64,000 bases of DNA from Bryum argenteum. Lineage: Eukaryota; Streptophyta; Bryopsida; Bryales; Bryaceae. The stretch spans positions 13,637,758 through 13,701,757 of the forward strand of contig CM073323.1 in NCBI GenBank assembly GCA_037043015.1. The letters run 5' to 3'. This document shows positions 1 through 64,000 of the stretch, piece by piece. The stretch's first letter is position 1; each line of letters begins with the position of its first letter. A program made the translations under genes and the position numbers. Under the pieces are notes generated by a model. It worked only from the letters and a program-made list of their open reading frames with translations, had not been told where the DNA came from and made no database searches.

Positions 1-992
1 CACGTATCCGATGAAAACGCAGAGATTACATCAACCTTGGAGATATATTTGGTTGCGGCAATGGATCTTAACGCTCATCATCAATGCGCGAATCGGATAG
101 TCATCCTTCCGACTCATCTCGTTCAATCGCCGATAGTCAACACGTAATCGCAATCCTCCGCCAGGTTTCTTCACAAATATGACCGGAGTCTGCTGCAGTG
201 AATTACTTACGCGAATAAATCCATTATCCAACAACTCCGTAAGGGGGTCTTGCGCAAAACTAATAATTGATCCTTGGACATCTCGACATGGCATGGCATG
301 GCAGGGATGTCATCATTAGTCTTCCCTTCAATAAGATTGATCTCGTGATCAACCTCTTTCCTATGCGGGGGCAACGACTTTGCATCTTGTCGATTAAAAG
401 CGTCAATAACTGGCATGAGCCAGTCAGGAGCATGTTGTGCCGGGTCCCTATACACCTTCTGTTGTAGTGCCCTCTGGATGTCAACCAAGCTGGCACTAAA
501 AACCTCTACTGGTTCACCGCTTCTCTGCAAAGTTTGAATCACTGATGCACGTATCTCTTGCATTGGCTCCAACGTAATCGGTCGAGTCTTCACAATCATC
601 TTGAAAGGTTTTCGAATGCAAACCTCTTCTTTAGCAGGTCGAACACTTGCATCATGTCGCTCCATCCAACCTTTTCCCAAGATTATATCATCTATCTGTC
701 CTGGAATAACATAGGCAACAATCCTCTCCTCCATACCATCAATATCGGCCATAAAATTTGCAATTTGGCAAATCATAGGCCGCTTCTTCATTGTCGTAAC
801 TTGCTCCAAAGATCTAGGTTGAATAGATGACGCATCCAACCCTCTCCGTCGAACAAATTGCTCGCATACGATTGCAAAGCATTGGCATCCAGAATCACAC
901 AAAGTACGAGTAGATATAATTGAGTTTATTAAAACATCAACATACATACCACCCGTGTCTAAGCTGTCTCCTAGATTCTTCAACTTTGACAA
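1..992 (-). pseudogene. Gypsy Pol: retropepsin and start of reverse transcriptase (fossil)
   Basis: The right part holds a retropepsin-like segment with a CDSGCQ sequence in the position of the DSG active site and an ILGKGWM stretch, as in Gypsy proteases (ILGxxWL). Leftwards it passes into a linker and then the first conserved RT block ([22 protein letters not shown]). The rest of RT, RNase H and integrase would lie left of the window. Family assignment rests on these motifs and on the protease-RT order. The region is a remnant of the element above. Confidence 0.75.
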
Positions 993-1018
993 CCTGCCTC
1001 CACGCCTCCAACTGAGTC

Positions 1019-2180
1019 TTATGCCGGAAGCTGCTCGTTTTCCGACTCTACATCAGAGTCACAACTCTCCATCTCTTTGACCTCCTCTGTCTTGACATTG
1101 CTCTTCTTTCTCACTGCGCGCACTATCGAAGTTTTGTCCGAGCTCTCTTTCTTCTTCTTCTCATTGCCTTCACCTTGCTTGGATGAACAAATTTTGCACG
1201 GTGGCCTCGCTTCAAACATAAAAAACAGCGTCCCTCTTGGCGACACCGTTGTTGTTCCTCCAAAGTCGACGTCTTGAAGCTTGCTTATTTGGACTGTAGG
1301 CATCCAATCCATCTCATCTCCATCTGGCCATACGCGATTTGATGTCGCGATCGGAGCTGCACGACCCTTCGATATTGCAAGCAATCAAGTTGAGAGCCGA
1401 CCGTCAACAAAGCTTGGACAAACATACCATAATCGATGTACGTCGCGGGTCCAATCATCGCGCGTTGCATCTCTCGAGTTGAGAGCACCGCGAAGATATC
1501 CTATCTTCACCATATCCGGAACCATGGTAAGTTGACTCTCATCAAGCTCTTTCTCAAAACTTGGGCAAGAATGTTGCGAATGACTCCCTACCCCGCTTCA
1601 TTGCTTGAAGCCGATTCAATGCCACACATTTCTTTGCATTCGGTCGATGTAAACGCTTTGTCAAGATGTTGAATAAAAGTCGCCGCATTGCAACCACGTT
1701 GATTTTGGTAGAAAGATACTACCATCATCTGCGCCTTCGCGTTTATCCTCGAAAACAAGTATGCGGCTTGATCTTGAGGTGTACCAAGATGCGACTCCAT
1801 CAATTCGAAGCTTGTTATCTGCTTCGACATTCCATATCGGGTAGCCCTTGCGACTCCCGTCAAACTTTGAAATATCTGGCAATCGCTTGCGCAATGCGAC
1901 GGCAGTTCCTCCATATTGTTGCTGCATCGATTGCGGCATCATCTGCGATGAAGACGGACCTCCTAAACTCGTGAATTGTCCACCCACGGAGCCACTGCGC
2001 GATCATTGTGCAACCAACCGCTGATAGCCAACTTCTCGACTGGCGAGAAGCTTGAAGTTGTGTGCGCAACCTCACGATCTCCTGATAGTCTTCCGCCGTA
2101 ATTTCACCTTGCGCTGTTGCTGGCTGCCGCAAGATCTCATCATCGATCATCTGGGCATTCTCCATCTCAAAAAGCAACAC
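1019..2180 (-). pseudogene. Gypsy Gag-like region (fossil)
   Basis: Overlapping minus-strand reading frames upstream of the protease contain an alpha-helical, glutamine-rich segment, a stretch resembling the Gag capsid domain of plant and fungal Gypsy elements (DISKFDGSRKG and a later aromatic/hydrophobic pattern), and a short Cys-containing, Lys/Glu-rich tail (PPCKICSSKQ) where a zinc knuckle is expected. Position directly upstream of the protease supports Gag. The homology is weak by eye and the region is degraded. Confidence 0.55.
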
Positions 2181-2474
2181 CTCTCAATCAACTCTTCAGG
2201 CTTCGCAAAGCCTTCAAATGCGTCCCGGTTCTGTGGCTATCTTCAATCACTACTACGAGGGTGGATAAGTTCCTCAATCTAATCAATGTCCTACTTTTGT
2301 CGTTTGAAAAAACAAGGGAGGATGAAGCCCTTCAGAAAATCAAGAAAAGTCTTGGATTATGTAAGAGTCTAGCTGTCAAAACAAGCAAAAACTACAAAAG
2401 AAATATATTGATCCAAGACTTAGGTTTACAATGAATAAGAGTTCCTTATATACTAACCTCTTGGCTCAACTGCC

Positions 2475-2524
2475 GAGGCTATACTTTAGCTCTACTGCCG
2501 AAGCTATACTTTAGCTCTACTGCC
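2475..2524. repeat. 25-bp tandem repeat, two copies
   Basis: Two nearly identical 25-bp units containing CTATACTTTAGCTCTACTG lie head to tail just upstream of the Gypsy coding region, probably inside or next to its LTR. The TTTAGCTC core resembles one arm of the palindromes found nearby and in the 10-18 kb cluster. Confidence 0.7.
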
Positions 2525-2621
2525 GAAGTTCTATTTATAAAATTAATAGCGAGTGAACATCCGAGCTTATCAACGAGGCCTTGGCCCATGACAATGGGCT
2601 TGCATTTAATCAGAGCAGAGG

Positions 2622-2703
2622 GCCCATTTAGCTCGACTCAAGCTAAATGGGCTTGCACTGAATGAGAGCAGTAAGCCCATTTAGCTCGAGTCGAGCTAAA
2701 TGG
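2622..2703. repeat. Two copies of the TTTAGCTCGA palindrome
   Basis: Two inverted repeats with arms GCCCATTTAGCTCGA and the reverse complement, at 2622-2652 and 2675-2703, separated by about 22 bp. The first has one mismatch in its right arm. The spacer contains GCACTGAATGAGAGCAGTAA, similar in style to the spacers of the large array near 10.6-11.0 kb. These are the only copies found outside the 10-18 kb cluster. Confidence 0.9.
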
Positions 2704-3211
2704 TCTGTGAACCCTTGAGATGGTTCACATCGGCGGGAAAACCCTTCCCCCAAGGTTTTAATTATTCCCGCGCGTTATATAATGCTTATTCTTATGTTTT
2801 ACCCTTTTAGTTTCAAACCTCGGCATATAGTAGAAAGTCTTGGAGTTCTATCTCGCTAATCCGGACTTGTTAGAATCAAAATCCTCAATGGTTTTAGTTC
2901 TAAAAAGTTAGAAAGTGGAAAAGGGGTTAGAAGACCGGTGGATGAAATGTTGGATGGATGTAGTGGAGTTGGTTTTCCCGTTGGGCTAGGGTTGGGGAGA
3001 GTGTGTGTCTCTCTCTCTCTCCCATGTGTGGGGGAAGAGGGTGTGTGTGTGTAAAAGTTTTCTTAGGTTGTAGCTATGCAAAATAGAGTTGGGTGGTCTA
3101 ACACAAAAAAAACTTGCAAGTAGGATGTGTGGATTCGTTGCATGTGGGTGTGAGTGTGGGTAGGTTGGAGGAGAAGATAGAAAGGTTGGAGTTTTCAATT
3201 TGGGAGTGGCT
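2704..3211. other. Non-coding stretch with CT/GT-rich microsatellites
   Basis: No supported gene. Short (CT)n and (GT)n runs occur at about 3001-3055. The sequence could be part of an LTR or untranslated flank of the Gypsy element, but no boundaries were seen. Confidence 0.5.
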
Positions 3212-3571
3212 ACCGACTTTGAAGGACAAAATCTCACGATTGACGAAGAATTGGGAAGCTTGCCTTAAAGATCTAGGAGCGTTGTCGAGTTTTCTTTCCA
3301 ACAAGACCAAGCTTGCCCTCATTGGAGCAAGGACGAGGGAGAAATCGCAATTCTACCAAAGTACCCTTACTGGTGACGGCAGAGTTGAAGGGTCGGCTTT
3401 GAAGGACGAGATCTCACGATTGGCAAGGAATTGGGGGGCGTGCCTTAGAGATCCAGGAGCATTGTCGAGTTTTCTTTCTAACGGGACCAAGCTCGCCCCC
3501 ATTGGAGCAAGGACGAGGGAGAAATCGTCGTTCTACCGAAGGGACCTTACTGGTGGCGGCAGATTGAGGGA
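3212..3571. repeat. 180-bp direct tandem duplication
   Basis: Two adjacent units, about 3212-3391 and 3392-3571, align at an offset of exactly 180 bp (for example GAAGGACAAAATCTCACGAT at 3221 and GAAGGACGAGATCTCACGAT at 3401). Because 180 is a multiple of three, a plus-strand frame stays open through both and reads two similar 60-residue blocks (SSFLSN, TKLA, IGARTREKS). I recognise no domain. Divergence between the copies is roughly one base in ten, so the duplication is not recent. Whether it is coding is unclear. Confidence 0.85.
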
Positions 3572-4790
3572 AGCCCCATTTCATCCTCCTTTGATGTGAT
3601 TGTGACACTCTTGAGTAGCTAGATTGTGTGTGCAACGACCCTAGTGGGGTTAGATGCATGAATGCTTTGGAAAATGACAATTTGTTCCCCAAAAACATGT
3701 TTGGGTTGCAGCTTGATTTGGTGATGTTGTATTATAGTTTCATGTATGAATGTGTGTTTTCTTGCTTGTGTATGTTGGTTTGATTGTCTTGTGTCACGAT
3801 TTGAATTCGTGTGAGGGAACCGCGCGGAAGCGCTGCCCAAAATTCTCCAATTAACCCTAAAATTGTGTAGTGATGGAGAATTCCATGTTTAGTTGATTGT
3901 TAGCACTCATATGTTGATTGGGTGCTTAGGCTTGAGGTAGAAGGTGCTTTGATGTGATTTGCAACCCCTTTTCAGCCCTAAATTGTGTGCTGGACCTCTT
4001 AGTCCATATGTGTTTTAGAGGCCTTAAGTGTTCATTTTGGTCATTTTGTGCCCATAATTGAGCCCTAGGCCCTGGGTGGTCAAATGAGGGTTATTTGAAC
4101 CTCCTAGGGGGGCTTGGCGGACTCAATTCACTGCTGGAGCTACTTGTTTTGCATTAAATGGAGACTTGAGTGAATGGTTGTGTCTCCTTGTGAATCCAAA
4201 CTAGAAATTGCATATATGTATGAAGTTTGGTGTCCATTGCTTGGAAGGTCGTTTTACTTGCACCCACCCCCACGGCCAAACTTGTGGCTTAAAAACCGGG
4301 TCACCGGGATTTAGGCTCACATGGTCCTCCAATGAATCCTTAAGTACAGGACTTCATGAGCTTGTCATATTTCATGTATTTGTTATATGAAACTGCCTCG
4401 ATATTCGTGCACAGCAAATAGTAAGAATCGTTCTTGGGAATTGTGCACAAGAAAAACAGTATCTTTGCCTTGATTTCCGTGCACAACTACTCCAACGATA
4501 TCCACATTGCCATCAGGAATTCACCACGATGAAGGCAAGATATGACCAATCAACAAGAAATTCTTGTTATACATTGACATTGAGTATATAGATCGAACTT
4601 ACCCTCACGCCGTGCTTGACAGCTGCAGTACTTCAACGAAGGCCCTGGGCATCCTCAAAAGCAGCACGCGCATCAACTCTTGAGCTACTAAGAGTCATAA
4701 ACCCTAATCAAAATTAACAAAACCGGAAGCACTAATGGTAATAGGGAGTTTAGGCGAAACGTAGTGTACAGAGACGAAGGGCAGAGATGC
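3572..4790. other. No gene recognised
   Basis: Mixed-composition DNA with only short chance frames. No RNA gene, no recognisable protein homology and no clear terminal repeats were seen. It may be decayed retroelement flank. Confidence 0.4.
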
Positions 4791-4794
4791 AAAG

Positions 4795-4985
4795 GTGCGG
4801 AGGTGAGGCAAAGGGCAACAGGAGCGGGGCACGAGAGGAGCGGAAAGAGCACAGGAGCGGAGCAGGAGCGAATGAGCGGAAAGAGCACAGGAGCGAATGA
4901 GCGGAAAGAGCACAGGAGCGAATGAGCGGAAAGAGCACAGGAGCGGAGCAAGAGAGGAGCGGAAAGAGCATAGTGCGCAAATGAG
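4795..4985. repeat. Purine-rich minisatellite, ~25-bp unit
   Basis: Tandem copies of a unit of the type GAGCGAATGAGCGGAAAGAG plus CACAG, three to four times, flanked by degenerate versions. The plus strand is almost pure purine plus C, giving a strong strand asymmetry. All six-frame products here are low-complexity Ser/Ala/Leu/Pro or Glu/Arg runs and are not considered genes. Confidence 0.8.
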
Positions 4986-6589
4986 GAGAGAGCCAGAGCA
5001 AGCGGGAAGAGAAATGGCGCCAAAAAAGAGCACGAACTCAAAAGAGAAAGGGCGGCAAAAACGGCCAGTAACGGTATTGAGTAAAAGCGATGTGAGTGGG
5101 AACTTCGTGGGGAATGGGGAACTTCACAAGGAACGGGGAACTTCGCAAGGAACAAGCACATCTTGGGAACTTTGGGAGGAACGAGGACATCTTGGGGCAG
5201 TAAAAATCATTTGAAGTTAAGTCACCGAGAAATCCGGAATATTTCTAAAAATAGAAAATACATAATTGTAATGAGAAAAAACCGGATTCGCGAGGAAAAT
5301 GGATAACCCAAACTCAAATTAACAAAATAATTTCATATTGGGCACTAGAATGTTAACCCCTAAATGCGCCGAATGTCAAAAAACGATATTTTGGATAGAA
5401 GGCATAATTTTGAATAGCCATATCTTCTTCATCCGAGGTCCGTTTTGGATGAAATCACTTGGGTATTGTTCCAAATCAAATCTAGTTTGTATTCTAAACC
5501 TTGCAATAAAGTATGAATCAATGGAATGCACTTTAGTGAAGACACCTCTTCTATTTTATTGGAAATTAGTCAAGTTTACATCAAACCATAAAACCGTAAT
5601 GAAAAACTTTAGTCCCTAGTCCATAACTAACTTAACCTTTGATATTTCATAAATCAATAACTTTAATATCAATACTTATACCATTGTTGCAAACATTTTT
5701 TACAACAATTCATCCGACTATTTAACGAGAAAAATAAAAACTTCAATCTAGTTGTTAAAGAAATAGTGTCATTTGTTATTTGAACCATAGTTTACAAGAT
5801 TACCTTAAATAGAGTATAGGGAAAATAATAAGAAATGATTAAATTATCTGAAATTTATACTAACTTATTAAATGTTTAGATGGAACACAAAGTGTTCTCG
5901 TCGTGTACCTTGGAATCATGTAGTCTTAAATGACTTAATTTTATTTCATACTAAATTAGAGCAGTAAGGTACCGACAGGTGATGTGAGGTATTGTAACAT
6001 TCGCACTTACTAAAATATGTGTAATATTAATTGACTAATATCTTGAACTTTACAACGGTTATAGTAAATATAATATTGAGTTTTTTAAAATGTGATTCTA
6101 TAAGATTAGTTTCTACCTAATTAGGTATGCTATATTAAGTATGATATTCAATAGGTTGAATGTATTATTTTACAAATGCATATTGTAAATACAATATTCA
6201 ATATATTTATGTGAGATACTATTATATAAGTATTTAGACAGTGAATAAGTTGAGGAATTATAAGTTTAATACTTAGCTTTTTCAAGTGTATTATTACTAT
6301 ATATGATATTTGAAATATATAATTATTGGTTTAGAATTAAGTCTTGTTAACATTCAGTGAGTAAATATATTTTACATGTTTAATATTCTATGTGTGATAT
6401 TCAAACTTAATAATATTTAATTTTACTTCAATTCTTATGCTAAGATGATTTTTTTAGTATGGAATTCTAAACTTGTTTTCAAAAATTTAGAATGTATCCG
6501 CATCTACGCTTTCTTCCACAAAGTTGCTATCTAGCTTCTCTTTACATTGCAATCCTAAATCATGATCATTAAAATTAATTAACCCTTAA

Positions 6590-6690
6590 TCCTCAACCCT
6601 ATACACTATAACCTAAATCTTAATTTGTAAACTCTAAACCCTAAATTCTATACACTAAATCCTATACTAAACCCTTAACCCTAAACACTT
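6590..6690. repeat. Degenerate interstitial telomere-like repeats
   Basis: A run of CCCTAAA-like units (AAACCCTAAATTC, ACTAAACCCTTAACCCTAAACAC) with many variants. The canonical plant telomere unit is CCCTAAA on this strand, so this resembles a worn interstitial telomeric tract. AT-rich DNA can mimic this by chance. Confidence 0.4.
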
Positions 6691-6927
6691 ATTTAACTTT
6701 GAATCATAACTTCTACAGTTTAAAAGATGATAAAGTTGCGTGGTAGTTACTTTGAATTTCAATCTGTATCAATGGAAAAATATCATAAAACACAAATTGT
6801 AGAATTCTTCAGTTGAACACTATATAATTTTTGAAGAAATCTAGTTAAAGGTATTGATTAGTATTACGTAAATATTTTAATAATCTCAAGATAAATTGTT
6901 TTATAGAATAAAGAAATAAAACCAAAT

Positions 6928-6931
<4 letters not shown>

Positions 6932-6974
<43 letters not shown>
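6932..6974 (+). repeat. Uninterrupted A43 tract
   Basis: Forty-three consecutive A residues. A tract of this length often marks the 3' end of a LINE, SINE or retrocopy, but upstream sequence shows no recognisable retroposon body. It may also be a microsatellite or an assembly length estimate. Confidence 0.8.
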
Positions 6975-6976
<2 letters not shown>

Positions 6977-7688
6977 AGGTTTAAATAAAAAATTATCACT
7001 AATTAAACTACGTTAAAATTACTATAATGTCAGGCGTATATTACGAGTTGTGGTATAGAAAAGAATGCGATTTATAGTTTTATAGTTTTATAACCTATAT
7101 CAAATCAAATTAATTATTATATTATATTAAACTATATTAATTCTTATTCAATATACTAATATGTTTTATTTTACTATATTATACTATACGAAAATATATT
7201 TCCTATAAATGTATATTAAATATTACAGAAAATTCTTATATATTCTATTTTACTATATTAAATTGTATTAAAATAAATATTATTATATCATATCATGACA
7301 AGTTATGTTATATTAAACCATAATATATTAAATATACCTAAATCATGTTCGGTCTATACAATCATGAACAACAATCTATCAACAATAAATTACATTTTAT
7401 AACATTCACAATAGAATTTGGACCTTTTAAAATTTTGTTATAATAGAAGATAATAATGTAATAAAGGTACATTATATAATCATTACATCACCGACGGTGT
7501 ATATGAAACATCGAGCGTGTTTTACTGATGAGAGTTGTGTATGAACAATCGAAAATGTTTTTCCATAATTCCGTACCTTACAATCTAACTTGAGAATCTT
7601 AGGTTTGCCTATGTGTATTTGTTGTGGCAATAGCGAAATCGTAAACTTTGTAACAAAAAGCGTTGTACTTTTGTAAATCTAACAGCTC

Positions 7689-8021
7689 CTAAGCAATAAG
7701 AAAGCAGCGCCGATTCTCACTGCTATGGTAGAATGCAAAACATTCGAGTGTTTGCTTCAAACTATACGCACCCAATTGAAACTTAAGACAAGTTCCGTGT
7801 TGTCCCTCATAATTCTTGTAAGGAATGTAAGCAATCGGAATAGAAAGCGATGTAGTAGAAGCGAAGTGGTTCTTCTTGTATGATTCAAATCTTACAATCT
7901 CGCTCGTTACATTGGGCGTAAAGTTTTCCTCTTGAATTATGATTGTCACTAATGAAAATATAAATAATAAGATACTAATTGTATAAACATTGGTTCTATT
8001 CACTAATTTTGATAAGATCAT
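7689..8021 (-). CDS. Possible small membrane-anchored or secreted protein (unrecognised)
   Basis: An uninterrupted 110-codon minus-strand frame starts at an ATG (8021) in an AT-rich region where stop codons are frequent. Residues about 13-30 (YTISILLFIFSLVTIII) form a strong hydrophobic segment that could be a signal peptide or anchor. The remainder has three Cys, two of them near the C-terminus (GTCLKFQ, LECFAF). I do not recognise a family. It may equally be chance, as no promoter, introns or homolog could be assessed. Confidence 0.25.
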   Translation of the reverse strand: MILSKLVNRTNVYTISILLFIFSLVTIIIQEENFTPNVTSEIVRFESYKKNHFASTTSLSIPIAYIPYKNYEGQHGTCLKFQLGAYSLKQTLECFAFYHSSENRRCFLIA

Positions 8022-8389
8022 GAAATTAGATTCCTAAAATTCAATTGAGATTTGTCTTTTCAATTTCATATTTAAACATAAATAAGCGGATTATATGTAA
8101 ATTTAATTGGACTTTGGTTCTATGCACTAATTTAAATAAAAGAGTAAAATTAGATTTCTAGAATCAGTTAGGATTCATATTCAGTTCTTGGGTGTACCTA
8201 AAGTGCATTAATTTTGAAAACAGGACACATGTCAAAATATTCAATTCTCATTTTCTTTCCACAGTCACCTAGTTTTTTCTAGCATATAATATTTTTAACA
8301 CATATATCACAAATATATCATGGACTTATTTAGGTGTTTTAGCAATGATAATCATATACCTATTCAAACTTAGAAGGGTTTTTGTAAAT

Positions 8390-9450
8390 GTTGACATGTA
8401 GATTCGTTACTTTTATAATGATATTTTTCTAATTATTTCAGTTTTTTAACTAAGAACGGTATAGGGTAATGCAAGTCAACAATCCTATTCTTGTAATATA
8501 TTTATTTACATTTCACTAATTGTTCAAAGTTTGCATGTATTGAAAAGTTTGCATGTATTGAAATGTTTGCAAAAAACTCATAGCGTATATATATCGTTTT
8601 GCTGAAGTAATAAATGGCTGTGGGTATCACTAACATTTTATAGGATAATTACTCTAGGATTTAAAAATATCTTTATTCACTTTATTTTGATTTCCTACGA
8701 ATTAATTTAAGCTTTAACCATAGAAATGAACTATTTTAATTCAATGCGTGAAAACAAAAACAAATAAAATAAAAAAAAACAAATAAAATACACATATAAT
8801 TTTAAAGTAAACAAATAAAAAAAAATGAGAAAAAATATACTTCCATTGCTCTCGTGGTCCTAATATTTTCTCCATAATTATCATATGACATGAATTATGA
8901 ATCAAAGTTATAAAAACCACTCTCACTCCCTTTTTGCGCATACACTTGCACTCGTCCCCTACTTCAAATTCTGTTAAGTTATTGAATCCTCATGAAATTT
9001 TTTAGACATAGTTTCAATTGTCTTATGATATTTTTTACACTTCCACCACATTCATATGGTCCTATTAAGCTATTTTACATATTAAAATCACCTTCTTTCC
9101 ATCATTTTCTTATTCACCCCCTTATTCAAATTTCTGGAAGATCCACGTAAATGATGACACGTAGATGCGTTATTCCTATGATCTATTTTATGATATTATA
9201 ATTTTTATAAGGTTATTATTAGCTAGTCACAGAACAATTTTTTTTTTTTTTCCCTTGCATTTTTTTTTTTCCCTTATTATTCAAAGTTCCAATGTGTTAA
9301 AACTTTTGTAAGAAACTCATAGCATATAGATGCGTCTTTCTCACAAATTTCTAAATAACACCATCAATTTTATAGGGTCATAATTAGCTAACCTAAGATT
9401 TAAAAATATTTTTTCTCATCTTCTTTATATTTTCTACAACTTATTCAAAG
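8390..9450. repeat. Divergent direct repeat, ~740-bp spacing
   Basis: The block 8390-8712 recurs in diverged form at about 9150-9450. Shared landmarks are ACATGTAGATTCGTTA versus ACACGTAGATGCGTTA, AAACTCATAGCGTATA versus AAACTCATAGCATATA, and GGATTTAAAAATATCTTTAT versus AGATTTAAAAATATTTTTTC. It is an old tandem or interspersed duplication of non-coding AT-rich DNA. Confidence 0.6.
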
Positions 9451-9654
9451 TTCTGGTCGATAGAGGTAATCTAAAGTAAATCGGGAAAATTAGTTTCGAT
9501 TTCTTAGAAATTATTTTGGTGATTCCATAATTTTTATAGAGTCCTTATTACCTACTTCACATATAAAAACCCCTTTCCATTAATTTTTTTTAAATACATC
9601 TCCAAGTCTAAATAATTAAACTTGTGTTTATTAAAAAATAAAAAAATAAATATT

Positions 9655-10287
9655 AAAATTTCGAAACGGACCACCCGGGCAGCCCAAGGAGGTGGGCTTA
9701 GCCTGGGCAGCCTGGGCAGCCCGGGCAGCCCGGGCAGCCCACAAAAACGGCGGCGGGGCAGCCCGCGCAGGCAGGAGCGGCCTGTCGACAGGGTCCCCGC
9801 CTCTCCCATTTCGCTCCTCCTCTTCACAGCTCCGCTTGCGCGTGTCCCGCCCTCTCCACTTCCCCCCTCCCATTTCGCGCCTGCGTACAGTCCGCCATCT
9901 GCATTTCCGACGTTTCCGGCGATAGTGCATTTGCTCCTGCTCCCTGCTCCGCGCTTGCTTCGCGCCTCTCCTGCTCCCTGCTTCGCGCCCTCCTTCGCGC
10001 CTCCCGCGCCCTCCTTCGCGCCTCCCGCGCCTCCTGCTCCCTGCTTCGCGCCTCCCGCGCCTCCTGCTCCCTGCTTCGCGCCCTCCTTCGCCCTGCTTCG
10101 CGCCTCCCGCGCCTCCTGCTTTTGCACTCTCCCTTTTTTGTGCTCTTCTTTTAGGTTTTGCTCCATCTTCTGCTGTTCGGCGTTTGCTTTGCGCCTGCTT
10201 GCGCCTGCTCTTGCATCTTCGGCCTTGTTTGAGCTTCGAGCATTCTTCTACGAGGTTATTGCGCGTCCTTGTTTCCTGCTCGTTCAT
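9655..10287 (+). promoter_or_regulatory. GC-rich leader / probable 5' untranslated exon of the 11-16 kb gene
   Basis: An abrupt GC-rich island in AT-rich surroundings. It starts with about five 9-bp units of the GCAGCCCGG type (9695-9740) and continues with pyrimidine-rich plus-strand repeats of the CGCGCCTCC / CTGCTCCCTGCTTCGCGCC type (9950-10110). Long open frames on both strands here are compositional artefacts. A strong donor (CAT|GTAAGT) at 10288 and a good acceptor just before 11091 suggest that this island is the transcribed 5' leader, spliced to the first coding exon. This is inference; no TATA box was identified. Confidence 0.4.
9950..10115. repeat. GC-rich pyrimidine/purine minisatellite
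   Basis: Irregular tandem copies of CTCCCGCGCCTCCTGCTCCC and TGCTTCGCGCC blocks of about 27-36 bp. The strand asymmetry (C/T on plus, G/A on minus) mirrors, in the opposite orientation, the purine-rich minisatellite near 4.8-5.0 kb. Confidence 0.75.
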
Positions 10288-10469
10288 GTAAGTTCATACC
10301 TCTGAATTTTAGGTTTTGCATTGAGATTGTGTTTTAGGAGCTTGTTTTGTACGTTGCAGGGCACAATGTTTTAGAATTCTGCTCGAAGTGTAGTGGCTTC
10401 ACGCAAATTTGTGTTCATTGCTTCGGAATTTGTGTTTTTCTGCTCGAATGCGCTCATTTGAACTTTCAG

Positions 10470-10536
10470 CTCATTTAGCTCGATGCCCATTCAACTTGAT
10501 GCCCATTTAGCTCGATGCCCATTTAGCTCGATGCCC
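10470..10536. repeat. Direct repeats of the palindrome half-site
   Basis: Four head-to-tail copies (one degenerate) of a 16-bp unit GCCCATTTAGCTCGAT, which is exactly one arm of the neighbouring palindrome plus one base. They lie directly before the palindrome array. Confidence 0.9.
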
Positions 10537-10578
10537 GATTAATTAGATTCATTATTATAGTTCTCCATGCCAACCGAA

Positions 10579-10974
10579 GCCCATTTAGCTCGATTCGAGC
10601 TAAATGGTCTCGCACCTCGTTTCAGGGCAAGCCCATTTAGCTCGACTCGAGCTAAATGGGCTTACTGCTTCGTTGCAGGTCAAGCCCATTTAGCTCGATT
10701 CGAGCTAAATGGGCACGGACTTCAAACAAGGCCTGGCCCATTTAGCTCGAGTCGAGCTAAATGGGCTTACAGTTCTGTAGCAGGTTAAGCCCATTAGCTC
10801 GAGTCGAGCTAAATGGGCTTACTGCCTTGTTAAAGGACAAGCCTATTTAGCTCGACTCGAGCTAAATGGGCACGGACCTCATAAGAGGTCAGGCTCATTT
10901 AGCTCGAGTCGAACGAAATGGGCTTACTGCCCTGTAGCAGGTTAACCCCATTTAGCTCGACTCGAGCTAAATGA
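10579..10974. repeat. Array of eight palindromes with ~52-bp period
   Basis: Eight inverted repeats, each about 31 bp (arms GCCCATTTAGCTCGA around a single central base), at roughly 10579, 10631, 10684, 10736, 10789, 10841, 10891 and 10944. They are separated by 20-23 bp spacers. Spacers fall into two related types, TTACTGC..TGT.GCAGGTTAA and ACGGAC..CA.AAGG/AGGTCAG. The array has CRISPR-like regularity, but the spacers are similar to one another, so this is a satellite-like array. It probably lies within the first intron (about 10288-11090). Confidence 0.92.
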
Positions 10975-11092
10975 TCTCGCCACTTAATCTAAACATGTTA
11001 AAGTTTTTTCCGGTTTGATCGTCAAGATAATGACGATGTTCTACTGCCCCTGTGAATCTTACAATTTGATTCTCATTTTCTAAATGACAGTG

Positions 11093-11119
11093 ATGCCGAG
11101 AACCAAACAAACTGCCAGA
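11093..11119 (+). other. Histone H3 N-terminal tail mimic (RTKQTAR)
   Basis: Codons 3-9 of the predicted protein read R-T-K-Q-T-A-R, identical to H3 residues 2-8 (ARTKQTARKS). Pro replaces Ala1, and Ile-Val follows instead of Lys9-Ser10. With Pro as second residue the initiator Met would normally be removed by methionine aminopeptidase, which would place the mimic at a free N-terminus, as in H3. The identity is seen directly; a role in binding or competing for H3K4 readers or writers is inference. Confidence 0.7.
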
Positions 11120-14100
11120 ATTGTTCAGATGGCCGCGAATGCACCTGCCGAGCCTGAAATCAACATGGAAGTGGAGCAGCAAGAGTCTGTTCCTGAGGTA
11201 ATAGTCCACTTCATATCTATGTTCCCATCTCATGTGTCTATTTAGCTCGAATCGAGCTAATTCGCCCTCTGTTAATTTGTTATCCACAGGTCACTTATAA
11301 CATGCAAGCCCTGGAGGGATTCCTTGCACCAGTACAACTCGAAACACCAGACGATCCGCTTGCAGCTATTGCTGTGGACGCGCAATGGGGGAGGTTGTGG
11401 ACCCCCAAGCCAAATTCCATCAAGTCTTGGTCGATTCGTCCGATGAACAAGACCCATTTCTTCTTCTATCAACAATCGGGGTCTCACGGGGCATTTTTAC
11501 CTCTGTGTCTTGATGCCTTCATCGAACTTGTTACTTATGAAGACGAATTCCTCATGATCAAGTTCAAAGCAGTGGAGGTCGAAGGTTTCGTCTTCACTAT
11601 TGTATTTCCCCCCAATGAAGTCCGTTTCTTCCACGACTTCATCCGCAACTATATGGTCGGGAAGGTCGATCCCACTCAGTTTCTTCATATCGACACGAGA
11701 TTGCAGCCCAATGGGTCTTCCCCGAAAGCCTTCGTCAGATCGTACATTCCTTACACTGCGCAGATCTGGAAGGCTCTGTCTGATTTCGAGACTGCAAAGA
11801 AGAAAGGCAAGGCTCCGATGAAACGGTCCGGGAATCTACTGTTGCAGGCTCCATCCGAGAATGCTCCGTCGGGTCTAGGCACTCCAGAGGGAAGTCTAGG
11901 CGTGCAGAGAACGAAGCGTCCAAACCCGATCTCATCCAGCTCTGGCTCCAAGAGGAGCAAATCCTCCGGCAGCGCTCTTACGTTCATGAACCCTACAATG
12001 AACGTAGCTGTCTCTGAGGAAGCGACGAAGTCTCTGAAGGACTACTGGGACAACTGTGCAGAGTGTTATGTCTTTGGTCGTGACAATCCGCTTGACGTGT
12101 CGATCGACCTGCTCGACCTTGCCGAACCAAGGTTTATCGTGCGATCTCTGGAACTGGCCGGCATCGCGCATTACAAGAACATCTTGATGAATTCCCTCGA
12201 TGTTACTTCCAGGCAAACCATCATCATTATGCCGAAGATCAAAGCTGAGCCTGAGATGTGGGATTGGGAAGATCTGGTCCAATCTTGTCGGTTCCGAATT
12301 ATCGACGGGCAGCACCACGTTGAGGCTGCGAAACAGTTGATTCGTGACAAGAAGATCGACGACTCGAAGATCCTTGCCCTTCAGACATGGAAAGCCCATG
12401 TTGTGTGGCATTCCGACATCAGCAAGATTCTGGACGTGTCAGCCATGGCGAACAAGACGAACAATGCTGGGACGTTCATACCTTCGTGGGCAACGAACAT
12501 CATGGGCGCTAAAAAGGTTTGGGAAGACTATGGCCGCCCTCAAAAACTGAAGAAGCCGCATCGACGTGAAACACCGGTTGAAGTAGATAACCGGAAGCGT
12601 TATGAGGTATGAGATTACTTGTTCTTTTCTTTTTCTGGTTGGCGTTGTTTGCATTCTCTGTCGACGTTTTTGGGGACGTCGTTTTAGCTCGACTCGAGCT
12701 AAAACAGCATAGGTTGTTTCTTAATGGTTTGGCTTTCGTGCAGGCATTCGCGGCTGCTATGGTGAAGAGGTTCATCAGCATCAACAACAATAACGTGAAG
12801 GACAAGATCGTCAGACCGTCCGACCTTCGCAACGAGCTGCTCATCATCACATCTCCGAACGACGTCTACGAATTGTGGAAGAGGTTCATCACAGACTACA
12901 GTCTTGGAGAGCTGATCGACCCCGACACCGAGCTCCCATTCAATCAGGGGAAAGATTGGGAGACCGTCTCAAAGAAGTTCACCTTGAACAGGGTGTTCTT
13001 CAAGGGAATAGGGCAGTTAGACGCGGAGAACCTCGAGGTGTTGGCGCAGCACTTGCTGAACAAGACTCTGGATCGAACGTTGCCCTATCCCAAGGTGGCC
13101 GTGAGGAAGCCTACTAAGAATTACTTTCAGTGTATGAGTGCAAAGCAGTGGGTGGAGAATCGGAAAAGGAAGAACACTGTCGCGAGGGAACTGCACAACC
13201 TCAAGCCCTCGCTCGGTTTGTTCGACTCCGAGTGGCACTTCGACGTCGACAACTGGAGGAAGTTTAAGATGGAATACAATCTGACTCGTCAGACTATGTC
13301 CATGCTTCTCTCGGTCCCGGGCGACTCGTTCTTCACCCTCTACCGCCAAAAGCAGACGAAGAATAGGAGTGCAGCAGAGATTTCGGAATATGCAGCCGAG
13401 TTCTTCAAGAAGTTCCTGGATGTCAAAGGGACGTTTGAACCTCCTGCACCGATTGTTTACACGCGGCTTTTTTACTCTTCCGAGTTCAAATTCGGGATTT
13501 GGGACAAGAACTACGCTTGGAACCAATTTAGCAAGTGTGATTTAGGCTTGATTGATTTGCGAGCTGTCCCAGGGAGTGGAAGTAGAGTGGACGACACGGA
13601 GAGTCCATACTTTCAAGAATTCCTTGATGTGTGGGCAGACACCATGACCGATCCTCACATCAAGAATCCCGAGGTTTGGATGTTCATCACCTCCAACGTC
13701 GACCGTCACTGCCAGGCAATGGTTTACGTCGACAAGAAGTTGAAGGACGAGTACTCTCGCAAGGCAGCCAACTACATGCCGGCCAGCAACGAGCGTTTCA
13801 ACGGCATTGCAAAGGAAAAAGCTTCAGAGAAGCACTTGCTCCGCCTCCTCTTTCTTGTCAAGAAGAGCAGCCATGCTCAGAGTGTGTTGGATGCGATACC
13901 CACTGTATTCTACGCTCCAGAGTTGCCCCTCTACTCGAAGCCCGGCGCGTACAGAGAACACGACCTTGGTCTCAGTAATACCGAGCTGCGATTGGAGTTC
14001 TACTGTCGGGTGTTGAAGATGTTCTCATCTCCGGGAGGGAAGATTCTATCGATAATGGGTGGCACAAAGCCAATGTTGGCTGGAATTGTAAGTACCTCGC

Positions 14101-16452
14101 ACCATTCCTTCAATTGGAACTGCTCATGCTCGTTTAGCTCGAGTCGAGCTAAACGATCTCATGCTCGTTTAGCTCGACTCGAGCTAAACACTCTCATGCA
14201 TGTTTAGCTCGAGTCGAGCTAAATGGTCTAATGCTCGTTTAGCTCGAGTCGAGCTAAGCGGTCTCATGCTTAAATCTCTTCATCATGTATTTTGTCCATG
14301 GCCTTTTAGCTCGAGTCGAGCTATTTTCTCTTAGTCTTCTTATAAGTTTCTCTCTCCTTCTAAATCAGATGTGCCAGGCTGAGACATATGTTGTTATCAG
14401 CGAGACCGAGAAGGAGGCTTATACGAATGCTGCGACGGATCACCAACATCTGGACTACAACGATATCAACGTCGCAGCATACGTAAATCCGGAAGCTAAT
14501 CGCGGTCCCAAGCCTTCTGCTGAAGGGTCGGGGAAGGGAAAGAAGAGGAAGTCTAAGAAGAAGACCACCCAGCCTGTAAGCGACGACTCTTCCGCTTCTG
14601 AGCACGAGCGTGAAGATGAAGGTGGTCCTTCTTCTCCGGCGGGGATGAATTCCCCCATGGATTCAGCTGTTCCTCTGGTGTCTCCTCCCGCAATCGACTG
14701 GGCTGCGGTGGCAATTCCGTCCAGTACTGCTCGTGCTCCCCCTCGTGGTCGTGGTACTGCTCGTGCTCCCCCTCAGGGTCGTGGAAGCGGTCGAGCTCGG
14801 TCTTCTGCGTCTCATGGCCGCGGTACAGTATGCGCCCCTCCGCGCGAATCTACCAAGCGTTCTTCTTCTGAGGCGCGAGCTAGAGAGGCTTCTCGGTCAA
14901 GAAGCGCTACTGTGCCTCAAGTACAGACGGCGCTCGAAGCCAACTATGGCGCCCGCGATGTCGTCGGGGACATTCAGAGCCCCCCCCCTCCAGCGCTTGC
15001 GTCGTGGTCCTCCATCGGAGAAGGATTTAGCTCGAGTCGAGCTAAACCAACAGTCTCCTGGGGTCGTCGATATTGGGGCCGCTGGGACTCCGGTTCAGCA
15101 CACGGTTCCACCCCCGGGGTTTCGAAGGGAGGTTCGTTCAAAGAACTCGAACGATGGCATCTACCGAGATCTCTTTGTCGAAGACGATGTAGAACCTGGG
15201 CAAGAGCGTGTGCCACGGGATGCATCATCATCAGACAGCTCTGACTCGTCAGACAATGACGATGTTGAGGGTGCGAGCGATGGCGACAGGGACGACGATG
15301 ACCAAGCTGATGATGCTGATCTCGCGGCCATGACCTTAGACGACGAGGTGGCTCCTGATCCATCCCAAGAGGAGACTACTTTGGCGCCTCCTCCCCAAGG
15401 CTCGCAGAGCGCACCCAGGAGGCAGATTGAGAAGAGGAAGTACGACAAATGGTTCGTGAAAGGTGTTTGGAAGCCCGAGGACGAGCCGGAGGATACTATG
15501 AAAATCCGGTTTTACGACTTCTTGGAGGAGCCTAGTTCTCCAAAGCCTTTGAGGGCTGAGGATGATCCTCTTCTCCCTGTCGTGCCTTTGCTCAGGGAAG
15601 AAGGAGAGCCTTCACAACCACCAGTGAAAGTAGAAGTTGTCGCCCCCATGCTCACGAAGGATCAGAAGCGAGCACAGAAGCGGCAAGAGAATGAGGCTCT
15701 GAAGGCTCGCAAGGCAAAGGAAGAAGCGGAGAGAGAGAAGCAAAGATTAGCAGATATCGCAGCCGCGAATGCTCGAGTAGACAGATTGGAGTCCACATTC
15801 CTGAGCTCTCAGTCCGAAACCCGCATGGCACTAGGCAAGATGGAGCAGATGTTTCAATCATTCGGAAATATCTTATCCCAACTGCCTAGTTATCCTAAAC
15901 CCATTGCCTCCATCAACCCCGATCAACCTCGCCTCAGCATCTGTGACGCGAGTCCTCCAGCCATCGTCGCGCCTCCACAACCTCCCATCGTCGCGCCTCC
16001 ACAACCTCCCATCGTCGCGCCTCCACAACCTCCCATCGTCGCGCCTCCACAACCTCCTATTGTTGCTGAGCCAGAGATCGCACCCCGCCCCTTACCCCTC
16101 CAGATTTCGGAGAAGCCGGCGAAAGAGGATGAAGTCCCGATTGAGGCAGCGCCGACGCCGACCCACTCTCCCGTGGCTGCTACCAAAGTTGTTCCTACCC
16201 TTGACTCTCCCGTGGCTGCTACCGAAGTTGCTCCTACCCTTGACTCTCCCGTGGCTGCTACTGAGACGGCTGTTACTTCACCAGTAAATCTAGAGGTTAG
16301 TTACTATCTTTTCCTTCTCTTTGTTTTTGTGATCGTTGATGGTGATGGCAGTTGCTCTGCTATTCCCTCATGTCTTGAAGTTTTCGCATTTAGTAATCTT
16401 AAAGCCAGCGCTCCTTGTTTGACAGGAGTCCGGCACCGATGGCGGCGAGTAG
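11093..16452 (+). CDS. Large spliced gene: H3-tail mimic, ParB-like segment, degenerate beta-class DNA methylase-like fold, RG-rich and coiled-coil tail
   Basis: Exons read as 11093-11197, 11290-12606, 12744-14087, 14369 to 16295 and 16426-16452, all joined by phase-0 GT-AG introns. The N-terminus is MPRTKQTARIVQ, containing histone H3 residues 2-8; an in-frame ATG also lies three codons upstream (11084). Exon 2 holds RFRIIDGQHHVEAAKQLI, like the ParB nuclease-fold core (IDGQHRxxAA). Exon 3 ends with GGKILSIMGGTKPMLAGI and exon 4 begins with AETYVVISETEKEAY, matching in layout the SAM-binding end of beta-class N4/N6 methylases (DPFxGSGTT ... YxGIE). The preceding CDLGLIDLRAV sits where DPPY is expected, so catalysis is probably lost. 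The tail is Lys/Arg/Gly-rich, acidic, then coiled coil (15640-15880) and Pro-rich repeats. Within exon 4 two overlapping frames are open (to 15244, and from 14733), and I have not resolved their connection. The element family is unknown. Confidence 0.6.
11198..11289 (+). other. Intron with a palindrome
   Basis: A GT-AG intron of 92 bp (GAG|GTAATA ... CCACAG|GTC), phase 0. It contains a palindrome of the TTTAGCTCGA family at 11240-11261 with central AT. Confidence 0.7.
12607..12743 (+). other. Intron with a perfect palindrome
   Basis: A GT-AG intron of 137 bp, phase 0 (GAG|GTATGA ... GTGCAG|GCA). A perfect 25-bp palindrome with arms GTTTTAGCTCGA occupies 12681-12705. Confidence 0.75.
14088..14368 (+). 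other. Intron carrying five palindromes
   Basis: A GT-AG intron of 281 bp, phase 0 (ATT|GTAAGT ... AATCAG|ATG), splitting the methylase-like SAM-binding region. Palindromes lie at 14131-14155, 14166-14189, 14201-14224, 14236-14259 and 14304-14327. The first four are separated by 11-12 bp spacers, several containing CTCATGC. Confidence 0.75.
14733..16295 (+). CDS. Acidic / coiled-coil / proline-rich tail ORF of the large gene
   Basis: This long frame overlaps the end of the RG-rich frame of the same gene and probably supplies the C-terminal part of the product from about 15.05 kb on. It encodes an acidic Ser/Asp block (DASSSDSSDSSDNDDVEG), a charged linker with VKGVWKPEDEPEDTMKIRFYDF, a coiled coil (QKRAQKRQENEALKARKAKE followed by heptads to SFGNILSQL), then proline-rich tandem repeats. 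A final 8-codon exon (16426-16452, ESGTDGGE) follows a phase-0 intron. Upstream of about 15.0 kb the frame is probably only a shadow of the other frame. No catalytic motif is seen; it resembles a structural or interaction region. Confidence 0.5.
15025..15047. repeat. Palindrome inside exon 4 of the large gene
   Basis: A TTTAGCTCGA-type palindrome with central G lies between the RG-rich frame and the acidic frame, preceded by a run of nine C at about 14982. Translated, it reads LARVELN in one frame. It is one of two copies within an apparent coding frame. Confidence 0.85.
15957..16066 (+). repeat. 24-bp coding tandem repeat (IVAPPQPP)
   Basis: Four nearly identical 24-bp units encode the octapeptide IVAPPQPP. 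Identical codon use across copies indicates recent expansion. Confidence 0.85.
16160..16265 (+). repeat. 39-bp coding tandem repeat (SPVAATxVxPTLD)
   Basis: Almost three units of 39 bp encode SPVAATKVVPTLD and close variants. They follow the octapeptide repeats in the C-terminal low-complexity tail. Confidence 0.8.
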
Positions 16453-16699
16453 GTCGACGAGTAGTCTCCAAATTATTGGATGCTGTTTCGCTTTTTGTAC
16501 ATAGTACAATTATAATCGTTGTACTTATTGAAACATCATTCAATAAAATTGAGACTCTTTTATTTCACATCACTTTTTATCTTCAGTGAGTCTGCGTCCT
16601 TCTCATCACAAGGCCCTAAACTTCGTCCTTTTCTACCAAGCCCCCCTTCTGAATACCTTGTTCCGTCCGATTGCTTCAAAATCCCCCGCCAATCACCTC

Positions 16700-17659
16700 A
16701 TGTTACCTCTGAGTGTGGCGGTTCAGTACCCAATCAGTGCTGGCAGTTCTTTGCATACTTCAGCATTTTGCAAGGTACACACCCTCTTGTTTTAATACCA
16801 TTTGCCATTGTTACGTGTTCTCTCACTGCAGGGAGGACCGTCCAAACATCCCAAACAACGTATCTCGCCCGAGCTACCCATTACGCATATCTCCCGCAGT
16901 CTTTTACGACCCAAGCCCAAGTGGTTGAATGTGATGTTGGAGTTGGACGGGGTTCTATGTTCGATGGCCTCTGTGTCTACCCCAACGCGTGCAGAGTGCC
17001 TGTCTTTTCCGGATCCCAATAATCCTCCGGTGTTTTCCTCCACCGTCCCAACCTTAGTTGCCGGCAGGGTCGTCTACTGTCGTCCCGGGTTGACCGGGTT
17101 CCTTCGCTTACTAAATTTGTTTTTCCACATCCACGTCTGGAGTACCCTAGAGCCTAAGGTTGTCCATGGACTCTACTCCTTTTTGTTCTCGAAGTCAGAC
17201 GCTGCCCCTGGACTTGTCTTGGCTTCCAACCAATGCGATAATCTGTTGTTGAAGAATTACGCATTCGCCAAGTACCCCGGCACGACAAATCCCATCCTCT
17301 TAAAATATCCTCGACGGCGGTTGTATCCTAGGAAGGGTGCCAATTTTAATGACGATAACTTGCTCATTGTCGATTCCAAGCCTGAGACTTGCATTGCGGT
17401 TCCCACAAAGAACACACTTTTCACTGTTCCGTGGAACCATTCATGTCCGGAGGATCCTAAGTCCGACTTATTGAAGAGGATAGGCGAGATATGTCTTTCC
17501 GTGCATTTGAACGGTCCTGAGAATTTTGCCGAGACTATGCGCCATCGTAGACCCACGCATAATGAACTGTCGAAGGACTCAGAGTTGTATATACTCTTGA
17601 GCCGTAATCTTCCATATTTGTGGAATCAGGACCGAATCAGTGGGAAGAATTTGCCTTAA
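16700..17659 (+). CDS. FCP1/NIF-like HAD-fold protein, probable pseudophosphatase
   Basis: Two exons, 16700-16774 and 16832-17659, are joined by a 57-bp phase-0 intron and give about 300 residues. The sequence LNVMLELDGVLCS corresponds to HAD motif I (hhhDxDxT/V), but the nucleophile position is Glu (E-L-D-G-V). It is followed by VVYCRPGLTGFLRLLNLFF and IHVWSTLEPKVV, matching the RPGLxEFL ... hxhaT region of FCP1-type CTD phosphatases, and later by NLLIVDSKPETC, the hhVDxxP motif. The fold assignment is by motif order. Loss of the nucleophilic Asp suggests no phosphatase activity, perhaps binding. It lies 250 bp downstream of the large gene, same strand, and likely belongs to the same unit. 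The start is uncertain. Confidence 0.55.
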
Positions 17660-17770
17660 ATTCTTTTATCAGTGGTATTATTCTGGTTTTTACCCTAGAA
17701 AGCTTATGTTTATCGGTTGCTTAGATCCAGATATAATGTAGATCGATTGGTGAATCCACCCTCGACATAC

Positions 17771-18484
17771 ATGATTAAATGCGTTCTTATATTGTGTACC
17801 TTTTTCATTGCACTTAGTGTCTTGGACTCACTTGCTAAAATGGCTGTGTTTATGAACCAGGTTGCTGCTGTTGGACGTCAGCTCTCTCCACATCCATCAT
17901 GTGCTTTGCAAACAAATCTTGTAATTGGTCCTTCGACGGTTTCAGAGGCTTCCATTACAAGTGACGACTCCACAACTTTCTCAGAACGAATGCGGGGACG
18001 GCTAATCTACTTTGCTCCGGACGATGCGTCGGCTGTAGACTACTCGAAGGAGGACATGGATAATGACGATGATCGTGTAGTAGACAGTCCCCCTATTGAG
18101 ATTCAACCAGTTATTGCAACCGGCAATGATCGAATCGGTGTGATGACCTCGGTTGCAGCGGCACCCCAATGTGAAGCTGTATTACGCAACCCCGTCGTTG
18201 ACGCCCGTGCCTATTTAGCTCGATTCGAGCTAAATAGTTCCTTGCCAAATACTGTGGCTCATTGCTCCTTATCTCTTGGGGCAAACACTCGCGTTCATCC
18301 AACACGATTTTCGACTGAGACTCACCGTCTATTACGGAGACGTGCACCGAAGCGTCGTAGAAGTGGTGGGCTTATGGAGATGGACGAACCTGCCTTCTCT
18401 AAATACACACGTAGTGAGGACCCTCTATTCACTAAGAATGATACTTGTGGTGATACCTCCTCTCCGCCACGTCGTGATTGGTAG
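17771..18484 (+). CDS. Small ORF with hydrophobic start, acidic middle and basic NLS-like tail (unrecognised)
   Basis: A 237-codon frame from ATG at 17771. The first 20 residues (MIKCVLILCTFFIALSVLDS) are hydrophobic; alternatively this part is intron or leader, since CAG at about 17858 could be a splice acceptor. The middle is acidic (DYSKEDMDNDDDRVVD) and the end is basic (LLRRRAPKRRRSGG), resembling a nuclear localisation signal. A palindrome at 18211-18237 is translated as AYLARFELNSS. AATAAA-type signals follow at about 18523 and 18552. No family is recognised. It is the last same-strand ORF of the cluster. Confidence 0.35.
   Translation: MIKCVLILCTFFIALSVLDSLAKMAVFMNQVAAVGRQLSPHPSCALQTNLVIGPSTVSEASITSDDSTTFSERMRGRLIYFAPDDASAVDYSKEDMDNDDDRVVDSPPIEIQPVIATGNDRIGVMTSVAAAPQCEAVLRNPVVDARAYLARFELNSSLPNTVAHCSLSLGANTRVHPTRFSTETHRLLRRRAPKRRRSGGLMEMDEPAFSKYTRSEDPLFTKNDTCGDTSSPPRRDW
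18211..18237. repeat. Palindrome inside the last cluster ORF
   Basis: A near-perfect 27-bp palindrome with arms CTATTTAGCTCGA around a central T, the rightmost copy of the family in the window. Confidence 0.9.
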
Positions 18485-18519
18485 ATAATATAGTGCCTAC
18501 CTGTTGGAGGTTTACAATT

Positions 18520-18560
18520 ACACCAATAAATTGTATTTGTGCTTTCATATGAATAAAATT
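18520..18560 (+). terminator. Polyadenylation-type signals
   Basis: CAATAAATT at about 18522 and GAATAAAATT at about 18551 follow the stop codon at 18484. They are plausible 3' processing signals for the last ORF of the cluster. Context only. Confidence 0.35.
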
Positions 18561-18799
18561 TTCTCTTGGGGGAGCATATTTCTTAGCTTGCATTATGAAA
18601 TCTTTTCTATTATTGCCTTTTATATTGAGAAAATTCATCATTATCAGTAAAAACCTGGTGATTTGGTAACTAATCAGGTTAGAATCGATCTAAATGGAAG
18701 TCTCCCTAATTACCAAAATCAGTATATATTCCCATTATAACGAATTACGTGTTAAAATAGAAATGGAGAAGATGATGACCACACTTCTTCAAGGGACCC

Positions 18800-18985
18800 T
18801 TTGTAGATGGAGTCGAGGGAGTGAGGTCGTGCGTGCGGCTCAAGTCGTGTATGTCCGCGTTGTGTTGCCTTGTCCTTTCATGTACATTATTTTTTTCCCT
18901 GAGGCGGTCAAGAGTCAAGTCGTGCATGAGGCTTGTGCCCACACGGCGTTGTCGTGCCCTTCCATGTACAGTACCCGGCAAGTCT
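18800..18985. repeat. Degenerate ~110-bp direct duplication
   Basis: The block with AAGTCGTGTATGTCCGCG ... CCTTTCATGTACATTA recurs as AAGTCGTGCATGAGGC ... CCTTCCATGTACAGTA. No coding meaning was found. Confidence 0.45.
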
Positions 18986-19179
18986 CAATCGTCCACCACA
19001 CTGAAACCAGCTTCTCTGAAGTGGCACTCATGCTACTTCAAAATGCTCCCTATTCTTCACCTCTCCAACTCAGGAGCTTTAATTAGTAACATTGGGTAGG
19101 ATGAGTAGTCTTACAACATGTGTCATTTAGCAATTAATGAGATATTAGAAAGATCTTGATAAAAATTAAAAATTAACAA

Positions 19180-20600
19180 ACAGTGTCAGTGTGGTGGCAA
19201 CTTGTATACACAGCTTTTAGAAATATCGATGCACATGGAAGCCATGCATTTGCTCATTTTTAGCTGAAACTTTGTACAAATGAAGCTTGAGTCTACACTC
19301 AATCAACACAAATTTTGTTTCAGGAAATGTTGTATGCGTAGTTTTCTAGCTCTTGTTTCTCTCTCAAGGCAATTTAGCCTTTAGGTGCATTTTCTTCTGT
19401 TTAAGATTTTGCAAAAATGGGAGGTTGTCGTTTAAGCACAGAGGAAAAGGGTGTTATAGTTGGGATGAGTCGTTCAGGAATGTCACAACGTAGCATTGCA
19501 ACAGAGTTAGGCATGCCACGTTCTACCATTGAATATGTTTTGAAGAAATTCAATGATTACGGAACAGTGGTCACTCGTAAAGTCGTACGTTGACGTTCCA
19601 AACTAACTGATCAAGGTAGAAGGGAATTGGTACGCATTCTTATACAGAATAGACGCATTCCACTTGTCTCTATTATAGAAAAGATGACCGAGAAAGTTTG
19701 TGTACGTACACTAAGGAAGGAGATTAAACGTATTGGATTTCGTAGTTGTGTTGCAGCAAAGAAGCCATTTCTTAGTCACAAGCACAAGGCTGATAGATTG
19801 GCATTTGCCAAGACACATCAATCTTGGAACACATTGGATTGGATGCATGTGATATGGACAGATGAGGCTTCATTTGAGATAGGCAAAAATTCCCGGCAAG
19901 TGAAGGTTTGGCGACGATCTTATGAACGTTATTCATGGGATTGCTTAGCACCCACTTTCAAATCTGGCCGCACATCCGTCATGATTTGGGGTGCTTTTAC
20001 AGGTTATGAAAAGTGCCCCATTGTTATTATGCCATCCGATAGACGGACAAGTGCTGATTTTGTTGACATTGTATACGAGGGTCGATTGAGTGGCTTTTTT
20101 TATATGCATGATGATCCTCAAAGTCTAATCCTTATGGAAGATGGTGCCCCGGTGCATCGTAGTAAGTTACCGCAACAATGGCGACAAGCTCGTAAGATCA
20201 AGAAGATTATATGGCCTGCAAACTCACCGGACTTGAATCCCATAGAGAATGTGTGGATGATTCTAAAAGACGTTGTACAAAAGGAGACTAGGCCAAACAA
20301 CAAAGATGAATTGATCAAAAGTATTGAGCGGGCATGGGAAGCTATATCCATGGAGACTCTTGAAATTCTCCTTGCTAGCATGCCTCACCGGATGAAGGCT
20401 GCAATTAATGCGGGGGGCAGTAGTACTAGATGGTAGATAGTGTGCCACAAAATGCTCTATTGTTGTATGCTTTGACTATTTCAATGTAATAAAAGTGCAT
20501 GTCATGAAACTAGACTTCATTATCTTCCAAACTCAATTTACGATTTGCAATTCCATACATTTTTGAGCCTTTGGTGTCATTTCCAAGTTACAGGTTTACT
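19180..20600 (+). mobile_element. Tc1/mariner element around the transposase
   Basis: The transposase frame with some 200 bp on each side has the size expected of a Tc1 element. I compared the flanks (19180-19300 against the reverse complement of 20440-20620) and found no convincing terminal inverted repeats or TA duplications, so the ends are only estimated. Confidence 0.5.
19417..20436 (+). pseudogene. Tc1-type DDE transposase (DD34E) with one internal stop
   Basis: A 340-codon frame from ATG at 19417 to TAG at 20436. The N-terminal helix-turn-helix is clear (LSTEEKGVIVGMSRSGMSQR, then SIATELGMPRSTIEYVLKKF). The catalytic triad is visible as WTDEASF, MEDGAPVH and SPDLNPIENVW, with 34 residues between the second Asp and the Glu, which is the Tc1 signature. 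One TGA interrupts the frame at codon 59 (19591-19593), just after the first DNA-binding domain. Otherwise the frame is open, implying a fairly recent loss. Full length is normal for Tc1 (about 340 residues). It could only act from a downstream start, without the complete DNA-binding region. Confidence 0.93.
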
Positions 20601-21020
20601 GCTGAATTTCAGCTGCAGCAGAGGTGGACGAATGAGACTTGCGGGGTACTGTACATTATTTACTTTGTCCGCTACCTTTGTATTCATCTCCTTCGCTAGT
20701 TACTCATCCTCATCCACATTCTCCTCTACCCGTCTGTCCATAATTATCCCCACCCTTGTTCATGTTTTTGCCGTGTTCATTTCCCTTTAACCCCTTTATG
20801 TTCAAATTCCTTGCCCCTCCATGTCTTTAATATTAGTATACCCTCGTGGCATTGTCACCCTAAGTTAAATGCTTTGACCATGGCTCTTTTGTTTTTTTGC
20901 TAAACCTTAAATTAGGTCATTTTGTAATTTTTGGTGATTTGAGGGCTAAAATTACTTGAAAATAGAATATCTTGGGACCCGTTGACCCATTTCGCGATCC
21001 AACTGTATCCCGTATCTCTA

Positions 21021-21092
21021 CCAAAAAAAAGAAAAAAAAGAAAAAAAAGAAAAAAAAGAAAAAAAGAAAAAAAAAAAAAAAGAAAAAAGAAA
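21021..21092 (+). repeat. (A8G)n-type microsatellite
   Basis: Runs of seven to fourteen A separated by single G, about 70 bp, giving poly-Lys or poly-Phe in translation. Confidence 0.9.
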
Positions 21093-21585
21093 CTACCAAT
21101 GACACCTTATGCAGCTCGATCCGACCAGCAGATCCCGAGATCATAAATATTATGTTTGAAAACAAAATAAAACAAAACAAAACAAACTCCTTGCCTTAAA
21201 TAATAGATCCCCGCCCCCTTCCATGTCCTAATTCATTTATCCTTTTTTCATCATTTGAACCTAATGGTGAGGTCTCACATTCCCATAATAATATTTCAAT
21301 ATCAAAAATGCCATCTTTTCATCTCTATTTGAAGAATTTTGAATAAGAAAAATTGCTTTCCACCTTAAGATGCATTCAAAAACATAGTTATTTTTTCATT
21401 TTGAATTTATCAAGAAGTGCAATATAATCTTGAACTAGTATGATACCCGTCGACCCAACGAGAAAGGTCTTTACATGGTACTTTTAAAAAAGTATCCTGT
21501 GTTTACCATTTCCTTAAACGGTTTTTTTTCTCCCTTTTTCTCTCTCTTTAATATTCATGTTTTTTTAAAACATAAAAGAAGGTAG

Positions 21586-21696
21586 GTAGGCTGATAAGTT
21601 CGTAGGTTGGTAAGTTTGTAGGTTGGTAAGTTTGTAGGTTGGTAAGTTCGTAGGTTGGTAAATTCGTAGGTTGGTAAGTTCGTAGGTTGGTAGGTT
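21586..21696. repeat. 16-bp minisatellite (GTAGGTTGGTAAGTTY)
   Basis: About seven head-to-tail copies of a 16-bp unit GTAGGTTGGTAAGTTC/T with few substitutions. All frames through it are repeat artefacts. Confidence 0.92.
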
Positions 21697-23050
21697 GTAC
21701 ATTGGTGGGTAGAAAGGATTGCCGAATAGTATTCTATTATAGAAGTGAATAGATAAATAAAGATATACAAATAAACTGAGTGTAGAATGCACCATAATAT
21801 TTAAAGCTCGAGGGATCACTTAAATTTATTTACCAAACAACATGCAGTACAATATAGGGAGGCATTGAATCATGGTGTCTAAAAATTTGAAAAAACTATG
21901 AGATAATATAGGGTGTACAAATTATTGGACACTCAACTATCAGGAAGATACGTAAATAAATCATTCGTCAAATTTATATTTTTGTTCTCAAGATATCCTC
22001 AAAAGAAAAATATGACCACAAATTTTTTTAGGGTTTATTAATGTATTGTGGACATGCTTGGATGGATGAAAAATTGCATGTAATGGTCGACCATTATGAC
22101 CTTCCCTACCCCGGATTTTCTTCTTAGAACAAAAGAAGGGTTTAAAATATTGCCCTTCCTCTAAGATTGTAAGTAATTGTCTATAAATTAGAAAATTAAG
22201 TAAAGATATAGGGACCATTGCCGCGCCAAAAAATACCATAAATTGGAAATTTAGGTAAAGATAGGGACCATTTGATTCATCTTGGTCATGAAAATACCCG
22301 TACAAATAATACGAGACTTAAAAAGGAGACTCATGAAAATTTAAACTTTTGGCAATCTTTTTGTAGTTGTAAGCAATATGTGTTCTTGGTTTAAGAATGT
22401 CTCAGATCCATTAGCAACTCTAATGAAAATAATAATCAAACGGATTAAATCGTAAAACATTTTTCAACTTACATGCATGAGTTCTCTCTATTTCCATAAT
22501 ATGTCTTGTAAATATAATAACAAATAAAAATCAAACAATAAGTGATATCATAGGTTTAACTCAAAAAAAATTGTATAAAATTTTAAGAAAAAGAGAAAAG
22601 ATTTTGAGTAGTTAATTTGTCATTGCTTCTCAACATACAATTTCTTTGTCTTAAAGAAGTCTCACTAATAAAGAAAAATGTTCCATATTCTTAAACATTT
22701 TATCTCACTTTCCATAGGTACAAAATCTATTCAAAATAGATATAAACCATTCTAAGTATTGTGATATCATCTATATCATGCATATCATGTATACATAATT
22801 ACAATAGTATTAAGATCAAAATTATGCATTCTATGATCTGACTAGCGTTCCAAGAGCTATAATTGCTGTTGCTTAGAACTACGTGGTGTTCAAAGCTTTG
22901 CTTTTAGCTTGCCGCTCCTTCAATCGGCCGAAAGAATGCATCTACCGACTTCGACACAGCTTACATCCACCATAGTTATGAGCCTCTTCACATCCAATGC
23001 AAGCGAGTCCTCGGCTTGCTCTATCTCCATACAGCGCAACTCCAATTCCT

Positions 23051-23854
23051 TCAGTGCTGCTGCTCCGTATGACTGGATAACCGAGGTGCATATGATCGAC
23101 GTTGTGTAGTAACTCTGTGCTGCTCCCTCTCCGCATTTCTGAGCTCCTCCGATTCCGCACTTCTGCGCTGCAGCTCTTGAACTCTGCGCCGGAATTGCAA
23201 TTCTCTGAACGCACCGAACTGTGTCTGCCTTGGTGGCTGTTGAGGTGGACTGATGACTGGATGTGAGTCTTGTGGAGGAGGACGGGTGGCCGGATGGGGA
23301 TGTGGTGTGATTCTGTGTTGATCGTCTCCGGAAAAGTCATGTCGTCTTGGTAGCAGTGGAGGTATGACCGGTACGATTGGACGAGGACGGATGACCTGAT
23401 GGGGATGTGGTGCGACTCTGTGTTGATTCTCTCCAGCAAAATCATGTAGTCTTGGTGGCGGTGGAGGTATGACCGCCACAATTGGAGGAGGACGGGTGAC
23501 CTGATGGGGATGTGGTGCGACTCTCTGATAAATTTCTCCAGCAAAACTATATCGTCTTGGTGGCGGTGAAGGTGGACGGATGACCGCCGGATGGGGGCGT
23601 GGTGGGATGCTAGTGCTGCCTTCTCCTGATGATTGTGCTGCCGGGGAGCCATAGACGGCGATAGTATTGGCCTGCAAGCTGAGAGGGGTTCGGCAGATGG
23701 GACATGGTTTGCCCAAGTCGTGTACCCAGGGGTACAAGCATGGCCAGCAGAAGATGTGTCCGCAGCTCGTGCACACCGGATCTTTAAGTTCTTCAAGACA
23801 TATGTAGCATCCCCATGGCGGGACCATGTTGACTTGTGTCGATGCCTCTGGCAT
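23051..23854 (-). CDS. RING-finger (C3HC4) protein with proline/histidine-rich repeats, RMA/RNF5-like RING
   Basis: An intact 267-residue frame from ATG at 23854. Residues 16-54 form a C3HC4 RING (C16, C19, C31, H33, C36, C39, C51, C54) with the CGHIFCWPCLYPW pattern typical of RMA/RNF5-type ubiquitin ligases, which ubiquitylate substrates at the ER. Unlike RMA proteins, no C-terminal membrane segment is visible. Residues about 90-200 carry three copies of a 35-residue repeat (RPPPIVAVIP, PRLHDFAGENQHRVAPHPHQV), and the end is Arg/Gln/Glu-rich and probably helical. The upstream sequence to about 24.1 kb may contain a 5'UTR intron. E3 ligase activity is inferred from the RING; the substrate is unknown. 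Confidence 0.75.
   Translation of the reverse strand: MPEASTQVNMVPPWGCYICLEELKDPVCTSCGHIFCWPCLYPWVHDLGKPCPICRTPLSLQANTIAVYGSPAAQSSGEGSTSIPPRPHPAVIRPPSPPPRRYSFAGEIYQRVAPHPHQVTRPPPIVAVIPPPPPRLHDFAGENQHRVAPHPHQVIRPRPIVPVIPPLLPRRHDFSGDDQHRITPHPHPATRPPPQDSHPVISPPQQPPRQTQFGAFRELQFRRRVQELQRRSAESEELRNAEREQHRVTTQRRSYAPRLSSHTEQQH
23200..23600 (-). repeat. 105-bp coding repeat in the RING gene
   Basis: About three direct repeats of roughly 105 bp, each encoding one 35-residue Pro/His-rich unit with a conserved FAGE/FSGD...QHR core. Copies differ mostly by substitutions that keep the pattern. Confidence 0.75.
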
Positions 23855-23949
23855 GGTTGCTTGCTGATATCACACAACTCAAAAGCAATTACTAAGGACT
23901 AAATTTGCTTATGATGAGCAATCAAGGTACTCCGATCCACAAAGTTCTG

Positions 23950-26900
23950 GAATGATAATTCATATCTGTGAATTGTTTTCAAGAAGATTCGAAATGCAAT
24001 CAAGGTAAAAGCAATTGATCGACATCTGATGTCCAGAAGGACAGAAACAAATACCTGATCAAAAAGCAGGGTTGACTATCTCTGTGGTGGCGCTGGATAG
24101 CTATGCAGAAATCTGAGAAATGAGAAATTGAAATGCATGGCGTTTGAGATTAAATTATAGCTTGCAATTTAGAGACTTGCGAGGCTTCTCGTTCTCGGAC
24201 GTTGCACAGGACAATCCACGATCCACTTTTAGCATACTACCGAGACTCTATTCTATCAGTTGATAATCGTAACAGGAGGTGAGGTTGACCACCAAGACTT
24301 AGACATGTTTTTAGTTCCAATCTCCTCCTCTTTGTAGATTTTTGTCGAAAAAATATATTTGATAAATTCACAATTCTCTAGTGAGGTTGTATCTGAAAGA
24401 CAAAGCTTTGTACTCCCTTTAGTCCAAAATAATTCTGCCGTGTACAAAGTGTGCCCACAGACATTAGAGACTGATGGCACCTGTGATCTTGATCCTCGAT
24501 TTTGATACCTCCGGGTGATTGGCACGCCATTAAGGTGTTGAATTTCAAATGTAACATCATGTTGGAATTGGCATGGGTTTCCGAAGACTCTTTAGTTTAT
24601 GGTAGCTTAAGCACCATACAAGTGTGTAGTGGGAACACCATAAGACGTATGTCTTAATAGTATATAACGTAGCTTGGAGGGTGAAGGAGATACAGTTGAT
24701 AGAACCATTTCAATCAATATCTCCTTCTATGGTTGGGTGGCAAGTTACCTTAAACTATTTAATATATTATTTTGTTACACAATTCCAACACATCACTCGT
24801 ATAGGCACAATTACAATGCGCTTTTTATTGACAATTTTCTTCCAAGTAGTCGATAATTTCCATGGTTTGCATTTTTGGGTATCACTGAATGACTTGTGCT
24901 GGGGTCTCAATAGTAAGTAGCCATTCTCCTGCAATCAGTACACTTTCGATCAAGTCAGCATGCAGCTCAAACTAACAAAAAAGGACCCAATCAAGGTACT
25001 CATAGTCACTAGATCGAAGTTGTTTCACATTGCATTTACAAATTTAGTTGCTTGGGAATGAGGACTGGTTCAATCTTAAGAAGCTCTTTCAAAATTTTTT
25101 GAATACTTTGACCACTGAAAAAATAGAAGATCAATGGTTTTTCCATAGGATTGGCTCAGGTTCTTTACCAGAGGTTTTATTAGCATTTCTCTTCCTTACA
25201 TCATGCCGATTTCGGTGCATAATTTCCTTATCCTTCATACTCTTTGATGACTTCTACAACTCAAAAAATCTAGATCCTATTCATCCTATGACTATTCTTG
25301 ATAAGGTATTCAAGATAGTATAGTGCCATTGTATAATTAATTATTGAGTACAATCAATAGTGCATCTAAAATTACAAATTTGAAATTTTGAGGCACAAAA
25401 TGAATGCCCCTTAGCCATCGAAAAGACTCCATTTCACCTATTGAATAATGAAGATTCATGTAAGGGTACACGATTGCATTGCCTATATTTTAAATGCCAC
25501 CATAATATTGTTGATGAATTTATAAACCATGAGTGTCTCAAAACCACAATGTATGGTGAACTATCGGACAACTAAAAACAAATCTTTGCAACTCAAGAGC
25601 TACTAAAACAAAAAGAAGCTTGGTTTAGCAAGGGCAACTAAAAACAAATCTTTGGAGCTCAAGTGCTACCAAAACAAAAAGAAGCTTGGTTTAGCAAGGT
25701 GATCGATGTACAAGAACATTCAAGAAAGTGCCAAAGAGTGCACAATTATTCAATACACATACAAGTTAGCTACAAGTTAGGTATGTATATAAATATATAT
25801 AAAATCTCATATTCAAATTCTTTACCAATTGTGAGATCATAATGTTCAAAGTTGGAGAAAAATTTTCTTAGGTTTTCTTTATTTCAAGAAAGGGTAAATA
25901 GTTTGTTGAGGGCCACAAGACCATTACTCGTAAGAATTTGTTATGAGGCTTTTCACATTCTTGCTCCTAAGTGAGTTAGGAACATGTCTATGCAATTTTT
26001 ACCCTCATGAGACCTATAAAACCGAAAGAAATGCTTTATTATTCACATAAAGGTATTTTGGAATGCAACTACAAAGGCCGAAGAATGATAATAAAACGGG
26101 CATGTGATGAATGATTGGATAGAAAAATTGAATTGGGGGGATTATGCCTTAAAACCGTATGTAAATGTACAAAAACAAAACTTGAAAAAGAGTAAGATCT
26201 CAATTTTTGGTGGATTCTTGAAGTTTATGCAATTTAATTGATTTTGGGTAAATTTTGAGAAAAAAATTAGCATATATCACTCTTTAGGCTGTTATTAAAT
26301 AGAAGTTTCAAACTATGACCAAACTATGACCGTAAATATCTCTTAAATTAGAAACTTTTGAAGCACAAAAGGACTTTTCAAAAATGAATGGAACAAGTCG
26401 TGTGGGACCTACACAATGCATGCATCTGGGCTTGGTCCTTTCCCGTTGGAGAATTGCACAATGCGGCGAGAGGAGGGTAAGAAATGTGACACTCGGGTTT
26501 TGAATTGAAATGTGGCTAAGCACATTTAGCAGAATATCGATGCTGATTATCTTAAATAAATTTTGCAGACTGCAACGATTTAACTCAGTTCTTGTACCTT
26601 GCAAACGCCTGATGTACTATTTCAAACAAAACTTCGGTAGCATAGTATAATTTGTACGTCACGAACAATCAACCGTCCAGGACAATGCAAGGCAGCAATT
26701 CAGAATGTAAACATTATGACGGGAGCGTAATCGGTAAACTGTAGCACAAACGAATGAAACCAATTACAGTGAAAAGTACATAACACAATATGCCACATAT
26801 CAAATATTATATAAATTATTCAGTACCACTTGAAATATATTGTAGTACATGGAACATTGAATTCCCATATTTACGCAAACTGTCCTACAAATATCAACCT

Positions 26901-27190
26901 CTTCCGGGAAAAATCAGTAGCCAATTGTACTTGTCAATTTAACCGCCAACGCAACTTTTGTAGAGCATGTCATGATTTTCTGACTGCGAAACATTGGTGA
27001 ACCGGCGAAACCGCCGTGCGCAATGAGTAGTATACAATAAGCCAGTCACTCTTTGAACGCTCATCAGACACATGAATGACAATACGAACAAACGGTGCAA
27101 AGATTGTAAAGTTAACAGCATTGTAACAGCTCAAATTTCCGGGTCAATACAATTTGAGGTACCGATCTACGTGAAAGGACAGCTCAAGGG
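23950..27190. other. Gene-free region
   Basis: No reliable coding exons. A frame at 25048-25323 (LGNEDWFNLKKLFQNFLNTL) is open for 91 codons but matches nothing I recognise. The AT-rich rest may be decayed transposon. Confidence 0.4.
25569..25700. repeat. 66-bp direct tandem duplication
   Basis: Two adjacent 66-bp units starting CAACTAAAAACAAATCTTTG and ending GCTTGGTTTAGCAAGG, with about four differences. Confidence 0.9.
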
Positions 27191-27196
27191 ACACTG

Positions 27197-28390
27197 TTAT
27201 GCAGCTCTACTGACGAGTACTTTTGCCCCAGTGAACTCACTAGGCTTAAAATCTACGTCTTGGAAAGAGTCGGGAGAACTAAATACGAGAGAAAGTGGAA
27301 GAGGGCCGAAATCAGCCAGCAGAGATGCAGGAGCGATTTCCAATGGAGGTGGAGCATCCAGCACAAAATTTGGTATTACAGTAAGAGTTTCTTCTAAGAG
27401 GCCACGCACAGTCTGCACATTTGGAAACACCCGATTACCAAACCAAGCAGCGCCTTCGAACTATGGAAATTCAAGAAATTCTAGTCACAAATTCTAAAAC
27501 TCAGACTCTCTGAAGAACCTCGATTCGATTATAATGAAGGACGGAGCTATGATAGTTGTTGTCATTAAACCAAGCATATTCCAATAATACTTCTATAAGT
27601 GTGCTCATATCAGAATCTTATTATCGCCGCTCACTTATGACAATGTGCAATGTAATAGCTTAAGTCGTTTCGAGCAACTAGATTCAAAAGAGGAATGCTT
27701 GCTTGAGGTTTCTTCATTCGTCAATCGATTCAGAGATGATATAAATATCTGCGTGAAATAGACCTAGTAGAGCCTGCTTCCCACAAAGAAACCCATCTAT
27801 ATGAACCGCCGGACAAGCACATAACCTTCAAAGTAGCAACTCTTGACATTGATTACAATATCCAGGACAGTAGCTGCTGGTACAGTACAAAGGAAGAGAG
27901 AGATACCTTCACAAGATGTCTGACGCTTGGCTTCTTTTGACCAAATTTGTGAAAGCTCAGCATGAGCGTATTCCACATACTTCTCTAGAATCTACAAGGA
28001 GAATATACCAGTAGGTTATAGATACAACCCGATCATGGTCTTCAACAGCTATTTCTATAGTTTTGACTTCTAAGCATAAATTGATCTCAAACAAAGGTTC
28101 CTCTTATCCGCTTTCTCTGCAAAACATGACGACTACAAAACCTCTAAGAGCAAGACAAGCTATAAATAATTGCTCCTTTGTAATGGATATATGCATAAAG
28201 GCAACGTGGCATCCGATATAAGCAAGCTACCCAGATCATCGTTTTTTGTTCGTTTCAACCTGTTTGCTAAACTTTACTGTGTTTGCTAAACTCTACTGTT
28301 TACTGATTCAAATAGAGTGTGGAATACTGTCATCTCAAATAGTGTACCTGTCGTCGAGTCAACTGAGGAGATGTCTCTTCGTAGATAGCA
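27197..28390 (-). CDS. Terminal exons of an unrecognised minus-strand gene
   Basis: Three open minus-strand segments have good splice borders. 28348-28390 reads AIYEETSPQLTRRQ. 27907-27991 reads ILEKYVEYAHAELSQIWSKE. 27197-27460 reads FEGAAWFGNRVFPNVQTV, later LLEETLTVIPNFVLDAPPPL, and ends SRAA-stop. They look protein-like in composition. The phase between the last two does not fit directly, so a further small exon or decay is likely. I do not recognise the family. Exons further upstream would have to overlap or skip the plus-strand dioxygenase gene, so this may be a gene fragment. Confidence 0.35.
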
Positions 28391-28528
28391 CTGGAATAAT
28401 ATAATAATATAATAATATGCATTGGAAGTGTGAAACTCCAACTTACGTATGTCTTATACTATCAAGATGTCATATGTATCCTCTGTATGCTGTTCATAAT
28501 TGTTCTTGACGATAATGATGGCAGCCAG

Positions 28529-30187
28529 GGCGCTTCCATGATGACCAGTTTCTTTGGAGACGCCATGAGACTATGCGGCGCTTCATTCATGAGTCTCCTG
28601 CTGCTGAGATAGCTCGGCGCATGATGCGGTGAGTTATCTCATCTTTGTTTTCTTTATGTCCTTGTTCGTCTTCCTAAGCTTTGTTACTTTAAGAATGTCG
28701 CCTTTGTCGTATTGCAAGGCTGGAGATAACTTACGGAGATAACTTACAGTGAATTCGTCCACTTAAGCCTACGATCAAGTCGTTGCTGTGCTGCACGGGA
28801 GAAAAGTGCAAGTTGCTTCACTATCAAATATGACGAATATTAGAGATGTTGATTACATGTCGTGATATGTGATTCTGTCAGGTCTTCACCGTACTCGAAA
28901 AAAATGAGATCGATCATAGTAAGATTCATCTGCTTCGGATATCGTTCTTATATTGTTTCTATAAATTCATATACTAAAAAGTAGGCTTCAATCAGGGCAA
29001 CATTTCATCGTTGTGAGGGAATCTGGTGCAGGGGTAAGTAGGTTCAATTATTCTACGATCAACTCTTTGTTAAGGAGCCTGGCACACGCAAGGCTACCCC
29101 CTGGCACAATGACCACAGCTACTGGCAATTGAAGGGTAACCAAGTCATCTCTTTATGGCTCGCGCTGGACCATGTTCCGAAAACCTCTTGTGTGAAGTAT
29201 GTCAAAGGATCGCATAAGTGGCAGCTTCTTCACAAGTATGTTTCTCGATACAAACTCATTGGACATCTTCAAATCAGCTATTTTATGGCTTGAGTCGACA
29301 CATCCATTGACTTTTTGCAAAATTCAGATGAGTACTGAAGCAGAAGGGAGTCTTACATCTTCATGCTGGTAGTCTTAAGTACACCATATCCAATTTTATC
29401 TAGAAGTTAGGTTGCTGCCTTATTTGAGGGAGTTGTTCCTATTGCAGCTTTCTTGAGAAGAAGCAGATGCTCATATTATGTTGCAGTACTGACGCTTGCT
29501 GGATTGCAATCCTAATTAGGATTTCCTCATTCTCAGGTGATGAGGAGCGCTACAAGAAATCTGCTTCATTACCAGATATTCCGGATATTGAAGGCAAACG
29601 TGACGAGGTATGCTCTTGACTTGCATAGTTCATTGACATATTCCTTGCAGCTTCTTTCAGCAATAGCGTTTAGTCGCTCCAAGAATATTATCCTAGTTTT
29701 TACGACTAAGGAATTGGCTTCGTATCTCATTATTCTTTGATGTTTAATATTTTAGAATCTCATCAGTCGAGTCTTTCTTTCTAGAGACAGGAATTGAGTG
29801 TAGTTGTGCTTGATCAGTTGTACCCAAATGGGAGGATCATGAACTTGAACAGTATAGGCATGCCAAATGACAATTATTACTTTGCCGTGATGCAAGTATG
29901 AACTCTTGACGTGGGATATGGAGCCCGGTGACTGCTTGATACATCATAGTTTTGCTGTCCATGGTGCTCCTGGTATTTCCACACAAGCTGTACGTCGTAG
30001 GGCGTATGCAACTCGTTGGTTTGGGGAAGATGTTCGCTTTGATCCTCGCCCAGGTTCACAAATCAATATACCTTATGTAGTTGTTCCGATCATGGCGTCA
30101 AATATGTCTCGTATTAATGTTGCTCCCGATTCTGTATGTTGTGCAACAATGTGTCGTACATCTCAAAATAGAGATAGCTGGTGGTGA
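28529..30187 (+). CDS. Phytanoyl-CoA dioxygenase (PhyH)-like Fe(II)/2-oxoglutarate oxygenase, partial
   Basis: Exons with good borders read: 28529-28628 (RFHDDQFLWRRHETMRRFIH, then ESPAAEIARRMM), 29042-29235 (VQLFYDQLFVKEPGTRKATP, WHNDHSYWQ, LWLALDHVPKTSCVKYVKGS), 29537-29607 (GDEERYKKSASLPDIPDIEG) and about 29898-30150 (LLTWDMEPGDCLIHHSFAVH, GAPG, RRRAYATRWFGED). The iron ligands are present: the H-x-D in WHND and the distal His in VHGAPG, with the 2-oxoglutarate-binding Arg in RRRAYATRW. The sequence is close to the bacterial-type PhyH family, whose substrates are diverse. Exons for the N-terminal part were not found and the C-terminus is uncertain (a frame at 30357-30569 is possible). Catalytic core intact; substrate unknown. 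Confidence 0.7.
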
Positions 30188-30334
30188 TTTTGTCCTTAAT
30201 CTGCAAAGTAGGACCTTGGTAACTCGTATTTTATTAAAACTTTCGTAATACGAGGGATTCGTCTTGGTTCCTGCATGTAGACTAAATTGAGAAGTTGAGC
30301 ATCCCGGTTGTACTAAGAATTTCCTCGAAATTAC

Positions 30335-30525
30335 AATATCAATATCTGCAGGGACGATGCATTATGCGTGGGTGCAAGCTGGCTTGGACTCTCAAATGAA
30401 AGCAAACGACCCATTGAACTCAAGTCATGCATCATGCATTCCTCGAAACTTGCGTGAATTGCCGTTTGAAACGCCGACGAGGTCGATAGTATCTCCTCTA
30501 TTCTCTTCGATGGCGATTGCCCCAT
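30335..30525 (-). CDS. First-exon-like fragment, MGQSPSKR protein
   Basis: The minus strand from ATG at 30525 reads MGQSPSKRIEEILSTSSAFQ, then TAIHASFEECMMHD, with a GTAATT donor after 30335. The start resembles, from memory, a conserved plant protein of unknown function beginning MGQSPSKRVE. No continuation was found on the minus strand, so it may be an isolated exon or a captured fragment. It also overlaps, antisense, the possible last exon of the dioxygenase gene. Confidence 0.35.
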
Positions 30526-30786
30526 TGCTCCCCCCAGCTCCAATTGCCTCTTTCTGCAATTCAATGTGAGGCAGTGATGAAAAACAGCATATGTTTGCAG
30601 CGAGCCCAAAACATGGATACCAGCAAATAAAAGCAGCATGAACGGGAAGATGTTCCGTTAAACTGCGTCAATAAGTTCATTAAAATCCACACCAACTGTT
30701 ACAATCAAAGTGAGGTCACAGTAGTGAAACAACTTGCTGCAAGAGATCACAGCTTATCGGTCCAATTATTCCATGGGTGAAAGTTG

Positions 30787-30933
30787 CTAGATCGTAGCTA
30801 GCCTTATGGATGCAAAGTTCTGGGAATCAACCACAAAATTCCAACAACCAGTGACAAGCTGCTTCGGACGTAAGGCGTTGAGAGGTATATGCGGAACGTA
30901 ATACTCTGCAACAACCCGTGCATCGAATTCCAT
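30787..30933 (-). CDS. Short unrecognised minus-strand ORF
   Basis: A 48-codon frame from ATG at 30933 (MEFDARVVAEYYVPHIPLNA, LRPKQLVTGCWNF). Its composition is protein-like and it lies between two first-exon-like fragments on the same strand. No family is recognised, and it may be another exon piece or chance. Confidence 0.2.
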   Translation of the reverse strand: MEFDARVVAEYYVPHIPLNALRPKQLVTGCWNFVVDSQNFASIRLATI

Positions 30934-31085
30934 ATCTGAAACCCTAGCGACGGGACTTGTTCGAATTTGGTGAAATCAATCAAAGACCGACCGACGAATT
31001 ATGTACAGGATTGAATGCACAGAAGGTGTGTAATTGACCACGATTAGCGGAAACTGAATACGCCAAACCCTACAAGGACGCTTAC

Positions 31086-31223
31086 GCTCGTGAAATTCAA
31101 ATGATGCTCTGTACGCAATTCATCGCTGTAGAGCTGCTTGTCCTGCAGAAACTCCAGCAAGGGAAAGACGAGGTGCCGGTCCAAGAAAGGCGACACGCGA
31201 TCGGCGAGGTCGAACTGCGCCAT
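31086..31223 (-). pseudogene. eIF3e (INT6) first-exon fragment
   Basis: From ATG at 31223 the minus strand encodes MAQFDLADRVSPFLDRHLVF, PLLEFLQDKQLYSDE, which matches the conserved N-terminus of eukaryotic translation initiation factor 3 subunit e (DLTxxIAPxLDRHLVFPLLEFLxxKxLY). After YSDE the family similarity stops (LRTEHHLNFTS, then a GTAAGC donor). The rest of the roughly 440-residue protein (PCI domain) is not visible downstream. I read this as a duplicated or captured first exon rather than a working gene; a very long intron is the alternative. Confidence 0.55.
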
Positions 31224-31679
31224 GGCTGCTGCTGCCTGGCGATGGCGAGGCAGGGGATGGCGAGAAAGACGAGATTCTGCAACGGAGGCCCTTGTCCGGA
31301 TCGGGCAAAGCGGCCTTGACAGCCAGAAGCGCGGCGACGACGGGATATTCGACGGGTTCTGTTCCCATACGTTCCCGATATTGGGAGCGTAGTAGTTTTC
31401 TAGAGGTCCCATAAAAACTCTACAACAGAAGGTTTCAATTTCATGTGAGCTAAATTTAGAGAATCAGAGGCTGACCAAATTATAAATGAGCACAATCTAG
31501 CCGTAGTTGACTTTTGGGGTCAATCAAGTACAGCTATTTGTAGTAAAAGAACAAAAAATGATGTTTTCATAGGAGTGACGATATAAGAGAGGTTGCTCAC
31601 ATTCACATAGCTGACTTGTAGGAACGATTTGCGAGATTGGTGATGATGTTAGTTAAAGTGAGAGATGGATATTTTTAGA

Positions 31680-32236
31680 AAATATTCTTGAATTAATGGA
31701 TGCTTTTATGGATGGATACTTGGGTAGATACTTTGATGGATAGATACTTCGACATATGAATATTTCAATGCAATGCAATACATTGAAGTCGAATGTATTG
31801 TATAGTATGTAATAGGCACTTAAGGTGTATAGTGTCACTGGCTATATTTTTGAATTAATTAATTAACAAGATGAAGCTTGTGGGGGCCTGTTTTGCCACA
31901 TGGACCCCCTTGAGGGGGTGCCACATGGACCTAGAGTGCATTTAAAAATTAAAACATCATTCCGTCCGGCCCTGCCCCCAACCCTCTTATACTTTTTAGG
32001 GAGACGAAGCGGCTCCGAACAGTATGGGATAAATTCCTCCAACACCCCAGGTTGTGCAGGCCCCTTGCCCCCCCCCCCCCCGGAACTCCCCCAAGACTAC
32101 ATGCCTCTAATGAATTAATGCCCTTGCAGGCAAGTTTCAGCAGATAGCACGGATACTTGCATAGATATGTGGACGGATGGATACTTGCATGGCTACATAG
32201 ATGGATAAATATTTTGATGAATGGATACTTTGATCC
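31680..32236. repeat. Degenerate GGATGGATACTT repeats, left block
   Basis: Loose repeats of ATGGATGGATACTT / GATACTTTGATGGATAGATAC at 31680-31760 and 32150-32236. The inverse type (ATCCATTCATATCCATTGATC) continues beyond the CACTA element at 34030-34095. The element therefore appears inserted into this repeat. A C14 run lies at about 32070. Confidence 0.6.
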
Positions 32237-33111
32237 CACTAGAGGAAAACAGTGTCCGGAGAGACACGGTTTAACGTGCGTTTTAACGTGGTTTAACAGG
32301 GTCAATTTTGTTGACGCAAAAATGTACACTGTCTACGTCACGGACGTCTTTTGGGCTTGACGTTGCACGTCTAAACGTGTTAAACCGTTTAACATAAGAT
32401 GACGTGCTACGTCAAAAGGCATCATCTTAGGGCAGGTAAGTTACCTAGGGTCAGTAACTTCCGAAGTAGCTTAGTTTCCACGGTAGCTATGACATGGACA
32501 TTTCTCATGTTTAATTTCCATGTAGGTTATGACGTGCACACGCCTCCATCGTTTTGGATGGATGAAGAATTTGCTGATGTGGCAGATTCTTAATGGCTGA
32601 GATTTAAACATGTGGCGTGATCTTGGATTTTGCGTATAATTTTGCACTAGAATTTAGATATCCGTTATATACTTATATTGTGTTAACATTGACGCAGATT
32701 GACGTGTTTCTGGAATGCGTCACCGACGTTAAATTTGACGTTGTTTAACATTGTTAAATACAAATGTTATTTATTTTAATGCGTTTCGGATGACGTGTTT
32801 AGACGTAGGGTGACATTCGCGTTATTGAGTTATGTGTCAATAGAAACACGGCGTCGTGTCAAAGTGACGTTACATGACACTACATGACGGAAATGAAAAC
32901 GTCAAAAGTGACGTTACTTGACACAATCGATAAAGTAAATGCAACGTCAAAAATAACACACTCTGACAGAAACATACACAAAATGGAGTACAACATGAAG
33001 CTGGTCAGTGCTTTCGCTGTATTAGATGGAAAATTAGCCACTGATACAAAGTCGCAAGTATTGAGTAGCATAAAGGCTACATATATGTGCTATGTGCTAG
33101 GGTACTCCTTG

Positions 33112-33936
33112 CGTTATACTACGTCAAAGTGACACGCTTGCGTTAAACCTGCGTCAATAGTGACGCATTCAAGTACTCTATATGATGACGTCTCTAAAAA
33201 CAGTGTTAAACACAACCTATGTCACTTTTGACAGGCGCGTCACTTTTGACGCGCGCACCACTTTTGACGCAGAAACCCTAGCTGCCGTAGAGTGACTTTC
33301 TGGGTTTCCTCATGCTCGATTTTTCTTGATCTGCACAACACACATTACCACGGACACGTTGAGTTTAATAAGGCACGTCATGCAATCAAACTGGGATGGA
33401 GATCATCATGATGCAACTTTTGAACAACCTAAGAATTGCAAAGAAAGAAGAAAAACTTGTAAAACTCCAACACCTCTACCACTCATACTTTAACAATCTA
33501 ACATGTTAATCTCTAAACTGTAAAACTCTAACACAAAATGTAAAGAAGAGAAATTGCAAAGAAAGAAAAAAAACTTGTAAAACTCCAACACTTCTACCAC
33601 TCATACTTTAAAAATCTAACATGTTAATCTCTAAAACTGTAGAATTCTAACACAAAATGTGTAGAAATGAAAGCAAGAGTGAGATTCTAGCTTATATTCT
33701 TCTCTAAAAGTACCATGACCTAACTATGGCGGCTAACCCCCTCAGGTTTACTAGTGACACGTTTATGTTATACGAAGTCAAAAGTGACGCGCTGGCATTA
33801 AACCTGCGTCAATAGTGACGCATTCACGTACCCTATATGATGACGTCTCTTAAAACAATGTTTAACACAACCTATGTCACTTTTGACGCGCAAGTCACTT
33901 TTGACGCGCAAGTCACTTTTGACGCAGAAACCTTGG
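33112..33936. repeat. Internal ~170-bp direct repeat of the CACTA element
   Basis: The block at 33112-33286 (GCGTTAAACCTGCGTCAATA, GATGACGTCTCT, TATGTCACTTTTGAC) recurs at 33762-33936 with about 90% identity. It is rich in TGACGC motifs, so the right subterminal region is duplicated. Confidence 0.85.
33434..33660. repeat. 118-bp tandem duplication within the CACTA element
   Basis: Two head-to-tail units (33434-33551 and 33552-33660) starting AATTGCAAAGAAAGAA and containing AACTTGTAAAACTCCAACAC. Only a few differences. Confidence 0.9.
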
Positions 33937-34107
33937 CCGCCGCAAAACCCTAAAGTTCCATGCACTTTCTTGAAACGCGTCATTTCTAACGCAAAATAAC
34001 AGTGACAAAACATTGATTTCCTCTAGTGTCCAATTGTCCATCCATTCATATCCATTGATCCAAATATAATTATACAAGTATCCAATCGATCCAAATAGCC
34101 ATCTATC

Positions 34108-34640
34108 AAAACCCCTAAAGCTTCTTGGTGTTTTTTGGGAGCTCAAAATTTCAACACTGTAAATTTATGCCTCTATGCACTCCCGCAGTCCCAATTGTAA
34201 GAATTTGTACCTAAGACTATTTTCAGTTATTGTTTCAAAAATTGATTGTTGGATGTATACCATTTAAGAGATCATAACATCCAGAGTTTGTTTTCCAAGT
34301 TTGTTTGGGCATTGCAAAAATTGGTTTCAAAAATTTTGGGGTCTGGCCTCATAGATTTGGTATACTTTTTGACTTGGGTCATTTTAGAATAAAGTAGTGA
34401 TTTAGCAATGAATATGTTTCCAAAAATAATTTTTTTAGAAGCACTTTTTTAAAATGCTCCAATTTGGCTCGCAACCCAAAGATTGTCCTAAAAGACTCAA
34501 AAATTAAAAACTAACTTTTCAAATTTTACCACATACACTTTGTTGTATAAGAAGTACCCAATAAATATCAAGCAAAAATATCATGTCTAACCCCTTCATC
34601 TAAGTTGCCCAATATTGCAAAAACAAATTTTGTATTACAA
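34108..34640 (-). mobile_element. MITE-like repeat, diverged inverted copy of the one at 46.3-46.9 kb
   Basis: This stretch aligns in reverse complement with the insert in the CLC intron: AACCCCTAAAGCTTCTTGGTGT here pairs with ACACCAAGGAGATTTAGGGGTT there, followed by GGGCATTGCAAAAATTGGTT and TGGCTCGCAACCCAAAGATT, which both occur reverse-complemented in the other copy. The right terminal inverted repeat is missing or too diverged at about 34.64 kb. No coding capacity. Confidence 0.75.
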
Positions 34641-35039
34641 AGAGCTATAGGGATTAAATGCCCTTTGGAGCCTCGGAAAATAGTAGGAACAGAATCTCCC
34701 TTGCAAGTCAGCACTTTCAGAGGACTAGCACATGGACAGCATCCCAAAAGCCAAAAATCCATAAGAATATTTTCTTTGTGTAAATAATGGCCTAGCAATG
34801 ATAAAAACTACCACAAAATTTACAAATGAAATAAATTCAAAACTAGACCCTTGTTGAAACGCATGCCAATAATTAGTGTACATATTGGACCAACTTTGGG
34901 ACCCAACCCAAGTAATTTTGTCAAAACGGAGATGAAGAAGTTATGGCTTTTTAAAGTATCTACCTTTCATTCAAAATATCATTTTTTGACATTTCTGGCA
35001 TATAAGAATTAGAAAGAAATTAAAATCGAAAGTTTTTTC
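34641..35039. other. No gene; AT-rich, MITE-adjacent
   Basis: Nothing coding is supported. It may represent further parts of the same repeat family. Confidence 0.4.
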
Positions 35040-35303
35040 AACCCCTAACTCTCCTTAAAACCCAAAACGGGTTTTGGAGGTTCCCACAGGAGAAAAAGTT
35101 AGCCAACTTTGACCATTATAATCTCACAAATGAGGAAGAATGAACGGTTCAAATTTGGTTTGTGAAAAGATTGTAAAGTGAACTTTGAGATCTTACGGTT
35201 GAATCTTTTAAATAATGCTTAGATTGAGATTTTCTAAGCTTAATCTAAAAGAAGGTCAAATTTTGTGATTTACACCGTTTTGCAATAAGGAGAGTTAGGG
35301 GTT
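35040..35303. mobile_element. 264-bp MITE with 18-bp perfect terminal inverted repeats
   Basis: It begins AACCCCTAACTCTCCTTA and ends with the exact reverse complement. The termini match those of the insert at 46267-46850, so the elements belong to one family. The interior is different and shorter. The target duplication is unclear (flanks TTTTTCA and TAAATG). Confidence 0.85.
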
Positions 35304-35944
35304 AAATGAAGATTATAACATTTTTCTTAGAGATGTAATTTTTTCTCTGGCAAGAACAGTAAATTGTTTAGATTTAGATTTCTTTTGTACAATATTCAAC
35401 AATTGTAATTTCTCAAAAGAAAATGTATTTTCGCAATGTACACGATTGCATAGAAATATCAATAGGAAAAAATCTTACTGAAGAAAATAGAATTCAGTTG
35501 GTGAATAACACTTTGCCTGCCCTAGAAACCACTTGAGGTGCCCCCTCAAAAATCGCCACTGCCCACCACCATACTGTACTGTAGTAGGTAATCAAGCCCT
35601 CGAGTTTTGAAGCAGCCAACATGCGGCTATGAAATCCACTAGACAAGTGTCACTTTGCATACTTGGCACCAGTATGGACGCCACGTGGCATGTTCACATT
35701 CCCTTTCTACTGCTTCCTCAAGTTCCTGGCAAAGCATCTTTCGTTTACAAGTTCGCACTTTCGAGAGATTGTTCGTTTCCAAGCTCCAGGATCGGTTGAT
35801 CGGGTAATTGAGCCACTGCTGAATTTTGCAAGCTTTTCCGCAGCTCGGACCCAACTGTGAGCCTCCTTACAAACTCTGCTCATGATTTTATAGCGTAAAC
35901 GGATATTTGTCATCTCTCGGAGCTCGAGCACTCACTGTGGGGTG

Positions 35945-38900
35945 ATGAATGGGCCAGCTAGTAGCAGTGGTTTCATAATGGAGGAATCCGCTCGAAAGTC
36001 GAGTTACGATGGGAGGAGGAACCCAGCACCACCTTATGAACTTGCAATTGTGGTCGACACGAGTGACTTGGAAAGCAAACGCTCGGTACGCGCCTCCTCC
36101 TTAATTCTTGGTTTGGGTATTGAATGTCACAGTGACTTGTAGCCTGACCTCGTCTTTGTTGCAGGTGTTTGGAGGGGATCCCGTCAAGCACCTGGTCACA
36201 GCGTTGTCGAATGGAGGCCTTGTAGTTGAGCAGATCGATGGGGCAAACTTCCTGACCTACCTCAAGGTAAATATTGGAGCACACTGATTCGTGAGAGTCT
36301 CTCGACGTTTAGGGTTCTAATGACATCTGTGGTTGCTGTTAGGTTGCAGCGCCGCTGGAAGTCATTGGCCGCGCAGCAGAGAAACTGAGGCTCAGGAAAG
36401 CCACGAATGTAGGTATGGACTTTTGAACTTCTGTAGAGCTTCTCCTTCAATTGTGGATATACAATGCGTGGAAGCTTTGATCGTCTCCAATTGAATGGCT
36501 TCACTCATTCCTTCGCAAAAACATCTCCAGCTCAGAATGGAGAACCTGAATCTTATTCTGGAGCTTGAAGTTGCTAAAGTCTTCGCTTACAAGCGTAAAC
36601 CCTCTGGAAGTCCTCCAGAAGAAATGCCATTGCCGAGCGAGCCTTGGAACTGATAATTGCGTTTATCTGCGACATAGTTTCGGAAATGAGAAGAGTGTGA
36701 TTGCCGATAGGGGACCTTTGAAAATGGGGACTTCACTGCACGCAGGACTTGACGTGGTCTTCGACTGGGAGCGTCGGGATGTCTTTTGTCGCCAGCCATT
36801 AGGTGGCGCGCTTTTCAGCTGGACAGAGCGGTACCAATGTCTCATGAGTATCATTGACTCTGTGGTCGGAACTGGACATTCTTCTGAGTCATTAGTGAAG
36901 ACATTGCAAGATGGTGGGATCATCAAGGACATCATGCCGCTCCACCGTAAGCCTCTTATCAGACCATTTTGTAACGTACCGCCATCAGATGGTCATTTGC
37001 TCCAGGTTCCTCATTCAGTGATTGCCTTCTCGGTTTGCAGAAGAGCAGCAACGGAAGTGGCTCCTGCGGCACTGGACTACGAGGTGGATGGACCTCACGA
37101 GCCAGCCCATCGATGCTGTAAATGCATACTTCGGTGCCAAGGTTATAAACTTCCATAATCTTTTCTATTTGTAAGCAGATTGGTGCTATTCAATAATGAT
37201 TATGTACATTTTATAGACGAGGTCTTTCAGTTACTCGGTTTGACTTACTTGACTGGTCGCGCCCTTGCAGGTCGCCACATACTTTGCCTTTTTGGGAATG
37301 TATACACGGTGGCTCATGTTCCCTGCCGTTCTAGGAATCTTTCTGAATTTGACGGACCAAGGGTTAGTCACTGACCTCAATAACCGAATTCGATTGGTTG
37401 TGAGTTTGCGCATTACTCCTCTTGTAATGTTGACGAAGAATCTCTTCTCAATCTGTTTGTGAGACTCGCATCCAGAAGCTAAGTCAATGTAAGAGAGTGG
37501 GCACTTTCGTTCGGGGTTTAGGATCGAGATGTATGTTGGAGCATGGATAGCAACCTTAATTCTGTGAGGAGAAAAAGAAACGGCATCGCAAAGAAGAGGA
37601 ATACTTTCTCGAGGCACTTGACTAGCTGATATCACGAGTGTATAATCTTCAATCATATTAAGTCGCTCATGTTAGATCCAAGTAGAATGTTGAGAAAGCT
37701 TCTTCACTAATGCTCCGATAGAATTTGAATTCTTCTGTAATTGGGTTATTGCCTCAATGGGTTTCTGAGTCGCCATCTTGTTTTGGTCAGTGCACTGGAG
37801 CCCGCAGTACCTCCAATTTACGCCATGATCGTCGTTGTCTGGGCTGTTGTATTCCTCCAATTTTGGCGTCGCCAGGATGCAGGCCTCCAGAACAAGTAGG
37901 TCCTCAACTGCACTTTATGTCGATTTAATCCCGGAGTGATATTTGTAGATTTACTGCTGATTTTCTGGTGGACTTTGAGTAGTTGGCAGATGAGTTATGA
38001 CACCGAAGAACTTCAAACTATCAAGGGAATGACGGAGGAGCAGCAACGGGCGCTAATTAGAGGAGCAACAGAACAAGAAAATACCTATGGAGCGAATGTT
38101 TCTGAGGACGAGGCAAGGATCTTGGGAAGAGAGGAATGGTTAGGTCGCATCCGAAGCTTGAAAAACAGCTTGATCGCCGTCACATGCATCCTATGTGTCC
38201 AGTTGCCGTTTGAGCTCCTTTACGCCCACCTCAACAAATATACCACGAATGACATCTTGAAGTAAGACGCGTGATTATAGATTCTGTCTCCATTGTTTTA
38301 TTCTTGGAGGGTTTTGTTTTGGAATGACCGTTGCTGATGGTGGATTCATCTCTGGCTTGCTAGGTACATGCTCACTGGAATCTATCTCCTAACAGTCCAG
38401 TACCTTACAAAGATCGGGGGAGAGGTAGGCATTGCGTTGACGAAATCCGAACATCTGGTCAACAAGGAAGCAGCCGCAAATAGCATGATTTATAAGGTAC
38501 CTGCATCCTCCAGTCTCGAAGCCGACGGGCCGAAGTTCACCCTAGACTTCAATTTCTCTATTTGGAATGTCACTTATGCAAGTGATCTTGCAGGTCTTCG
38601 GCTTGTATTTCTTCCAATCATACATCGGCCTTTTCTATCAAGCCATTTTGCACAAAGATTTCAATGCACTCCGTTCAATGTTGGCGCAACGCCTCATCGT
38701 TTCTCAGGTAGAACGATTAAACCAGTGCTCTCATTAGTTACAGCAAGATCAATTCAAATAACATGAGTAGTATTTACACAAAGACATGCAAGACTCATCA
38801 GTATTTGCATTGCCTAAAATTGCAGTTGATGAGCAACGTGGTCGAGAATGTGGTGCCTTACGTGACATATCGATGGGCCGAGTACAAAGCTATGAAGGCT

Positions 38901-39967
38901 GACGAGCAAATCAAAAGAGACACCGGGGAGAAGGCACCTGAGAGCCACGCGATGGAGATTGAGAAGCAGTACTTGTCACCGAAATACGCTGCTACTATTG
39001 GAGATGACTTCGAAGACGGCCTCTTTAACGGTATGTAATTCCACTTCCTTTCAATTTTCGCCGCAGTGTGCTGAGATACTATGCTCTACGCCCTCCCCTT
39101 CACATCTTCATGCAATTGCAGAATTGGATCATGAAACTCATCGCTGATTTTCTAGTGCAGATTTTTTGGAGCTTGCCGTGCAGTTTGGTATGGTGACCAT
39201 GTTCGCGAGCGCCTACCCGCTTGTAGCGATGTTTGCCGTTCTTGTAAGCACTCCTGCCATATTCTCCACAAATTTGTCGGTAACTCGTTCTCACTTTGAT
39301 TGTAAGTGAGGCCGTCACTCACTCCTGTTTTGAACAGAATAACCTAGTCGAGATTCGGTCCGACTCACTCAAGCTTCTCGTCACGATGCGGCGTCCAGCT
39401 CCGAGACAATCTGCCTCCATCGGAGCTTGGCTAGCAATATTCCAAGTACGACTTTTCTTATTATTCACTGAATTCCTTGTAACACGTCTATCTCAAAAAA
39501 TCTGACAATCAAATATGAATAACTGGCAGAATCTCGGAGTGGTGGCCATAGTCACCAATTGTGCACTGCTGGTGTGCTTGTACGATGATACTGGACGGTG
39601 GAAGATTGAGCCAGGCCTCGCTGCCATTCTCTTGCTGGAGCACTTGTTGCTTCTCGCTAAGTTCGTCTTCTCCTGGTTCGTCCCCGAGGTATGGCGCTAT
39701 CTATCTGAATTCCTCTTCCAATCATATTTTCAAGGTATCCTGACATTGCAAAAGATTTAGTCTCACATTGGACCAGACAATTAATGCCGGATCATTGTCT
39801 GTGTGCAGGAGCCTGCGTGGATGAAAGCGCGCCGCATCAAGAAGGCGTTTATACAAGATCGCTTGTCTCGTCGGATGTTGAGCATGCTGGACGACGAGAG
39901 CACGCAAGACGAAATTCTGAGAGATGTGCAAAACCCTGTCGGCGTTCTGAAGCAAAATGTTTCGTAA
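35945..39967 (+). CDS. Anoctamin/TMEM16-like membrane protein
   Basis: A multi-exon gene from ATG at 35945 ([20 protein letters not shown]) to TAA at 39967 ([11 protein letters not shown]). Recognisable family blocks in order are: [22 protein letters not shown] (first membrane segment region), [64 protein letters not shown] (frame at 38600-38650), a cytosolic loop with [50 protein letters not shown] and the final hydrophobic helices. The EIRSD motif places Glu and Asp four apart, as in the Ca2+-binding helix 8 of TMEM16 proteins, and DFLEL keeps an acidic residue of helix 7. Family members are Ca2+-activated anion channels or lipid scramblases; plants usually have one anoctamin-like gene. Which activity applies cannot be read here. 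Confidence 0.88.
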
Positions 39968-40357
39968 ATTGTTTGATTTTGTAGATTCTTAAACTTTTTT
40001 GAAATTTCGCACAGAACCACTGTACACATCAGGCACTTCTGTTTATAGTAAAAAATTGTAATTTTCAGTCTCAGCAAGTTTTACTTGTTTGATCACAATA
40101 GCGTGATACAAAGTTATGAGCTAGTCATGCACTCCATATTGCAATAACGCTGCACTGTGCTGAAAACTGAAAGGTAAGTCAGAGAGGGGTCGAACGCAAT
40201 AGCCGGAACGAAATTTCTACGTTATATATATGCAAACTCAACTTTTCATCAGCACCAACCAGTCATACGCGGAACTTGGGTAGAGATGAGTTTGGTCGCC
40301 GCAGCAGCGAGGGTTCGAACCTTAGACGAACGTCCGCTCTCGAGGATCAGGCGAAAC

Positions 40358-40441
40358 GCTGGCTTGCCCGAGTGGTCTAAGGGGGGCGACTTAAGATCGC
40401 CTATGCGTAGGCATGCGTGGGTTCAAACCCCACAGCCAGCA
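40358..40441 (+). tRNA. tRNA-Leu (anticodon UAA)
   Basis: The acceptor stem GCTGGCT pairs with AGCCAGC. The D-arm region is TTGCCCGAGTGG. The anticodon stem GGCGA/TCGCC encloses loop CTTAAGA with anticodon TAA. A long variable arm (TATGCGTAGGCATGC) marks class II. The T-arm is GTGGG-TTCAAAC-CCCAC with discriminator A. There is no intron and no encoded CCA, as expected for a nuclear gene. It lies about 390 bp downstream of the anoctamin stop. Confidence 0.96.
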
Positions 40442-40449
40442 GATAATCA

Positions 40450-41500
40450 AGAATTTTTTATTTTCCTCCACATTATTATAAAAGATATGCCGTACGACTA
40501 TTCTGCTACCGACACAAAAGAAAGCTTTCATGTTTATACTTAAAGATTTTGTAACTTAATTATTCTCAAATTCTACCATATCTATTTCGGGATTGAAGCT
40601 TTAACCCTCCATTCACTCGAGTTGCTGTGTTTCCACACCTCGCATGCTTCCAGCTCTGGACTTTTGCGGCAAAACACGGTTCAATTTTTTGTGCAATTAG
40701 AGTAGACTGAAGCAGCTCTCCGTTCTCGGAAGCATAATTCACGAAAGTCCGATCGCGTCGAGAATATCGCTTTACAAATTAACTCCATATGCTCTCCCAC
40801 AAGTTTCCATCGGAGTTCAATTTCCTTACTTTGGCGGCGCTTCTACCCGAGATGAGAGACGTAATGATTGATATACCTCAGAAATATATATACAAATCAG
40901 TCGTGAATGACGACTTATTGCTTCCCGGCTGCCTCCCTCCGAGAAGAGAGTTCCTCATATCACTCAATTTCTTGCAAGAAGCACTTTTCCGGTCAGATAC
41001 TCTGTTACGAAGGAATTCATGGTTGGATTAACTCTGCCGATTGCTCGCTTTCAGTTTATAGTACGATACATGCGGCGGCGGCGTGTCGTGGCGTGTTGCG
41101 GCATACAGAATCGTCGCCGCGGTGAATCGTGCAATCCACGACGGCAGCTGCTTCCGCACGACCGAATCTTCACGATCACGATCAAGCACGTGAAAGCGCC
41201 AGCAGTCAAACGAGCATCCGTGCACGTTACTCCGGGACTGATCTTGAATCTCCAGGTTGTCGCATATGGAGACTCGGATTGCTTTGAGTGCAAGTGTGTA
41301 TCTTTACCGGGTTGATTAGCTTGCGCGTTATGAATTTGCTTGCGCGTTATGGAGTAGCTTGCGATCGACTTCTTCCTTCTCTAAACTGAATTTGCTCGGC
41401 TCGATGTCGACATATCATTTGACCGTGCCATGGATTTGTATACGAGTAAATTTCTGGCGCTAGCTGGATCTTAGAATTGCCATCTGCAGTGCTCGTGAAT
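40450..41500. other. Intergenic region between tRNA-Leu and CLC gene
   Basis: Only short frames without recognisable homology. The part from about 41.3 kb probably holds the CLC promoter and 5' untranslated region, with paired TTGCGCGTTATG repeats at 41325-41350. Confidence 0.5.
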
Positions 41501-41510
41501 TGTGAGCCAG

Positions 41511-44500
41511 ATGGAAGAAAGAGACTTAGGTTTTGATGTGGAGGCTGGAGTTCCCTTGCTCATCAGGAAGGAGGAAGAAGAAGATGATGATTTGTATTCG
41601 ATTGATGGACAAGTAGTGTCTTATGAGGATATAGACGAGGACGATTTGGCAGTGGAAAGTCTGGATTATGATTCTATACACAGCGTGGTCCAGGAACAGT
41701 TACTCAAGCAACAGCACCACAAACATCGTCACCTCTATGGGTGCGATCCATCAACTCAAACTGCTGTTCATCAATGTATTTCCTTTCCCCTATATATTGT
41801 AAGATTTTTTAGTAACTATAATGCATAGATGGTTTTGTAATGCAGGTATACGGGGCTCACACTTGTCAAATGGACGATTACTATTCTGATTGGAATTTTT
41901 GTTGGTGAGACATTCTTGAGTTCGTGGTTTGACGCTGATATGTTCACTACTTGCTAGATTCTCTCTACCGAAGTTGCAAGCAAATTCAATAGCAATGTTT
42001 GGCTCGTGAGCTAAGTGATCTTGTTCGACCTGTAGGATTGATAGCATTCTTCATCGAATCTTGTCAAGAGGTTATTATCACGAGCAAGGTAAGCTACTCA
42101 CGACTCAGTAAAGCATGTACGCTCTGGACTTGCAAAGGTAAGGACTGCCATCCTACAATTTGATGTAGGATATCAAAACTTCGTATGATTCGAAATTTGG
42201 AGTATTACGTAATACGCCATGAATCTCTGTTAACCTTATTTTGATTTTATGATCTGCAGAGACAATGGACAGAGAGGTTGCTGATTGAGGGTAGAATTGG
42301 AGGGCTTATTCTTCTGAACTACGCTACCACAAGCGTGGCTCTGGTTCTTCTGTCATGCTGCTTGGTTATCTTCTGGGCTCCAGCAGCTGCAGGTGGAGGG
42401 GTAGGAATTTTGCCTTTCGGGCAACCCAGCTACTGGCGATGCATTTATTGGAATTTGGCACCCTTATAAACGGCTGCATACTTATTGTAGCTAAATAGTG
42501 ATGAAACTTCTGACATGAACTCGGAATGAACTATTGAAAATGATCCATATTTTTGACAACCACTCCAATGTGCAGGTGACCCTCGTCATGGCTTATCTGA
42601 ATGGGAACGATATACCCAATTTTTTTGAGCTCAGAACTCTTATTACGAAGGTCTGTTCCTGTTTTCAAGAAGCACGACTATTCTTCAATAGACCTGGTTG
42701 TCATAAAGAGTCGAACGACCGTGCATGCCATTTTGATTCTTGACACGATTGTGATCATGTTGCATCTGCAGATATTGGGCACTATTTGCACAGTATCCTC
42801 TGGCTTACCGGTGCGCTTCCTTTTCATTTGCAGCCCCGCTTATAATTATCCATATTTTGGCTTAAACATTGTCAGTGTGGTGTCTTGAGGTTGTCTACAT
42901 CGCAGACTTTGATTCGTATATTCAAGTGGGAGTACAATCTTTGTCGTAAGCTTGACAGTGACATACAAAAGCTACATGCTGCTTGAAATAACATTCTCGT
43001 TTGTCGTCATGCTCAGATTGGACAAGAAGGTCCCATGGTTCACATTGGTGGTGCAATTGCGTCTGAGCTAACGTGGATGCATGGCAAGTCGGCCACAAGC
43101 AAATTGCCTCAAGACGACGGCATTGGGCCTCCACAGTCAACCTGGCGAGAAAATGTTCTCAACGTCCTCAGACCGAAAGCTTGGGCTTTTGTGAGTGAAG
43201 ATTGTGAGAGATTATTTTTATAGTATCCTACAGTGTTTACCAATACTTACTTACAATCCTCTAATCGAAGTCATGGCTGTCGCTAAAATTACAACTGAGT
43301 AGGACAATTGTCACATTTGCCACACTTGCCACATTTTCATTCTCTGGCAAACTGCATGGGTGTGCTTCTTACAGGAATTCCATAATGACAAGGACCGGCG
43401 AGAATTCATTTCGGCTGGCGCAGCAGCTGGGTATGAGTGCTACTTCATTTTTGCCAGCTTTCAATTGTATCGCTGCCACTGTTGTTCTGAGCATTGCTTA
43501 ATTTTCAAACTCTGAGTTAATGTGTCGCAAATACCTGGGTGTTTAAAGCACGTTTACTGCTTGTCTACGTGGTGGACTAGAGCTTCTTCTTCCAATTACC
43601 CATTTCTTAGGTCCAGTGTATGATATGTCACGTTTCGCAGCTTGGCAGCTGCATTCGGAGCACCCATTGGCGGAGTCTTGTTTTCTATGGAGGAAGCATC
43701 GAGTTTCTGGTCGAGAAAGGTTCGTAATCAATATAATTCTGCAACTATGTCAGCTCTACCACTTTCGGTTGCAATTTCAAGCCTTACAATTCATGCTGAC
43801 CAGTTGCTAATGGCTACTTGATCAGGTCATGTGGCGATCACTTCTATGCTCAACGATCGCCACCATGGTTTTGTCATTGCTCAATAAACGGTATGATTTA
43901 CCATATACTTCTATCGACAATTCTCCAGGCAACGAAATTACAGTTTCGGCTTGAAAGTTCTGGTTGGTCGCCTTCTCATGCTTTGTAATATGGCCTCTTG
44001 TTATGTGGCAGGGAATTTTCATTCTCGTTACCTGGCACCATCTCCTTCGAAGGTCTGAAGGTATCTCGGTCATATGAACTTAATCATATATGCTCCATAA
44101 TGAAGATAGTTTTCGTATATTATCTTGCCCGCATTCTAAGATTTCGCCTTGTTCACTGTTGTATTCTATGTTTACTTTCTTGCCACTTTGATTTAGGTTG
44201 TCGAGTCTTGTCTTTCCCAGGATGAATAGACAAGTCTTTTTAGTTTTGAGCCGGATGTTTCTACTTGATGTTCGTGTGAGGTATTACAACTACTTAAGGA
44301 GGCAAGCTGATAACTTCTAGAGGGGACTCGATAAGAGTGTCATCAGAATCTGTTGGTAGGCTTTGGAGTTGAATTGGAAGGCAACAAAGTGGAGGAATAC
44401 TGTGGCATATTATTGAGTTCTGCAAACATGAAGTTTTTCTGTCTTGTGCCAGGCTGAGTTCGACTTCACAGACTTGCCGCTATTTGTGATCACGAGCGTC

Positions 44501-47500
44501 TTTGCTGGTGTTATTGGTGCTTTTCTAAATATTGTCCATGACTGGCTCGCTCGGTATCGACCGTCATCAAAGCACAGGGCTTTGAGGTTCGGACATCTCT
44601 TTCAAATAACCTAACTTTGAGTTTCACAGCATTCATAAGTTCCCCTGTAGTTGTGGATCAAATGCTGCATGGCAAGTTCTCAGAATGTCTGGTGGAGCTG
44701 GCAATCAGGTCAGAAGGTTGCTCTCAAATATTCCGTCTAAACAGCATGCAAGTTATATGCGACATTTTATTAAGTCGTGATGATTGGTTTGCGATAATAA
44801 ACTTTATGTAATCGAATATGAGTTGCTAGAAGAGGCGGTTCTAATTCTGTGTTATTTCCTTTGAGGGTGCAGGGTGCTTGAGGCTTGTATTTTGACATTC
44901 ATGTCCGTCATCGCTATTTTTTCGCTGCCCCATTTTTTTGGGCATTGTCTACCTATCCAGAAAGGGTATGTCGGTTACATTCAATCACTTTCAGCCTTGA
45001 ATATATGAAGATAGCCTCTGTAGACACTTGCAGTTAGTCACTTCAACGATGTTTCGATACTTCTGGATCAGAGGTTGTGTACAAGCTACTGACTATGCCC
45101 TGTCCTGCAGTCAGAAAGGCGAAGAGTACTGGTTCAGATATACATGTCCGTTACCAGATCCAGAAACTGGCACTCAGTATTACAATGACCTAGCCTCTCT
45201 CTACTTCGCCGTTCCAAGTCAGGTTCTTTTAAACAACTCACTTGAACTACTCAATTTATCAAGCATTTTCTCCTTTAGTGGTGCACATGAATTATACATG
45301 GACAACATATGTGAGACTTGACATTGAATCGGATTTTTTGACCCCTTTCAGACAATTCAACGACTGTTGGCACTTGGAGCCGGTGTTGCCGATTCTCCTT
45401 TCACAGTCTGTAGTTTGGCCATCTACTCGAGTTCTTTCTTGTTGCTGTTTATACTAGCCTACGGCATTGCGACTCCCGGCGGCATATTTATGCCTTCTAT
45501 AATGGTAAGCACTTCGTGTTTCCAGTTTATCCGATTCTGTATTGCTGTAAATTGCAACTCATATTCAGGTCTGCTTCCAGCTTGTTTGAAATTAGGCTTG
45601 GTAGTATGCAAGGACGAGGTTGCATATACTTGCCTGCTGATAGGGAGTTCGCATTAAGTTCTAGAATTTTCTTGAATCTGCCTCACATTGATTGTTGTCA
45701 GGTTGGTGCATCTACTGGAGCATGTCTGGGGCGCATTTTTGAGCTTCTCTTTCCGCAGTAAGCGACTTTTCAGCATCTTATTTGAGGGCTTTGTCAATCA
45801 AAATGTAGTGATTCCATTTTGTGTTATAATTATCCAAAAGTTTGAGGATCAAAGCTGATGAATTAAGCTGCCTAGTCATGAACGGACTTTCCATAAGATA
45901 CTTCATGAAATGTAATTGAATTGTCATGAAATCAGTTTATCACTTCTGAGCGTATTTGAATTGTATGGCAGTGCATCAAGTATCAATTTTTTTGCTTTCG
46001 GGTGGCGGGAATTGACTTGCTTATGTCCAGCCCTAACATGATTTATGTCCTGCCTCTTGTTGTTGTATTGCAGGTTGTCAGTACAACCGGGGATGCATGC
46101 GCTTGTGGGGGCGACTGCTATGCTTGGTGGAGTTTTTCGATCCTCCATTTCCTTGGTACAGTACTGCGACTCTGAATTCTTATCAAAATATGCTTATTAT
46201 CATGTTTGGCCATTTTCTGCTGTTATTACTTTAGAGCACCTGATATTTAGTGAAAGCGTTCGTGTCTTAACCCCTAACTCTCCTTTGAAGTCCGAAATGG
46301 GTTTTTGCAATTTCGGGTAGCCTAGATGAAGGGGTTAGAAGTAATATTTGTGCCTGAGGGTTTTATTGGGTCCTAATTATACTGCAAAGTGTATGTGGTA
46401 AAATTTGCAAAGTCAAATTCCAATTTTTGAGTCTTCTAGGACGATCCTTGGGTTGCGAGCCAAGATGGGGCAGCTTAAAAAAGCAACTTTTTAAAAATTG
46501 TTTTTCGAAACATGTTCATTACTAAATCACTACTTAACTTTCAAAGTGACTCAAGTCAAAAGTTTACCAATTTTACAAGGGCAACCTCCAAAAATTTCAA
46601 AACCAATCTTCGCAATGCCCAAAAAAACTTGGGAGACAAACTTTGGATGTTATGATCGCTCAAATGGTAAACATCCAACGGTCAATTTTTTGAAAAGTAA
46701 TCAAGCATATTCTTAGGTACAAGATCTTACGGATGGAAGTTTTAAAAAAGGAAAAGAAATTGGTTCACACCCCACAAGTGCTTAGAGGTAGAGAATTGCA
46801 GTTTTGAGGTTTCAAGCTCCCAAAAAACACCAAGGAGATTTAGGGGTTAATTGGTTTTTGTTTCCCTCTTCCCTGCAGATGTAGCCCTCTCATAAGAAAC
46901 GCGAAATGGCCAGAATATCGCCGACACAATTAAATACCTGTAGAATTAGTTTGAGCAATCCTCTTATCCACGAATACAATTCCTAGGGTGTGAATTTCTG
47001 CTTGGTTCACTTATGAATCCATGTCTGTTGCTTGGATAACATACAACGGCCTCGAACTAACAACTAGAATTGATGGCACAGGTTGTGATTATGGTGGAGG
47101 GCACAGGGGGAATAGAGTTCTTATTGCCAGTCATACTTGCAATCGTACTTTCCAATTGGGTGGCCCATCACATTCATTACGCAGGGGCATATGAATCTGA
47201 CTTGGAGCGAATTGGTGAGGTTCATTTTCTGCAAGACGAGCCTTCACAAAGACTCAACCTGATCACGGCTCGGGACATTATGGCGCCAGATGTGATACAT
47301 TTCAACGAGGTAGCCATAATCTTACAACTCGATTGCACTCATAAGTAATCTTTCAACCATACTGATCATCCAATGCTTTGTCAGATTACCTCTGTGGCAG
47401 AGGTGGTGGCAGTCCTCCGCGAAACAACCCACAATGGCTTCCCCATCATTCGACACACCAATGGAGATGTTGCACATCCGGATGGTCAAGTAGTGGGTGT

Positions 47501-48571
47501 CATTTTGAGGCACCAGATACTGCTGTTGTTAGAGCGACGCGCCATTCTCGAGATGGATGCTCAAGGACTGGACCGACGTGTACAACGTCACGGTTCCGGT
47601 GCTCCGCGGCTGACGAAGGAGCATAAACTGCTGGACCGACTCATGCGTGTGTACCACCACTATCATCATCCTCATCGGCGATACTTAAGCTCCCGGCCTG
47701 AAGCAGTTGATGAATTGGGACTCGATGAACTGCTCTTAGAGGTTTGAATAATCTCACACTCCCAATCGAAAATTATCAAGAATGTGATGCTGTTGACGAA
47801 TTTGCTAACCATGACCGAATTCTCTGTACCGATCGGAGCTAAGATAAGTCTTGTGGCCTGCCATGATCCAGGATACGGAGGAACCAGCTGTGAATGGCAG
47901 CAGACTTAGCACGGGCGGCATAGAAAAGGGTCAGAAATTGCAGCTGGCTTCTGGCAAAATATTAGCAATAGATTTCCGGCCATGGATGAATCGTGCTCCT
48001 TTGATGGTACAACATCTCAAACTTTCTCTGATTATATTGAGGAACTTACGTATCGCATGCCTTCGAAGACGTAGGATTTGCTTCTAGAATCACACTGTAT
48101 TGTTGTTCGCTCACTTCTGCTCCACAAAGTGGGAACGTTGACACTAGTGTGATTTTCACTAAGAATATATAAAATGGCAATGCCTTGATTGTGCAGGTTT
48201 GTGCTGAGACTTCAGCTCGGCGGGTTTACATCATATTTCGAACACTGGGTTTGAGACATCTTTGCGTGACGGATGCAAGCAACAGGTCAGCGACTACCTG
48301 ATCACTGCTACAAATAGTTCAATGACTTGCTGGATTCAGTGTATGGCCAGCATTATCATCACCCTTATATATAACAGTGTGCTGGTTGTTGTGCTGAAGG
48401 TTGGTGGGCATGATAACGAGGAAAGACATCGCCAAGACGCACAAGGGTCAGTTGGTAGAGCAGTTGGAAGCTGAGCAAACAGACAATGATAACAGCCAGT
48501 CGAGCTTCGGAGAAAAATCGCCCACCTTCAACGAAAGAACAGCACGAGATGTTCTCTTCTCGTTGCCATGA
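41511..48571 (+). CDS. CLC-family anion channel/exchanger with C-terminal CBS domains
   Basis: An intron-rich gene from ATG at 41511 to TGA at 48571 ([12 protein letters not shown]). The N-terminus is acidic, with [11 protein letters not shown]. Then come [12 protein letters not shown] (helix B), [40 protein letters not shown] (gating Glu in GQEGP), [19 protein letters not shown] (proton-glutamate position retained), [35 protein letters not shown], and HIHYAG. The two CBS modules include [36 protein letters not shown] and VGMITRKDI. Both key glutamates favour a 2Cl-/H+-type exchanger on an endomembrane. The canonical GSGIPE motif is replaced by GGGVTL. Reading of the exon 1-2 joint is uncertain. 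An intron holds a MITE. Confidence 0.9.
46267..46850. mobile_element. MITE in a CLC intron (TTAACCCC family)
   Basis: 584 bp bounded by TTAACCCCTAACTCTCCTT at the left and AAGGAGATTTAGGGGTTAA at the right, an imperfect 19-bp terminal inverted repeat that starts with TTAA. No coding potential. It lies in an intron between the exon ending near 46155 and the exon beginning near 47081. Diverged copies occur at 34.1 and 35.0 kb. Confidence 0.88.
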
Positions 48572-48599
48572 CTGCAATCCAGTAAATTATGCACTAACA

Positions 48600-49620
48600 C
48601 CCGCTTGTGTAACATGTTTCATATCCTCAGTGATGCAATTGCAGAACGGGATATATTCTTCTAAGTAGCAACATTAGCTACTTTCACCTTTTCAATTCTT
48701 CTAGTCTTTCGGAAAGTCTGCCGGTGCCATAGCCAACAAATGGTTGCACAGGTCCAGGAGTCCAGGACATGAAGCTCAGAAGCTCTTATTCTTTCCTAAA
48801 CTGTATTCTTTGCGTAGATACTGCCTCTCAACTTTTGGGATGCTGGTCTAGTCGCTGTGAAAAAGCTTTGTTGACAATCAGAGCCAATGCTCTCCGTTAG
48901 CGACACGCTTTTTACCACTTCTTGGAGCTTTTTGGGTAAGGCTTTTGGTGGAAATTTATATCTATATGATTGTTTTTGAATGTTTTTGAAGGTAATTTTC
49001 CTGATTTCAGCCCAACTCTCTGTCATCTAGTTTTGTTTGAAGCACATTGGAATTCAGAAAAGGCTTCTTGGATTTCAGAAAAGGCTTCTTGGATTTCAGA
49101 AAAGGCTTCTTGGATTTCAGAAAAGGCTTCTCTCTATATCGGTAGGACTTCTGTACCGGTACAACTTTTATGGTGGTGGTTAGTGTTTTACTTTTGTACA
49201 GGTTGTTCAGGCATTCATTCTTCATTTCAGTTACTCTCTTCTATAAGGTAGATTTAGCTTCTGGCATGTTGTTGCTAGAGTGGATGAAAAGATGCTTCAT
49301 TCGTCAAACAGACGAATGCATGTCCATATTGACAAGTTTTCATCAACAGATTCACAAAGTAAGTTTTGAATATTCTTGGTTTCTCATGAGCGGTGAGCTT
49401 CAAAATGTCACTCACGGCTCACCGCTGGACACTCAACGCTCCTGCTATAGGGTCGCTCCCAGGCATGGAATCTCAGTCATAGGTGCTTGAACACCTGCTA
49501 TTTTCTCGTAATTTGCTACTCTCCACTAACAAAATTCAGGCGATGATAAATACTGAAACATTCATCAGATAAGGTATAGAAGACATGCGTCAATGCAGGA
49601 GGACGACATGTACACTAACT
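48600..49620. other. Convergent intergenic region between CLC and listerin
   Basis: 3' flanks of two converging genes. The only clear structure is a 21-bp tandem repeat at 49051-49133 (listed). No further gene is supported. Confidence 0.5.
49051..49133. repeat. 21-bp tandem repeat, four copies
   Basis: Unit GATTTCAGAAAAGGCTTCTTG, repeated four times almost perfectly. As the unit is a multiple of three, an open frame (SEKASWI) passes through it on the plus strand; it is not thought to be coding. Confidence 0.92.
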
Positions 49621-49623
49621 GGT

Positions 49624-52600
49624 TTAAAATGGGGTCTGGCAAAGAGGACAGGTCGATTTGTGGGAAGTGGAAAACCACTTGTAAAGGCAGGCAGAGTGGA
49701 ACTTGTGCTTGCACGTCTTGCAAGCTAGTCGCGGAAGGGAATGATTAGTCGTGTGGATTATGCTATAGCAGATGGGACACTCCTCCACCCCCTCAAACTC
49801 CCGGTCCACGTTCTTCTTCCACATTTGGATCGCCTCCAGTAATGCTCCATTCTATCATACATAATTTCACAACAAGTTAGCCCCAATCAAAACTAAACAT
49901 GGAAAGTCTAAACATGTTTGCCCTTGTTGAGCTATATTAAAACGTTTTGGATCCTGTGAAAGAATTTACTTTCTCTTAGCATGTACTATAGACTAGGAGA
50001 GATGATTTTAGTATATGTTCTTGATGAGCACGACTCTGTAGGAGCCGACTTTGAGTTTGGAATTGGACCAGAAATGGGATGCTTATGAAGAGTATGTACC
50101 TGATTGCGAAGAAAGGATGCCATGGAGAGGATCCATTTGCGAAGAAGGGTCTCGCTGATCCCCAACCGTCTCGTGCAATCTACCTCCACAGCTCGCAACG
50201 GGTAGCACGATGGGAGCCGAATTACAATATCCAGACACGCCTCCTCCTTCTTATACACAGCTGTGGCTTCACGAAGCGTGCGATTGGCACGAATGGATAG
50301 AGTTTCATCTGCTATAACTGACGCTTGGAGCTGCAAAAAACGAACATACATCAAGCAATTATTTGGTGCACTCTAAGAGAGAACTAAAAGGTATTCAAAA
50401 TAGGAGCATAATTCATTGGATAGTGATGGCAAGTACACAGTACCTGTGAAAACTCGTCTGCAAGAAGATACGTGCTACAATTACTGGATGTGAAATTCTC
50501 GATTGCGGAGGCAGTAGATCTGTCACGCAGACCAGTGAACCATATTCTCACGCACGCTGGTAGAACTCGAAGCAACAAACCGTACACAGCCCCAGCAAGG
50601 ACTACAACGCTTTCTTCCTTCACGGGCCACAAATGTTCGACAGCGAAGCTCACAGTTCCAGTTGACACTGCCCGAGTTGCAGCTGTGGCAGCAGAATTAA
50701 TTTTGGCACCAGCTACTGCTGTCCGTCTTCTTGAAGCAGACGTCCCTGCATGTCCATGAAGGAACATGTTAAGAAAAAAGTCGACAAAAAACAACAGTAA
50801 CATGGTGCTCAGTAAATCAAGGCCTGATAACTGACCTGAAGTTAGATCTAGAGGAATATGCTGAAACAGGCAGTCCAAGAGCGTAGATGATATGTCGGAG
50901 TCCCTTGCAAACTGTAGTAGTCTCTCCCTGACTGGAGAAAGTGGCGGCAATGCATGCAAACGCATCAATAGAAGCGACCATCCCAATAAATATTGCACCT
51001 GTAAAACCATGCAGTATGAGCATTAATGAATTTACAAGATTCAAAATGGGAACTTCACTTCTACAGACTTGCAACTCGAGAAACGGGAAGAACAATCTAT
51101 TAGAAAACTCTCCAATTGTTTTGAGTAGGCCAGAACTAGAAAAAGGAAGAACGGAGGACACGTACACGAAGATCTGATGTGAAAGAGCTCTGAAGAAGAA
51201 GCTTTTCTGGGGTTTCCAACAATTTGGCAAGTTCAGGCCGAAGCTTGGCAGCAGCCGCAAGTGAAGCTTCGTCCTGGGCAGCCTCAGGCGCAGCACCTTC
51301 ATCTGCTTCTGCTTGAGTTTGAGGAACACCAGCCCATGTGACAGCCAACTGTTGGATAGGCTCAGTTGACAGGAACTGAAATGCAACCCATTGCAAAGCA
51401 CGAGTTGAATTGGGTGACAGCAATAGGGCGTAAAGGGCACTAATCGACCCCTTTCCAACTCCCCACAAATCGGCTGCTCGGACTGCAGCTTCTCGAGCCC
51501 TGTTTGTAGCTCCCAGAGCAACTACACCAAGGCTCTCCCACAGGACCGCCTCAGCCCTTCGGTGCTTTGAAATGGTCTTCGCAGCCTCACCGTCGACGTT
51601 GAAGTCCATTGCTGCTGCCTCAGACAGACCTGTGGCCAGCAGGATTCGAAGAAGAGCTTCCATCATATGGTCCTCCACTGCCACCCAGTTGGATACTCGC
51701 AACGTACCTAAAGCCCTCAAAGCCGTCACAGTCTCCAGCTTGTTGAGATCTTTCAGTAAAATCAAAGCCGACACAGCTGCTGCAGCAAGCTTGATCAAAA
51801 TTCTCCTTCCTGATAATTGTTGGATATCTAATGCGCCCTGCTGTCCATCTTCGTAAAAGTTGACGACAATCTCGGCCAACTCTTCAAACTCTACGACAGC
51901 CAAGTCGACCCACTTGCGGAAGCACTTGAGGATGAACGCCCATTCTTCAACACCAAAATCTTGCCAGCAATAGGCCACTGACACAGCAACTAATTGTGCT
52001 AATGTCAGCTCATGTCCACGATGGAGCATCATCCCTGATGTGAGCTGAGGTTCAGGACCCTCTGCCATCCTGAATTGCTTCCTTAGTAACCTCAGAAGAA
52101 GCGACGTTTCTTGAAGGCTGATCTTTGCCTTCGAAGCTGCGGTAATTCCAGAGCTCACGCCTGGCAATTGCAAAGGAAAACATGCTATGGCCACTTCAAG
52201 CCATTGATACCCTTTCGCCTCTCCCCGTCCTTCGATGTCAGCGAGAGGTGGCAAGGTGAGGGCGTTGTCTAACCAATCACACACTGTATGCTTCAAAGCC
52301 TGGCCCCCGCCTTCACTACTTTCGGCATTAGAAGACTCTGGCAATGGATTACGTAGAACTGGCATCAAAGTCAACAACAAAGAGGGCAAGACTTCGATGA
52401 GGCCTGCATCGGCTCCAACATCTGCCTTTGCAATATACTCAAAAAAGAATTGTTCTGCATCGATTCTTTTCCACACGGCTTCTCCATCCACCAAGGCTCT
52501 CAGTAAGGTTAGCAATGCATTTGTAGACGGGCCCATTTCCAAAAAGAGATCGTCCCCGACAGAGCCTTCCTGAGCAACCCGATCTGAACTTTCGAAAGTA

Positions 52601-55600
52601 GAACCGGCGATGAGTGAACGGAAGCACATATCCAAAAACGAAGGGAGCTTCTGTCCTGTTGCGTTCCTTGCGGTGTTGCATAGGAACTCAAGAGGATGCT
52701 GAGAAGCAGAGCCGCCTCGCCACTCCCAAGAGCAAAGTAATTCAATGACGAGCCATATCCTATACTCCTCAGTCCCCTTATCAGAAGACATGGAAGTACG
52801 CCCAGCATACACACTTTCAGGACCAAGATTTCTGGCCAGTACATCGGCATATGCACAAAATCGCTGGTGCACCTCATCCTGCTGAGATCAAACAAAGAGA
52901 GAATGAGTGCTCTCAATCCCAGGAAACAAAGCAATTCTTCTCCGCCTTGAAATATAAGGCAGATACAATATTGTGACCAACGAACCCACCCATCTTGTAG
53001 GTTATAGTACTACGTGTACTCTATTGCGCATATTTAGAGTGCAAGATATTTGCATAATACTCGGTACATGTTCATGATGTCTTTAGCAGGTTCGCAGGTT
53101 CGCAAGAGGATAAAACACATAGATTAACTAGCCACCAGAAACCACCAATAAAAGACTGGAAGTTAGAACAAACCTTAACCAATGTTGTCTTCCAAGGGAA
53201 CTCGACAATTGGAATTGCGTTGTGAGTATCCTGCACCCAACTAGGCCAGGAGAGCCTTGGAGCAAGTGTGCAGGATATAGTATCTTGAATTTCGTCTTCT
53301 CCAGTACAAAAGTAATCAACCATTTCGGATACCCAATCGGCGCACAAAGTAGAGATTGGAACAGTGTCTGAAGACTCCTCAAGCACAAGAGCGCTTCTCA
53401 CAACTTCTGTTAGTATCCGTCGTATGTGCTCACGGCTCTGCCTCCCAAGTTTTTGATGAATTACCGAGGAGCTACTCCTGCGTAGGTTCGCTAAGCAGTT
53501 CAAAAACGAAAGTCGACTCTGCTCCATGTGGTGGTGGGTTGAAACAACGTCCTCACTCGAAGTGTTCTCTTTAACACCGTCTGTTTCCCTTCTCTCATCC
53601 TCAGACTCGTCAGAATCGTCCTCTGTGACTTTTCTAGAGAGAGGCTGCAGAAAAGCCCAATAGAGACAAAACAGGGTACAGAGCAGCTGCGGCCCCGAGG
53701 ATTGCACCGCACCAAGAGCAGGCGCGATAACTTCCACCACGTCAAGTGCTGACCTTGCAAGCTCGAAACTGATCAATTTTTCCCCATCATCACTCTCAAT
53801 CTGAGTCAATTTCGAATCGACCTTCTCGGATAATATGAAGGAAGGTGCAGCTCTAGTCCATTGAGTGTCGTGCAGAAGCAACACTTTAATCAAGTGTCTT
53901 GAAAGGATCTCCATCAATTGCGTAGTAGTGTCGGGTGAAAGAAGACTTTCCTCTGGACTCTGAGGACTCAATAAACTCCTGCATCAAAAGTAGGTAGTGC
54001 TGAGATGGAACGCAAAGATAAGACTCAACCAGTAGGATTTCACTCCAAATTCAGTCGAGACCTTAAGACCATAGGGATAAGAGTGACTAGGAGTAGAGGA
54101 ATTAAACATAAAGCTCACTCACCTTAGAAGCCTAACACACGCTGGATGAAGAAGGTTGTTACTGCTAGCAACAGCTAGAGCGGCAGCATCGAGCCTAGGT
54201 AATCTCCACAAGTCCAACATATTTGTTACCGTGTCGTGCTCAGCTGCATTGTTTGCGAGCCTTGCCCACCTTTCACTAAATTTGCCAACTGCTGTAGCCA
54301 GAACTCCGACACTTAACAGATCCTTATCATCAAGATCACTTCTCTCTTCACCTGGGCGCAGCCATGCCGCGGCACACTCTATTGTTGATTTCCAATAACA
54401 ATGAAATTCCTTCACCTCAAAGAAAGATAGTAAAAGATCCAGTTTAGGTTCAATGAGCTTCTCATCTTCTCCAGATAAGCACCATGGAACCACCTCCTGA
54501 AGAAATCGCCTCCTGATGGAATCGCCTAAAACTTGTTCTTGTGAAGCAAATGCGGAAGTTCCATAGGTCGCAATGAGCTTCCCGAGCAATCTCAGCGCTT
54601 CTGGATGCCCCTGCCATCAAAGAAAAGCTAGCACCATCAGATACTAACGTTGTATCATCTCTAATGGTAGACATGAGGCTCACTCATGTCATATACTTGA
54701 ATGAAACAGAAAATAAGAGGTGAAGATCAACGTCAGGACAAAACATGCGAATAGAACCGTTTCATTGAAGAGCACTTTGCTGGTAAACCATGTCCTAAAC
54801 TCTCAAAGATCTCCTGTAGAGAGTAAGATGACAATCAAGAGGAAAAGAAAGAAACTCACTGAATGCCTTATTGCTGGAAATCCTTTTGCCACAAAAGGCT
54901 GAACAACATTCTGAAGAAGCCACGAATTGTTTGTATTCTCCTTTTCAGGCAACTTCTCATGAAGCAAAGAAAAGAAATCTTCAAGACGAGCCAATCGCGG
55001 TCCATTCTCTGAAGATTTGTCTAAAAGAATGCTCACACATGAAGTTTGAAGGCCAGGCCAGAAAGCATCTAATAGATCTTCTTTTTGGCCAAGTACGATC
55101 AAAATATCTACAATAGTACGAGCTACATCATCCGAAACTGGCGGTAATAAAACAGGATGCGAATGAGCACTCTTCGCAGCAGCATTAGTGGAGTCTTGGT
55201 CCTGACTGGCAACATTTGCATACTGACACCAGACTATTTTAAACAACACTTCGTCCACTAGGAAGTCCTGCAACGTTTTACAATCTGTCTCCTTCGCATA
55301 TCTGCACCAACATGAGTCGATCGTCGGGTCAGGTCAGCCTGAATGAACAACATTGCAGAACACCTAAAAGAAAAAGCAAAAACAGGACTACATCTCTAGA
55401 GCACGAACTGCACCAGAACTCTCAATAAGAGACGACGTAAGTTGACAACCTAGGCTACAAAAATGCAAGTGGGATCCATTGACTGACCACGCATATATAG
55501 AATAGACATTTTTCCCACAACTTGCGCATCCAAGATTACAGGAACCGCCAATGTCAAGGAAAAGTTGGCAAACTCTCACCTCTTAGCATTCACGACAACC

Positions 55601-58600
55601 CCAACAAAACATTCTTGGAATGTTTTGAAGAAAGAACGCCTGTCTGCAGTTGATAATGCAGGCACATACACGCCTTGCCAAAGCCGACTAAAGAACTCAA
55701 GAAAAAACCCTTGAGGAGGAGCCACAAACTGTGGTGGAATGAGAGCGAGTAACGGATAGATACAGGGATAAGATATTTGTTGAGATCCAAAACAACCTTG
55801 TCTAAGAAATTCCCACAATTTCGGGAGAATTGCTTTGCGAATAGAGTTACTTCCCCACGCTTGAGGTATGTTTTTACTGAAAATTAAAACCATATCCCAC
55901 ATAGGTTGATGACAACTTGTTTCTTTTTCTCCCAAAGCACCCAGCACAAGTTTCACAGAATTGTCAAGATTGTCTTCGTCAGTAAAGACCTGCATCCAGG
56001 AACCAAAAATTTAAAATAATTGTTCAAACACTTGGGCAAAAACACCGGGATATCATTTCTGTAACTTCCGAAGCAGAACCAAATGAGAACCTGGAGACTA
56101 CCGAGCTATGATGATAGAATCACTCAAGACTACGATTCAACACCAAAGAGCGACAATGGGTACTAGGCCTGTAATCGTTAGTGAATGACTTAAAAATAGG
56201 AGAAACTCTTTAGTCTTCTGTAGATTGAGGAATATGCATGTGCACCTCGGAACTACAGCTCCAATATGTAGAAGTAATGAACAGATTACTTTACCTGTGG
56301 AATGTGTTGAACATAGGTCCGTAGAGTTTGATAAACAGCCGACCGCACCTGAGAGCTTTTGTTCTTCACGGAGCTTTGAAAGGACTTATGCTTATGAAAT
56401 AATGAAATGGCAGCCTCCTTAGCAGCTTCTCCAGCCCCTACGGCAGCACCAGCTGCAGAAGTGCTCTCTGCAGGCCCCTCCTTCAAGGGTGAGGATGTTG
56501 AACCTACTAATACATCTAGTAGTGCAGCCAGAGCAAGCAGAGAAGAAGATAAAATCTGCACACGATAGGTATTCTTGATTTAGAGCAGACAACTACGCCA
56601 AAGAGCCACTTCATGGTACCCCGTCTTTAGAAGTAAGACAGAAGCTTTCCATGGAAAGTACGAGGCAGAGGCGATACTTCAGATAGAAGTATCCATATGC
56701 AAGACAAGATTTAACATGAGCTCTGAGGTGGGAATAATTCCCCAAATCCTAAGTCCAAAAAAGCTCAACATTTGACACAAACGCGTGTGTCATTCATAGG
56801 AGATGTAGGCTTTTAGAACCAACCCTTTCTAGTTTCTCTGTGACTTCTTCTGGAAGGGCACCCATTTCTGTTAAAATCTGCGGGGTCAACTTCAGATTCT
56901 CGTCCAGATGGACCATGATGTCTTTCAAACAAAAGATCAACACGTCCACCCTCTTCCTCCGATCAGGAAAAGTGACCTGCAATTCAGTGAAAGCGAAAGC
57001 AACGAAAGAGCAGAGGTGAGGGTGGTCATCCAAATATGAGAGGAAACGTGAGGAAACTACAATGGCCTCGTCGAATTCAAACCTTCTAATTTGATAAAAT
57101 CAGCTGCAAAGTACGTATACAACGTCCAAGATGAATATTGCCAAATCAGAAGACTAACCTGAAATGATCGCTGAGCAGCTTCAGCAACTTCTCTTGACGG
57201 ATCAAATTGAGAAACCCACCAAGCCCCCATCAATGATTTAAGGTGGCGTGCTAACCCTCTTCTGTTAACACAGAAAAAGAAGGCAAGACATTTAAGTACT
57301 ATTGCGATGCTTACAAATCAACGTCTTCGTACACAGAGAATCAACAGAAACTAGAATACATGCTAAATCAAATATTACTACGACTACATATGTTGCACTA
57401 CTCAACAGTCTTAGTTCCTCAGAAAGTGAGCTGCCAGTCCTTGAACAGTTATACTTCACGACAGAGTGCTCAAATAAATCGAATAAAAGTTTCTAACTAA
57501 CCGCGTCAGAGTTCTTTGCTAGAGTCTAGATGTCCTCAAGCCGATAGCGGCGTCTAAACTTATCCCGAATATATGAAAAAGGGGCACAACATAGAAGACT
57601 TTATTAACTACTGCTTGGGAAGACTCCTCAGAACTTTGTCTATGATTCAACCTCATCCTAAATATCGAGAGTTGTGTTTCAAGTAAGTAAGAACCCCAAG
57701 AATAGGACAGGTGAGGACGCACCCTGCATTCGTAGTGAGGTCAGCCATTGCTCCATGGGTATTTTCCCGCACCTGTCGGTTATTGTCTTGCACAAGCCTT
57801 TTATACTCAAATACCTGTTCAGTCAATGGATCGTACTAGTCATATATCATCACCTTTTTGTATTTAAGCACGAGAACCAGAAGCATGCATAATCGCAGAT
57901 CACGCAGATGCATCTGCAAGAATGAGCATCTCAGAGAATTAACAAGCGAGAGGCACGCACCCAAGTAAGAAGTATCGCAGCTAACTCATCAACCGAGTGC
58001 TCCTTGAATATTCCCCTGAGAGCAGCAAGGGCTTTAAGCTGCAGGAGCACAGTTATGAATAGGTTTAGCGGAATGGTGTTGTTCAAGCATTGCAAACTAT
58101 CAGATGCGTCTTTAAACACATTCAGCAGGTTTACATCAAACGTTTATGAGGGATCTCTGACCTTCGTTGTCGGGTCTCGTTTAGACAATCTCTTGAGGTG
58201 TAGAGCTGCTTCTCCATCAAGGTCCTACAGTGAAGACAAACTAGATTTAGCCAGGAAACATGGAACCAAGCACGAGGTGCAAATGATCAAAAAGGAGCGA
58301 GTTACTTATGTTATTGCAAATCTCTCCCGCTACTGAAATACACACACGCAAGTAATCGTCCAACTATGCTCCAACTTCATACCCGTCTGACTCTGGATCA
58401 GCTGAATCTGCCAAGAATCGCTGAATACACAATGAACCGAACGTAACGAGATCTGTAACGTACAGTACCTGTGAGACCTCTCTTTCAGCTGGGAGTGTTG
58501 TCTCCACTAGGGAACTCCCCACATATCCTCCAAATCCAAGAGGCGCTACTCCAGTCTGAGCACCTGCCAAACTGCATCCGAGGACCATTTGATTTCATGA

Positions 58601-58832
58601 CACTGTAAGTTTTTCACATAACGATGACTACCAAAACTTGGAATTGTAATTCGTCCACAGTACTTTTATGTCATAATCATGTGGGCAATTTATGAGAACA
58701 GTAACAATATTCCCAATCAACAATCCAGAAAATGAGCTCTAGATCTGTTATAGTGCACGATGTTCAATACACGAACCTGCTGCTTGAGGGCCGCGTCCTA
58801 CTGCGACCAGGAGCGCCCTTCTCCCGGCCCAT
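49624..58832 (-). CDS. LTN1: Listerin E3 ubiquitin ligase (ribosome-associated quality control)
   Basis: A long multi-exon minus-strand gene. The start at 58832 reads [18 protein letters not shown], the usual listerin opening. The following HEAT-like exons contain [20 protein letters not shown] and ILLTWVR (57.9-58.1 kb), [20 protein letters not shown] (56.8-57.0), [20 protein letters not shown] (56.3), and [20 protein letters not shown] (55.6-56.0). The largest exon (51.15-52.87 kb) gives the middle repeats. The last exon encodes [47 protein letters not shown], the C-terminal RING that ends the protein as in yeast and animal Ltn1. Listerin ubiquitylates nascent chains stalled on 60S subunits, together with NEMF/Rqc2. 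All RING cysteines and histidines appear present, so the gene looks functional. Confidence 0.93.
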
Positions 58833-61195
58833 CTTCACCAGATAGAGTGCACCTTCTACTCACACACCACGAACAGCATGAGTGAAAGATATAGATTGGC
58901 GTGCCTATAATTACTTCAGTGACATGCACCCGGTTAAACCTTCACTCATAACGCATTCTTAGTAAAATCAAAATCTGATTTTTAAAAGCACCTCTTGCAA
59001 TTATACACGAAAAAATCTCACAATACAGGGATACAGGGATTCCGTAAAAGTGATCGAAAATGCACACAGTGCTCAAGTAACCTACTAAATGTCGTGCGAA
59101 TTACCCAACAAAAAGAAGCTCCGAGCGCTAATTCAGCCCGCGACTACAACATCTGCATCGGAAGGGCGATATTCCTTAAACTAAGCTACAAACCCTAAAA
59201 TATATTTGGCTTGAACTGAGCTCCAAATTTTCAAAATATGACGACTTCTTTCACGAATTATACTTTTTGTCATCGCGCAGAATTGGAACCACGAAAGAAC
59301 AAAATGATACAGAGGGCCTGGGAAAGCAGGGGAATCGACCTAAGCGCGGCAATTTCACTATTTAACCCAAAATCATCATTCAATGTATTGATGGAATGAG
59401 AATTGCAAGTAGTCGCACCAGGTTCTTAGAAGCTTGCTATCATCCGATTGTGTAGGAAAAAAAATCCACCTCGCAGGTCAGGCTGTGTACTTCGATTCCG
59501 CCCAATCGATCCATGCAGCAAAACAGGGTGTTCCAGCACTTCAGTCTGCGTCAACGCGTTCTCAAAGTGGTTCCCAATGACGTAGGGAACAAGTTTAGGG
59601 GTGGACGAATGAACTCCTCTCTCCTACAATTCAGGGTTTCTTCCGCAAATGTTGTAGTATTGCCGCAGTACTGTTGCAGTACAATGGTTAACAGTTAACA
59701 GTAGGGGAAGACTATATCCCCTGTAGTGGGACAGCCCCGCCCGGTCTGCCTTGCAAGCGCGGTTGCACGGTTCAGTTACCGCCGGTCACTTTCCAATTAC
59801 CACGCGGTAACATTTTCTGCCCGCCCCGGACACTGTGCCCGCCAAAAGCCCTCTTTCCGCATGCCACCATGCGTCACCATGCCCCCATGTCATCCACATG
59901 CGCATGTCACATATCTGACGGCACTAGGTTTAGATGTTGTGTCACAACTTTCGAGCTCGTATTAGATCCATCACGGTATGGTTTTCGTGACACAATTGTG
60001 CAGAATGCGGAAAGAGGGCTCAATCGACTATTGTGGAATACAGGTGTTGCGACAAAGATTCAAATTTGCACAACCCCAACGCACGTTACTAAAGAAGCCA
60101 AAACAAGTGACGTAACCTGGATTATGCGAAAACTAAGTCACGCGAATCAGAATCTGAGTTTTGAGTGGTTTTGTGTGAGGCCAGGATTTTGATTAGATTT
60201 TCTGCCCATTGAAATGATGTGATTTGACATGTTGAATGCAGTACTCTAATTTGACGTGGTGGGAGTATGATGGCACAAATGGCCTTATTTCGTAACTTCA
60301 AGGCAGGGGAGGTGCATTTTAAATGCCACTGCGTCCATGTTGCCCTCTTTCTTCATCACGCGCTGCTCATTCGCGATATTTTAGAGCCCCGATTCAGGTG
60401 CGAGCTGTGATATTTCACGCGTCGTTTTGTTTTTTCCGCCAAAAATCGTCAAGGTGTGATCGATTGTGAATCTGTCTACAGCGTCGGAAGGGCAGAGTCG
60501 GAGAAAGGTGCTGGATTTCCACGGCGTCCGAAGGGGGGGGGCGCTAGAAGGTTTTGCATCTCCAGAAAGGTCTCTTTCATGCGGCTGGCGAGTAACCGGC
60601 AGGATTCTTCATATCGAGCACGGCGACATTACGGTATGAACCACAATGTCGCATTTCCCACATGCCAGTATTAATTCCATAGTGGTGGAAGTTTAGGGAA
60701 CTGTGCAACCCTTGAATTGCAGCATTGAATAGAATTTGTAACTCCCACACGTCGATCGCTAATTAAACGTGTCTCTAGGTCGGTGCGCGGTTTAGCAAAT
60801 ATCAAACTTCAATCATCGCACCAATCTTATCAATTTTTGACCACGCTGTTTGCTTCCGAACTGTGTCCTACTACGGGTCGGAGGAGTTGTGGTTCTCTTC
60901 CAATAAAATTAGGCGCCATGGTTTGAATTTACCATATTACAGCAGAACACTACCCTGATATCCACTCTCGTTTTGCATAAATCTAGCCTCCTTCTTCGTT
61001 GCATTTTGGTTGTACCTGCATCATCATCGAGCAGCCGACACCGTTATACGCTGAGGTACTTCGGTCTTTGTCACTGGAACTGCACTCGTATGCACGCATT
61101 CACATCATCTTTACATTTTCTGCACATATCCCATGCTTGTGACACCATCTTCGTTGGATTGACTGGGTGGTCTGCACAAGAATCCCAAAAATTGC
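58833..61195. other. Listerin upstream region and intergenic DNA
   Basis: Contains the listerin 5' leader and presumably the promoter near 58.85-59.5 kb. The region 59.7-60.3 kb and onward has only unsupported frames. A G11 run lies at about 60532. No RNA gene or complete transposon was seen. Confidence 0.5.
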
Positions 61196-61199
61196 CCAC

Positions 61200-61670
61200 A
61201 TGGATAGAAAACAGGAAACGGTTGATGCTCCTGTCAAAATATATGATAGACTGTATACTGTGACATACCCGAAAGATTTATACGACGATTTGTGCGTGGA
61301 GTTCGCGGAGTACTAAAAGGCGGACCACAAACTTGGGATTAGACGTAGATTATTCTATTGCGTCTACTGCGGTAGGAACAACTTTTTCAACAAGATGATG
61401 TTGAACTTGCATAGGTTTGAGAGCAGATGCGCGATAGAGAAGTTTGACGATGGAAAATTTGGCACGCTCTACCCATATCCTGACTTCGAGCAAGGGCAAG
61501 GGAAAAATGTGGAGGGATTTGCCAAGCACGGCAGGTCTAAGAGTGACACAGTTGGGGCAGTTGGACAAAAAAATGACCATTTTTTCCATGCAGTATCTGC
61601 GAAGAAGAGCAAAAAAATTGTGATACAGAGTCTTCGGGGTAAGCACGGTGAGGGTTTGCCCACACTATAA
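61200..61670 (+). pseudogene. Cys/His-rich (zinc-finger-like) ORF, interrupted and cut by a CACTA end
   Basis: A frame from ATG at 61200 reads MDRKQETVDAPVKIYDRLYT, VTYPKDLYDDLCVEFAEY, one TAA (61314-61316), then KADHKLGIRRRLFYCVYCGR and LNLHRFESRCAIEKF. The spacing C-x2-C ... H-x5-C suggests a single zinc finger. The frame then runs straight into the CACTA terminus at 61663 and stops inside it (CACTATAA). It was probably part of a longer gene or transposon ORF that the CACTA element disrupted. Family not recognised. Confidence 0.4.
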
Positions 61671-64000
61671 GAAACCTGCGTTTTTAGTGATGTTGTAAAT
61701 GATGTCTATAAAGACAACGTAGACATTAATTCGGATGTCTTATAGACGATAAGACATCCTAGACAGCTCAGATGTCTATGCAGACATCTAAATAGACAGG
61801 AAGGTGTCTTAAAGATCGAAGATGTCTTAAGGTAATTTTGGATGGGTAAAAAGTGTGCCACGTAGGTGCCACGTAGATGACACATCAGCTTGAATTCAAG
61901 GGGCAGTGCCACATGGGGATGAAATTCATCATGATGTGGAAATTTACATGGTCCCACGAAAGATGATATGGCGGCGCCAGAATCCTACGTGGACCCGGGA
62001 AAATCCAACGTGGCACGCGGGAAAATCCGACGTGGCACGCGGGAAAAGTTGACGTGGACGCGGGAAAATGACGTAGCATGCCACGTCAGCATGTTTTGGA
62101 GGTTTTATGCTTCTATCATGATAGTTTTAGACATCAGTTAAGACGACTTAAATGTTTTGCAAAACATTTTAAATGTCGTACAAGATGTCTTGCAAGACGT
62201 ATGCAATGTCTTACAAGATATCTTAAAAGACATTCTGTATATCTTATAAGATGTCTCCGGTGCGTAGAATGATGTTTAGGTTGATGTCCTTCTTAAATAT
62301 GTGATGTTTGCTCGGATGTTTGTAGCGACATCCCGTAGGACATCGATGTAAACGTTTTATGTTAAACATAATGTTTGCAACAATGTTACTATTGATGTTT
62401 TCTGGGCATATTAAAGGACATCTATGATGACATTTTTAAATATTTATATTGTAATCAGATTCATAATCCACATACGTCTCACATAACATAAGCTGTAAAC
62501 ACTGTCACGTCAAAAAGTTTGAGTCAATCATATATTGCTTAAGTCATTAAAACCTCAGATAACACAAAACTAGACTATTAACTAAAACGTCTGTCAACAA
62601 CTACGATATACTACGCACCCACAATTTGAACTCCGGAAGCCCCTCCACTACCATCGCTTGTTGTCGATACCTGTATGGTCATGTGCATGTCGCGCCGCTA
62701 CACATGTTCAATAAGCCAATATCAGCTGCATTCAAAGAAGGGTTTGTAAAGGTAAAAAAATTTTGATTTAATTCCATTTAATTGCACTACCTAGGTTGAG
62801 ATGGTTTACTTCCTAACCTCAAGATATCGACACAGTTAGACATTCTTGCAAACATTCGCTTAGACATTTCTTCAGACATCCTTCTAGACATCATTAAAAA
62901 CAACGTTACAGACATCTATGCATACATCTGTTTCACTCACCTACAAGCACGTATGTCGCTTCATTTTTTCTTCGCGGCCTCACATCGTATTTCGCTGCCC
63001 CACCCTCATGTCCCACCCTCCAAAACAGAAATTCCATCAACACAATTAGACATCTTCATAGACATGTTGTAAGACATCTTGCAGACATCATCATAGACAT
63101 TTTCTACAACAAATCAAATACTACAAGTACTAGGTTTTCTTCCACAACAAATCAAATACTACAAGTGCTAGGGTTTCTTGTACATGATGCTTTTAAAATC
63201 CAGTTCCTCTTAAGTAGCAAATCTTAGCCACATGAAGAAGGAAACCACTACTCTTGAGAGCTACTAGATTTCTACAACTACTATTCTCTTATTGTAGTTA
63301 ACAATCATTCTAAAATTGAATAGAAACAATTTTGAAATCCTCTATACTTTAAACACTAACTCTTTGGAAAAACTAAGGCAAAATTGAGCATTGTCATTTA
63401 AAGGTCTCATGACCTAACTATGGCGGCGGCAGCAAACCCTAACCACATGAAGAAGCAAACCTTAGCCTCTACACTCTACAGACTAACTCCTTAAAAAAAT
63501 GAAGGCACAAATGAGCTTTATGCGGCCTCTAATTCTACTTAAAGGTCTCATGACCTAACTATGGCGGCGGTAGCAAACCCTAGCCGCCTCTGTTCATCCA
63601 CTGAATTCGATGAAAATCATCCCTGCAGATGATTATGGATGATGTCGTAGATGTCATCTTCGACAACTTCATAGACATCATGTTAAACATTTTCATGAAC
63701 GTCATCTTAGACATCCCTGCAGATATTATCAAAGACATCTGATGACATCTTCAGAGTTTCAACCACAACACGTTAATCATAAAAGGTTTTTTGTTTTCTT
63801 CCACAACAAATCAAATACCAGATGCTTTAAAGTTCTTTCCACAACAAAGCACGTATTGTAAAACATAGAGTTTCTTCCAAAACAAATCAAATAATCTTTA
63901 TTGATAGAAAAGTGTGGAATCACAATTATGAGACTATTTATAGTCTCACATGGTGATAGGCTCTCCTTCCAACTCTTAACTACCTTTTATTTTTGCCCTA
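61663..64000. mobile_element. CACTA (EnSpm) transposon, one end, continuing past the window
   Basis: It starts with CACTATAAGAAACCTGCG, a plant-type CACTA terminus, preceded by CCA. The next 1.2 kb is packed with short direct and inverted copies of AGATGTCT/AGACATCT (for example 61720-61830, 62110-62260 and again 62850-63090), typical of EnSpm subterminal repeats. No transposase is visible in the part present, and the second terminus and target duplication are outside. Other internal repeats are listed separately. Confidence 0.8.
63401..63580. repeat. ~140-bp direct duplication with CATGACCTAACTATGGCGGC
   Basis: Two copies at about 63360-63460 and 63500-63600 share AAAGGTCTCATGACCTAACT and ATGGCGGCGG(C/T)AGCAAACCCTA. 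The same 20-bp core occurs at 33713-33732 inside the other CACTA element. Confidence 0.85.

Follow-up and report, generated by a model that had tools for sequence, protein, structure and literature searches.

The 64,000-nucleotide stretch of the Bryum argenteum genome analyzed here (C3:13637758-13701757, referred to below as the window; the genome comprises 258.8 Mb in 25 contigs) is best explained as a copy, cut and interrupted, of a large plant DNA transposon with several genes. A LEAFY SAM domain, of a protein not known outside plants, occurs in this genome (best E 1.1e-28) and in 0 of 14 control genomes, in keeping with a plant host. The first gene of this element opens with seven residues that are identical to part of the tail of histone H3, and this H3-like segment is conserved, wholly or nearly so, in two further divergent families of the same genome. 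Our preferred reading, to which we assign a probability of roughly 0.4, is that this is an accessory gene, placed in the element next to a divergently oriented DUF7869 gene, and that it encodes a VANC-like, sequence-specific anti-silencing protein with an N-terminal H3 decoy.

The H3-like N-terminus and its start codon

Translation of the window from position 11084 reads M-T-V-M-P-R-T-K-Q-T-A-R-I-V-Q, within which RTKQTAR (11099..11119, + strand) corresponds to residues 2-8 of H3, as is evident from the translation and from genome copies alike. At the position of H3 residue 1 there is a Pro in the window, which belongs to the family designated A, and an Ala in two further families, B and C. 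The sequence-only reading had placed M-PRTKQTAR-IV in the first coding exon, and this can be read directly: exon 1 (11091..11197, + strand; product MPRTKQTARIVQMAANAPAEPEINMEVEQQESVPE) has its start codon at 11093, is followed immediately by GT, and joins in frame to exon 2, which begins at 11290. The DNA pattern for MPRTKQTA, ATGCCNMGNACNAARCARACNGCN, has 55 exact matches in the genome, 32 of which reside on contig C1, and the reversed pattern has none, a control on which a chance match is rejected.

The same reading had expressed concern that translation might begin at an ATG three codons further upstream (11084..11086, + strand), which would spoil an exposed H3-like end. An ATG is indeed present there, and it lies within a probable splice acceptor, ATGACAG|TG, whose cleavage point falls two bases before the mimic ATG, at the splice site that had been proposed at 11091. 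Upstream of this acceptor is a probable 5′ intron (10288..11090, + strand), which begins with a GTAAGT donor, ends with AG, and holds an array of palindromes. The acceptor AG occurs at -4/-3 relative to the mimic ATG in 29/30 family A copies chosen by motif, in 10/10 A copies with an inexact motif, in 8/9 copies of family B, and in 16/17 copies of the side lineages A′ and A″. A GTAAGT donor is found within one base of the place corresponding to window position 10288 in 24 of 27 rows, equivalent to 23 of 26 copies (32 sequences were examined, of which 27 gave a row, and one copy was read twice). An ATG in frame at -9 occurs in 29/30 and 10/10 of the same two sets of A copies and in 9/17 A′/A″ copies, and is found in 0/9 copies of family B, where none of the nine has an ATG of any kind in the 12 bases preceding the start and where an in-frame stop lies close upstream of the ATG in 7 of the 8 copies inspected.

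Because the acceptor and the GTAAGT donor are both conserved, and because family B is without a nearby ATG, the ATG at 11084 very probably belongs to the intron, and the mimic ATG is very probably the first start in family A. The upstream codon is rejected as a start on the conservation of these splice sites across copies, and the feared masking of the N-terminus thus appears unlikely. The 300 bases upstream of the donor are free of ATG in 17 of the 27 rows (16 of the 26 copies) and contain one to three in the others; in the window itself, no ATG was found between positions 9660 and 10287.

Conservation of the motif within and between families

The gene had been suspected of belonging to a family of selfish elements, and it has numerous relatives in the genome. 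A protein search with exon 2, in which 96 of 1,027 first-look candidates were scored, yielded 97 rows that represent 96 copies, one row, the other half of a copy already counted, being dropped; 94 of these belong to family A, side lineages included, and two to family B (52-53% identity). On C1, which at 44.1 Mb accounts for 17% of the genome, reside 78 of the 96. The exact motif is retained in 28 of the 76 family A copies on C1 and in 15 of the 18 scored A copies located elsewhere (window included).

Within family A, a search pattern that left motif codons 2-8 open and fixed the following RIV codons, and thereby passed over lineages A′ and A″, recovered 60 sites, six of them unrelated, and PRTKQTA is kept in 39 of the 54 family sites. 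Changes to the motif codons at these sites comprise 14 that are synonymous and 16 that are non-synonymous, as compared with 47 non-synonymous changes among the 63 single changes that are possible; the corresponding binomial p of 0.009 is optimistic, because copies share changes by descent. The motif is no better kept within family A than are the codons that follow it: among 28 copies, non-synonymous cells number 10/196 in codons 2-8 and 21/308 in codons 12-22 (p = 0.57). This lack of special protection is expected, because most of the copies are dead.

Of the 53 scored copies that lack an exact motif match, 20 were fetched deliberately and 17 of these were readable. In this sample, which was chosen for lacking the exact motif, K4 is replaced in 11 of the 17 copies, by R, S, G or I, and K4 and Q5 are both kept only in two (L109 and L113). 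The lineages A′ (PRTKTTAK and decayed forms of it) and A″ (ARTR-T/I/L/S/P-T/I-A) make up a mostly decayed side branch, in which RT..TA is mostly kept while K4 and Q5 vary. A tree of exon 1 groups this branch with one PRTKQTAR clade, the exon-2 tree, which includes a single A″ row, does not resolve the base of family A, and the two are compatible with Q5 having been either lost twice or regained. Judging from these sequences, not every lineage requires K4, because A′ and A″ have lost Q5 and often K4 as well.

The sequence-only reading had proposed that the motif should be kept in paralogs while its flanks drift, an expectation that fails in A′ and A″ but holds across families. Three divergent families carry the mimic amid unrelated flanks, in the form of PRTKQTAR in A (the window), ARTKQTAT in B and ARTKQTAR in C, and the copies compared differ between families at 8-9 of the 24 bases in the eight codons of the motif, mostly synonymously. 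A short DNA match identified 75 sites, of which 46 were taken as family B and 16 as family C; of the remaining 13, four were read and proved to be three real H3 genes and one unrelated sequence. The B N-terminus, MARTKQTATIVPA.., was found in the nine copies read out of the 46 assigned, the other B copies being assigned by the short DNA match alone. Exon 2 of family B is approximately 49-53% identical to that of the window, and the tree distance between A and B over this exon is ~0.9 substitutions per site, a divergence across which the motif persists. In simulations of neutral change, RTKQTA survived a distance of ~0.9 per site in 18 of 300,000 runs (~6e-5), as compared with 2.4% at 0.3 per site.

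All 16 copies of family C were read, and they encode ARTKQTARIRGRGPDLVQK or a sequence near it, with exact ARTKQTAR in 14 of the 16, a count obtained with a search pattern that fixed RTKQTA. The codon preceding ARTKQTAR in this family is CTG in 13/16 copies and ATG in 0/16, and the motif may here follow a CTG start or occupy an internal position. A genome search for a further spelling of the motif, ATG-Ala-AGR, gave 0 matches, and scans of viral and prokaryotic contigs, by protein and by motif, yielded no confirmed match.

Over the 24 bases of ARTKQTAR, only 3 separate family C from one host H3 gene, and it is here that the motif most resembles a fragment of a host H3 gene that was captured by the element and carried neutrally. 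This origin is most improbable for the motif as a whole, and it is rejected on the survival simulation and on the base differences from host genes: relative to the three host H3 genes read, A differs at 8-9 and B at 6-9 of the 24 bases, and RTKQTA would have had to survive between A and B against the odds given above. Moreover, there is no H3 sequence beyond residue 8.

A rather more plausible alternative, which we nevertheless consider unlikely, is that the N-terminal block is functional without being an H3 mimic, acting instead as a basic nuclear-import, DNA/RNA-contact or stability signal, with the rest of the element behaving as in the preferred reading. Conservation in A and B extends as far as I-V, beyond the likeness to H3, which is consistent with a signal of this kind, as are the variation of K4 and Q5 within a mostly preserved RT..TA in the side lineages and the absence of special protection within family A. 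The reverse is suggested by the occurrence of six to eight contiguous H3 residues in three families, mostly in different codons and between unrelated flanks, by the N-terminal location of these residues in A and B, and by the presence in B of H3 residue 1 as well.

Element anatomy, palindromes and a predicted ParB-like fold

The main part of the family A element (4321..18753, + strand) is collinear with C1:36825000-36844999, through gapped blocks that are 75.8-94.0% identical, and relative to this C1 copy the window copy is cut short at its right end. Farther to the left are two palindromes (2592..2705; palindromes are given without strand) that are the probable remnant of a left array, separated from position 4321 by ~1.6 kb of other DNA. 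Positions 2594-2705 are 93.8% identical to a segment of the C1 copy that immediately adjoins the counterpart of position 4320.

Beyond exon 1, the mimic gene comprises exon 2 (11290..12606), which in addition to its genome copies has nine homologues in public protein sets (50-78% identity), exon 3 (12744..14087), which is open and has no Pfam match, and an exon 4 region (14369..16296) with a frame change near a C run at ~14980, all on the + strand. Exons 2 and 3 join in frame with GT/AG borders. Downstream is a second gene, a stop-to-stop frame (16796..17656, + strand) with a NIF/FCP1-like phosphatase domain (PF03031; E 1.2e-5, 25.4 bits against a cut-off of 21.8), and then a third open frame with no assigned family (17699..18481, + strand). 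The family C homologue of the second gene matches PF03031 more strongly (E 5.7e-13, 49.3 bits), and 13 of the 16 family C copies are followed, at no more than 40 kb and in the same orientation, by a member of the set of 18 closest NIF genes, the distance being at most 11 kb in 11 of those 13. What we take to be the catalytic Asp pair looks altered in both A (ELDGV) and C (DLNGL), and because of this apparent change in the active site the NIF-like protein may act more through binding than through catalysis.

Conceivably, the adjoining NIF-like gene hints at RNA polymerase II CTD biology, which would be in keeping with a mimic that recruits an activator. The H3-like end would in that case be K4-methylated, or read by a factor of the PHD, chromodomain or COMPASS type, and would bring transcription machinery to the palindromes; the H3K4-like peptide of influenza NS1, which has been described as binding CHD1 and MORC3 (PMC10612106), offers a precedent. 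The sequence evidence for such recruitment is identical to that for the anti-silencing reading, and we regard it as distinctly unlikely.

In the C1 copy, a DUF7869 gene resides to the left of the array on the opposite strand (E 4.1e-39). Scoring covered the best 150 of 1,544 DUF7869 candidates, and in this set 47 of the 96 exon-2 copies (45/94 in A and 2/2 in B) have an opposite-strand partner no more than 25 kb upstream (median 10.4 kb), as do 29 of the 46 B motif sites. Genes from this same best 150 of 1,544 occur downstream of three exon-2 copies and two B motif sites, with shifted controls giving 1-3; the window contains none of the 150, and the upstream link is seen for 0 of the 16 family C copies. 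The DUF7869 gene is possibly the transposase of the element, and a search of the open literature for DUF7869 returned no match.

Each family possesses its own palindrome or near-palindrome of 20-21 bp close to the mimic gene. The family A palindrome, TTTAGCTCGA-S-TCGAGCTAAA, occurs 19 times in the window when up to two mismatches are allowed, as compared with 0 expected, and 4,929 times in exact form across the genome, as compared with 0 for the reversed control. Within the probable 5′ intron is an array of eight palindromes (10584..10971) of the form TTTAGCTCGA-N-TCGAGCTAAA, some with one or two changes, at a spacing of 52-53 bp, and the corresponding arrays of the C1 copy and of a copy on C5 have 10 and 21 sites. 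A pattern search located further A palindromes at 11241, 12683, 14133-14325, 15026 and 18214 (span 11241..18234), including five in the interval 14133-14325, the first four of which are 35 bp apart. Between window positions 10283 and 18753, 15 of the 17 palindromes reside in introns or intergenic DNA; those at 15026 and 18214 are inside open frames.

The B near-palindrome, TTTAGGT-N-GCTGCC-N-CCTAAA, has 107 matches in the genome, and of the 100 matches listed, only 36 have a B motif no farther than 2 kb away and 52 have one no farther than 25 kb away, as compared with seven after shifting. The C near-palindrome, CATCGGTCGATCGCCCGATG, has 41 genome matches, 33 of them with a C motif no farther than 2 kb away, as compared with none within 10 kb after shifting. 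Among the 100 listed B and 41 C palindromes, none was found near the other of these two families. The intronic location of the palindromes is directly evident for family A, and for B and C it is suggested by their position beside exon 1.

The protein that bears the mimic also has a predicted ParB/sulfiredoxin (Srx)-fold domain, with an I-D-G-Q-H-H motif, at residues 265-395 of exon 2 (12082..12474, + strand). Confidence in the fold model is middling (mean pLDDT 54, and ~73 in the domain), and a single-sequence fold reaches a pLDDT of 31. Foldseek found no match to the model at E 0.001 or better, and a sequence search with the spliced 922-residue protein likewise gave none at E 0.001. The exons of the mimic gene and their homologues matched no Pfam family above cut-off; no ParB family of Pfam or NCBIfam was matched, with weak sub-threshold DndB matches being seen, and sequence searches of the PDB gave nothing significant.

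A ParB-like fold, if correctly predicted, in combination with palindromic arrays, could also be that of a partition system or mitotic tether. The protein would sit on the arrays while its H3-like end engaged the H3T3 pathway, through Haspin/Survivin-type binding, biasing inheritance or integration, and the accumulation of 78 of the 96 exon-2 copies on C1 might reflect such a bias. Nonetheless, the build-up of elements that is usual where a chromosome recombines little would account for this accumulation, and no ParA-like gene is present among the window frames scanned; a role in tethering is therefore very unlikely.

A possible histone decoy and its known analogues

In the anti-silencing reading, the mimic protein, once expressed, would bind the palindromes of its own family, by analogy with VANC proteins on the motif arrays of VANDAL elements, and the likeness to ParB/parS suggests that it might form a bound clamp on these sites. 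Removal of the initiator Met would then expose an N-terminus that serves as an H3 decoy and could occupy or block a factor that reads or erases the H3 tail. The first candidate for such a target is an LSD1-type H3K4 demethylase, because the H3 tail is imitated by the SNAG domain, through which LSD1 is recruited (PMC12612597), and because LDL2 has been described as necessary in Arabidopsis for removal of H3K4me1 downstream of H3K9me2 (PMC13157976). The local outcome would be an element shielded from H3K4 demethylation and silencing.

A more specific version of this proposal, which seems possible though rather doubtful, is that the ParB-like protein loads onto its own palindromes and there presents a free H3 N-terminus, ARTKQTA(R), which H3K4 erasers or readers would engage in place of nucleosomes. 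The palindromes would have coevolved by family while the decoy stayed nearly constant, and the whole would amount to a ParB/parS-like system turned to anti-silencing. Readers that need Ala1 would disfavor the Pro at position 1 of family A. Also weighing against the anti-silencing reading are the loss of Q5 and often K4 in A′ and A″, the low share of exact motifs among the C1 copies, the absence of special protection within family A, the CTG codon and the missing DUF7869 link in family C, the middling fold model, and the modest share of listed B palindromes (36 of 100) that have a B motif within 2 kb.

If the anti-silencing reading is correct, a transposon here counters silencing at the histone tail itself, by means of what would be the first transposon-encoded histone-tail mimic, as far as can be judged from the matches listed in the open literature, among whose titles and abstract openings no transposon-encoded H3 mimic appears. 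It would also be, to our knowledge, the first mobile element of a eukaryote in which a ParB-fold protein is paired with palindromes of its own. Such elements would also supply compact natural peptides, together with a sequence-addressed delivery domain, with which to probe the H3-tail factors that silence plant transposons.

Every part of the proposed system has a known analogue, and we found no known system that combines them all. Like ParB, Noc and KorB with their parS sites, the mimic gene is accompanied by arrayed palindromic sites and encodes a protein with the corresponding predicted fold; unlike them, this protein is eukaryotic, is without a Pfam ParB match, and is unaccompanied by ParA in the window frames scanned. 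SNAG domains are N-terminal, start with Met-Pro-Arg, and exert their mimicry toward LSD1 in animals. The mimic protein, as predicted from the DNA of the window, would share its N-terminal placement and Met-Pro-Arg start with SNAG factors such as Snail1 and GFI1, but those are host regulators rather than a transposon protein, and whereas SNAG matches the H3 sequence only in part, the correspondence here is exact over residues 2-8.

Influenza NS1 likewise represents a parasite protein that copies the H3K4 region, although its mimic is described as C-terminal and without a free amino end (PMC10612106). In the present element, the mimic is probably N-terminal. VANDAL elements have a transposase of the Mutator type and a motif nine bases long, in contrast to the linked DUF7869 gene and the 20-21 bp palindromes found here. 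The protein also differs from VANC in its predicted ParB/Srx fold and in its N-terminal H3 mimic, which we do not know from any VANC, and the Pfam search gives no sign that it belongs to the VANC sequence family, neither the exons of the mimic gene nor their homologues having matched any family above cut-off. In both cases, however, a plant DNA transposon carries accessory genes and short, family-specific, arrayed motifs, and the length of the array varies between copies (PMC5735166). VANC proteins, too, bind motifs that form arrays in the introns and upstream sequence of the transposons encoding them (PMC5735166), and they act to remove the silencing of those same transposons (PMC5735166, PMC10398659).

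Palindromes within reading frames

Two of the palindromic sites characteristic of family A, the transposon-like family to which the window's element belongs, reside within open reading frames (window positions 15026-15046 and 18214-18234), where each is translated as L-A-R-V/F-E-L-N. In a comparison of element copies, both in-frame palindromes are retained in the family A copy on contig C1, and the one at 15026-15046 is retained in the copy on contig C5 as well.

Leader and other genes in the window

Ahead of the start codon of the H3-tail mimic gene is a GC-rich, repeat-like leader (9660-10287), which lies immediately upstream of the gene's probable 5′ donor and contains P/R/A-rich open frames on both strands. 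Elsewhere in the window are a Tc1/mariner-type transposase gene with DDE_3 and Tc3 HTH domains (19417-20436), which is broken by an in-frame stop (TGA, 19591-19593), a RING-finger protein gene on the minus strand (23054-23869) and a tRNA-Leu(TAA) gene (40358-40441).

Family C and related frames

Approximately 35 kb to the left of the window, at C3:13602477, is a copy of family C (L086/L115), which bears the mimic as ARTKQTAR and has its own palindromes and NIF-like phosphatase-domain gene. The B. argenteum genome also contains NIF-like frames 27-56% identical to that of family C, a degree of sequence similarity that suggests additional related element families; part of these frames are likely ordinary host or family A or B frames.

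Accumulation on contig C1

All three families (A, B and C), together with DUF7869, the domain of the inferred transposase, are strongly enriched on contig C1, which at 44.1 Mb represents 17% of the genome. Among the best 150 of 1,544 DUF7869 candidates scored, 121 are located there. Contig C1 could represent a sex chromosome or some other chromosome with low recombination.
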